Source of the DNA: a virus
Reading direction: 5' to 3' (one strand)
Length of the DNA: 34,578 nucleotides
IMG/VR virus record: IMGVR_UViG_3300044491_002832
Coordinates: 1-34,578 of that record
Shown: one piece after another, positions 1 through 34,578 of the stretch
How the letters are laid out: each line of letters starts with the position of its first letter
Numbering within the stretch: position 1 is the first letter of the stretch
The notes under the pieces: generated by a model
Database searches by the model: none
What the model was told of the DNA's origin: nothing
Seen by the model: the letters and a program-made list of their open reading frames with translations, nothing else
Program-made: the position numbers and the translations under genes

Positions 1-2
1 CT

Positions 3-1220
3 GATATAAATTCAAGTGCAAGTTCATTAGCTATAAACACTATTGGTGCTATACCTATGACATTTATAACTAACGGCACAGAACGCATGAGAATTTCTTC
101 AGGCGGAGACATCTCCTTCTACGATGATACAGGAACTAGCCAAGCTCTATTCTGGGATGCAAGTGCTGAATCGCTTGGAATTGGAACGACTAGTCCTTCA
201 GCACCTTTAAATATTTCTGCTACTTATTCTTCTGATACAACTGAACAATTTAGAATACAAGATAATACAGGTGGTAAATTAGATTTCTTTGGATATTCAA
301 ATGGTGGAAAAGGCATACAAGCATACGCAGATGATGGCTCAACATTTTATAACTTAAATTTACAACCTTTAGGTGGCAACGTTGGAATTGGAACGACTAG
401 TCCAAGCAGTTTTTATTCAGGAGCAAGACAACTTGTTGTTGGCTCGGGTTCTGGTGAGCAAGGTATTACTGTATATGGTGGAAATGCAGAAACTTCTTAC
501 CTTTTGTTTGCAGACGGAACAAGCGGTGCAGAGTTATATGCAGGTCAGGTTAATTACAGCCATGCAAATAATTCATTAAATTTTCATACCAACGGAATTA
601 CAACACCTCGCATGACCATTGATTCTTCAGGCAACTTGTTGGTGGGTACTACTTATGCTGCACTTAATGCTAGACAAGTTGTATATGCAACAGGAAGTGG
701 TGCAAGTACAAGAACACAAACTCTGTGGAATGGTGGTGGTGCAGGTTGTACATATGTTCAATTTGTTAGTTCAACAGGGTCTCAAGTTGGTAGTATTACA
801 CAAAATGGAACAAGTGCAGTAGCATACAACACATCATCAGATTACAGATTAAAAGAAAATGTAGATTATGACTTTACTGCTCTTGATAGAGTTGCACAAT
901 TAAAACCAGCAAGATTTAATTTTATAGAGGATGCAGATAATACAGTAGATGGTTTCTTAGCACATGAGGTTCAGGACATAGTTCCCGAAGCTATTACAGG
1001 TGAAAAGGATGCAGTTAGAGAAGAAGAATACGAAATAACTCCAGCAGTATTAGATGATGATGGTAATGTTGTTACTGAAGCTGTTATGGGAACAAGAGAA
1101 GTACCTGAATATCAAGGCATAGACCAAAGCAAACTTGTACCTCTTTTAACTAAAGCTATACAAGAACAACAAACAATAATAGACAATTTAAAAACTAGAA
1201 TAGAGGCATTGGAAGGATAA
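3..1220 (+). CDS. Tail fibre protein with C-terminal S74 chaperone, 5' partial
   Basis: The reading frame is open from base 3, so the gene begins outside the window; the first in-window ATG (57) is probably internal. The body has beta-rich modules of the form TERMRI-x-SGG and GIGTTSP, typical of trimeric fibres of marine phages. From about base 835 to the stop it matches the peptidase S74 intramolecular chaperone: SSDYRLKENV, then LKPARFNF, DGFLAHEVQ and VPEAITGEKD, then a coiled-coil-like end. In this family the chaperone helps trimerise the fibre and then cleaves itself off near the serine ahead of DYRLKENV. Role: host recognition by the virion. The stop codon is immediately followed by the ATG of the next fibre gene, so the two are probably translated together. 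Family call is firm; receptor is unknown. Confidence 0.9.
   Translation, partial: DINSSASSLAINTIGAIPMTFITNGTERMRISSGGDISFYDDTGTSQALFWDASAESLGIGTTSPSAPLNISATYSSDTTEQFRIQDNTGGKLDFFGYSNGGKGIQAYADDGSTFYNLNLQPLGGNVGIGTTSPSSFYSGARQLVVGSGSGEQGITVYGGNAETSYLLFADGTSGAELYAGQVNYSHANNSLNFHTNGITTPRMTIDSSGNLLVGTTYAALNARQVVYATGSGASTRTQTLWNGGGAGCTYVQFVSSTGSQVGSITQNGTSAVAYNTSSDYRLKENVDYDFTALDRVAQLKPARFNFIEDADNTVDGFLAHEVQDIVPEAITGEKDAVREEEYEITPAVLDDDGNVVTEAVMGTREVPEYQGIDQSKLVPLLTKAIQEQQTIIDNLKTRIEALEG
175..403 (+). repeat. 22-bp direct repeat inside the fibre gene (175-196 and 382-403)
   Basis: An identical 22-bp stretch beginning TTGGAATTGGAACG occurs at 175-196 and 382-403. Each copy encodes the GIGTTSP fibre module. 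A diverged version of the module starts near 2152 in the next gene. Perfect identity at DNA level suggests recent duplication or recombination between fibre modules. Confidence 0.85.
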
Positions 1221-2945
1221 ATGGCAAAGACTAAAGTACATGGTGAATTTTTAAAAGACTCAGTAGTACGCTTCACGGCTAAAGCGGGGGAAAATATAAC
1301 CAAGGGACAGGCTGTATATATCTCAGGCATATCAGGAGAAGTCCCAGTAGTATCTTTAGCAGACGCAGATGACACTGCAAAAATGCCAGCTTTCGGTTTA
1401 GCTGAGTCTACAGTATCTACTAACGCAGATGTAGAGATCACTAGCTTTGGTACATTAAAAGGATTGGACACCTCTTCTTATTCCCTCGGCGACATCCTCT
1501 ACGTTGACACAACCGCAGGATCATTAACCAACAACCCCTCTGGACTAGAAGCCACTAAATTACAAAACATTGGTATAGTACAAAGAGTTCATGCTACTAG
1601 TGGATCTATCAAGGTGGGCGGTGCCGGGAGAACAAATGCCGTACCAAACTTAGATGATGGCGATATCTTCATAGGAGACTCAAATAACAAAGCCGTATCA
1701 GATTCTTTTACTAATGTATTAAACACTGAGGCAGGAATCAACTCTAGTGCAGATGCTACAGCTATAACTATTGATAGTAGTCAAAATGTGATGGTAGGTA
1801 CTACTGATACATTTCCTGGTGGTGGCGATACAAATACTGGTGTTTCTTTATCAAGTACAGGTGCAGTAACAGCTTCACGTGATGGAGATTTTGCAGCAAG
1901 ATTTAATCGTAAAACAAGCGATGGTGAAATAATTGGTTTAAATAAAGACGGCTCACCAGTTGGAAGTATTGGTACTCAAGGCTCATCAACGTATATAGCA
2001 GGAGCATCTTCTGGATTACGTTTTGCTGCCACAAATATAATGCCTGTCAACTCTTCTGGTACATTTACAGACAATACATCAGACTTAGGCGGTTCTACAG
2101 AAAGATTCAAAGACCTCTACCTTTCAGGTACAGCTTATATTGATACTTCTGTTGGAATTGGACTTACAGACCCAGACCAAGCATTAGAAATTGGTGCTGG
2201 TGGTAAACTAAAATTATCAAGAGCAGATAACGCAAGGTCGTTACTACTTTTTAATGACAATGATTATGGAACAATAGAAACATCAAATGACCCTATAAAA
2301 ATTGCTTCTCAATCATACACACGCTTTGATGTTAGCGGCACAGAACAAATGCGTATTGATAGCGATGGCTCAATCCACGTTACTGGTTCTTCACCCTCTG
2401 GAATCTACCTTGATAATAATAATGTAAGAATTTATCATGGAACAAATAGATTATTAGAGGGTAGTACTGACTCAACTGCTGTTGTTTCTTTAGCTGAAGG
2501 TTTTACAGGCTATCTTTATTGTGAACCTACAATAAGGGCAAAAAGAGGAATATCTTTTGGTACAGATACAGCAACAGCAAATCAACTTGACGATTATGAA
2601 GAAGGTACTTGGACTCCAAGTGTTGCAGGGATTACTCCTGTTACTATAACAGGAACTTATACAAAAGTTGGCAACCTTTGCTATGTTGGCGGTTTTATTA
2701 ATTTTCCTTCTAATTCTGACACCACTAATATAGCTATTAGTAATTTCCCTTTTACTTGTAAAGATGACAATGACTCAAGAGCAGGTCTTGTAATTTCGTA
2801 CTCAACAAGGTCAGTTTTCACATCTATACTTATGGATAATAATACAACTATAGCAAAATTACGAAATTTAGGTGGTGCTGTTCCTACTAATGCAGATTTT
2901 AGTGGGAAAGTTATTCATTTTGGCGGAGTATATCAAACAGCATAA
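1221..2945 (+). CDS. Second tail fibre / receptor-binding protein
   Basis: A 574-residue structural protein. The first ~150 residues (MAKTKVHGEFLKDSV, then GENITKGQAVYISG) look like a compact attachment or capping domain found in phage fibres. The middle carries the same GTEQMRID-SDGS and GIGLTDP modules as the upstream fibre. From about residue 455 a distinct tip begins with DYEEGTWTP, a motif common at the start of receptor-binding tips of phage fibres, followed by GTYTKVGNLCYVGG and a beta-rich end. There is no S74 chaperone. The start codon directly abuts the stop of the upstream gene and its ribosome site (GGAAGG) lies within that gene. Likely role: adhesin working with the neighbouring fibre. 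Confidence 0.85.
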   Translation: MAKTKVHGEFLKDSVVRFTAKAGENITKGQAVYISGISGEVPVVSLADADDTAKMPAFGLAESTVSTNADVEITSFGTLKGLDTSSYSLGDILYVDTTAGSLTNNPSGLEATKLQNIGIVQRVHATSGSIKVGGAGRTNAVPNLDDGDIFIGDSNNKAVSDSFTNVLNTEAGINSSADATAITIDSSQNVMVGTTDTFPGGGDTNTGVSLSSTGAVTASRDGDFAARFNRKTSDGEIIGLNKDGSPVGSIGTQGSSTYIAGASSGLRFAATNIMPVNSSGTFTDNTSDLGGSTERFKDLYLSGTAYIDTSVGIGLTDPDQALEIGAGGKLKLSRADNARSLLLFNDNDYGTIETSNDPIKIASQSYTRFDVSGTEQMRIDSDGSIHVTGSSPSGIYLDNNNVRIYHGTNRLLEGSTDSTAVVSLAEGFTGYLYCEPTIRAKRGISFGTDTATANQLDDYEEGTWTPSVAGITPVTITGTYTKVGNLCYVGGFINFPSNSDTTNIAISNFPFTCKDDNDSRAGLVISYSTRSVFTSILMDNNTTIAKLRNLGGAVPTNADFSGKVIHFGGVYQTA

Positions 2946-2959
2946 CAATTTAACTAATA

Positions 2960-2979
2960 TACCTAGTGGATTCTAGGTA
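2960..2979 (+). promoter_or_regulatory. Stem-loop 1, upstream of the endonuclease VII gene
   Basis: A perfect 7-bp stem (TACCTAG / CTAGGTA) encloses the loop TGGATT, followed by CGGACAT and the ribosome site AGGAGA ahead of ATG 2998. No T-run follows, so it is not a standard terminator. The second copy at 3396-3415 has a different but also perfectly paired stem and nearly the same loop and downstream sequence. That pattern indicates a conserved RNA structure, such as a processing, stability or translation-control element. Function is not known to me. Confidence 0.75.
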
Positions 2980-2997
2980 CGGACATAGGAGAAAAAA

Positions 2998-3402
2998 ATG
3001 GCACTAAAGGTATGCAGAACCTGTAAGTTAGAAAAAGAATCTACTATGTTTGATAAAAATCCAACAGGAACATTTGGCGTTAGGGGCACTTGCAAGGTTT
3101 GTCGAAGTTCGGATAAATTTAAAATAAGAAGACAAAATATAAAAGCAAAATATGGAATAACCATGGAAGATTTTATTGAAATGTATGAGCGTCAAAATGG
3201 TTTATGTGAAATTTGTGATAGAGAACTAGATATGTTTAGCACTCGCGATAGAATGCATCATATAGCAAACATAGATCATTGCCATAAAACAAAAAAAATA
3301 AGATCAATTCTTTGTAATTACTGCAATACTGGTTTGGGAAAATTTATGGATGATGCTAGCTTATTAATAAAAGCATCTAATTATTTAAAAAAATACCAAT
3401 AG
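2998..3402 (+). CDS. Endonuclease VII-like / HNH nuclease (freestanding)
   Basis: A 134-residue protein matching the recombination endonuclease VII family. It has zinc-binding cysteine pairs CRTC (6-9), CKVC (32-35), CEIC (70-73) and CNYC (106-109), the active-site stretch IDHCHKTKKIRSILC around residues 92-106, and the family tail GLGKFMDDASLLIKASNYL. Family members resolve branched DNA or act as freestanding homing nucleases. Its position between tail fibre genes and small membrane proteins, away from replication genes and bracketed by matching stem-loops, suggests a mobile insert rather than a packaging resolvase. The start follows AGGAGA at a good distance. Family call is strong; the homing role is inference. 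Confidence 0.88.
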   Translation: MALKVCRTCKLEKESTMFDKNPTGTFGVRGTCKVCRSSDKFKIRRQNIKAKYGITMEDFIEMYERQNGLCEICDRELDMFSTRDRMHHIANIDHCHKTKKIRSILCNYCNTGLGKFMDDASLLIKASNYLKKYQ

Positions 3403-3415
3403 TGGAGTCTATTGG
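3396..3415 (+). promoter_or_regulatory. Stem-loop 2, overlapping the endonuclease VII stop codon
   Basis: A perfect 7-bp stem (CCAATAG / CTATTGG) encloses the loop TGGAGT, followed by CGGACATCAAGGAGA and ATG 3437. The left arm contains the TAG stop of the nuclease gene. Compared with the copy at 2960-2979, several stem positions change on both sides and pairing is preserved, while loop and downstream CGGACAT stay the same. Confidence 0.75.
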
Positions 3416-3436
3416 CGGACATCAAGGAGAAATAAT

Positions 3437-3730
3437 ATGCCGATAACAAAAGAAATAATAGAAGATAAAATAGAAGTTGTAGGAGACTACAAAACTATAC
3501 AAGTCAGAACAGCTACAGTCATCAAAGAAGATGGCGTAGAGCTTAGTAGGTCTTTTCATAGACACGCATTAGAATGTGTAAGCTCTGTACAAAACGATGA
3601 CGATAGTTGGACTCATACAGATACTGATGTTTCTGAAGAGTCTACAGAGGTTCAAGGTATAGCTTCAACCGTTTGGACTGATGCAGTCAAAACTGCAAAG
3701 AAAACCGCAAATGAAGCAAACTCAATATAG
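3437..3730 (+). CDS. Conserved-looking small phage protein, unknown function
   Basis: A 97-residue soluble protein with no signal or membrane segment. It is rich in Glu, Asp, Thr and Val, has a beta-rich first half (VVGDYKTIQVRTATVIKEDG), an acidic middle (DTDVSEESTEV) and a helical end with VWTDAVKTAKKTANEA. I do not recognise a named domain. It is preceded by AAGGAG downstream of stem-loop 2 and followed by GGAGA serving the next small membrane protein. Its place between fibres and membrane proteins suggests a late gene, possibly a fibre accessory protein, but that is only positional. Confidence 0.7.
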   Translation: MPITKEIIEDKIEVVGDYKTIQVRTATVIKEDGVELSRSFHRHALECVSSVQNDDDSWTHTDTDVSEESTEVQGIASTVWTDAVKTAKKTANEANSI

Positions 3731-3739
3731 GGAGACAGA

Positions 3740-3898
3740 ATGGATATAATGACTATGGTTACTTGGATAACCACTATTGTAACCGTTGCATCAATCGTTG
3801 CAGCATCCACGCCAACACCTAAAGACGATGAGTGGATCGGTAAACTTTATAAGTTTGTAGATCTTCTTGCTCTTAATATAGGCAAAGCAAAGCAATAA
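3740..3898 (+). CDS. Small single-pass membrane protein (52 aa), holin-region type
   Basis: The ATG at 3740 follows GGAGA at 3731-3735; the TAA is at 3896-3898. Residues 4-24 form one hydrophobic segment (MTMVTWITTIVTVASIVAAS), then TPTPKDDEWIGKLYKFVDLLALNIGKAK. I recognise the C-terminal form (TPTPKDD-WIGK-YK-D-LALNIGKAK) as recurrent in phage lysis regions, but have no firm name for it. It probably sits in the inner membrane with a short cytoplasmic tail. It may be a holin-like or antiholin-like protein. Confidence 0.75.
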   Translation: MDIMTMVTWITTIVTVASIVAASTPTPKDDEWIGKLYKFVDLLALNIGKAKQ

Positions 3899-3903
3899 AA
3901 TAA

Positions 3904-4254
3904 ATGTCTGAAGCTGTTTCAATAATAACCGAGCTAGGTTTTCCCATTGCGGCAGCTTTAGGTTTAGGTATTTTTGTTTGGAAGTTGATCAATAGAATTA
4001 TTGATGGAATGGAAAACAAGCTTGATACCTTAGACGATAAGGTTCAAACAAGCCTTAACACTATGGAGGAGAGAGTCTCCACAAAACTTGATAGTCAGTA
4101 CGGTATTATTGTAAGCTTAATAGATAGAGTAAGAGCCCTAGATAATCAAAGTATTAGACAGGACGTTTTGCTTAAGACCTTATTAGGAGTTCCTAATTTG
4201 GTTGATATTGACAAGATAGCAAAGGCGGACAGAGATGACCAGAGAAAAGATTGA
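3904..4254 (+). CDS. Membrane-anchored coiled-coil protein, holin/spanin-region
   Basis: A 116-residue protein with one hydrophobic segment at about residues 7-27 (LGFPIAAALGLGIFVWKLI), then a long amphipathic helix (residues 30-85; GMENKLDTLDDKVQTSLN and following), and a charged end. This layout resembles small phage membrane proteins of the lysis region (holin accessory or inner-membrane spanin type), but there is no diagnostic motif. It overlaps the start of the CsgF-like gene by 20 bases, so it is translationally joined to the curli-like module and may belong to it. There is no good ribosome site directly ahead of ATG 3904; the start is the first ATG after the upstream stop. Confidence 0.7.
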   Translation: MSEAVSIITELGFPIAAALGLGIFVWKLINRIIDGMENKLDTLDDKVQTSLNTMEERVSTKLDSQYGIIVSLIDRVRALDNQSIRQDVLLKTLLGVPNLVDIDKIAKADRDDQRKD

Positions 4255-4732
4255 TCAAGAAAGAGAAAAAGACTTAATTTGTAAAGTTGTGGTAGGCATT
4301 GGTTTGTTTTTAATTGTTGCTATTTTTATAGAAAACATAAGAGCAGACGAGATGGTGCATAAGTTTAAGTCTCCTTCTTTCTCCGGGATTGGCACCTCAG
4401 CACATTATCTAACAATAGAGAACCAACAGTTTAATCGTAAGCAAGCACTCAAAGCAGAAATAAAAGCTTTGCAGGACGAAATAGAAAGAGATAAAGAAAA
4501 TACTACTTTAGCTAGGTTTATACGTAATTTAGAGTCTAGAATTTACGCTCAGCTATCAAGACAGCTTGTAGAAAATTTATTTGGTGAAACTCCAAGTGAT
4601 AGTGGTGTTTTAAGTTTAGAAGGAAATACTATAGAGTATAATGTTGTAGACGGAATAATAACTTTAAACATAACTGACTCAGATGGTAATACGACAACTA
4701 TATCTCTCCCTATCGGTAGCTTTACTTTCTAG
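4235..4732 (+). CDS. csgF: CsgF-like curli secretion accessory protein
   Basis: A 165-residue protein. Residues 17-34 are a hydrophobic export segment (VVVGIGLFLIVAIFIENI), with possible cleavage near IRA/DEM. The mature start HKFKSPSFSGIGTSAHYL parallels the CsgF N-terminus ([24 protein letters not shown]), the part that in E. coli inserts into the CsgG channel. The helical middle (70-112) and the end EYNVVDGIITLNITDSDGN parallel the CsgF C-terminus (YIVDIANRDGQLQLNVTD). The alignment is by eye from remembered E. coli sequence. The position directly upstream of csgG matches the csgEFG order. CsgF forms a second constriction in the pore and couples secretion to nucleation at the surface. The middle helix looks longer than in E. 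coli. No CsgE is seen. Confidence 0.82.
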   Translation: MTREKIDQEREKDLICKVVVGIGLFLIVAIFIENIRADEMVHKFKSPSFSGIGTSAHYLTIENQQFNRKQALKAEIKALQDEIERDKENTTLARFIRNLESRIYAQLSRQLVENLFGETPSDSGVLSLEGNTIEYNVVDGIITLNITDSDGNTTTISLPIGSFTF

Positions 4733-5549
4733 CTGTGCGTTAATAATAGATCCGTTAGAGAATAATTTACCCCCAATCCAAAAAATAGAAAAGCCAGAGA
4801 TAGGAACATTACTTGTACCTGAACTTGCTAATATTAAATCAGCAAATAAAGTAAAGCCAGTTGTTGCTATATATACAGGTGGTTTTACAGATCAAACAGG
4901 GCAAAGAAGAAGTAATAGTTCTTATGCAACTTTTTCTTCCGCCGTTACCCAAGCCCCGGATGCTTATTTAATTCGTGCATTAAAACACGCAGGAAGTAAC
5001 CATGATGGATTCTTTGAGGTTGTAGAAAGAGTTGGTTTAGATAATGTAACTAAAGAGCGTCAAATAATCAGAAGCACAAGACAAGAATTTAAAGAAGATA
5101 AAAAATTACAGCCACTAATGTTTGCTGGCTTGATAATGCAAGGTGGTGTGATATCTTATGAAAGTAATATAAAAAGTGGTGGTGCTGGAGCTCGTTATCT
5201 TGGCATTGGAGTGTCAAGGCAATACAAACAAGATACCGTAGCAATCTCTTTGAGAACAGTTTCCGTGAGTACCGGGAAAGTATTATTAGAAGTATTAGTT
5301 ACAAAAACGATATTAAGTGCTTCTATAGATCAAGATGTTTTTCGTTTTATTACCGATTCAACAGAGCTTGTAGAAATAGAAAATGGTTTGGTCAGAAACG
5401 AGTCAATCAATATAGCACTTCAAACGGCAATCGAAACGGCTGTATTACAAACTATAAAAGAAGGAGCAACCAGAGGATATTGGAATATAAATGAACAGAC
5501 TAAAATTATTAATTGCGATGCTGATTGTGTCGCCTCTATACGCGGCTGA
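4683..5549 (+). CDS. csgG: CsgG-like outer-membrane curli secretion lipoprotein
   Basis: A 288-residue protein close in length to bacterial CsgG. It has a lipoprotein signal with lipobox LLSSC (Cys18), and the family hallmarks: YTGGFTDQTGQRR (64-76), FSSAVTQAPDAYLIRAL, FEVVERVGLDN, then GGVISYESNIKSGG and AGARYLGIG (154-176), LRTVSVSTGKVL (190-201), KTILSA, DVFRFI and ALQTAIETAV. CsgG forms a nonameric outer-membrane channel for curlin export. The start at 4683 gives an ideal lipoprotein signal and overlaps csgF by 50 bases in another frame, with no clear ribosome site, implying coupled translation. The last ~20 residues include CDADC and are not typical. Family call is very firm; presence in a phage is the notable point. 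Confidence 0.95.
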   Translation: MVIRQLYLSLSVALLSSCALIIDPLENNLPPIQKIEKPEIGTLLVPELANIKSANKVKPVVAIYTGGFTDQTGQRRSNSSYATFSSAVTQAPDAYLIRALKHAGSNHDGFFEVVERVGLDNVTKERQIIRSTRQEFKEDKKLQPLMFAGLIMQGGVISYESNIKSGGAGARYLGIGVSRQYKQDTVAISLRTVSVSTGKVLLEVLVTKTILSASIDQDVFRFITDSTELVEIENGLVRNESINIALQTAIETAVLQTIKEGATRGYWNINEQTKIINCDADCVASIRG

Positions 5550-6201
5550 TAACGAAATATATGTTGATCAGTCAGGATCTACTGCAAACATAGATCTAGA
5601 GCAACTAGGATCATCTAATATTATTGGTGGTTTAAACTCTGTTGCAGGTACACTCACAGCCTTAGACTTAGATGGATTAAACTTAACACTAGACATAAAC
5701 CAAATAGGTAATACTAATAAATTCCTTGGTGATATCTTAGGTGATAATATTACTGGCTTTTTTGAATTTGATGGAGATGGTAATAACTTTACTATACAAG
5801 GCGATCCAGACAATACCTATGGTATTGATAACTCAGACTACAACGTAGATGTAACTGGTAGCTCTAATACATTCACACTTGATACAGGTACAACAGCATT
5901 AGCTTCTGGTCTTGACTTAGACTGGATAATCAACGGCGACAGCAACACATTTGATTTTGATATAAACTATGATGGTGCTACTAACTATGTAGATGTAGAT
6001 GGAGATAGCAATACAATAAACTTTACAGGAAGCGGATATGCAGGTGGGTATTTCTATCTTGACCAAACAGGAAACAGTAGAACATTCAATATCATACAGT
6101 CATCAACTCTTGCTGTTGATTGGCTACAGATTAACTCTACTGGTTCTAACGGTACTGTTTGTGTCGTTCAGAACGATGGCGGAACAACCACCAGCTGTTG
6201 A
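5491..6201 (+). CDS. Secreted curlin-like (CsgA/CsgB-type) repeat protein
   Basis: A 236-residue protein with a clean Sec signal peptide (MNRLKLLIAMLIVSPLYA, then AD). The mature part has about eight degenerate repeats ending in G-x-x-N followed by a beta pair, for example DQSGSTANIDLEQLGSSN, DINQIGNTN, DVTGSSNTFTLDTG, DVDGDSNTINFTGSG and LDQTGNSRTFNIIQSS. This resembles curlin repeats (Q-x-G-x-x-N-x-x-x-x-Q), but many Gln positions are Asp and the protein is very acidic. It ends with a Cys-containing segment (TVCVVQND through the C-terminal Cys). It overlaps csgG by 59 bases. Likely role: the substrate exported through CsgG/CsgF, forming an amyloid-like or beta-solenoid fibre. The curlin assignment rests on repeats plus context and could instead be a soluble beta-helix. 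Confidence 0.8.
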   Translation: MNRLKLLIAMLIVSPLYAADNEIYVDQSGSTANIDLEQLGSSNIIGGLNSVAGTLTALDLDGLNLTLDINQIGNTNKFLGDILGDNITGFFEFDGDGNNFTIQGDPDNTYGIDNSDYNVDVTGSSNTFTLDTGTTALASGLDLDWIINGDSNTFDFDINYDGATNYVDVDGDSNTINFTGSGYAGGYFYLDQTGNSRTFNIIQSSTLAVDWLQINSTGSNGTVCVVQNDGGTTTSC

Positions 6202-7231
6202 TATAGGAAACATATCTGAACTAAATGGTTCAGCACAGATACTAAGAGACAAACCTTATGAAGCAAAAGAGTCTTTTGATATACAACAAAATGATGAAGC
6301 AATTACGACTAATGGTCGTATGGCTATTACGTTCCTAGACGACTCCAAGGTAAGACTTACAGAAAACTCTCAGCTAACCATAGACGAATACATCTTTGAC
6401 CCCAACCCTAGCAAGTCTAAGATGGCTATTACCTTTGGTCTTGGCACAGCTAGGTTTATTACTGGCGGTCTAAATAAGATAGATAAAAACAATATAGATC
6501 TTAAAACACCCACAGCAAACATAGCAATTCGTGGTACTGATTTCACAGTTACGGTAGATGAAATTGGCAGGTCTTTGCTTATACTTTTACCAGATGAATT
6601 TGGTAATTCTAGTGGTGAGATATTAGTAACTACAGCCATGGGTACAGTTACACTTAATAAACCTTACGAAGCTACAACAGTAGATGTCTTTGAGAAATCA
6701 CCTAGTTCACCTGTAATCTTAGACTTAACACTAGACCTTATAGACAATATGCTAATTGTTAATCCACCTAAAGAAGAGGTGGTTGTAGAAGAAACAACAC
6801 AAACCAAAAAGAAAAACATACTAGACTTTGATGGTTTAGATGAGGACTTCTTAGAAGAAGATTTCTTAGACTCAGAGAAAGAACTGGAGTTTACAGAGTT
6901 AGATATAAACTATCTTGATGTAAACTTCCTAGAAGATTTGTTAGATGTCATAGACGCATTACAGGAAATACAACAAGAAGATCAGCTAGCACAAGACGCT
7001 ACATCTACTAATATTGTTGGTACACAGCTAGGTCAAGATTTAAAAACGCAAGTAACATCTTTTATAACAGGAGAAGTATTAACACTTATGCGTAGCGTGA
7101 GTGACACAGCTAGAGTAGATATAGACTCTGCTGGTAGTTATACTGTTATCTTTATACAAGATGGTGCATCCAATGTTATTAAAATAAATGGTGGCACTGG
7201 TAGCACTATCAAAATCACTCAAAGTAATTAA
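6038..7231 (+). CDS. FecR-domain envelope protein with C-terminal curlin-like repeat
   Basis: The FecR domain spans about residues 50-170: IGNISELNGSAQILRD, GRMAITFLDDSKVRLTENSQL, then TPTANIAIRGTDFTVTVDE. An acidic, low-complexity linker follows (about 250-305, rich in DFLEEDFLD-like repeats), then a helical region and a final segment (about 367-397) with FIQDGASNVIKINGGTG and STIKITQSN, which looks like a curlin repeat. Two starts are possible. ATG 6038 has AGGA at good spacing and gives a hydrophobic leader (LLLLIGYRLTLLVLTVLF, then RTMA), but overlaps the curlin gene by 164 bases. ATG 6176 (351 residues) lacks a ribosome site and leader. I prefer 6038 because FecR domains with this layout are normally extracytoplasmic. 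Role inferred: envelope sensor or fibre anchor. Confidence 0.8.
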   Translation: MQVGISILTKQETVEHSISYSHQLLLLIGYRLTLLVLTVLFVSFRTMAEQPPAVDIGNISELNGSAQILRDKPYEAKESFDIQQNDEAITTNGRMAITFLDDSKVRLTENSQLTIDEYIFDPNPSKSKMAITFGLGTARFITGGLNKIDKNNIDLKTPTANIAIRGTDFTVTVDEIGRSLLILLPDEFGNSSGEILVTTAMGTVTLNKPYEATTVDVFEKSPSSPVILDLTLDLIDNMLIVNPPKEEVVVEETTQTKKKNILDFDGLDEDFLEEDFLDSEKELEFTELDINYLDVNFLEDLLDVIDALQEIQQEDQLAQDATSTNIVGTQLGQDLKTQVTSFITGEVLTLMRSVSDTARVDIDSAGSYTVIFIQDGASNVIKINGGTGSTIKITQSN

Positions 7232-8979
7232 TGAAGCGACTACTATTCACCATACTTATAATACTAGTGTTGCCTGTCTTATATCAGTCAACGCCCACAG
7301 AAACACTAAAACTAAAAGTATTTGATTATCTTGTACCTAAACAAGATCCTTCTGGCTACTTTACTATTCTTAACATAACCGAAGAAGATATAGATGCAGA
7401 GGGCGGATATCCTATACCAAGACAAAGATTAGCAGAAATTAATAAACAAATATTAGATAGTGGTGCTTTAGGTGTGGGTTGGGTTATTGCTTTCCCTCAC
7501 CCAGATCGACTCGGGGGAGATAAAGAATTTGCAGAGTCTCTTCGACAAGGTACAACAATATTAGCTATGTTTGAAGCCCCAAATCAAATATACCCAAAAA
7601 CAGTTGGAACGGTAATGTTAGGATCAGGAAAAGGTGGTATGTTGTCCAAAGGTGTAGTTCAAAATACTATCAACCTTAGAAATTATGTACAACAGGGTAT
7701 TGCAACTGCACCTACTGATATAGACAACTTAGTCAGAAGAATCCCTTTATTATTAAAAACACCAGATGGATATGTTCCTGCGTTTGGTACAGAAGTTTTA
7801 AAAGCATTAGTTGGGGCTGATACCTATGTAATTAAAAGTAATGATCTTGGTATAGAAGAAATAAGAGTAAAAGGATTGCCACCAGTTAAAACAGATAGCC
7901 TTGGTCGTAAGTGGATTAGTTGGGTTGATACACCGCAAACTAATTTACAAGAACTAGATGTTGCAAATAAATTTGTATTTGTTGGTATTACTGCTCCAGG
8001 AATCATGCCACAAATTGCAACTCCAACTGGATTATTAGAACCACACAAAATTCAAACAGCATTATCTGAGTCAATTCTTATAGAAAACTCTCCAAGGATT
8101 CCAGAATGGTCATTGGTAGCTGAAATTTTAATTTTTGGAATTTTCGTGTCGTTGACATGGCTTGTAATCAATTATCTCGGTGTAGTTAAGGGTCTAAGTA
8201 TCGCTGTAATTTTGCTATTCACCACGGGCTTCTTAGGAGCATATAGCGTTCAGAAGGGCTATTTGATAGATTTTTCATGGACTTTTATCTCACAAATCAT
8301 AACTTCTACTATTGCCTTCTATATTAACTACAAAAAACAATATAAATTGCGTCAACAAATTAAAAAACAGTTTGAACATTATTTAGATCCAAGACAAATT
8401 AAAAGACTTCAAGATAATCCCAGTCTGCTGAAACTCGGGGGAGAGAAAAAAGAAGCAACATTTTTATTTACAGATGTTAGGGGCTTTACCTCTTTATCAG
8501 AAAAATTAGAACCAGAAGAAGTAACTGAGATTATGAATAAGGCATTAACAATACAATCAGACGCTGTGCAAAAATATGGTGGCATGGTAGATAAATATAT
8601 TGGTGATGCAATGATGGCTATATTTAATGCACCTATAGATTTAGATGATCACAGAAGCAGAGCAGTGGAAACAGCAATAGAAATTAAACAAAAAATGAAA
8701 GAAGCAAACTTGGGTATAGAGATTGGTATAGGAATTAATACTGGTATTGCTGTTATAGGTAATATGGGAAGCGATACTAGGTTTGATTACTCTGCTATTG
8801 GGGACTGCGTAAACACAGCAGCAAGGCTAGAATCAGCAACCAAAGAGGTGGGAGAAGATATATTGATAGGATATCCTACTGCCATAGATTGCAAATTTAG
8901 GTTAAAATTACTTAAACCAATAAAAGTTAAAGGCAAGAGCCAACAACTGTCAATTTATACAGTAGATAGAGGAAAGTAA
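7231..8979 (+). CDS. CHASE2-domain membrane adenylate/guanylate cyclase (class III)
   Basis: A 582-residue protein. It has an N-terminal membrane segment (1-20), a CHASE2-type extracytoplasmic sensor (about 25-285), three membrane helices (about 291-316, 319-340, 347-368), a linker, and a class III cyclase domain (405-578). Catalytic residues are all present: metal-binding Asp415 (FTDVRGFTSLSE) and Asp459 (KYIGDAMMAIF), base-recognition Lys455 and Asp525, and transition-state Asn528 and Arg532 (GDCVNTAARLES). The Lys/Asp pair favours ATP, so cAMP is the likely product. The start overlaps the FecR stop (TAATG). CHASE2 cyclases next to FecR proteins occur in bacterial genomes, so this pair was probably acquired as a unit. 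Domain call is firm; the role in a phage is unknown. Confidence 0.95.
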   Translation: MKRLLFTILIILVLPVLYQSTPTETLKLKVFDYLVPKQDPSGYFTILNITEEDIDAEGGYPIPRQRLAEINKQILDSGALGVGWVIAFPHPDRLGGDKEFAESLRQGTTILAMFEAPNQIYPKTVGTVMLGSGKGGMLSKGVVQNTINLRNYVQQGIATAPTDIDNLVRRIPLLLKTPDGYVPAFGTEVLKALVGADTYVIKSNDLGIEEIRVKGLPPVKTDSLGRKWISWVDTPQTNLQELDVANKFVFVGITAPGIMPQIATPTGLLEPHKIQTALSESILIENSPRIPEWSLVAEILIFGIFVSLTWLVINYLGVVKGLSIAVILLFTTGFLGAYSVQKGYLIDFSWTFISQIITSTIAFYINYKKQYKLRQQIKKQFEHYLDPRQIKRLQDNPSLLKLGGEKKEATFLFTDVRGFTSLSEKLEPEEVTEIMNKALTIQSDAVQKYGGMVDKYIGDAMMAIFNAPIDLDDHRSRAVETAIEIKQKMKEANLGIEIGIGINTGIAVIGNMGSDTRFDYSAIGDCVNTAARLESATKEVGEDILIGYPTAIDCKFRLKLLKPIKVKGKSQQLSIYTVDRGK

Positions 8980-8980
8980 A

Positions 8981-9466
8981 ATGAAATTTGGATTAATTAA
9001 AAATGTAGTAGGAGCAATAGCACCAACGCTAGGCTCTGCTCTAGGAGGACCTTTAGGAGGTCAAGCAGCTAGTGTGGTTGCAAAAGTATTAGGATGTGAT
9101 TCAGATCCAAAATCTATTAATACAGCCATTCAACAAGCATCACCAGAACAAATGATAGAGCTTAAAAAAGCAGAACAAGCTTTTGAAGTTCAAATGAAAG
9201 AATTAGAAGTAGATGTGTTTAAGCTAGAGACACAAGATAAACAAGATGCTAGATCTAGATTTAGTAAAGATTGGACTGCCAGAATAATAGGTGTGGCTGT
9301 TGTTGGTGGGTTTATGGGTTATATATTTCTTGTTACCTTACAACCACCAGAGCAAAACAGTGAAGCATTAATTAATTTAGTTCTAGGATATCTAGGCGGA
9401 TTAGCTAGTGCTGTGATATCTTTTTATTTTGGTGCATCTAACTCATCAGACGATAAAAAGGAATAA
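8981..9466 (+). CDS. Holin (3TMs-type family)
   Basis: A 161-residue protein resembling the phage Holin_3TMs family. The N-terminal half has APTLGSALGGPLGGQAASVVAKVLG, then SPEQMIELKKAEQAFEVQMKELE and the conserved QDARSRFSKDW. The C-terminal half has two strong membrane helices (about 103-122, IIGVAVVGGFMGYIFLVTL, and 131-150, INLVLGYLGGLASAVISFYF). The expected role is inner-membrane pore formation at lysis. It starts two bases after the cyclase stop, so it is probably cotranscribed with the curli-like module, and is followed closely by tail genes. Confidence 0.85.
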   Translation: MKFGLIKNVVGAIAPTLGSALGGPLGGQAASVVAKVLGCDSDPKSINTAIQQASPEQMIELKKAEQAFEVQMKELEVDVFKLETQDKQDARSRFSKDWTARIIGVAVVGGFMGYIFLVTLQPPEQNSEALINLVLGYLGGLASAVISFYFGASNSSDDKKE

Positions 9467-9468
9467 AC

Positions 9469-11148
9469 GTGGCAGGATTTAGACTTACAGCTTTTAGCGG
9501 ACTTAATGAAAAGATCGCCCCAAGACTGTTGCCAGAAGATGTGGCTCAAAATGCTGAGAATGTTTTTTTAGACAGGGGTAGAATAGAAGGTCTACCGCAA
9601 GATGTTAATGACTCTTCAGAGCCAAGTTCTCACCCAGCATCAAATATAGATGGAACAACAAAAACTATATTTAAAGCAACAGATAACGAATGGTTTACTT
9701 TTTCAGATGATGTAGATGTAATTAAAAGTCCAATTAAAGAAGATTCTTTTAGTAGATTTTATTTTACAGGAGTAAGTGGATCTTCAGGATTTCCAAGAAT
9801 GGTTGATGCTGCTAACGGTATATCAGGATCTGGACCATACCCTGTAACATCATACAGGCTTGGATTACCAACTCCACCAGCTTTTACGACAGGACCAAGC
9901 GTTGACAATACGACTGCGGCAGAAGGTGCAGCGACAAGCTCAAGAGCATATGTTTATACAGAGATAACAAGTTTTGGAGAAGAGGGTCCTCCTAGTGTAG
10001 TAACAGCAGCAGATATAGTAGATGCAGCCGATGGTGCAACAGTAACTTTAGCTTTACCAGCAGCGACCAGTGGTGTCTATACCATAGCCAAAAGAAGAAT
10101 TTATAGAGCAGACTTAAACGGTATATTTAGATTTGTAAAAGATGTATCAGGAACCTCATCAGGAAATACAACAGAAGCGGTTAAGGACTCCTCACTCGGG
10201 GAAGAAATAGAATCAGCAGATAACTTAGCACCGCCAGATGATGTAACAGCAAATCACCCAGACGGACCTATGTTTGGTATTACAACCATGCCTAATGGAA
10301 TTACAGCAGGATTTAGTGGTAATACATTGTTATTTAGTGAGGCTTATTTACCTCATTCATATCCAATAGCAAATCAATTAACAACAAAAGAAGATATCGT
10401 TGGTATTGTTTCTATAGCTTCAGGACTATTAGTAACAACAAAAGGTAAGCCACTTATAGCGGGCGGAACAGATCCTTCAGCAATGTCACTAGTAGAGATA
10501 GATGCTAACTTACCAAGCTCTAATAAAAGATCATTAGTTGATATGGGCGAGTATGCTATATACGCATCTCCAGATGGTTTAGTTATAGCAAGTAATTCAG
10601 GTGTTAGTTTAGTAACTCAACAAATATTTACTAGAGATCAATGGCAAGACTACTATCCAGACAATATTGAAGCCTATGAATACGAAGGAAAGTATTTAGG
10701 TTTTACTTGGGATGGAACAAACTCAGCAACAAAGAAAGGTTTTATTTTTGATCCAAGGGGTCAAAAGAATGCTTTTGTTAATTTAGATTTCTATGCAACT
10801 GCTGGATTTAATGATAGAGAGAACGATGAGTTATATTTAGTTATAGGTGGAGTTCTTAAAAAGTTTGCTAGATCCTCTAGTGCAAGAACTTATACATGGA
10901 AATCAAAAGAGTTTTATAGCAACCTTCCTATTTCCCCCGGCGTAGCCAAGGTTAGTGCTGAGTCTTACAATAGCTTAACATTCAAATTATACGCAGACGG
11001 TTCTTTAAAACATACTCAAACAGTAACTAATAATAATCTATTTAGATTACCGGGAGGATATAAGGCAAAAGCATTTCACATAATTTTAGAGGGCACAGAT
11101 CCAATAAATGAAGTTTGTGTTTATGAAAGCCCTAGGGAGATTACCTAA
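9469..11148 (+). CDS. Tail nozzle / stabilisation-type virion protein
   Basis: A 559-residue protein with a GTG start preceded by AAAAGGAA. The N-terminus (AFSGLNEKIAPRLLPEDVAQNAENVFLDRGRIEGLP) is the signature of podovirus tail proteins of the T7 gp12 / P22 stabilisation type, where a short strand region precedes a beta-propeller. An Ig/FN3-like insert is seen around residues 140-240 (AYVYTEITSFGEEGPPS, RRIYRADLNGIFRFV), then blade-like motifs and a beta-rich C-terminus. Role: distal tail tube or nozzle that holds DNA before ejection. It shares a TAATG junction with the next gene. The exact family is assigned by motif memory only. Confidence 0.65.
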   Translation: MAGFRLTAFSGLNEKIAPRLLPEDVAQNAENVFLDRGRIEGLPQDVNDSSEPSSHPASNIDGTTKTIFKATDNEWFTFSDDVDVIKSPIKEDSFSRFYFTGVSGSSGFPRMVDAANGISGSGPYPVTSYRLGLPTPPAFTTGPSVDNTTAAEGAATSSRAYVYTEITSFGEEGPPSVVTAADIVDAADGATVTLALPAATSGVYTIAKRRIYRADLNGIFRFVKDVSGTSSGNTTEAVKDSSLGEEIESADNLAPPDDVTANHPDGPMFGITTMPNGITAGFSGNTLLFSEAYLPHSYPIANQLTTKEDIVGIVSIASGLLVTTKGKPLIAGGTDPSAMSLVEIDANLPSSNKRSLVDMGEYAIYASPDGLVIASNSGVSLVTQQIFTRDQWQDYYPDNIEAYEYEGKYLGFTWDGTNSATKKGFIFDPRGQKNAFVNLDFYATAGFNDRENDELYLVIGGVLKKFARSSSARTYTWKSKEFYSNLPISPGVAKVSAESYNSLTFKLYADGSLKHTQTVTNNNLFRLPGGYKAKAFHIILEGTDPINEVCVYESPREIT

Positions 11149-13487
11149 TGGCAAAGTCTAAAGGTACTTTTGTAGTACCAAGAAATTTTGATCATGAGGG
11201 TAAAAGATTTGCTACAAAGGTAAATGAATCCATCGCACAGCTAAAAGGGGAGATAGGAAATCCTTTAGACTCTGCTGTAACTTTTAGAGACTTAATTGAT
11301 GCTGGTATAGCCAAAAGAGATATTAGAATAGGGGCTAACGGTAATATTATTGGTGGAGGCACTGGTGATATTGTTATAGGCGATGAAGAGGTTTTAGATA
11401 TACCACCAGCACCAACAGGCGTAAGTGCAGACGGTGCCTTTCAAAACATAGTTATTGAATGGGACGTTCCAACATTCTTTGGTTTTTCTCATGCAGAAGT
11501 CTGGACCTCTTCTACATCTAATTTTGCGGATAGGGTTTTTGTTGGTCAAACAACGGCAGCAGTATTTTCTCATCAAGTTGGTAACGGTCAAACAAGATAC
11601 TATTGGATTAGGTTTGTTAATATACAAGATACTGTAGGACCATTTAATTCAACAACGGGAACACAGGCATCCACAGCTCCAGATATAGCTGCATTAATGA
11701 CAGAGCTTTCTGAGACCTTGCAAGACCTGCCAGGATATCAAACTTTAAACTCTGATCTTTCTGATATCTCACAAGATATACAAGCTGAAGCAGCAGCAGC
11801 TTCTCGTGTTATAAAAACCACTTCAGCTCCAACAACAAGAAGCGATGGTTCATCCCTTCAGCCAGGAGATATTTGGATTGATACTGATGATAACAATCAG
11901 ATGTATGTTAGAAATGCTTCTAACAATGGCTGGACTAAGGCAAGAGATTCTTCTTTAATTAGTTTATATAATAGTTTAAATTCAACTGTAGGCACAAACT
12001 CAACAAATATAGCAAATGCACAAGGGGATATAATTACATTAACCACAGATACTTCTGCTAATGCCACTGCTATTACTAATTTACAAGCTTCTTTAACTAC
12101 TACAAACTCAAATGTTACTGTAAATAGTAATGCTATATCTAGCTTAACCACCCAAATCCAAAGTAATGATGGGGATATCACTTCTTTGTCAGCGTCAATA
12201 ACAAGTTTAAGTAATACTGTTAATACTATTAATGGGGATTATGCAACCGGGACTGCATTAACAGCGTTGACTTCAAGAGTTGGTACAAACGAAGGCAGTA
12301 TCACCTCAATCAACACTTCTGTAACCTCTTTGCAATCTCAAATTACAGCTAATGATGGTGATATAAGTGGTAATGCTACAGCAATAAGTGGCTTAGATAC
12401 TAGAGTTACTTCTGCTGAAGGTAATATAACTTCACAGGCGAACTCAATAACACAGTTACAAACAGATGTGGGGAACACCAGTGCAAGTGTTACTACTTTA
12501 CAAACTTCAGTAGCTAGCCTAGAGGGTGATGCCCAAGCAGCTTACGTTTTACAAGTACAAGCAAATGGATCAGTTGCAGGTATGGTAATCGAAGCAAATG
12601 CTTCAGGAGCAACTACAGGAACGGCAGTTCAATTTGTTTCAGATAAATTTGCAATATGGAACGGCACATCGGGAACAGCCCCGTTTATTGTAAGTGGAGG
12701 CACTGTTTTTATGGAAAATGCCATGATTCAAAATGGTGCCATAACAAATGCCAAGATTGGAAGCTTGGCTGTTGATAATGCAAAAATAGCAAACCTAGCT
12801 ATAACAGAAGCAAAGATGGCGAATCTGTCTGTTGCAACTGCAAAGATACAAGACCTTGCTGTTGATAATGCAAAGATAGGAAACTTAGCTGTAACTAACG
12901 CAAAAATTAATGATTTAAATGCTACAAAAATAAACGCAGGATTTATTAATGCAGACAGGATTCAAGCAAATACTATTACTGCTGATAAAATAAATGTAAC
13001 TGATTTAGCTCTAGAATTTACAGCAGCAACAGTTAGCGGAACAACTCTTGGCTATTGGAATAATAATATAATGAGATTAAAGAAAGTTGCAGACATTGGA
13101 ACCGAGCCGGGTGTCTATCATATATTTTGTAGAGTGTTTGGGGGAAGCGGTCAAGTTAAAACGCTATCCATTGTTGCGGGAGATGGAACTTTTGGCTCTG
13201 GCACTGGTTTTGAGCTTAGAAGTGACTTTGCTTACAATGATGGGGCTGCACCAAATATTACAACACAAGATCAAGGTTATGCACAGTATCACTCAGGTCA
13301 GTCTCAGTATTGGTCAGCTATAGATAGATTTGACAGTACAAATGAAATGGTACAAAAAGATTTTATAGTTAGAAAAGTAAGCAGTACAAGCAGAACACTT
13401 AAGCTGTTTATTCTTGCTCAAGGTGATGGGAGTTTTAGATATCTATCAAACGTCCAATACGGTGTATATAAATTTTCGGAAATATAA
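11148..13487 (+). CDS. Large tail fibre / lambda J-like central fibre protein
   Basis: A 779-residue virion protein. Around residues 84-180 is a fibronectin III-like domain (PPAPTGVSADGAFQNIVIEW, then YYWIRFVN). Around 225-260 is a short motif seen in J-type fibres (TTRSDGSSLQPGDIWIDTDD). Residues 270-470 are a Thr/Ser/Asn-rich trimeric coiled-coil stalk (SLQSQITANDGDI style repeats). Residues 480-535 match a central-straight-fibre-type segment (VSDKFAIWNGTSGTAPFIVSG). Residues 535-594 are a decapeptide repeat (AKI-x-x-LAV-x-N), and the C-terminal ~170 residues form a beta-rich tip. Role: host contact at the tail end. It overlaps both neighbours by one base (TAATG). Confidence 0.85.
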   Translation: MAKSKGTFVVPRNFDHEGKRFATKVNESIAQLKGEIGNPLDSAVTFRDLIDAGIAKRDIRIGANGNIIGGGTGDIVIGDEEVLDIPPAPTGVSADGAFQNIVIEWDVPTFFGFSHAEVWTSSTSNFADRVFVGQTTAAVFSHQVGNGQTRYYWIRFVNIQDTVGPFNSTTGTQASTAPDIAALMTELSETLQDLPGYQTLNSDLSDISQDIQAEAAAASRVIKTTSAPTTRSDGSSLQPGDIWIDTDDNNQMYVRNASNNGWTKARDSSLISLYNSLNSTVGTNSTNIANAQGDIITLTTDTSANATAITNLQASLTTTNSNVTVNSNAISSLTTQIQSNDGDITSLSASITSLSNTVNTINGDYATGTALTALTSRVGTNEGSITSINTSVTSLQSQITANDGDISGNATAISGLDTRVTSAEGNITSQANSITQLQTDVGNTSASVTTLQTSVASLEGDAQAAYVLQVQANGSVAGMVIEANASGATTGTAVQFVSDKFAIWNGTSGTAPFIVSGGTVFMENAMIQNGAITNAKIGSLAVDNAKIANLAITEAKMANLSVATAKIQDLAVDNAKIGNLAVTNAKINDLNATKINAGFINADRIQANTITADKINVTDLALEFTAATVSGTTLGYWNNNIMRLKKVADIGTEPGVYHIFCRVFGGSGQVKTLSIVAGDGTFGSGTGFELRSDFAYNDGAAPNITTQDQGYAQYHSGQSQYWSAIDRFDSTNEMVQKDFIVRKVSSTSRTLKLFILAQGDGSFRYLSNVQYGVYKFSEI
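12750..12929 (+). repeat. Six tandem 30-bp units encoding a decapeptide fibre repeat
   Basis: Six consecutive in-frame 30-bp units encode AKIGSLAVDN, AKIANLAITE, AKMANLSVAT, AKIQDLAVDN, AKIGNLAVTN and AKINDLNATK. DNA copies are diverged, so the array is old, but units 1 and 4 remain similar. Such repeats build a regular triple-stranded shaft and can change length by recombination. Confidence 0.9.
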
Positions 13488-13837
13488 TGGCTATTCATAA
13501 TTTTAATTATAACTACACTTATATAAGCTGTAAGGCTGTTCCAAAAAGCCAAACAGACAATACTTTAATAGTTAGGGAAGTAACTATTCAGATAGATGCT
13601 GTTGATCAGGCAGACTCATCTAAGACAATATCTTTAACTGAAACAACGTCTGTGGATTACTTATATTTAAGGGGCGATACAGATTTGCCAAATTCATTTA
13701 TAAGCATTGATGATATTACAAATCAACAAATGATAGATTGGTTTCTTGAAAAAACTTCTACAGAGATATTAGATGGTTTTTGCACATGGAAGTTATATGG
13801 AGCAGGTGAAGTAGATCCTGTTACAGAGCCTTCTTAA
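13487..13837 (+). CDS. Small virion-region protein, unknown function
   Basis: A 116-residue protein without signal or membrane segment. It is beta-rich in the first half (FNYNYTYISCKAVP, LIVREVTIQIDAVD) and has a helical region DDITNQQMIDWFLEKT. I recall similar short proteins after tail genes in marine phages but do not know a function. It begins at a TAATG junction with the fibre gene, so it is coupled to it and may be a fibre chaperone or tail accessory protein. That is inferred from position only. Confidence 0.7.
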   Translation: MAIHNFNYNYTYISCKAVPKSQTDNTLIVREVTIQIDAVDQADSSKTISLTETTSVDYLYLRGDTDLPNSFISIDDITNQQMIDWFLEKTSTEILDGFCTWKLYGAGEVDPVTEPS

Positions 13838-13881
13838 TTAGTAATTTAATGCTACATTATTATATAATTTAATGGTATCTT

Positions 13882-14295
13882 ATGGATAAAATGCTATCAC
13901 AAGTAGATGTTAGAGTTTATTGGGATTTCATAGAACCGGGTTTGCGGGAAATAAAAAAAGAAGCAAATCCAGAATGGAGACCAGAAGATATATATTCAGC
14001 TCTAGTAAGCGGGATAGCAGAGCTTTATGTAGATATAGAGCAAGACCCATGTGAGAGCTTTATTATTCTACAAGTAAAGCCTAGTGTTTTTAAGCCAACA
14101 CAATCATTATTAATTTGGGTGGCTTACGATAAAAGAGAAAACGCTAATGGCAAATACATGGAGTATATTGAACATATGGCTGAACAAAGAGGTTGTAACA
14201 AAGTAGAGTTTTGGACACCTTGGAAAGGATTAGCAGATGTCTTGTCTCATATAGGTTATGAAACAAAACAATACATAGTGGAGAAAGAAATATAA
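13882..14295 (+). CDS. Putative GNAT-like internal virion-region protein
   Basis: A 137-residue protein. The middle and end (ESFIILQVKPSVFKPTQSLL, IWVAYDKRENANGKYMEYI, HMAEQRGCNKVEFWTP, KGLADVLSHIGYETKQYIVE) have the strand-helix pattern of an acetyltransferase-like fold. A protein of similar size and fold style lies at this map position in T7-like phages (gp13 type), needed for virion assembly rather than catalysis. No clear acetyl-CoA pyrophosphate loop is visible, so enzymatic activity is doubtful. A 44-base AT-rich gap separates it from the upstream gene, and its ribosome site is weak. Its stop overlaps the next ATG (TAATG). Confidence 0.6.
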   Translation: MDKMLSQVDVRVYWDFIEPGLREIKKEANPEWRPEDIYSALVSGIAELYVDIEQDPCESFIILQVKPSVFKPTQSLLIWVAYDKRENANGKYMEYIEHMAEQRGCNKVEFWTPWKGLADVLSHIGYETKQYIVEKEI

Positions 14296-14882
14296 TGTCA
14301 GGCGGCGGCGGATCAACAACAATAAAAGATACAGCATCACAGAAGGCTTTAGCTTCTATTGCTGCTCAAAGATTTAATCTTTATCAACAATACTACGTTC
14401 CTTTAGAAAATCAATTTATGTCAGATGTAGCAGGAATGATGGATCCAACAGCTTTTGAAAACGTAGAAGGTTTTGTAAATGCATTGCAACAACCAGAATT
14501 TCAAGCTGCAACAAGGAATATGCAGCAACAAGCTTTTGCAATGGGAGCAGATCCAACAAGCGGACAATATCAAGCAAGAGCATCACAAATGCAACAGGCT
14601 CAAGCCAGGGGAATGGGCTTAGGGACATCACAAGCTTTGTCTGGACAGGTTGATAGATACTATCAGGGCATGCAAAATATTATTGCAATGGGTCAAGGTC
14701 AGGCTGGTCAAGCGATAGCAGGCTTGGCTGATGTTGGGTCTTTAGCTCAACAAAGAGCTGCGGCAGAGGCAAAAACATCTTTTTCAAACTATCTTGGAAG
14801 ACAGCAAGCAATAGGAAGTGCTGTTGGTTTGGGCGTTGGTCTTTCAACCTTAGGCAGTCCTAAAGGGGGAGGAACTGAATGA
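14295..14882 (+). CDS. Internal virion protein (T7 gp14-like position)
   Basis: A 195-residue protein starting MSGGGGSTTIKDTASQKAL. It is helical and rich in Gln, Ala, Met and Gly (QAFAMGADPTSGQYQARASQ, QQAQARGMGLGTSQALSGQV), and ends with a glycine-rich membrane-like segment (AIGSAVGLGVGLSTLG). This composition and its place directly upstream of further Gln/Ala-rich proteins and the giant core protein fit the small ejectable internal protein of podoviruses that inserts in the outer membrane. The family is inferred from composition and order, not from a diagnostic motif. It overlaps the next gene by ATGA. Confidence 0.65.
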   Translation: MSGGGGSTTIKDTASQKALASIAAQRFNLYQQYYVPLENQFMSDVAGMMDPTAFENVEGFVNALQQPEFQAATRNMQQQAFAMGADPTSGQYQARASQMQQAQARGMGLGTSQALSGQVDRYYQGMQNIIAMGQGQAGQAIAGLADVGSLAQQRAAAEAKTSFSNYLGRQQAIGSAVGLGVGLSTLGSPKGGGTE

Positions 14883-15358
14883 TAAGTTTTTATAATGTGG
14901 AAGATAGATACAATGATCCGTATTATTCACAAAACAACCTATATGTGAATCCATTTAGATCTGGAGATCAAGCCGCACAAGACACTTTAGCAGAATTATA
15001 CGAGGCGGAGTTCCAAGATTATTTACAAAGATTTTTTCCAGTAGAGCAGGATCTTATTCAGCAAATGACTACGGGTTTCGAGGGTCTTCAACAAGAAGAA
15101 ATAGGAAGGGCACAAGAGGCAGTAGCTAAACAATATGCAAACGTAAGAGGTCAAATGGGTAGAAGACAAGCAGGTTTTGGTCTTAGATCAAGACCAGAAT
15201 TTCAGTCAGATTATCAAAGATCTGAAACCTCTGCACTAATAGCGGCAAGAAATTTAGCCAGAATGAGATCCGAAGAGAGAAGAACTCAAATATTGTCTGG
15301 TGGTCTTGGTAGTACAATGGCACAAAAATCAATCACAGAAGGAGGCTTAAGTGGCTAG
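14879..15358 (+). CDS. Virion-region protein, Gln/Arg-rich helical
   Basis: A 159-residue protein. The N-terminus (FYNVEDRYNDPYYSQNNLYVNPF) is aromatic and Asn-rich. The rest is predicted helical with many Gln, Arg and Glu (EAEFQDYLQRFFPVEQDL, EEIGRAQEAVAKQYANVRGQ, then GRRQAGFGLRSRPEFQSDY). The composition echoes the preceding gene, and it overlaps both neighbours (4 and 8 bases), so the set is a translationally coupled internal-core cluster. I do not recognise a named family. Confidence 0.65.
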   Translation: MISFYNVEDRYNDPYYSQNNLYVNPFRSGDQAAQDTLAELYEAEFQDYLQRFFPVEQDLIQQMTTGFEGLQQEEIGRAQEAVAKQYANVRGQMGRRQAGFGLRSRPEFQSDYQRSETSALIAARNLARMRSEERRTQILSGGLGSTMAQKSITEGGLSG

Positions 15359-15638
15359 AGGATTAATAGGTATAGGAAGAGTTCAAAAAGAACAAGGAAT
15401 GCAAGGTCTTTTAGGAGCTGCTAGGTTGGAAGCTCAGCAAGATATTGCAGAACAAGGATTAAGACAACAAAAAAAAATAGCTCAACAGCAAACCTCTGGA
15501 GCTCTTACAGCAGCAGGTGCTGCGATTGGTGGTGGGGCTATAGGCTCGGGGATGAAGATAGGTGGAACTGTTGGAGGTCCCGCTGGTGCAGCAGTGGGTG
15601 CTGCTATAGGATTTTTAGTAAGTAAATTATTTGGATAG
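15351..15638 (+). CDS. Small glycine-zipper virion-region protein
   Basis: A 95-residue protein with a GTG start at 15351, 8 bases inside the upstream gene. The N-terminal half is helical and Gln-rich (ARLEAQQDIAEQGLRQQKKI). The C-terminal half is a long Gly/Ala run with GxxxG spacing (GAAIGGGAIGSGMKIGG, GGPAGAAVGAAIGFLVSKLF), a glycine-zipper membrane hairpin. This is plausible for an internal virion protein that inserts in the host membrane during ejection. No named family is assigned. Confidence 0.65.
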   Translation: MARGLIGIGRVQKEQGMQGLLGAARLEAQQDIAEQGLRQQKKIAQQQTSGALTAAGAAIGGGAIGSGMKIGGTVGGPAGAAVGAAIGFLVSKLFG

Positions 15639-15641
15639 ATT

Positions 15642-17351
15642 ATGGCAGGATTTGCAGACGGATTTAGTTCAGGATTAAATATGATGCTCTCAGCAAGGCG
15701 TTTGGCTTTGTATGAAGAAGATGCAGAAGCAAAAAGAAAAGAGGCTGAACAGGCGGATATGCCTATTGCAGATGTTGATCCAGCTCTCGGCACATCATTT
15801 AAGCCAGGAACAACCGTAGGTCAAGCAGAAGATATTTCTTCATTAAGAACGGCAGAGCAAAACATTAGAACATCAGAGCAACAAATTGCAGCATCAAAAG
15901 CAACAACAGCATTAACTGAAAAAAGAGGTCAGCTTATAGACTTGCAATTAGATCCAGAAAGAATTGCTAGAATGGATTTAGCAGAAAAATTAAATGTAGA
16001 TATGTTAGGCATACAAGTTGACATGGAAAAACTTGATTATGAAAATGCTAGAACATATAAAAATGCAAAACTTGGTTTAAATGTTTTTGGTAGTTTAGCA
16101 AGCGTTGCTGCCGAAAAAGATAGGGTTATGGGAACGGCATCTTATGATGCAGCAATTATAGATATTGCTGGTCAAACCATAGATGGGTATAAAAATGGTG
16201 ATATAGACATGTTAAAAGTTATAGCACCTAAGTTTGTAAAAGCCACTCAAACTTTGGCACCTATAATAAATCAAGGAATGCAAAATCCTGAAGTTTTTGA
16301 AAATTTAAATCTTGGTGATTATGGTGATTCATTAAATCAATTGTTTTCCATGAAATCACAAAAATATGTTGGAAAAAAATATATTGCTAGTGATGGAACT
16401 GAGGGAGAAATAACAAAAGTAACAATTGATTTTGACTCTTTTGCTATTGATCCAGAAAGCGTTAGGGGTGGCGGCACTGCTGTATTAAAAGGAGATTTTA
16501 CATATAAAGATGCAGAGGGCAATGAATATACAAAAACATCTTTTATACCAGATGCTGGTAAGGCTGTAATAAGAGAAACACAAGATGGATCTGATGCCAG
16601 GTCTGTGTCTTTAAATGACATGATTGATTATTCATCTAGTGCTGTTTCTTTAGTAAATGAGTCTATTGCAAACACTGACCCAGGTGTATTTAGGGTTGCA
16701 AGAGATGCAGAAGAAATTAGGGTTGCTATGCTTGAAAGAGATCCAACAGACCTACAAAGAATTAAAGCTAATGCGGTAGACATATTTCTAAAAAATCAAG
16801 AAGCCTTAAACAGAACATGGGTTACAGGAAATTTAAACTCAGTTGCTACAAAGATTGGATCTAATGATTCTATAGGAGAAGATAGGGCAATTAAATCTAT
16901 AATGGGTGCTGGTTTAGATATCATGTCAGATATAGATATAATATCAGGACAAGATGCAAAAGACTTGGGTTTTGAAGGAGATGGTCCTTTCTATAGATTT
17001 AAAAGAAACGATGATGGGTCTTTAATAAAAACACCCAAACAAGCAGCTTTTGACTCTTTACCAACTATTAATGATTTGGAAACAAGACTTAAAAAAGGCA
17101 CAGCATTTGAAGATAGAGAGCTATCAATAGGAGCTGGTGGAATCTTGTCATTCAACGGTTTAGATATTGATAGAATGGAGACTAGAACAAATTACTTACC
17201 AAAAATAAAACAACAATATCCAGAAGAAGATATTGATGCATTGGTTGAAAATATAATTGAGAGATATAGGGTGAACTTTCCAAACAACCCTCCTCCAAGC
17301 GATTATGCATTATTAGAATTATTAAATAAAACTTTAAAATATAGCAGGTAA
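15642..17351 (+). CDS. Internal core / virion protein (569 aa)
   Basis: A soluble 569-residue protein. The start MAGFADGFSSGLNMMLSARR is followed by a helical acidic region (EDAEAKRKEAEQADMPI, then SLRTAEQNIRTSEQQIAASK). From about residue 150 it has a mixed helical core (DIAGQTIDGYKNGDIDMLKV), a beta-rich insert near 240-310 (VGKKYIASDGTEGEITKVTI, GDFTYKDAEGNEYTKTSFI), and a helical end. It lies between the small core proteins and the giant 2642-residue protein, matching the place of the middle core protein (T7 gp15-like) in podoviruses. No sequence motif confirms that family. Confidence 0.65.
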   Translation: MAGFADGFSSGLNMMLSARRLALYEEDAEAKRKEAEQADMPIADVDPALGTSFKPGTTVGQAEDISSLRTAEQNIRTSEQQIAASKATTALTEKRGQLIDLQLDPERIARMDLAEKLNVDMLGIQVDMEKLDYENARTYKNAKLGLNVFGSLASVAAEKDRVMGTASYDAAIIDIAGQTIDGYKNGDIDMLKVIAPKFVKATQTLAPIINQGMQNPEVFENLNLGDYGDSLNQLFSMKSQKYVGKKYIASDGTEGEITKVTIDFDSFAIDPESVRGGGTAVLKGDFTYKDAEGNEYTKTSFIPDAGKAVIRETQDGSDARSVSLNDMIDYSSSAVSLVNESIANTDPGVFRVARDAEEIRVAMLERDPTDLQRIKANAVDIFLKNQEALNRTWVTGNLNSVATKIGSNDSIGEDRAIKSIMGAGLDIMSDIDIISGQDAKDLGFEGDGPFYRFKRNDDGSLIKTPKQAAFDSLPTINDLETRLKKGTAFEDRELSIGAGGILSFNGLDIDRMETRTNYLPKIKQQYPEEDIDALVENIIERYRVNFPNNPPPSDYALLELLNKTLKYSR

Positions 17352-17355
17352 TAAT

Positions 17356-20300
17356 GTGGCAGATCCAAGACTTGATCCCTTCTCACTTATTCCCGAAGAA
17401 GAAAAAGATAATTTAGTAAAAGATGTTCTTAATCTAGATCCGCAAACCAGTCTTCCAGAGGATCCACAAAAAGACGAACAGTCGTTTATTAACTTTTTTT
17501 CTCCAATAGGAGGTGTTGGAATTGGTCCCTTTTCTCTAAAACCTGAAGTGGTTATGTCTATGCCAAAGGCATTATTTACTTCTGCAAAAGCTTTTCCATC
17601 AACTTTTAAAACTGCTTTAAATAATCAAGAATACAGAATGAGGCAGTCCGCCTTTGCAATAGAAACGGGTCAGGAAGATCTTGCAAAAATTCCAATTGGT
17701 TTTGGAGAAGGTGCAGCTTCAAGACTTTTAATTGGAAGAGAGGAAGAGTTAAGAAAAAAAGCAGAAACAGAGTTTGCCAATCTTCCTAATTTTGAAAAAC
17801 AAGAAATAGTAAATAGCTATATAAATTTTTTAGAAGAAAATACTAATGAATACAATGCACTGCAAGAAAGAATCAACACAATACAAAAAGAAGCGAAGTT
17901 AACCAAAACAGAAAAAGCTTTGTCTGCCGGTTTTGATTCTTTGTTTTTAATGACACCAGCAATTTTAGCCACCCTGGGTACAAAAAATCCATCATTTATG
18001 TATGGCATGTTACCCGTGTTTGGATTATATGAACAAGGATCATCGTATAGACAGGCTACTATGAGCGGTTTATCTCACAAGGAAGCAATTAGAGTTTCAA
18101 ATCTTAATGCTTTATCTGAGATAGGAACAGAGCTTATTCCCCTACCCTTTGTCACAAAAACATTAAAAAAATACTGGAAGACAAATGGAAGTACGGTTAA
18201 AACATTTGCAAGAGATGGATTTACAACAGCAACCCTGGAGTTAATTGGCGAAAATGTAAATACAATTTTTCAAGAAACAAACAATGCATTAAGCGGAGTT
18301 AATACAGACCTTGCATTTGCTTGGGCTAATAAAGACAACCCATCATATGAAGGACCCTCATGGGTTGATGTAATGTTAGATAATGCTTATATGACATCTA
18401 TTGCAACCGTTGTTGGTGCTGGAGGAATGGTTAGCATGCAGGGAGCTGCTGCTTTCTCTCCTGAAATAAAAAAATCTTTAAATGAGCTAGATCCAAACCT
18501 TGCTAGAAGAATAGCAAGAGAGTTAGAAATAAATGTACAACAAGTAAATTCAAACTATAAAGCAATTGATGACACCTTTAGCTGGCTTCATGCTGGAAAA
18601 CAATTTGATCCAGGAGCAAGATCCATAATTCAACAAGAAACAGAGGGAGAAATAGTTCCGCTGGATCAAAGAACAGAAGATGATTTTATAGCCCCTTCAA
18701 GACAATATTATAATTTTGTTATGCCAGAGATATTGCCTGACGAATATCTTGCTGGACAAATTATAAAAAACAACCCAATTAACGAAGAGCTAAGCAAAGA
18801 AGAAATAGAATTAGCCAATACTTTGCAGGCAGAAATAAGTGAGCTTGAAGGAATTGATCTTAAGACTGTTTTAACAGAGGGTAAAAAAGTATTAAATATT
18901 ATGGGTATAACAGAGGCTGTTGACCCAGAAACATTTGATACACAAATACAAGAAAGAATTAATCAATATGATTCACAAATATTAGCCACCAAAGATGAAA
19001 TAAAACTAAAACAATTAAAAGACGATCAGAAAGTTTTAAAAGACTTTTTAGTTAAAAAACAAAAACCGCAAGCCCCTCTTTCTCAAAAAATATTTAAACC
19101 AGAATTTGGCGAAGATATTACTTTAGAAGAGGGTGAGGCAAAAAGAAAAGCAGATATAGGTGCAAATAAAACATTTATAGATCCAAAAATACAAGAGCCA
19201 TCATCTCCAGAGGCTGTAAATAATGTTAAACAAGACATAGTTTTATCAAGAAAATACAATAAGGCTAACTTAGCAACATTTGAAGACATTGATAACTTTG
19301 GAATTAACTTTCAAGACAAAAAATATAGTGAACAAAATATTGGAAGAACTTATTCTGGTGCCGGAGATCTTCCAGCCATCAGAGATTTTAATGATGTAGA
19401 GGTTAATGCTGTTTCAGAAGTCATAAATAATTTAATTGAGATGGGCTTGCCAAAACAAGTGTTTGAGGGAATACCGTTTATGGGCATTCACAGCAACACG
19501 CAAGAATTTGAGATGCAAGAAAATACGTCCTATGGACAATATTTTCCTGGAGCATCAGATAAATATATAACATTAGCAGCTTCACAAATACCACAACAAT
19601 TTGTAACACAAGAAACTGCTGCTGATTTTTCTAATATAAATCAAAATGATTTTAATCTTGGTTCTCTAGCTGAGCTGCAATCAACCTTAGCTCATGAAAT
19701 TGGTCATCATATAGATTTTGGTTTTGTGCAATTCAAACAATTTTCTGCACGACAAGAGCCCTTATCAGCATCATCACCATTGTTTGAGCCTATTGATTTT
19801 GCTTTTGAGTTTAAAAACATTCTTAGCAAAAACAATAAACAATCAATAGATGAGTTGACTGTTGAAGAGCTTAGAGACTATAAGTTTGAAACTGGCGGCT
19901 CTGTAATGCAGGAAATGTTTAACTTATATATAAAAAACAGAGACTCTAGCAGCCCGTATTCTGGTCAATTATTTAGCTATCCGTTTGATAGATACTTAAT
20001 AGACACATATAAAAACTTTCCAACCCTTGACCAAAGTGCACTCGTAAGCAAACAAGATAGAATTGACCTGTCGGCTGAAGTATTCGCACAAATGATTGGA
20101 ATCAATTATACTAACCCTAAACTATTGGATAGCTATCCAAATAGTAAAAAGCTTTTACAGGATATAAATAATGTCTTTATTAATAACGAAATTTCACAAA
20201 TTGGTATCGGATTACGAGACACGTTTCAATCAGATCGTTCCGATGCAGATTCTAAAATATACACCAAGAGACTTGCTAGAGAGCAAGCTCAGGAACAGTT

Positions 20301-23300
20301 TGGATACGAATCAACCAGTGAAAGAGTGGGAGAACCTCCTGTTAAACGAGACAGGGACGACCTTCGACTTGCAAAACAAGAATCAAACTATGTAGAAATA
20401 GGCGAGCTAAAGCCTGATAAAAATAATCTATACGCTGGTGCACCAAGGACAGCACCAGGACAATTTAAAAATACTCAAAAAGACTTTGACAATCTTGTAA
20501 AAGATCTTGTCAAGATGGCAGAACAAAAAGATATATCTTTACTTGCTGAAAGTAGACATTGGTATAGAAACATAAATCAAGAGATAGACTCATTGGTCGC
20601 TGGAGACCCAGTTCTTAAAGAAAATGTTTTAAGAATGCTAACAATATATTCTTCACAAACTCCGGTAGAAACAAACCTTGCCTATACTTTAAGATCTTTA
20701 GTGTCTCTTGCCAAAGGAGGAGATCCTCTACCAGGATTCCAGCCTCTTGCTGGAGAGTATGCTAAAAAAGCAATGGAAGCCCAAGACTTTGGTCAAAAGT
20801 TGGATGGAGTAGGATTTAAGCTACAAAGTTTTTATGAAAATCTAACTGGCAAAAATCCTAATGCTGTAACCATGGATACCTGGATGTTTAAAATGTTGGG
20901 CTTTGAAAAGGGTCAAAGTGCTATAGCAAATCATAGGTATGGAACAGCAGTAATACAAAAAGCTACCGAAGTTTATAATCAAAAAAATAATGACAATCTT
21001 ACTCCAATGGAAATGCAGGCTGTTCTATGGACTTGGGTTAGAAATAAAGAGTTGGTTAATCAAGGTAAAACCCCCGAGTATATAGGTTACGAAACTTATT
21101 TAGACAAAGCTTCTGCTATTGTTACTGGAGAGGTAATACCAACAGAGATATTGTCAGAATTTGCTTTTGCAGAAAAACTAAATGCAAAACAAAAAGCAAA
21201 GTTAACCAGAGAGCTGTTAGATGTAATAACAACATCTGAAGGAAAGAACAAGATTTTAGATGCATTACCTGGAACAGGCTTGTATAAATTCTCACACAGT
21301 TTTGGTGCTTATGACGGCAAAATAAATCCAAACATTTTAACAAGTTTAATTTTAGAAAAAGTTGAGGGAGAACAACAGTTTAGTGAATTGGATCTTTCTT
21401 ATGCTGATGACTTTTTAAGAGCATGGGGCTATGTTTTTAGACAAGAAGCTATGCCATATTTTGTTTCTAATGAAAACATATCAGACGCTGATGCATTTGA
21501 TGTCAATAATGAGTCAGTAAATATTGGATCATATATTAAATTTATAGATACAAAATCTAACACACCTTTTGAAATGTCTGGAATATTAAGAAGACAGTTG
21601 CAAACAGCTTTTAAAAAGGTTGGGATTGATGGGTTTACGCAAATGGGTCAAGACTCAATATCAGCTATAAACTTTAAATTTGATGGCAATGTTATAGAAA
21701 ACTTTAATGAAAAAGTAGAGCAGGCATTAAGCTCTGTTGGCGTAGAGGGTGTTGGGTTTGCTGTTGAGCACAATATAAAATATAATACACAGTACCTAAC
21801 TAATAATTGGAATGAGGATACAGATGGACAAGGTTACATACAAGGAAGACTTGAGGAAGGAAGCATACTCAAAAGGCTTGATGGTATCAGGGCAGAAGTT
21901 GATGAAGTCCTCTACAAATACAGAGACGAAGTCCAGCCAGAAGATGCAGACGCAAGCTTCCCAAGCACAGGACCAGAAGCAAGATCAATAGAAAAACCTC
22001 TTGCTAAAAAAATAGTTTTACCCAAAGATAAGCTTGATAAAATAGATGAAGCTATAGGGAGCACCACACCACCAACCCCACCAGCCCCTCCCGGGGGAGT
22101 AGATCCAAGCGGAAAGTTTTCACCACAAGAAGTTGGCACATGGGCTAACTTTATAGAAGCAACAAATATTAAGGTTGCAAATAAATTTGGAAGGCTCTGG
22201 ACTATTGAAGAAGATATAATCAAGCAGTTTGGTGTTAATGGAATTATCAACAGATTAGTAGAAGCAGGAATAGACCCAAACTCAAAAGACTGGAGAGTTA
22301 CCACACAAACAGATATATTCTCTGGTCGTGCAAAAGACAGATTAAGAGATGTAAGAGATGATTACTATATTCCCTTACTTGAATATCTCACCAGTAAAAA
22401 TATTACAGAAGAAGAGTTCAATCATTTTATTTATAACCTGCATGCACCAGAAAGAAATAAATATTTACCAACCCTTTTTGAAGAAAAACTTTTAGAAGCT
22501 CAGCTAGAATTAAAAGAAGTTGAGGCAAGCGAAACCGCAAGTAAACAAGATCTAGCAAACGCTAGAAGAAAGCTAACAATTATTCAAAAGAAAATGACAA
22601 AAGCTGAGAGAGGTTCTGGAATATACACAGAAGATGCTATAGCAACACTTAAAAAATATGGCGTAATCTTTGATATGAAAACAATGAAAGCTAGAGGATC
22701 TTTAACAAAAGGTAAAAATTTGCTTAAGGCTTACGAAGACTATTTAAAACCCATGATTGACAATACCAGAAGAACATACGTTGACTCTGGTCTTATTCCA
22801 GAGGAAACCGTATTAGATTGGGATGCAAGATATAAGTATTATGTTCCTCTTGTTGGCTTTGCAGAAGATACTTTAATCGACCCTGAAACGGGGAGAGAAT
22901 TAGAAAGACCAAGATCTTCTAATCAACGTATAAGCACACAAATGACAGTGTCAGGCTCGTTAGTTAAAAAAGCCACCGGTAGAGAATCAGAGGCAAGCTC
23001 ACCACTACAGCAGTCAGTTATACAAGCTACAGCAGCAGCCATTGAGGCAGAAAAAAATAGAGTAACAAAATCTTTGGCAGATCTTGCGAGAGCTTTTCCT
23101 AGTGATTTATGGGAAGTCTCTGAAGATGTGGGGCAAATAAAGAAGGTTGACGCGACCTGGGATCCTGTTAAAGGAAAATCAAGAGTTGGTTTTAAAGAGG
23201 ATGGCGTACAAAAATATGTAGAAATATATGATCGCAGGCTTGCACAAGGCTTTGATAATTTTGATTCTACTGTAACTGGTGCTGGCATGAAAGCATTTAG

Positions 23301-25284
23301 GGCTGTAACCAGATATTTATCAATGGTAAATACGTCCTTAGATCCAACATTTATGATTAATAACTTTATGAGAGATGTTCAGACCGGTTATTTTAATCTT
23401 ATGGCTGAGGAACAGATGGAGGGTGGAAGAGCTCAAGCATTAGAGATATCTAAAAAATATTACACTACAAAAAATATTTTAAGCAATGCAATCAATCTTG
23501 TTAAGTTTGAAAAATCCAGATCTTTAAATAAAGAAGATATTAGAATGGAGTTAGATTCAATAGCATCACAGGGTGTGGACATAACCCCAGAGGTTTTAAA
23601 ATCAGTTGAAGGAAAATATAAACTAAGTGAAGATCAAGTAAGAAAACAAGTTCTTTTAAGAAAGTTTAAAGAGTTTGGTGGTGAAACAGGTTACATTGAA
23701 CAAAGAACAATGGATCAGCTCACAAAAGAGTTCCAAGATCTTCAAGACATGTATGCAGGAAGATTTAAAGGCACAGCAAAACAAGGAATTAAAAATGTTT
23801 TAGGTGTAATAGAGCGTATGAATATTGGTATTGAAAACGCTGCAAGATTCACAGCCTTTGAGGGATATGTTGAATCTATGGGGGGCTTTGAAAATGCAAC
23901 TCCAGCGATTTATGAAAGGGCAGCAACCCTTTCTAAAAATCTGACTATTAACTTTAATAGAATGGGAACCATGGGACCAACAATTAATGCACTTTATATG
24001 TTCTTTAATGCAAGCATACAGGGAACAACAAATTTATTTAGAGGCTTAACTCCAAACAACTTCTCTTCTAGAAAAGCAAAAGCAGCAGGTGGGCTGACTA
24101 TGATAGGAGCAACAACAGCACTGTACAATATTTTATTTAGTGATGAAGATGAAGATGGAAGACTTTATTACGAAAAAATACCAGAGTGGGAAAAACAAAC
24201 AAAATATATAATTATGTTCCCTGAAGTAAAGTTTGTAGAAGGAGAGCTAAAAGTTGAGGAATGGGGCAGTGGCTCCAGGTATAAAGTTGTGGGTGAAAAC
24301 GGAAGAGAATATCCTATAGGTCTTGGTATACCAATGCCATACGGTTACGCAATTTTTGCAAACACCGGTAGAGTTGTAACAGAGCTTGCAATGGGCAAGT
24401 TGCTAGACAACTATGATAAATCAGTTGCATCAGCAGGATTAGATCTTGGAGAATCATTCTTGCATAATTTTTCACCACTGTCTGTTTCTCTTCCAAGTTC
24501 TGATAAACCAAAAATCGCAGAATTTGCTCCAACGATTGCACCTTCTGCTATAAGACCGATAACAGAACTTATGGTTAACAGAAACTTTTTTGGCAGCAAA
24601 ATATATTATGAGCCAATGTTTAATAGTACAGATCCAAAATCATATAGGGAAAGCTCAAAAGTTTTAGATTTTATTGAAGGCACCACTCGTGCATTAAACG
24701 ATGCTACTGGAGGTAATGAGTTTTATTCTGGGACTCAGGACTGGGATCCTGCTGTAATACAACATCTTTTAGACGCTGCTGGCGGTGGTGTGTTTAGAAC
24801 CGGAAGAAGAGGATATAACTTATTATTTAGTTATGACAGACCAACTGATAGACAGACGCTTGTAAAAAGAAGATTTATTGCTGGTGTAGATGATTCTGCT
24901 GATTATGAATTTTTTCAAGAAAATGTAGATAAGGTTGAAAGAATAGAAAATGCATATAGAAAATTATCTGAGTCATTAGATCCATCGGAAGACCCAGAAC
25001 AGTTTTTAGAAAGACTTGGCTATGATGATAGCAATATTAACTCTATAAAAGAGGTAGGACATTTTCTCAACAAAGAGGCTACAAGATTATACGGTAATAA
25101 CAGCTTATTGAAGGGTGTTGAAGATGTTATACAAAACAAAAGAAAAGAACAACAAAATGCAAGAGAGTTATATGAAGAATCTAATCCAGAATATTATCAC
25201 AATGAATATGATAGGATTGAGCTTGAAATTTTAAGCGAAATGAAAAGATTTAATAAAGCTTTTATAGAAGCATCAAAAAGATAG
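17356..25284 (+). CDS. Giant internal virion protein with metalloprotease motif and LPD-type domains
   Basis: A 2642-residue protein with a GTG start; an overlapping ATG at 17354 is out of frame. It has an N-terminal virion-type region with a hydrophobic stretch around residues 190-225, a helical region to ~640, and a metalloprotease-like segment near 776-790 (STLAHEIGHHIDFG, a zincin HExxH). A conserved-looking block lies around 1015-1260 (LLAESRHWYRNINQEIDSLV, NAVTMDTWMFKMLGF, NHRYGTAVIQKATEVYN). A Pro-rich linker follows near 1568-1585 (TTPPTPPAPPGG). A large-polyvalent-protein-like region begins near 1985 (LSMVNTSLDPTFMINNFMRD). Such giant proteins are carried in the capsid and ejected with the DNA. 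The HExxH motif could process the envelope, host proteins or itself. No lytic transglycosylase signature was found by eye. Confidence 0.85.
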   Translation: MADPRLDPFSLIPEEEKDNLVKDVLNLDPQTSLPEDPQKDEQSFINFFSPIGGVGIGPFSLKPEVVMSMPKALFTSAKAFPSTFKTALNNQEYRMRQSAFAIETGQEDLAKIPIGFGEGAASRLLIGREEELRKKAETEFANLPNFEKQEIVNSYINFLEENTNEYNALQERINTIQKEAKLTKTEKALSAGFDSLFLMTPAILATLGTKNPSFMYGMLPVFGLYEQGSSYRQATMSGLSHKEAIRVSNLNALSEIGTELIPLPFVTKTLKKYWKTNGSTVKTFARDGFTTATLELIGENVNTIFQETNNALSGVNTDLAFAWANKDNPSYEGPSWVDVMLDNAYMTSIATVVGAGGMVSMQGAAAFSPEIKKSLNELDPNLARRIARELEINVQQVNSNYKAIDDTFSWLHAGKQFDPGARSIIQQETEGEIVPLDQRTEDDFIAPSRQYYNFVMPEILPDEYLAGQIIKNNPINEELSKEEIELANTLQAEISELEGIDLKTVLTEGKKVLNIMGITEAVDPETFDTQIQERINQYDSQILATKDEIKLKQLKDDQKVLKDFLVKKQKPQAPLSQKIFKPEFGEDITLEEGEAKRKADIGANKTFIDPKIQEPSSPEAVNNVKQDIVLSRKYNKANLATFEDIDNFGINFQDKKYSEQNIGRTYSGAGDLPAIRDFNDVEVNAVSEVINNLIEMGLPKQVFEGIPFMGIHSNTQEFEMQENTSYGQYFPGASDKYITLAASQIPQQFVTQETAADFSNINQNDFNLGSLAELQSTLAHEIGHHIDFGFVQFKQFSARQEPLSASSPLFEPIDFAFEFKNILSKNNKQSIDELTVEELRDYKFETGGSVMQEMFNLYIKNRDSSSPYSGQLFSYPFDRYLIDTYKNFPTLDQSALVSKQDRIDLSAEVFAQMIGINYTNPKLLDSYPNSKKLLQDINNVFINNEISQIGIGLRDTFQSDRSDADSKIYTKRLAREQAQEQFGYESTSERVGEPPVKRDRDDLRLAKQESNYVEIGELKPDKNNLYAGAPRTAPGQFKNTQKDFDNLVKDLVKMAEQKDISLLAESRHWYRNINQEIDSLVAGDPVLKENVLRMLTIYSSQTPVETNLAYTLRSLVSLAKGGDPLPGFQPLAGEYAKKAMEAQDFGQKLDGVGFKLQSFYENLTGKNPNAVTMDTWMFKMLGFEKGQSAIANHRYGTAVIQKATEVYNQKNNDNLTPMEMQAVLWTWVRNKELVNQGKTPEYIGYETYLDKASAIVTGEVIPTEILSEFAFAEKLNAKQKAKLTRELLDVITTSEGKNKILDALPGTGLYKFSHSFGAYDGKINPNILTSLILEKVEGEQQFSELDLSYADDFLRAWGYVFRQEAMPYFVSNENISDADAFDVNNESVNIGSYIKFIDTKSNTPFEMSGILRRQLQTAFKKVGIDGFTQMGQDSISAINFKFDGNVIENFNEKVEQALSSVGVEGVGFAVEHNIKYNTQYLTNNWNEDTDGQGYIQGRLEEGSILKRLDGIRAEVDEVLYKYRDEVQPEDADASFPSTGPEARSIEKPLAKKIVLPKDKLDKIDEAIGSTTPPTPPAPPGGVDPSGKFSPQEVGTWANFIEATNIKVANKFGRLWTIEEDIIKQFGVNGIINRLVEAGIDPNSKDWRVTTQTDIFSGRAKDRLRDVRDDYYIPLLEYLTSKNITEEEFNHFIYNLHAPERNKYLPTLFEEKLLEAQLELKEVEASETASKQDLANARRKLTIIQKKMTKAERGSGIYTEDAIATLKKYGVIFDMKTMKARGSLTKGKNLLKAYEDYLKPMIDNTRRTYVDSGLIPEETVLDWDARYKYYVPLVGFAEDTLIDPETGRELERPRSSNQRISTQMTVSGSLVKKATGRESEASSPLQQSVIQATAAAIEAEKNRVTKSLADLARAFPSDLWEVSEDVGQIKKVDATWDPVKGKSRVGFKEDGVQKYVEIYDRRLAQGFDNFDSTVTGAGMKAFRAVTRYLSMVNTSLDPTFMINNFMRDVQTGYFNLMAEEQMEGGRAQALEISKKYYTTKNILSNAINLVKFEKSRSLNKEDIRMELDSIASQGVDITPEVLKSVEGKYKLSEDQVRKQVLLRKFKEFGGETGYIEQRTMDQLTKEFQDLQDMYAGRFKGTAKQGIKNVLGVIERMNIGIENAARFTAFEGYVESMGGFENATPAIYERAATLSKNLTINFNRMGTMGPTINALYMFFNASIQGTTNLFRGLTPNNFSSRKAKAAGGLTMIGATTALYNILFSDEDEDGRLYYEKIPEWEKQTKYIIMFPEVKFVEGELKVEEWGSGSRYKVVGENGREYPIGLGIPMPYGYAIFANTGRVVTELAMGKLLDNYDKSVASAGLDLGESFLHNFSPLSVSLPSSDKPKIAEFAPTIAPSAIRPITELMVNRNFFGSKIYYEPMFNSTDPKSYRESSKVLDFIEGTTRALNDATGGNEFYSGTQDWDPAVIQHLLDAAGGGVFRTGRRGYNLLFSYDRPTDRQTLVKRRFIAGVDDSADYEFFQENVDKVERIENAYRKLSESLDPSEDPEQFLERLGYDDSNINSIKEVGHFLNKEATRLYGNNSLLKGVEDVIQNKRKEQQNARELYEESNPEYYHNEYDRIELEILSEMKRFNKAFIEASKR

Positions 25285-25339
25285 CAGGACTAGCAAACAT
25301 ACTAATGAGGGAGGTATGAAAAACATTACCAGCCCTGCT
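25283..25339 (+). terminator. Inverted repeat between converging transcription units, possible terminator
   Basis: AGCAGGACT (25283-25291) pairs with AGCCCTGCT (25331-25339) with one mismatch. Inside, GGTATG and CATTACC form a smaller hairpin around AAAAA. The site lies exactly between the end of the long rightward virion operon and the leftward integrase gene, where a bidirectional terminator is expected. The T-run after it is weak (GGTTTTAAG), so factor-independent activity is uncertain. The region could also be part of an attachment site. Confidence 0.35.
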
Positions 25340-25354
25340 GAAGGTTTTAAGCTA

Positions 25355-26155
25355 CTAAGATATCAGAGTATTACTTGCCTCACAAGCTTCGCTTAAATAA
25401 TCTTTTGATAGGTGTGCATACCTATTTACAATATTAAAATCGGACCACCCACCAAGATGTTGGAGCGTATGCAGAGGAGTACCGTTCTGCACATGGTGGG
25501 TAGCCCAGGTATGGCGGATATCATGCCATCTAAATCCTTCCAAGTTTGCTTTCTTTAATGCGTTATACCATCCAGTATTAGAGGCTCTACTGATTTTTCT
25601 TCCTGAGTAGGTAAAAACATAAGGGCTTTGTTTTTTAATTGATTTTAGAAGCTCTCTGCATTTTTCGTTTAAAGGAACGCAAAGACTTTTACCATTTTTG
25701 GTTTCGGTTCCATCAATGGCTATTTGATCTTTTTTAATATCTTCCCATTTAAGATTAAAGCAGTTGGACATTCTAACCCCAGTAAGGAGGGAAAAGATAA
25801 AAGGTTTCTGCAGGTGCAGGGGAAGCACATTGTGCAGTTTCCTTATATCTTCAAGAGTAAAGTATTTAGTTTTTTTAGGGAACTCCCTTACTCTTTTAAC
25901 AGAGGGCTTAGTGTCCAACCACCCTAACTCTTCATATGCATACATAAGTATTGCACGGAAGTAGTTTAAATATCTATTGACAGTTCCGGGACTCCCCTTT
26001 ATTCCCGATCTGGCATTAGCGATATGTTCTTTTGTAATACTTCTTAAGTCTATATTAGCAAACAATGGATCAAAATACCTTCTATAAGTAAAATCATTTT
26101 TACCCATCTTGTTAAACCTATAATACTGTCTTACAGCGTCATTCCAAGTATTCAT
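25355..26155 (-). CDS. int: Tyrosine recombinase / phage integrase
   Basis: A 266-residue site-specific recombinase. It has an N-terminal SAM-like core-binding domain (about 1-90) and a catalytic domain (95-266) with Arg128 (TGVRMSN), Lys153 (ETKNGKS), His211 and Arg214 (HDIRHTWATH), Trp237 in place of the second His (LGGWSD) and nucleophile Tyr246 (NRYAHLS). It is shorter than lambda Int and lacks an arm-binding domain, as in many compact phage integrases. Role: integration and excision of the phage genome, hence a temperate lifestyle. It is the last gene of the leftward operon and overlaps the stop of the 40-residue gene (ATGA). No attachment core resembling a tRNA end could be recognised nearby. 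Confidence 0.95.
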   Translation of the reverse strand: MNTWNDAVRQYYRFNKMGKNDFTYRRYFDPLFANIDLRSITKEHIANARSGIKGSPGTVNRYLNYFRAILMYAYEELGWLDTKPSVKRVREFPKKTKYFTLEDIRKLHNVLPLHLQKPFIFSLLTGVRMSNCFNLKWEDIKKDQIAIDGTETKNGKSLCVPLNEKCRELLKSIKKQSPYVFTYSGRKISRASNTGWYNALKKANLEGFRWHDIRHTWATHHVQNGTPLHTLQHLGGWSDFNIVNRYAHLSKDYLSEACEASNTLIS

Positions 26156-26274
26156 CTTTTAGATCTTTTTAATAAAGCATTTAAATGATTCTGCCAGACT
26201 TTCTTAAACTCTGGATCTTTTGCATTTCTCATTGCTGTTCTTATAGCAATACATCTTTTAGTTAAGTTATCCAT
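26152..26274 (-). CDS. Small basic protein upstream of integrase (40 aa)
   Basis: The preferred start is the ATG at 26274, preceded by AAGGGG at 26279-26284; a longer frame to 26361 lacks that support and overlaps the upstream gene heavily. The product MDNLTKRCIAIRTAMRNAKD-PEFKKVWQNHLNALLKRSKR is 40 residues, basic and helical. It is coupled to integrase by an ATGA overlap. Size, charge and place suit an excisionase or integrase cofactor, but there is no recognisable Xis motif. Confidence 0.6.
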   Translation of the reverse strand: MDNLTKRCIAIRTAMRNAKDPEFKKVWQNHLNALLKRSKR

Positions 26275-26275
26275 A

Positions 26276-26545
26276 TTACCCCTTGATCTTATTAGCCTTA
26301 TGTAATTTATATAGATCTTTAAAGTAGTTAATTTCTCCCTGTAAGTCTTCCCAAATTGCATCTTTAACCTCTTGTTTATTTATAGACTTTTGAGTAGATA
26401 TAATTTCTAACTCAGATTTCTTTGGAGTCCACCATTGATAGTTAAGTGATTTATATGCAGGTGAAGGATCACCAGTTGTTTTCCATCTCCAGATTACATT
26501 ACCAGTTTCAGTTTGCCAGTAAAAAGTATTTAATACATCATTCAT
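26276..26545 (-). CDS. Small unknown protein of the integrase cassette
   Basis: An 89-residue protein with a good ribosome site (GAGGG) ahead of ATG 26545. The first half is aromatic-rich (NTFYWQTETGNVIWRWKT and LNYQWWTPKKSE), the second half helical and charged. It is the first gene after the strong leftward promoter. I do not recognise the family. The place suggests an early or lysogeny-related function such as recombination directionality or host take-over. Confidence 0.65.
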   Translation of the reverse strand: MNDVLNTFYWQTETGNVIWRWKTTGDPSPAYKSLNYQWWTPKKSELEIISTQKSINKQEVKDAIWEDLQGEINYFKDLYKLHKANKIKG

Positions 26546-26576
26546 TTTATTCCCTCAAATAATTAGTAATGTAAAC

Positions 26577-26605
26577 ATAGTAATTTATTATTTCATCAAT
26601 GTCAA
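26577..26605 (-). promoter_or_regulatory. Sigma70-like promoter for the integrase cassette
   Basis: On the minus strand TTGACA (26605-26600) matches the -35 consensus exactly, followed by a 17-base spacer and TACTAT (26582-26577) as -10. The predicted start near 26570 leaves about 25 bases of leader before the ribosome site and ATG 26545. The -35 box overlaps the stop codon of the upstream gene, so the integrase cassette can be expressed separately from the recombination genes. Confidence 0.65.
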
Positions 26606-27051
26606 ATAATATATCTTTTAAAGATATTTATAGGAATTAAACAAGCAAGCTTTTTCTCAGAGTCACCATCTCCCAATATTTTTTGGGACCTTATGTTGTT
26701 TAATATAATGCATTCAACTATTTTGTTTGGGGTGATCCACATGGTTTCTTTTCCAGTGTATATAATCCAGTAGTCTGCCTCAGTGCTTAGAAGAGCAGAG
26801 GGGCTGCCAAACATAAACAGCTCAATAATAATGTTGCCTGTTTCTTGGCTCTTATAATCAACCTTTACTTCTATCTTTAAATCTTTTTCTGGAATAAAGA
26901 TGTCGTAAGGTTTGAACTTTCCAGGAACAAGAACTGCTGTTGGATATTTTTTTCTTATAGAAACAAGTATTTTTTGCTCTAACTCTTTTCCTATCAACAG
27001 ATCTTTTTGAAAAGCCTTACTCGAATTTATTTTTGACTTCTGTATAGTCAT
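26602..27051 (-). CDS. PD-(D/E)XK nuclease-like protein
   Basis: A 149-residue protein. A helix (DLLIGKELEQKILVSIRKKY) is followed by the nuclease core: Asp50 (KFKPYDIFIPEKD), then Glu61 and Lys63 (LKIEVKVDYKS), then a strand with IIIELFMFG. This D...ExK layout is that of restriction-like or Holliday-junction-resolvase-like enzymes. Given Erf and YqaJ-type genes in the same operon, a recombination or DNA-repair role is likely. It overlaps the upstream gene by 35 bases and has only a weak ribosome site. No specific family name is certain. Confidence 0.7.
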   Translation of the reverse strand: MTIQKSKINSSKAFQKDLLIGKELEQKILVSIRKKYPTAVLVPGKFKPYDIFIPEKDLKIEVKVDYKSQETGNIIIELFMFGSPSALLSTEADYWIIYTGKETMWITPNKIVECIILNNIRSQKILGDGDSEKKLACLIPINIFKRYII

Positions 27052-27505
27052 CTTGCGACATTATTGACTGAACAGATATCTCATTAAACTTATGGTCTGA
27101 TGTGATTATCTTACTCAACAATTCAATACACTTATGATCTTGAGGATACATTTCTGATTGATGTGCAGCAACTTGCACAACCCTTTTAATTGCATCTCTT
27201 ACTGTTAAATTATCTATGTTTTTCAATTTTTGTAGATCCCTCCATCTATCTTCTTGTGATATAACTTGCCTTATTTTAAAACCCTCTGTGGCATTTTTTA
27301 TATTAATGATTTTTCGTTCTGTTTCTGATAACTGATTCCACTTAATTATTTCTTGCTCATGTCTTCCGCAGGTTTTGCACCTGGTATCTCCTAAAGTTGT
27401 AGAGCAGAAATTACCATTACAAGGTGAGCCAGATAATGACCCCTCGCCTAGAACAGATGAGAGCCTCTCTGATGAAGAGAGACCCTTTTCTAAGTTGGTA
27501 TCCAT
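27017..27505 (-). CDS. DUF1289-like zinc-binding protein with helical C-terminus
   Basis: A 162-residue protein. Residues 27-64 match the DUF1289 pattern, with Cys29, Cys34, Cys43 and Cys46 (SPCNGNFC then CKTCGRHEQEIIKWNQLSE). The C-terminal part is helical (LTVRDAIKRVVQVAAHQSEM, KCIELLSKIIT) with no known motif. DUF1289 proteins are usually very short bacterial proteins of unknown role, so the phage version is extended. It lies in the recombination operon, which hints at DNA binding through the Cys cluster. Confidence 0.7.
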   Translation of the reverse strand: MDTNLEKGLSSSERLSSVLGEGSLSGSPCNGNFCSTTLGDTRCKTCGRHEQEIIKWNQLSETERKIINIKNATEGFKIRQVISQEDRWRDLQKLKNIDNLTVRDAIKRVVQVAAHQSEMYPQDHKCIELLSKIITSDHKFNEISVQSIMSQDDYTEVKNKFE

Positions 27506-27513
27506 CAGATTTG

Positions 27514-27798
27514 TTAAGAAGTTTCCTCGTTTGATGTTTCTTCTTTATTGTCTGATTTTACTTTATTTTCCTCGTTTTGTACAACGACATAGTCCTTGGG
27601 AAGCAGTGATGACAAGTCTCCTTGATCAACCTTACTACCAAGTTGTGCCAGTCTCATAACCTCAGAAAATATTGGTGCTATACTTTGATTATAAAATTGT
27701 ATCTGAGCTATTTTTTGATTCGCAGCTTCAGACAAAGAATCCATTTTATATTCTCGTACTTCTCCATCAGTTGTTAGCTTTATAGTTTCATTAGCCAT
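27514..27798 (-). CDS. Small acidic protein, unknown function
   Basis: A 94-residue protein. The N-terminus KLTTDGEVREYKMDSLSEAA is followed by a helix (NQKIAQIQFYNQSIAPIFSE, VMRLAQLG) and a charged, disordered Glu/Asn/Ser-rich tail. I recall short marine-phage proteins that start this way but cannot name one. The ribosome site AAGGAA precedes ATG 27798. It sits between the DUF1289-like gene and the SSB-tail-like gene. Confidence 0.65.
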   Translation of the reverse strand: MANETIKLTTDGEVREYKMDSLSEAANQKIAQIQFYNQSIAPIFSEVMRLAQLGSKVDQGDLSSLLPKDYVVVQNEENKVKSDNKEETSNEETS

Positions 27799-27810
27799 AG
27801 TTATTCCTTA

Positions 27811-28068
27811 TTAAAATGGTAGATCGTCTTCTACGGTGTCTTTTGGAAAAATTTCTTCAGACTTTGGTTGAAATGTTTGTGCGTCTTTTGGTGTAAAAGA
27901 AAAACTTAAAGCAGGTGATTTCTCATTTGCTCCGGGCTTTCTTTTCCAAGCACTAACCCAAAAGTCTTTACCATTACAGTTAGCCTCACCCTTAAAGTCA
28001 GGATGTTTTTCAGTTTCTTTTTTATCGTTCTTCCAAATCGCACCGCGATTGCTATTATCATATTCCAT
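27811..28068 (-). CDS. Putative ssDNA-associated protein with SSB-like acidic tip
   Basis: An 85-residue protein. A compact beta-rich body (NRGAIWKNDKKETEKHPDFK, CNGKDFWVSAWKRKPG, ALSFSFTPKD) is followed by a disordered tail ending VEDDLPF. That end is very like the DDIPF tip of bacterial SSB, which recruits repair and replication proteins. With Erf and exonuclease genes upstream, a single-strand-binding or partner-recruiting role is a fair inference. The body does not show a clear OB-fold by eye. The gene overlaps the upstream small gene by one base (TAATG). Confidence 0.65.
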   Translation of the reverse strand: MEYDNSNRGAIWKNDKKETEKHPDFKGEANCNGKDFWVSAWKRKPGANEKSPALSFSFTPKDAQTFQPKSEEIFPKDTVEDDLPF

Positions 28069-28232
28069 TATATATTTTTCTCCTTATTAACCCAAGATTC
28101 TAAAATTTTATTTACCATATAAGCAATTTTTCTATCATAAAACTTATGATTTTCTTTCTTACTTACAGCTATAAGCCTGTCGTAAACATCCTCTTCAATT
28201 CTCGAACTAATAGATTTTTTATTATTAGCCAT
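28068..28232 (-). CDS. Small ribbon-helix-helix-like protein (54 aa)
   Basis: ATG at 28232 on the minus strand, TAA at 28070-28068 overlapping the next start. The product begins MANNKKSISSRIEEDVYDRL and continues IAVSKKENHKFYDRKIAYMV, then NKILESWVNKEKNI. A strand (SISSRIEED), a first helix (VYDRLIAVSKKEN) and a second helix (RKIAYMVNKILESWVNK) match the Arc/MetJ-type ribbon-helix-helix layout. Such proteins bind operators as dimers, making this a candidate regulator of the phage. The family call is structural reasoning only. Confidence 0.65.
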   Translation of the reverse strand: MANNKKSISSRIEEDVYDRLIAVSKKENHKFYDRKIAYMVNKILESWVNKEKNI

Positions 28233-28234
28233 TT

Positions 28235-29185
28235 TTATTCCTCTAGTAATTTGGTATAAATCCTAGCATCACCTTCAGATCTGTACCCTTCGAGCACATC
28301 TCTTTCAATGTTCTGATCTTTTACCAGTCGACTATAGTTAATTCTGCCTCTAGCTTGTGTCATATGACATTTTACTGAAGACGTACCAAACGCTCCGCCA
28401 TGTTTTTTTATCAACATAGCAGATAAATCTTTTTTTCTGGAGTCCAGAATTGCAGATCTATCTCTGAGCTGTTTTAGTTCTTTTAATACAGATGCAAGTT
28501 CAGATGTTTCACTGTCCTCATCAACTGTTTTGTAATTTATTCCAGGTTCTTCCTTGGTTTCAGACCATCTAGCAATATATGTTGGGTCTTTAGATTTTTC
28601 AGCATACCAATCCATAAACTTTTGTGCTTTTGGTATATAGATATCTGCCCATCTTGGATCTCTTTCAACCCACTCTTGATAGTGTTCATTGTCGCTATAC
28701 CACTGAAAGAAAAGCATCTCATCAATATCCATGCACTCCATAGCCAACTGCATTTGATGCCAGTAATTTCTTTTTTGTTCTTTAACATTGGTACAAGGTT
28801 TTGTTTGTGGGCACTTAACCTCAACAGCAGAGACAGACCCGCTTCTACCTTTCATCATAATTCCATCAGGAGACATACCAAGCCAATCATATTTGGGATG
28901 CACCACAAAAGATGGTTGTGTTATTTTATAACCCATTCTTTCTAGTGTAGCCAAAGCAAGTGGCTCGCTGTTTTTACCATGCGTTATTGCAAACATAGCT
29001 CTTTGATCAAAAGGGTCTTGTGTTAAATGGTGAGCTTCTCTATAAATATCTCTTCCCAAAGCCTCCCACTGATCTCCTTTTGTCCACATACACTCATCAG
29101 CAGCTTTAGGTATTCTTGTTCCCGTAATTCTATTAGCTCTTTGCTCATGCCAAGCAGCGGTGCCTTGTTGTATCTGTACCATCAC
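28235..29185 (-). CDS. YqaJ/lambda-exonuclease-type recombination nuclease
   Basis: A 316-residue protein. It has the YqaJ-family start (GTAAWHEQRANRITGTRIPKA), then HGKNSEPLAL (Glu74), WLGMSPDGI (Asp107) and VEVKCPQTKP (Glu122, Lys124), followed by YWHQMQLAMECMDIDE. These form the PD-(D/E)XK active site of lambda-type 5'-3' exonuclease. A helical C-terminal extension follows (about 230-316). It would resect double-strand ends and hand the 3' tail to the Erf-type annealing protein encoded immediately upstream. The start could be ATG 29185 or the adjacent in-frame ATG 29182. Confidence 0.92.
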   Translation of the reverse strand: MMVQIQQGTAAWHEQRANRITGTRIPKAADECMWTKGDQWEALGRDIYREAHHLTQDPFDQRAMFAITHGKNSEPLALATLERMGYKITQPSFVVHPKYDWLGMSPDGIMMKGRSGSVSAVEVKCPQTKPCTNVKEQKRNYWHQMQLAMECMDIDEMLFFQWYSDNEHYQEWVERDPRWADIYIPKAQKFMDWYAEKSKDPTYIARWSETKEEPGINYKTVDEDSETSELASVLKELKQLRDRSAILDSRKKDLSAMLIKKHGGAFGTSSVKCHMTQARGRINYSRLVKDQNIERDVLEGYRSEGDARIYTKLLEE

Positions 29186-29799
29186 TTGACCGCCTTGCTA
29201 TAAACAAGGTTTAATTGGACCCTTGTCTCTTTATCATTGCTAAGCTCAGCAACTTTATCATATCTTTTAAATATTTTTTGTGCCTCTTCCTTGGTTTGTG
29301 CCGTCTTAAGTTCCCTTTTAAAGTCCTCTAATATTGAAAACTCTTCTTGGTCTTGTTCTGGTGTTGATCCTTTATCCACGCCCTCAAGCTCTGGCTCCTC
29401 AATACCTTCAAAGGGTACGCAAAAAGTTTCAAGCAAGGCGTTTCTATAAGCAAAAGATCTTGCTGATTCCAAATCTTTTCCTTGTTGAGACTTGCTATGA
29501 CCAACATAAGATCTATCAATATAGGAACCATCCTCTGTTGATATAAATCTTAATGTCCCAACCACTCTTGTAAGGGTGGATCTTCCGTCCTCTAAAAACT
29601 TAGTTGAAACATTTAGATCGGGCTGTACCACCGTGAGAACATTGTTATCATGCAGTGGTTTTGAAAAAGATTGTATAATCTGATCAATACCCCTGTATTT
29701 ATATTTTTGAAAACTGTTAACGCCTTCTTTTGCAATAGGGTTAGCCAGCATGTGTTTTTGCACGTTTTGTAGTGCTGTATATATTTTTTCTTTTGACAT
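29182..29799 (-). CDS. Erf-family single-strand annealing protein
   Basis: A 205-residue protein if started at ATG 29799, which has GGAGG at 29814-29810. An in-frame ATG at 29835 lacks a ribosome site and would run through the candidate operator. ERF hallmarks are KYKYRGIDQIIQSFSKPLHD, GTLRFISTEDGSY, and GKDLESARSFAYRNALLETF followed by CVPFEG. The C-terminal region is helical and charged. It pairs with the exonuclease downstream (4-base overlap) in a lambda-Red-like annealing recombination system. It is the promoter-proximal gene of the leftward operon. Confidence 0.88.
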   Translation of the reverse strand: MSKEKIYTALQNVQKHMLANPIAKEGVNSFQKYKYRGIDQIIQSFSKPLHDNNVLTVVQPDLNVSTKFLEDGRSTLTRVVGTLRFISTEDGSYIDRSYVGHSKSQQGKDLESARSFAYRNALLETFCVPFEGIEEPELEGVDKGSTPEQDQEEFSILEDFKRELKTAQTKEEAQKIFKRYDKVAELSNDKETRVQLNLVYSKAVK

Positions 29800-29820
29800 T
29801 GTATTAAAACCTCCAGGTAG

Positions 29821-29860
29821 ATTGTAAACATTCATTTATTTTAAATCAATACTTTACAAT
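29821..29860. promoter_or_regulatory. Candidate operator: 8-bp inverted repeat in the divergent region
   Basis: ATTGTAAA (29821-29828) and TTTACAAT (29853-29860) form a perfect inverted repeat with 24 bases between. It sits between the leftward recombination/lysogeny operon and the rightward replication operon. The right arm overlaps a possible -35 box for the rightward promoter. Centre-to-centre spacing is 32 bp, about three helical turns, suiting two dimers or a looped dimer pair rather than a single dimer. No repressor of the CI type is seen in the window. Confidence 0.5.
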
Positions 29861-29881
29861 AATTATTTTTTAATATTAAAT
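29853..29881 (+). promoter_or_regulatory. Possible rightward early promoter
   Basis: TTTACA (29853-29858) lies 17 bases before TTAAAT (29876-29881), a weak sigma70-like pair. The predicted start near 29888 leaves a very short leader with GAGGG (29890-29894) before ATG 29901. The -35 box coincides with the right arm of the inverted repeat, which would allow repression. The region is so AT-rich that chance matches are likely. Confidence 0.35.
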
Positions 29882-29900
29882 ATGCAAATGAGGGAAACAT

Positions 29901-30533
29901 ATGTCACTTGAATATATAACAAAGGTTTTAAAGGTAGAGGTCAACTCCACACAGAAATTAATTTTAATAGTTCTGGCTAACTATTCTGACGAGCATGGTC
30001 AGTCATACCCAAGCCATAAAAAATTAACCGAGCTCACAAATCTTTCTTTGTCTGCAATTAAAGACAATTTAAAAAAATTAAAAGAAAAAGGTTTAGTAGA
30101 GTGGGAACAAAGAACCAATACAAGTAATTTTTATAAATTAAAAGTATCGCCGGGAGATGGCTACCCCCCGCCGGGAGGTGGCTACAATACTAAAGGTAAT
30201 ACTAAAAAGGTATTAATACTGGATGTCGATAAAATAAATGATATTTTTAAAAACACTACTGATAAATCATTTTATCAACATAGTGCTAATGCATTTAAAG
30301 CCGTGCCGAGGTGGAAGGAATTAAAAGAAATATCAAGAAAAGGAATTGTTTCTCCAAAGACCGGAAAAAAAATAAACCTTAATACAGAAGAGTTTTGGTA
30401 TAAGTATTTTGAGATAGCAAACTCTGAGGGTCATAAAAAATGGATAAGATCTTTTTGGGATAAGAAGCCAAGTCTAATGACAATGTTAGGTATTAATCAG
30501 TTTGAAGCAATTATAGAGAGGAGATATGGATAG
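29901..30533 (+). CDS. Replication initiator-like protein with winged helix
   Basis: A 210-residue protein. Residues 1-78 form a HTH_36/lambda-O-type winged helix (VNSTQKLILIVLANYSDEHG, SYPSHKKLTELTNLSLSAIK, LKKLKEKGLVEWEQRTN). A Gly/Pro-rich linker follows (SPGDGYPPPGGGYNTKGN, about 87-104), encoded by a GC-rich direct repeat that may be the origin. The C-terminal part ends with KWIRSFWDKKPSLMTMLG, similar to the helicase-loader end of phage O/DnaT-like proteins. It is followed directly by DnaB (8-base overlap), as expected for an initiator/loader. Good ribosome site GAGGG. Confidence 0.75.
   Translation: MSLEYITKVLKVEVNSTQKLILIVLANYSDEHGQSYPSHKKLTELTNLSLSAIKDNLKKLKEKGLVEWEQRTNTSNFYKLKVSPGDGYPPPGGGYNTKGNTKKVLILDVDKINDIFKNTTDKSFYQHSANAFKAVPRWKELKEISRKGIVSPKTGKKINLNTEEFWYKYFEIANSEGHKKWIRSFWDKKPSLMTMLGINQFEAIIERRYG
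30148..30185 (+). repeat. GC-rich direct repeat inside the initiator gene, candidate origin iterons
   Basis: A 17-bp unit (CGCCGGGAGATGGCTAC at 30148-30164; CGCCGGGAGGTGGCTAC at 30169-30185) is repeated with one mismatch and a 21-bp period, two helical turns. It is strongly GC-rich against an AT-rich background and is followed by an AT-rich stretch containing the palindrome GTATTAATAC. In lambdoid phages the O-protein iterons lie within the O gene in the same way. Only two copies are seen. Confidence 0.5.
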
Positions 30534-31833
30534 CAGCATATATGAATTAGAAGCGAATGTTGTTGGGGCTATGATTTTAAGCCATGACAAATTTAGAGAA
30601 GCACAAGAAAATGGTTTATTGCCAGAGGATTTTGAAAAAAGATCATATGCAAAAGCATATGAAATTATGTTAGAAAAACAGGCATGTGACATAGTGACCT
30701 TAAGAAACAATATAAAAAATAAAGATCAATTTGAAGACATAAGAGAGGCGGCAGCCCATTGTGTCAGCCCCGCTGGATTTGGTGGGTGGTTAAAACAAAT
30801 GCAAGATAAAACTGCCAACAGAAAACTTATTAATATGTCACAAAAAATACCAGATATTGTTGATCAAGATATACCTATAGAAAAAAAAGTAGATCTTGTA
30901 AATGAATTAATAATTAATAACAAGGTCACAAAAAATACCGGGGCACCTAAAGAGGTAAAAGATGTTTTAGAGCTGGTGCAAGATGAAATATCTAATGCTG
31001 GTACAAATAATGAAACTGTAATTAAAACAGGCTTTCAAGAATTTGATAAAAAAATAAACGGATTTAAAGCTGGAGATTTAGTAATTGTTGCTGGAAGACC
31101 GGCTATGGGTAAAACAACATGGGCTCTCAACATTGCTACAAACAATATATTTAAAGACAAGACGGTTTTAGTTTTTAGTTTAGAAATGACTAACGAGCAA
31201 TTGGTCAAAAAAATAATAAGCTCTGAGTCTGGTGTTTCCATGGACAAAATGCTTAGCGGACAACTATCCCAATCTGATTGGAACCTTTTTAAAAATACCA
31301 AAGAAAAACTAGCAAAATCAAATCTATACATTTATGACAAGTCACCAATTACTATAGAAACTCTTATAAATAAAACAAAAGCAATACAAGCTATAAAAAA
31401 TATAGATCTTATTGTTGTGGACTACCTACAGTTGCTTATGACTTCTAGTCAAGCACCAAGCAACTCAGACTCAAGGACCGCATCTATGACCTATATTTCA
31501 AATCTTCTGAAGGGACTGGCAAAGGACATAGGATGTCCATTAATCTCGTTATCTCAATTAAACAGGGGTGTGGAATCGAGAACGGATAAAAGACCAGTTC
31601 TTTCAGATCTTAGGGATTCTGGATCTATAGAACAAGATGCTGATATGGTTATTATGTTATATAGACAGGATTATTATGATTCACTAGATACTGGCAACGC
31701 TGAAGTAATTGTCAGAAAAAATAGAATGGGCGAAACTGGAGAGTTTGAACTATCTTTTGATGGAGCACTATCAAAGTTTCTTGATCCAGAGGACGCTGCA
31801 TTCGGGAGAAAAAAAGAACATGGACCAATCTGA
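30526..31833 (+). CDS. dnaB: Replicative DNA helicase, DnaB family
   Basis: A 435-residue helicase, close to bacterial DnaB length. It has an N-terminal DnaB domain ([20 protein letters not shown]), Walker A GRPAMGKT (190-197), Walker B LIVVDY (295-300), and the C-terminal block [36 protein letters not shown]. It would unwind DNA at the phage fork as a hexamer with host primase and polymerase; no phage polymerase is present in the window. It overlaps the initiator gene by 8 bases, and its last bases overlap the start of the next gene. Confidence 0.95.
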   Translation: [435 protein letters not shown]

Positions 31834-32155
31834 AAACTTTCATCAACAACTAAGAGATATTATTCCAAAGATATCAGAAGCAAGAGTAGAGGTTTTAAAA
31901 TCTGAAGTAAATTTAAAAAGATCTTTTTGGATTGAGTTATGTAGAGCCAAGGAAGATGGTGAGCGTAGCTACAACGCACAAAAAGCTAAGGCAGAAGCCA
32001 CTGAGAGCTATTATGAGGCATCCTTAAAGGTTGCTGGTGCTAAGGCTAGGCTTGATGCTTTACAAACAGAGAAGCAGGCTGTTGATATGCAGTTTGAAGA
32101 ATGGAGAACCAAAATGGCTAACTTAAGAATGGAGAGAAATAGATATGGAGCTTAA
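31820..32155 (+). CDS. Coiled-coil protein downstream of DnaB, unknown function
   Basis: The preferred start is ATG 31820 (111 residues), with GGGAG about 11 bases before it; an earlier frame back to 31709 lies within dnaB and lacks support. The product is almost wholly helical and charged (QQLRDIIPKISEARVEVLKS, AQKAKAEATESYYEASLKVA, RLDALQTEKQAVDMQFEEW). It has no signal or membrane segment. It sits in the replication operon and overlaps dnaB by 14 bases and the next gene by 11. I do not recognise a family. Confidence 0.65.
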   Translation: MDQSENFHQQLRDIIPKISEARVEVLKSEVNLKRSFWIELCRAKEDGERSYNAQKAKAEATESYYEASLKVAGAKARLDALQTEKQAVDMQFEEWRTKMANLRMERNRYGA

Positions 32156-32333
32156 ATTTGAAACCTTTAGAAGTTTTTGCACTTACATGCATGTTGAGTG
32201 TAATGTTGAAAGATCTAAAAACGGAGATGCCTCAGTAGAGTATAATAGGTACTTGGTTGATAACTTAGATTTTTTATATAAAGAATATGAAAGGCAGAAC
32301 ACCTACAAAAAAAGAAAAGGAATGGATGGATAA
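32145..32333 (+). CDS. Small unknown protein (62 aa)
   Basis: A 62-residue protein, MELKFETFRSFCTYMHVECN then VERSKNGDASVEYNRYLVDN and LDFLYKEYERQNTYKK. It overlaps the upstream gene by 11 bases and the Ref-like gene by 47 bases. It has no motif I can name. Tight overlaps on both sides support translation as part of the replication operon. Confidence 0.55.
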   Translation: MELKFETFRSFCTYMHVECNVERSKNGDASVEYNRYLVDNLDFLYKEYERQNTYKKRKGMDG

Positions 32334-32592
32334 AATATCTGAATATGGTTGTATTGTTTGCAGAGAAAATTTCAACTGTATTACACCAGCAGAAATTCAC
32401 CATATTGACGGAAAGACAAAATTAAATGCACACCTTATGTCACTACCTCTTTGTTATAAACATCACAGAGAGGGTGCAAATAATGAATCGTATGTCTCCA
32501 GGCATCCTTTTAAAAAAGAATTTGAAAAAAGATATGGAAAGCAAACCGATCTATTAAAAAGATTACAGGATATTATTTATGACAACTCGTGA
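32287..32592 (+). CDS. Ref-like HNH nuclease (recombination enhancement family-like)
   Basis: A 101-residue protein with Cys22 and Cys25 (GCIVC), AEIHHIDG (His38, His39), LPLCYKHHREG (Cys56, His59, His60), RHPFKKEFEKRYG (His73) and a helical end. This order matches the P1 Ref / phage HNH family, in which Ref is a RecA-dependent nuclease that cuts displaced strands. The usual Ref N-terminal extension is short here. It may aid recombination with the Erf/YqaJ pair encoded leftward. It overlaps upstream and downstream genes. Confidence 0.75.
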   Translation: MKGRTPTKKEKEWMDKISEYGCIVCRENFNCITPAEIHHIDGKTKLNAHLMSLPLCYKHHREGANNESYVSRHPFKKEFEKRYGKQTDLLKRLQDIIYDNS

Positions 32593-32731
32593 AAGACTTG
32601 GCGGATGGCATGGCGGCAAGGGAGATAGAGACAGAACAACAGATAGAAAAAAATACGAAGACAATTTTGAAAAGATCTTTGGTAAAAGACGTAAGAAGGA
32701 GGACAAATGTCAGCAACAAAAAAACAAGTAG
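32579..32731 (+). CDS. Small basic protein (50 aa)
   Basis: ATG 32579, TAG 32729-32731. The product starts MTTRERLGGWHGGKGDRDRT and continues TDRKKYEDNFEKIFGKRRKK. I recall GGWHGGKGxRxR followed by a YxxNFxxIFGK helix in small proteins of marine and T7-like phages, function unknown. It overlaps the Ref-like gene by 14 bases and the DUF3310 gene by 25. The motif supports it as a real gene despite its size. Confidence 0.65.
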   Translation: MTTRERLGGWHGGKGDRDRTTDRKKYEDNFEKIFGKRRKKEDKCQQQKNK

Positions 32732-32919
32732 ATGGCACTCATTATAAAAAATATAAAATACAACCAGTAGAGTTTGCCCAAGCTAACGAACTCAACTACT
32801 GTGAGTCAAATATTATTAAGTATGCTGTTAGACATAAAGACAAGAATGGCAAGTCTGATGTTCTAAAGATCATACATTACGCTGAGCTATTACTAGAGTT
32901 AGAATACTCTGATAAATGA
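32707..32919 (+). CDS. DUF3310 family protein
   Basis: A 70-residue protein with the DUF3310 pattern: VDGTHYKKYKIQPVEFAQAN, ELNYCESNIIKYAVRHKDKN, GKSDVLKIIHYAELLLELE. This family includes T7 gp1.7-related phage proteins linked to nucleotide metabolism; this version contains little more than the conserved core. Whether it has kinase activity cannot be judged. Ribosome site AGGAGG immediately precedes the ATG at good spacing, the strongest in this operon. Confidence 0.85.
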   Translation: MSATKKQVDGTHYKKYKIQPVEFAQANELNYCESNIIKYAVRHKDKNGKSDVLKIIHYAELLLELEYSDK

Positions 32920-33224
32920 AACACCTTGATCAGTTTGGGCAGATCGATACGTTAAAATATGCTGATGCTATAAGCAAAATTGCAACTCACAAAGGACGCA
33001 TTCAATATCTTCACGATGTAGATGAAAAATTTTACGATTTGTTGTATCTTCTAGCTATGCAAATGGGAATACCAAATACCATTGCCCAGCTCCCAACTCG
33101 GGAAAAAAGAAAAAAGGCATGGGAGGAACTACCAGAGCATAACAGAACTATGAAAGGCATGAAACAGATGGTCTATCATAGAGTAGTTAGGAAATTTAAA
33201 AATGAAAGGCGTAAATCACTATAA
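32916..33224 (+). CDS. Unknown basic helical protein (102 aa)
   Basis: A 102-residue protein, overlapping DUF3310 by ATGA. It is helical throughout (DTLKYADAISKIATHKGRIQ, DEKFYDLLYLLAMQMGIPNT) with a strongly basic C-terminus (KQMVYHRVVRKFKNERRKSL) that suggests nucleic-acid binding. No named family is recognised. Its last 23 bases overlap the next small gene. Confidence 0.65.
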   Translation: MKHLDQFGQIDTLKYADAISKIATHKGRIQYLHDVDEKFYDLLYLLAMQMGIPNTIAQLPTREKRKKAWEELPEHNRTMKGMKQMVYHRVVRKFKNERRKSL

Positions 33225-33381
33225 GAAGGACGGTACTCTCCACAGAGGTGGCACACACAAAATGCCCGATGGCAGTCTGCACTCTGGAACAAAACACTCT
33301 TCTAAAAGTGTTAAGCTTTTTCATTACGGAGAGTTATCTGACAAAGCAAAAACAAAAGCAAAAAAATATTGGAGAAGATAA
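33202..33381 (+). CDS. Small phage protein of the MKGVxHYxKDG type (59 aa)
   Basis: ATG 33202, TAA 33379-33381. The product MKGVNHYKKDGTLHRGGTHK continues MPDGSLHSGTKHSSKSVKLF and ends HYGELSDKAKTKAKKYWRR. I recognise this as a recurrent small protein type in marine phages, with paired HY-KDG and H-MPDG-LHSG motifs, role unknown but often near head or packaging genes. It is coupled to the next gene by TAATG. The recurring motif makes it well supported despite its size. Confidence 0.75.
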   Translation: MKGVNHYKKDGTLHRGGTHKMPDGSLHSGTKHSSKSVKLFHYGELSDKAKTKAKKYWRR

Positions 33382-33455
33382 TGGGCTATGGAAAAATGGG
33401 CTACGGAAAAGCCAAGAAAACAAAAAAAACTAAAAAGAAAGGTAAGAAGAAGTAA
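33381..33455 (+). CDS. Tiny lysine-rich protein (24 aa)
   Basis: ATG 33381 overlaps the previous stop (TAATG), and its own TAA overlaps the next ATG in the same way. The product starts MGYGKMGYGK, a duplicated pentapeptide, followed by a run of Lys and Thr. About half of the residues are lysine. Both precise junctions support real translation. Possible nucleic-acid-binding or virion DNA-condensing peptide. Confidence 0.55.
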   Translation: MGYGKMGYGKAKKTKKTKKKGKKK

Positions 33456-33580
33456 TGCCTTTTAAAAAATACTCAGCCAAGCAAAAGAAATTGGCAAGAG
33501 TTGCATCGCCAAGAAATAAAATAACAGGTGCTGACTTTAAGAAATTAAAACGCAAGAAAAATGGTAAAAAGAAAGCCTAA
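33455..33580 (+). CDS. Small lysine-rich protein (41 aa)
   Basis: The product MPFKKYSAKQKKLARVASPR continues NKITGADFKKLKRKKNGKKK. The motif SAKQKKLARVASPRNKITGADF is familiar to me from small phage proteins of unknown function. It is strongly basic. It starts at a TAATG junction and overlaps the next gene by 20 bases. Confidence 0.65.
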   Translation: MPFKKYSAKQKKLARVASPRNKITGADFKKLKRKKNGKKKA

Positions 33581-33755
33581 AGCAAAGTCTAAAGTAAACT
33601 CTGCTGGCAACTATACCAAACCTACCATGCGTAGAAATTTGTTTAATCAAATTAAAGCAGGATCAAAAGGCGGAAGAGCTGGACAGTGGTCAGCAAGAAA
33701 AGCCCAAATGTTAGCTAAAATGTATAAAGCAAGAGGCGGAGGTTATAAAAAATGA
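33561..33755 (+). CDS. Small basic phage protein (64 aa)
   Basis: A 64-residue very basic protein. After a Lys-rich start it has NYTKPTMRRNLFNQIKAGSK and GGRAGQWSARKAQMLAKMYK, ending GGGYKK. The K-GGRAGQWSARKAQ-LA form recurs in phage small proteins near structural genes; function unknown. ATGA overlap with the next gene. Probably binds DNA or RNA or helps head assembly, by charge alone. Confidence 0.7.
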   Translation: MVKRKPKAKSKVNSAGNYTKPTMRRNLFNQIKAGSKGGRAGQWSARKAQMLAKMYKARGGGYKK

Positions 33756-33895
33756 TTGGAAGATTATTTGATAAATTTGTTGAGTGGACTTTAAATAGAC
33801 AAGATCAATATCATACAGATAAAGCAAAAAGAAAAGCACCAACAAGAAAAAGAACTTCAAGAGTTAGAAGAAGAGCTAACGCTAAGAAGAAGTAA
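33752..33895 (+). CDS. Small Arg/Lys-rich protein (47 aa)
   Basis: ATG 33752 overlaps the previous TGA. The product MIGRLFDKFVEWTLNRQDQY is an amphipathic N-terminal helix, followed by a basic arginine-rich tail (KRTSRVRRRANAKKK). The tail resembles nucleic-acid-binding peptides. It is followed three bases later by the next start. No family recognised. Confidence 0.6.
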   Translation: MIGRLFDKFVEWTLNRQDQYHTDKAKRKAPTRKRTSRVRRRANAKKK

Positions 33896-33898
33896 ACA

Positions 33899-34141
33899 AT
33901 GGCATTAAAGAAAACCCAAAAGTCTTTGATTAAATGGACTAAACAAAAGTGGAGAACTGCTAGTGGTAAAAAATCTAGCAAGACTGGTGAAGTTTATGCC
34001 CCAGCAAAGACTATAGCAAAGCTAAAATCTACACCTAAAGGTAGAAAAAAGTTAGCACAGGCAAATCGGGTAAAAAGAAAAGCAACCGCAAAAGGCAAAC
34101 AACACGCCAAACACGGACTGCATAAAGGAATGAAGAGATAA
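33899..34141 (+). CDS. DUF5872-like basic protein (80 aa)
   Basis: An 80-residue basic protein with KSLIKWTKQKWRTASGKKSS, TGEVYAPAKTIAKLKSTPKG and RKKLAQANRVKRKATAKGKQ, ending HAKHGLHKGMKR. This matches my memory of the DUF5872-type family of phage and large-virus small proteins, in which W-TKQKWRT-SGKKS is the core. Function unknown; the charge suggests DNA contact. TAATG junction with the next gene. Confidence 0.75.
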   Translation: MALKKTQKSLIKWTKQKWRTASGKKSSKTGEVYAPAKTIAKLKSTPKGRKKLAQANRVKRKATAKGKQHAKHGLHKGMKR

Positions 34142-34485
34142 TGGCTTCAGTCAAAGATACAAAAAGAGTTGCTGGTGGTGTAGTTTACAGAGGTAAAAAA
34201 TATCCCGGCTTTAACAAACCAAGAAGGAATACAGGATCAAGTAAGCACAAGATGGAGGTCTTGGCTAAAAAGGGTAATGAAATTAAAGTTGTCAGATTCG
34301 GTCATAAAGATTATGGGCATAACTATTCTGCTGAAGCTAGGAAGTCTTATCTTGCAAGATCCGGGGGAATCAAAGACAAATCAGGCAGGCTTACAAAGAA
34401 TGATAAGTTCTCTGCGAACTATTGGGCGAGGAAAAAGCTCTGGGCGGGTAGCGGAGGAAGTAAGAAAAGCCCTAGCAAGAAATGA
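34141..34485 (+). CDS. Basic phage protein with HKM-VLAKKG-E-K-VRFG motif (114 aa)
   Basis: A 114-residue basic protein. The core SSKHKMEVLAKKGNEIKVVR followed by FGHKDYGHNYSAEARKSYLA and NDKFSANYWARKKLWAG is a pattern common in phages (DUF6321-like, by memory). These proteins usually lie next to head or packaging genes. The Lys/Ser/Gly tail is low-complexity. It overlaps the next gene by ATGA. Confidence 0.7.
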   Translation: MASVKDTKRVAGGVVYRGKKYPGFNKPRRNTGSSKHKMEVLAKKGNEIKVVRFGHKDYGHNYSAEARKSYLARSGGIKDKSGRLTKNDKFSANYWARKKLWAGSGGSKKSPSKK

Positions 34486-34578
34486 AAATGTTCCTTACAG
34501 AGTTCCAAAAGGATGATCGAATCCATGAGGGACCTGTTATTCACGCAGTCAGTCAAGAGAAAGCAGAAGAGGTAGCAG
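34482..34578 (+). CDS. Unknown phage protein, 3' partial
   Basis: ATG 34482 overlaps the previous TGA, and the frame stays open to the window end. The visible part is MKMFLTEFQKDDRIHEGPVI then HAVSQEKAEEVA. Too short to name. It looks soluble and acidic, unlike the lysine-rich genes before it. Confidence 0.6.
   Translation, partial: MKMFLTEFQKDDRIHEGPVIHAVSQEKAEEVA

Follow-up and report, generated by a model that had tools for sequence, protein, structure and literature searches.

A covarying RNA hairpin forms a conserved leader of the phrog_6228 gene in aquatic phages and also precedes an endonuclease VII gene in one of them

The two hairpins that flank an endonuclease VII (EndoVII) gene in the window, by which we mean the whole 34,578-nucleotide stretch of virus record IMGVR_UViG_3300044491_002832 analysed here, are copies of a leader that is conserved ahead of the phrog_6228 gene and are not part of the nuclease. 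They belong to a well-supported RNA family whose position is constant before this one gene family. Its most likely role, to which we give a probability of roughly 0.45, is that of a gene-specific leader for translational control, most probably a protein-bound operator whose likeliest binder would be the product of phrog_6228 itself.

In each copy, a perfect 7-bp stem closes a six-base loop, TGGA(T/G)T; CGGACAT comes next, then a Shine-Dalgarno sequence that lies outside the hairpin, and finally a start codon (Table 1). These elements and the gene order are all present as given in the preliminary description. The stop codon of the 574-aa tail-module gene lies 14 nt ahead of copy 1, and the stop codon of EndoVII (TAG, 3400-3402) lies inside the 5' arm of copy 2. 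First-order Markov simulation of the window predicts, for each strand, 0.05 hairpins that combine a perfect 7-bp stem with an NGGANN loop; the plus strand has three, two of them followed by CGGAC, a combination absent from 200 such simulations. The motif CGGACAT taken alone is not significant in the window (2 seen versus 0.88 expected).

Table 1. Coordinates of the features of the window discussed in the text.
Feature	Position	Strand	Remarks
Peptidase_S74 gene	57-1220		Upstream of the 574-aa tail-module gene
Upstream tail-module gene, 574 aa	1221-2945	+	phrog_29288, weak
Conserved 5' TA immediately before the stem of copy 1	2958-2959	+	
Hairpin copy 1, TACCTAG-TGGATT-CTAGGTA	2960-2979	+	Covariance model R1, E 1.1e-11
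3' flank CGGACAT of copy 1, conserved	2980-2986	+	
Shine-Dalgarno AGGAG	2987-2991	+	Putative present user EndoVII; ATG at 2998
Endonuclease VII gene	2998-3402	+	Endonuclease_7 PF02945, E=2.4e-19; phrog_2633
Hairpin copy 2, CCAATAG-TGGAGT-CTATTGG	3396-3415	+	Covariance model R1, E 2.1e-9
3' flank CGGACAT of copy 2, conserved	3416-3422	+	
Shine-Dalgarno AAGGAG of the phrog_6228 gene	3424-3429	+	ATG at 3437
phrog_6228 gene, 97 aa	3437-3730	+	Gene to which the leader belongs
csgF, csgG, FecR-domain and CHASE2-cyclase genes	4235-8979		In a row
Integrase gene	25355-26155	-	phrog_1

We scanned viral contigs with the loop and flank fixed and the stem left free. Among the matches listed, which number 121, 42 had all seven stem positions paired (a figure that includes both copies of the window), 8 more had six pairs, and nearly all of the paired occurrences were directly before phrog_6228 genes. 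A second scan searched for GGATT-N7-CGGACA-SD and did not require pairing. Among the matches listed, it returned 31 distinct stems before phrog_6228, with 25 paired at 7/7 positions, six at 6/7, and none lower; most of the listed stems that are not before phrog_6228 pair at 5/7 or fewer, and four pair at 6-7/7, including the EndoVII copy of the window and one contig end. The reverse test used loci fetched by protein similarity alone, ignoring the motif. The strict hairpin was present in 84 of 100 distinct leaders among the matches listed, and the other 16 had a variant that was judged recognisable by eye. Variants comprise a five-base CGGAG loop (e.g., TGTCTAT-cggag-ATAGGCA), a one-base insertion, and a longer ACCC..GGGT stem before CGGACA. 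In the phage genomes searched whole, covariance model R1 found one copy per carrying genome, ahead of phrog_6228; the window alone has two. One more match, a weak one in genome G004 (E about 1), is at chance level. A covariance-model search that would record the genes following the motif and compare phages lacking the nuclease had been proposed at the outset; once run, it found further copies, before phrog_6228, and the variation in their stems proved to be compensated.

The sequence variation of the stem has the pattern expected of a structured RNA. In a gap-free alignment of 46 leaders with distinct stem/loop combinations, 98.1% of the stem cells are paired, double compensatory changes occur in 7/7 pairs, and the covariation score is 1.06, versus 0.23 for shuffled and 0.08-0.16 for slid pairings. 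The rows of this alignment were selected for at least 6/7 pairs, and the unfiltered scan and the protein-fetched leaders are thus the safer proof; they agree with it. Counting cells that are not independent among related stems, G-U outnumbers A-C by 17 to 6 (17 to 2 without the terminal pair, which holds four of the A-C), which indicates that the element acts as sense-strand RNA. Selection on RNA structure is therefore strongly supported. The preliminary description had regarded the two copies of the window as direct evidence for it, which is too strong for two copies alone and agrees with the wider data. The stem drifts with compensation, while the TA before it (T in 46/46 leaders, A in at least 90%), the GGA of the loop, and the GA(CA) of the 3' flank are invariant or nearly so. 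In nearly all leaders the loop reads (U/C)GGANN, with GGA occupying positions 2-4, and it mostly contains GGAU. Some clades have lost the loop GGA or have the Shine-Dalgarno itself in place of CGGACA.

Searches for known elements gave no family at the gathering threshold of Rfam 15 and only chance matches with permissive settings, no tRNA, no BLASTN match of the locus against phages, and no paper describing the hairpin in our literature search. The glutamine riboswitch reported together with ssrA in Melnitz (PMC9004378) was rejected, as Rfam had no match at the hairpin locus. We also discarded an intrinsic terminator, because the stem is followed by CGGACA instead of a U run; a pairing in copy 2 between CGGACAT and AUG-CCG, because the last T varies and the pairing is not conserved; and a pseudoknot between the loop GAUU and a 5' AAUU, which is not kept in all clades of the alignment inspected by eye.

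The comparison with relatives clarifies why the nuclease lies between two leaders. In relatives lacking EndoVII, the tail gene, the copy-1 leader, and the phrog_6228 gene are joined directly, and the tail-fibre genes upstream of the leader differ from one relative to another. The stem and loop of copy 1 are identical to those of most close relatives, and on this comparison copy 1 is the ancestral leader of the phrog_6228 gene. The EndoVII ORF starts where the start codon of phrog_6228 lies in relatives, the leader ahead of it is unchanged, and its stop is followed by a second leader with a stem differing from that of copy 1. Judging from this geometry, EndoVII appears to have been inserted between the ancestral leader and the phrog_6228 gene, and to be now using the resident leader. 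The stem of copy 2 was not found elsewhere among the matches listed in viral contigs, which thus gave no source phage for it. Its import with the nuclease seems likelier than the drift of a duplicate, because drift would need several coordinated double changes. The hairpin followed by CGGACA was found at 0 of 48 other EndoVII-homologue loci among the matches listed, and we rejected the idea that the EndoVII cassette always carries it. Hence, the bracketing of EndoVII by hairpins is true in the window and incidental, since elsewhere the motif is directly before the phrog_6228 gene without a nuclease; for the same reason, the suggestion that the motif is the remains of a nuclease insertion site is unsupported.

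EndoVII resolves branched DNA, its gene lies exactly at the hairpins, and the upstream tail-fibre genes are variable, all of which would suit a DNA-level site, either a cruciform or a place of insertion or recombination for EndoVII or for tail-fibre exchange. We nevertheless consider such a site highly improbable: the excess of G-U over A-C points to RNA of one strand, the motif occurs where EndoVII is absent and is missing from the 48 EndoVII loci, and it keeps its register with the Shine-Dalgarno and the start codon. The window shows an inserted nuclease gene sharing a locus while its neighbour keeps a leader.

Among the matches listed, the hairpin and the phrog_6228 gene are found together in many otherwise unrelated aquatic phages. 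They include two isolates, the T4-like Methylophilales phage Melnitz-3 and the T7-like Roseobacter phage CRP-804 (Autographiviridae), and a genome assembled from Manatee Spring (MW202753). The distance from hairpin to start is usually 10-32 nt and reaches 67 nt in CRP-804. In one clade (L330, L335-L337, L341) the hairpin and CGGACAG are kept and the loop GGA is lost; L341 and CRP-804 have a second hairpin, of the GTGGC..GCCAC type, directly after the first. Pelagibacter podophages and Kolga have the phrog_6228 gene and lack the hairpin. T4-type and T7-type cyanophages alike have a different hairpin of 3-6 bp, with the Shine-Dalgarno GGAG in a YGGAG loop, and the same form is found in one freshwater gammaproteobacterial phage. 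In the cyanophages, this form of hairpin has several different paired stems, which covary, and is present once per gene; it occurs twice in Synechococcus phage S-SRM01, which has two gene copies. Both phrog_6228-type genes of S-SRM01 (the second at MW015081 10630-10884) follow an endosialidase gene and have similar leaders. Thirteen of the cyanophage leaders have nearly constant flanks, CCTAAACCTGTT...TCCTA. In the protein tree (118 rows, few columns, midpoint root), the main leader type is represented on either side of the root, and the cyanophage type occurs in a few groups. The position of the main type suggests that the leader is probably old.

We propose that the hairpin, CGGACA, and the Shine-Dalgarno would form a cis-acting leader that functions around the site of translation initiation in the sense-strand mRNA. 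Because the hairpin alone keeps most of the Shine-Dalgarno accessible, a trans-acting factor must be assumed. A protein would read two elements, the loop and the base-proximal GGA that is unpaired, and once bound would block or time the entry of the ribosome at the adjoining Shine-Dalgarno. An operator is the most likely option because the loop GGA and CGGACA are near-constant while the stem drifts with compensation. The product of phrog_6228 would be the likeliest binder because the element accompanies this gene in phages with different hosts, whether T4-like, T7-like, or of other kinds, and the most economical one because no other feature is known that all carriers share. Binding to its own leader would make the control autogenous. 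In the window, EndoVII would have taken over the resident leader and phrog_6228 would be served by the second one, fused to the 3' end of EndoVII. Some observations count against an operator: the 67 nt spacing of CRP-804 would call for a different geometry if the block were steric, some clades (L330, L341) have the stem and CGGACA without the loop GGA, and the homologues of Pelagibacter phages have no hairpin. Furthermore, the leader type tracks the host group in cyanophages and Pelagibacter phages, so a host factor remains a candidate. Control of translation, one of the roles proposed in the preliminary description, is thus the most likely reading of the sequence.

A hairpin with the Shine-Dalgarno outside it, or exposed in the loop as in cyanophages, could also act without a specific binder, as a ribosome standby site or translation-enhancing structure that keeps the Shine-Dalgarno region open for 30S loading. 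We regard this as decidedly unlikely, since it leaves unexplained both the conservation of the loop GGA and of CGGACA and the restriction to a single gene family. These GGA motifs, two to three in series and 13 nt apart from GGA to GGA, recall the sites of a host regulator of the CsrA/RsmA kind, which would read the loop GGA, a second GGA, and the Shine-Dalgarno; in some leaders (L291, L299, L331) the second GGA is the Shine-Dalgarno itself. The register known for CsrA/RsmE is an ANGGAN hexaloop. The leaders differ from it, as their GGA occupies positions 2-4 of the loop (G[UGGAUU]C), and they are confined to one phage gene, with no second copy found by the covariance model elsewhere in the phage genomes searched. 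The window has no CsrA gene, and the hosts span several bacterial groups. We consider such a regulator very improbable. Finally, the hairpin follows directly on the tail-fibre stop and its loop is mostly GGAU. The motif GGAU/GGAG is cut by T4 RegB, which acts alone if GGA is unpaired and the fourth base is constrained (PMC3014915). A phage or host ribonuclease might recognise the hairpin with its GGA motifs and cut or stop there, separating the downstream gene from the long tail-fibre transcript; alternatively, the structure might shield the new 5' end. Such a role in mRNA processing or stability is unlikely: the hairpin is gene-specific and present once per genome, whereas RegB-type sites are many, and the conserved 3' CGGACA would be left unexplained.

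A close parallel for the putative operator is the autogenous translational operator of gene 43, the DNA polymerase gene of T4 and RB69, to which binding of gp43 was shown (PMC3014915). Each is a small hairpin whose loop is conserved, and each lies ahead of the ribosome-binding site (RBS) of one gene, or extends to it, across related phages. The resemblance is in anatomy: the phrog_6228 leader has another gene, loop, and flank, spans unrelated phage groups, and its binder is only putative. Among phage endonuclease genes, seg43(25) of Aeromonas phage 25 has a single predicted hairpin directly upstream of its RBS, which it does not hide (PMC2988022), as in the window; unlike it, the phrog_6228 leader exists without an endonuclease and belongs to another gene. 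The hairpins of the homing endonuclease genes I-TevI, segB, and mobE also place RNA structure at the gene start, but they sequester the RBS (PMC2988022), whereas those of the window leave it outside the structure.

The phrog_6228 proteins have about 80-105 aa, and their gene usually comes after a structural gene, such as one for a tail fibre or an endosialidase. A confident AlphaFold2 model (mean pLDDT 95) has five strands and two helices. Comparison of the model with PDB folds gave no match, comparison with viral models gave one clear match, and a protein-profile search of PDB sequences found nothing significant. The predicted fold gives no support for RNA binding. Our literature search did not find phrog_6228 by name, and we found no information on the protein in the paper on the P-SCSP1u virion. 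A broader proposal is possible if doubtful: phrog_6228 might represent a new class of self-controlling phage RNA-binding proteins that act through a YGGA-loop hairpin. The circuit would be old enough to span phages of several bacterial groups, whether T4-like, T7-like, or of other kinds, and would have two RNA forms, the hairpin with CGGACA and the cyanophage form with the Shine-Dalgarno in the loop. In the window, a nuclease would have been inserted behind the resident leader, the displaced gene having a second, divergent one.

The leader adds a well-supported RNA family without an Rfam match, ahead of a widespread tail-module gene of aquatic phages, and its carriers include isolated phages, which makes it open to experiment. 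That one hairpin would control a single tail-module gene in phages of T4-like, T7-like, and other kinds suggests that the amount of phrog_6228 protein made, or the time at which it is made, matters. The rest of the window has other features of note. It encodes an integrase (phrog_1), which suggests that the phage is temperate. Downstream of phrog_6228, csgF (PF10614), csgG (PF03783), and the genes of a FecR-domain protein and of a protein with CHASE2 and adenylate/guanylate cyclase domains follow one another. Pelagimyophages and Melnitz are known to carry curli pore genes (PMC9004378), and a CHASE2-cyclase seems unusual in a phage.

Follow-up and report, generated by a model that had tools for sequence, protein, structure and literature searches.

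The window analysed here, a 34,578-nucleotide stretch of the IMG/VR virus record IMGVR_UViG_3300044491_002832, carries between positions 4235 and 8979, on one strand, open reading frames (ORFs) for CsgF, CsgG, a curlin-like protein, a FecR-domain protein, and a CHASE2 cyclase, in that order. The initial annotation had described these five as overlapping genes of a phage. The ORFs are present as described, four of the products match Pfam families, and the curlin-like protein is placed by synteny, homology, and a motif; all four junctions overlap in the window, by 50 nt (CsgF/CsgG), 59 nt (CsgG/curlin), 164 nt (curlin/FecR), and 1 nt (FecR/cyclase), lengths that assume the longest ORFs and may differ with the true start codons, that of FecR above all. 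The cassette begins one gene earlier than had been annotated: a small protein of 116 aa (TM116; 3904..4254, on the plus strand like the other five), with a conserved place before csgF, is its sixth member.

Conservation of the cassette among phages

The survey of phage contigs for co-occurrence of these genes bears out their linkage, as all six are found in order in 56 of 73 viral loci (the window and 72 others from IMG/VR, some of them near duplicates); contig ends cut off the other 17, and no locus among the 73 breaks the order. TM116 precedes csgF in 61/73 loci, and the remaining 12 either lack csgF or have its start at most 59 nt from a contig end. The CsgF/CsgG and CsgG/curlin junctions overlap in 63 of 63 loci each. 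Purifying selection acts on all six genes, with median dN/dS values of 0.045 (TM116), 0.096 (CsgF), 0.052 (CsgG), 0.064 (curlin), 0.060 (FecR), and 0.182 (cyclase), and the cassette is spread over six groups of phage contigs with little else in common. In a collection of named phages, six phage records carry csgG, namely Pelagibacter phage HTVC008M (twice) and four near-identical isolates of Methylophilales phage Melnitz; FecR is found in six records, all among these, and the six are also those that reach at least 80% coverage of the cyclase, out of nine records matched. The csgG of OR851715, a 'Salmonella phage' entry that we take to be of the enterobacterial type, was left out of the counts as probable host DNA (an unverified 1.5 kb clone).

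Bacterial curli operons share CsgG, CsgF, and a curlin-type substrate with the phage cassette. Two further possibilities are that bacterial and phage DNA were joined during assembly and that the genes are a decaying passenger; nothing was seen to favour either, and we give both next to no credence. A one-off chimera is excluded because 72 other viral contigs show the same order and all six genes are under purifying selection. The junctions recur as well, two relatives of the window (G023 and G036) end in direct repeats, and the bacterial csgG loci examined, three from alphaproteobacteria (L080-L082, of which L081 spans only 3.8 kb), have neither FecR nor cyclase matches next to csgG. The setting is that of a phage and not of a bacterium, as first annotated.

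The encoded proteins

CsgF, the curli chaperone and pore partner (4235..4732), matches PF10614 above its curated cut-off (7.1e-18) and carries the family motif F-x-[SN]-P-x-F, which takes the N-terminal form F[KRGA][SN]P[SA]F in 63/63 sequences with an intact start; a phmmer comparison with solved structures gave no meaningful match. CsgG, the lipoprotein that forms the outer-membrane curli export channel (4683..5549), is placed in its family, as the initial annotation had it, by PF03783 (3.6e-46, above the curated cut-off) and by a lipobox pattern present in 67 of 67 sequences, and a profile built from nine phage CsgG proteins matches solved CsgG chains at 5.9e-60. The phage system differs from the canonical curli system in CsgE, the periplasmic cap, which was detected in an E. 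coli control and in none of 32 phage records, many of them fragments. An uncapped pore may stay open, which would suit the suggestion that CsgG admits nutrients or cofactors to the infected cell, made in the accessible parts of PMC7029224 and PMC9599517; this explanation leaves the conserved curlin, FecR, and CsgF unaccounted for, and we regard it as very unlikely.

The putative secreted substrate (5491..6201) has no PHROG or NCBIfam match at E up to 0.1 and no Pfam match above cut-off (only DUF3060, at 0.33). It is named curlin because of its synteny, its homology, at 31% and 27% identity, with proteins that carry a curlin-related annotation in phages, and the motif Q.G.{8}Q.G..N, which is found in 69/69 curlin-like sequences, the window's among them, as are two C-terminal Cys. 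With the Pfam family Curlin_rpt, neither the curlin-like protein of the window (searched at E up to 1) nor the first curlin of HTVC008M gave a match; the second curlin of that phage did (5.2e-8). An AlphaFold2 model of the window protein is beta-rich (pLDDT 84); Foldseek found nothing for it at E <= 0.001, and the leading rows among the best 50 of VIA-align were chains of the SufB/SufD type (Z 15.7-17.1), along with polysaccharide lyases (Z about 12), matches that we read as those of a generic beta-solenoid. A CsgA chain is absent among these 50 rows, which excludes nothing.

The FecR-domain protein (6038..7231; PF04773, 2.2e-10 and above the curated cut-off when scanned from 6125) has, by eye, a signal-peptide-like start and a curlin-like tail, and the C-terminal pattern [IVL].[IVL].Q occurs in 70 of 72. 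Within the last 45 residues, Q.G..[NKR] is present in 13/13 FecR proteins versus 20/698 others, and the stricter Q.G..N in 5/13 versus 2/698, the 13 FecR proteins being homologous and hence not independent. A profile of 42 repeat units from phage and bacterial curlins, run on 724 phage proteins, ranks five FecR proteins first (E 0.05-0.67) and a sixth at 1.5, and lists neither the remaining seven of the 13 nor, at E up to 10, the window's own curlin; for a curlin-like FecR tail this constitutes weak evidence. The AlphaFold2 model of the FecR protein was unusable (pLDDT 39), so the idea that the protein docks on a fibre rests on a short motif. Its likeness to FecI/FecR iron surface signalling consists of the PF04773 domain only; the leader and the curlin-like tail set it apart, as does the lack of an adjacent sigma factor, Pfam finding no such family among the ten proteins encoded from 2998 to 11148. 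The published label 'iron regulator' does not fit this protein.

The last gene (7231..8979) encodes a CHASE2 sensor (PF05226, 1.9e-27) fused to a class III nucleotide cyclase (PF00211, 2.1e-19), both matches lying above the curated cut-offs. The catalytic positions examined, which we take to be the two metal-binding Asp, the substrate Lys, and the transition-state Asn and Arg, are kept in all 67 viral sequences that cover them; in Melnitz the catalytic Asn is replaced by Ser. These residues are those of class III adenylate cyclases; the protein may be an adenylate or a guanylate cyclase. The cassette had also been annotated as an envelope-signalling module, and such signalling is no more than possible: cAMP-binding domains were found neither in 30 phage records nor in 73 of 78 SAR11-family genomes.

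TM116 has, by eye, one hydrophobic helix near its N-terminus, and its C-terminal region is charged. The 18 Pfam families matched by 28 of its members include no kinase family, 11 of the 28 show a weak, sub-threshold resemblance to YvrJ, and HATPase_c was found in none of 32 phage records, HTVC008M and Melnitz-3 included. By tblastn, TM116 was found in only four records of the named-phage collection, all of them csgG-bearing Melnitz phages. The gene before the module is labelled 'histidine kinase' in the available text of Wittmers et al. 2022 (PMC9599517); because HTVC008M and Melnitz carry TM116 homologues in the same place, we read this as a labelling problem, the label appearing not to fit TM116.

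Phage lineage and the genes that follow

An internal virion protein (9469..11148, plus strand; phrog_511, 9.3e-130), whose nearest named relatives stand at about 30%, serves as marker of the window's lineage. The window also encodes a DnaB-type helicase and a tyrosine integrase (25355..26155, minus strand; phrog_1, 8e-55; PF00589), whereas PolA was detected neither in the window, itself a fragment, nor in G023 and G036. The phage, a marine one, is podovirus-like and probably temperate. Beside the integrase only a hairpin-like sequence was seen by eye in place of an attP; tRNA scans of the window and 23 contig pieces found none, Rfam gave no match in the window, and counts of promoter- and terminator-like sequences were not clearly above those of shuffled sequences.

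If the cassette were expressed from a prophage it could alter the surface of the lysogen and so bring about biofilm formation or phage exclusion, a change the initial annotation had listed among the possible roles. The integrase lends this some support, being found above cut-off in nine of 44 records of at least 10 kb, every one of the nine from the lineage of the window. No integrase was matched in records from the remaining phage groups, many of them fragments, and when 397 genomes from the SAR11 order and 385 from the class were searched with the internal virion protein, without a positive control, no prophage turned up. The cassette sits among the structural genes, a cluster that prophages usually keep silent. 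Sediment temperate viruses are enriched in csgGF according to the part of PMC9636769 available to us, and we nonetheless judge lysogenic conversion distinctly unlikely.

Directly after the cassette lies a gene for a membrane protein of phrog_1544, a family of unknown function (Hol161; 8981..9466, plus strand). As had been noted, the cassette is flanked by tail-fibre genes on one side and a holin-like gene on the other, the latter being holin-like by position only. Within 450 nt after the cassette, a labelled lysis gene follows in 32 and Hol161 in 18 of 50 testable loci, the window belonging to the latter, although these loci are related and do not represent 50 independent events; the corresponding background figure is 25 of 641 genes. 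The following genes make up three different lysis or holin-like sets, and in 5/50 loci Hol161 has the cyclase on one side and a phage lysozyme on the other. A position ahead of lysis genes may merely reflect a common insertion spot. In the window's lineage only Hol161 was found and no labelled lysis gene, and ten further window proteins gave no lysis family by Pfam. Relatives of Hol161 occur in 407 records of named phages, and most of the best 25 of these are called 'hypothetical protein'; the relative in Vibrio phage 1.243.O adjoins a DD-peptidase-like gene, and that in Pseudomonas phage E217 sits among hypothetical genes. Kinship of Hol161 with a 3TM holin was considered and dropped, hhalign showing no relation.

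These positions bear on whether the cassette is a device for timing lysis, with the CsgG/CsgF pore gating or triggering lysis together with TM116 and the cyclase and no fibre being exported, as was put forward for Melnitz from synteny (in the accessible part of PMC9004378). That labelled lysis genes or Hol161, in three sets, immediately follow the cassette at every testable locus speaks for it, as does TM116, a small membrane protein with its weak likeness to YvrJ. The 32 loci with labelled holin, endolysin, or spanin genes of their own have no need of a substitute pore, and the 'non-lytic or pre-lytic pore' of the initial annotation is therefore unlikely there; in the window's own lineage, where Hol161 is all that was found, a pore with a role in lysis is conceivable. 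Curlin and FecR are constrained about as strongly as CsgG, and none of four myophage-type loci, Melnitz included, matched the lysis queries within 1.0-2.9 kb after the cyclase. We hold lysis timing to be unlikely, if worth keeping in mind.

Known modules and a proposed role

The initial annotation had supposed that a complete set including substrate, FecR, and cyclase was undescribed; it is in fact already on record, since Wittmers et al. 2022 (PMC9599517), in the text available, treat CsgF, CsgG, CsgA/B, FecR, and an adenylate cyclase as one conserved cluster that occurs in podo- and myovirus pelagiphages and is expressed in metatranscriptomes. The window shows the conserved csgF-csgG-curlin-FecR-cyclase order of this viral type VIII secretion module and, as far as the source describes it, resembles the HTVC023P type, in which a small gene likewise comes before CsgF and CsgE is missing; it differs in its integrase and DnaB-type helicase without detected PolA, in having no second curlin gene, and in the holin-like gene directly after the cassette. 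The main text of PMC9599517, in the form available, contains no occurrence of holin, endolysin, integrase, or temperate, and one of lysogen. In HTVC008M and Melnitz all module genes are recognisable (CsgG identity to the window 42% and 38%), but these are myophages with two TM116-like genes and a second curlin gene, and hypothetical genes or an opposite-strand tape-measure gene follow the cyclase, with no lysis match in 1.0-1.1 kb. New relative to the published module, then, are an integrase-bearing lineage in which no PolA was detected, an apparent contrast with the HTVC023P type, and the succession of cassette and lysis genes or Hol161 across six groups of contigs with little else in common.

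We favour, with a probability of roughly 0.55, the reading that the cassette serves amyloid export late in infection, as a viral type VIII (curli) secretion system of the kind known from pelagiphages in a probably temperate, podovirus-like phage. The cassette would be transcribed late, together with the tail and lysis genes; CsgG and CsgF would be placed in the outer membrane of the infected cell, and the curlin-like protein exported through the channel. The FecR protein would be secreted to the periplasm, where its curlin-like tail may let it attach to the fibre or cap it, and it may pass on the state of the fibre to the cyclase through the latter's periplasmic CHASE2 domain. An amyloid coat formed shortly before lysis could keep neighbouring cells near the burst or block rival phages; Melnitz has the module, though the accessible part of Buchholz et al. 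(PMC9004378) reports no clumping of Melnitz-infected cells. That phages of abundant marine bacteria carry genes for amyloid export suggests a remodelling of the cell surface by infection before lysis. To the published hypotheses the census adds a positional constraint, with lysis or holin-like genes of three sets following the cassette in six phage groups; two labels behind current models ('histidine kinase' and 'iron regulator') are put in question, and the assumed cAMP route lacks a recognisable receptor in the phage records searched and in most SAR11-family genomes, three points that render those hypotheses testable.

A more speculative role, which we would call a long shot, is that of a lysis controller sensing contact or fibres: curlin export and the FecR tail would gauge the outer envelope, the CHASE2 cyclase would convert the reading into a cyclic nucleotide, and an unrecognised receptor that lacks a canonical cAMP-binding domain would time lysis through the genes directly downstream. 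If true, hosts mostly without recognisable cAMP receptors would harbour a new signalling pathway. Just upstream of the cassette, a further ORF of 52 aa (3740..3898, plus strand) has an N-terminal hydrophobic stretch, and its region is conserved in six of six aligned relatives.

A conserved viral curli cassette

The curli cassette of this virus is real, conserved, transferable and of a described kind, and the lineage that carries it is probably temperate. In the window, which is one entire IMG/VR record of 34,578 bases, five ORFs at 4235-8979 encode CsgF, CsgG, a curlin-like protein assigned to no family, a FecR protein, and a protein with CHASE2 and class III cyclase domains; the gene upstream of csgF at 3904-4254 (+), for a small protein termed TM116, is the sixth member of the set. 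A profile built from nine phage CsgG sequences matched solved CsgG chains at 5.9e-60, and PHROG v4 families exist for CsgF, CsgG, FecR and the cyclase, all labelled 'unknown function'. Searching viral contigs with the window CsgG yielded 72 loci, near duplicates among them. Across the 73 loci (these 72 and the window), 56 have all six genes in the order TM116-CsgF-CsgG-curlin-FecR-cyclase (52 of them uncut), the remaining 17 lack outer genes at a contig end only, and in none is the order broken.

With gene starts taken as those of the longest ORFs, neighbouring genes overlap at 59 of 59 TM116/CsgF, 63 of 63 CsgF/CsgG, 63 of 63 CsgG/curlin, 68 of 69 curlin/FecR (median 164 nt) and 57 of 68 FecR/cyclase junctions. 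At 6038-6201 of the window the curlin 3' end and the FecR 5' end coincide, read in different frames, over as much as 164 nt, and hence the FecR leader is encoded within the curlin gene. Compared with chosen relatives, the window has a median dN/dS of 0.045-0.096 in the five genes that precede the cyclase and of 0.182 in the cyclase itself, pairs with saturated synonymous sites being omitted (comparisons kept: TM116 5/11, CsgF 8/11, CsgG 11/11, curlin 9/11, FecR 10/11, cyclase 10/10). Two contigs carry an ORF between FecR and the cyclase, DNA-methyltransferase-like in G025 (L084:14954-15631) and nuclease-like in G042 (L100:2347-2679), both labelled by eye. Just upstream of the window's cassette lie an Endonuclease VII gene (2998-3402), possibly a mobile endonuclease, and a 52-aa ORF (3740-3898) that has a hydrophobic stretch at its N-terminus and is matched in part in Azospirillum phage Cd and in an uncultured marine phage.

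The window's curlin-like protein does not match the Pfam curlin repeat; it shares 31% identity with a protein annotated as curlin-related in the myophage HTVC008M, and 27% with one in the myophage Melnitz. The pattern Q.G.{8}Q.G..N is present in 69 of 69 viral curlin-like sequences, as are two C-terminal cysteines (69/69); an AlphaFold2 model is beta-rich (pLDDT 84), its structural matches being generic beta-solenoids.

Two of the earlier reports are Zaragoza-Solas et al. 2020 (PMC7029224) and Buchholz et al. 2022 (PMC9004378). In the literature, csgF and csgG with neighbours are known from pelagimyophages, with 'sibling capture' proposed (PMC7029224); csgG is among the most abundant genes in a 2020 survey of virulence genes in marine phages (PMC7003362); and temperate sediment viruses are enriched in csgGF in a 2022 AMG survey (PMC9636769). 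Wittmers et al. 2022 (PMC9599517) describe the whole cluster, with curlin, FecR and adenylate cyclase included, in nine podovirus genomes and in myophages, and report its transfer between viral families. The initial annotation took the full set to be undescribed as a system, a claim of novelty that fails because of such reports, PMC9599517 with its FecR and adenylate cyclase among them. What we add is the location of the cassette in front of lysis or holin-like genes, the doubt about published labels, and the apparent lack of a cAMP receptor, none of which was found in the published passages and listings searched.

Carrier phages and apparent cassette movement

The window encodes a tyrosine integrase, Erf- and RecE-like proteins, an O-like replication protein and a DnaB-like helicase. 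Among 44 records (the window and the 43 of the 72 loci with a contig of 10 kb or more), an integrase family was found over the cut-off in nine, with one more partial match below it, and PolA in one; a closer reading covered thirteen of these contigs. Of the window's relatives, G023 (52.3 kb) and G036 (54.0 kb) look complete, since direct repeats, of 112 and 91 bases respectively, stand at their ends; an integrase is present in both, and PolA was detected in neither. The best of the matches listed for the G023 large terminase is that of Roseobacter phage CRP-7 (35%); Stx-converting phages are at 31%. We read the window lineage as podovirus-like, probably temperate, and apparently distinct from the PolA-bearing HTVC023P type. 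Its internal virion protein was found in none of 397 SAR11-order or 385 class genomes, in a search with no positive control. The window also holds a single 2,642-aa ORF (17356-25284) with LPD38 and DUF7178 domains, shorter versions of which occur in two relatives (2,483 and 2,082 aa; they match its first third at about 25-28% identity), and a RecA-dependent nuclease-like protein at 32287-32592 (PF16786, 5.7e-19).

By gene sharing, 14 contigs (13 and the window) fall into six groups: 20-34 of the 39 window genes are common with the six other contigs of its own group, and 6-12, the cassette and a few genes, with the seven contigs outside it. CsgG identity to the window is 93% (L015) and 87% (L030) in other groups, and 83% (L038) and 80% (L059) in its own; in L040 and L002, which have the same internal virion protein as the window, it is 88% and 96%. 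Cassette proteins from outside the group can thus resemble the window's more closely than some from inside it, and judging from these identities the cassette appears to be mobile between phages.

A bacterial genome scan gave seven loci. Three of them (L077, L078 and L079) are filed under Pelagibacter, Rhodobacteraceae and Pirellulales genomes; going by gene content, they seem to be phage contigs that were binned with bacteria and that hold the module or the genes at its start. Of the others, L083 is a fragment, and L080-L082 are csgG loci of alphaproteobacteria, L080 and L082 having csgF matches as well; neither FecR nor the cyclase was matched in the sequence covered, which is short for L081 (3.8 kb). 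The 1.5 kb record L076 (OR851715), titled 'Salmonella phage S.Kent 1-2-1', has a csgG that resembles the enterobacterial type and is probably host DNA.

Lysis and holin-like genes downstream

Fifty loci, each with 1,500 nt or more beyond the cyclase, were testable with ten lysis queries, themselves taken from the region that follows the cassette in representative contigs. A match begins within 450 nt of the cyclase in all 50 of these related loci; the background for genes of 80 aa or more is 25 of 641 within 450 nt downstream and 49 of 641 within 3 kb. The cassette is followed by a 3TM holin and M15 endolysin in 22 loci, by Rz/Rz1 spanins and lysozyme in 5, by Hol161 (a membrane protein taken as holin-like from its position, 8981-9466 (+) in the window) and lysozyme in 5, and by Hol161 alone in 18, the window included. 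A gene of a kind labelled lysis (PHROG) or holin, peptidase M15 or phage lysozyme (Pfam) is present in 32 of the 50. No lysis query besides Hol161 matched in the window-lineage contigs read, nor did a Pfam scan of ten other window proteins show a lysis family, so for this lineage we can only infer the link to lysis. In the myophage-type L074, L075, L077 and L078, with 1.0-2.9 kb after the cyclase covered, no query matched. For Melnitz, PMC9004378 proposes a pinholin or secretin role of csgGF in lysis, and reports that no clumping was seen.

Published labels and the cyclic-nucleotide route

The gene before csgF is named histidine kinase in PMC9599517. TM116 is here 115-116 aa long with one hydrophobic helix (by eye); TM116-type genes encode 86-127 aa in HTVC008M, Melnitz and two MAG contigs, and occur in two copies of 92-101 aa in L064 and L071. 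No kinase family is among the 18 Pfam families matched by 28 TM116 members, HATPase_c was found in none of 32 records (HTVC008M and Melnitz-3 included), and on sequence grounds the histidine kinase label does not appear to fit. TM116 goes with the cassette: among 50,697 named phage records, tblastn, which does not report the divergent HTVC008M copies, matched it in four Melnitz records only. By eye, the FecR protein carries a leader; its tail has a curlin-like spacing, in a pattern that 70 of the 72 sequences show (68 from viral loci, four myophage-type) and that is missing in L062, where the ORF is split, and in L077. Ten proteins scanned around FecR included no sigma-factor family, and an iron-regulator role is unlikely.

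A cAMP-CRP route has been proposed in print by analogy with E. coli. The cNMP-binding family was found in none of the 30 phage records picked out of the 44, nor in HTVC008M or Melnitz-3, nor in 73 of 78 SAR11-family genomes; therefore, if the host is SAR11, this route would have no recognisable receptor. The missing receptor is a constraint and not proof, as genomes are incomplete, many phage records are fragments, and the lineage's host may be non-SAR11. All 67 viral sequences that cover the cyclase catalytic positions examined retain them; in the cyclases of Melnitz and L078, Ser replaces the catalytic Asn. Class III cyclases occur in 2 of the 78 SAR11-family genomes, and the coordinates of one show it to be that of phage contig L077.
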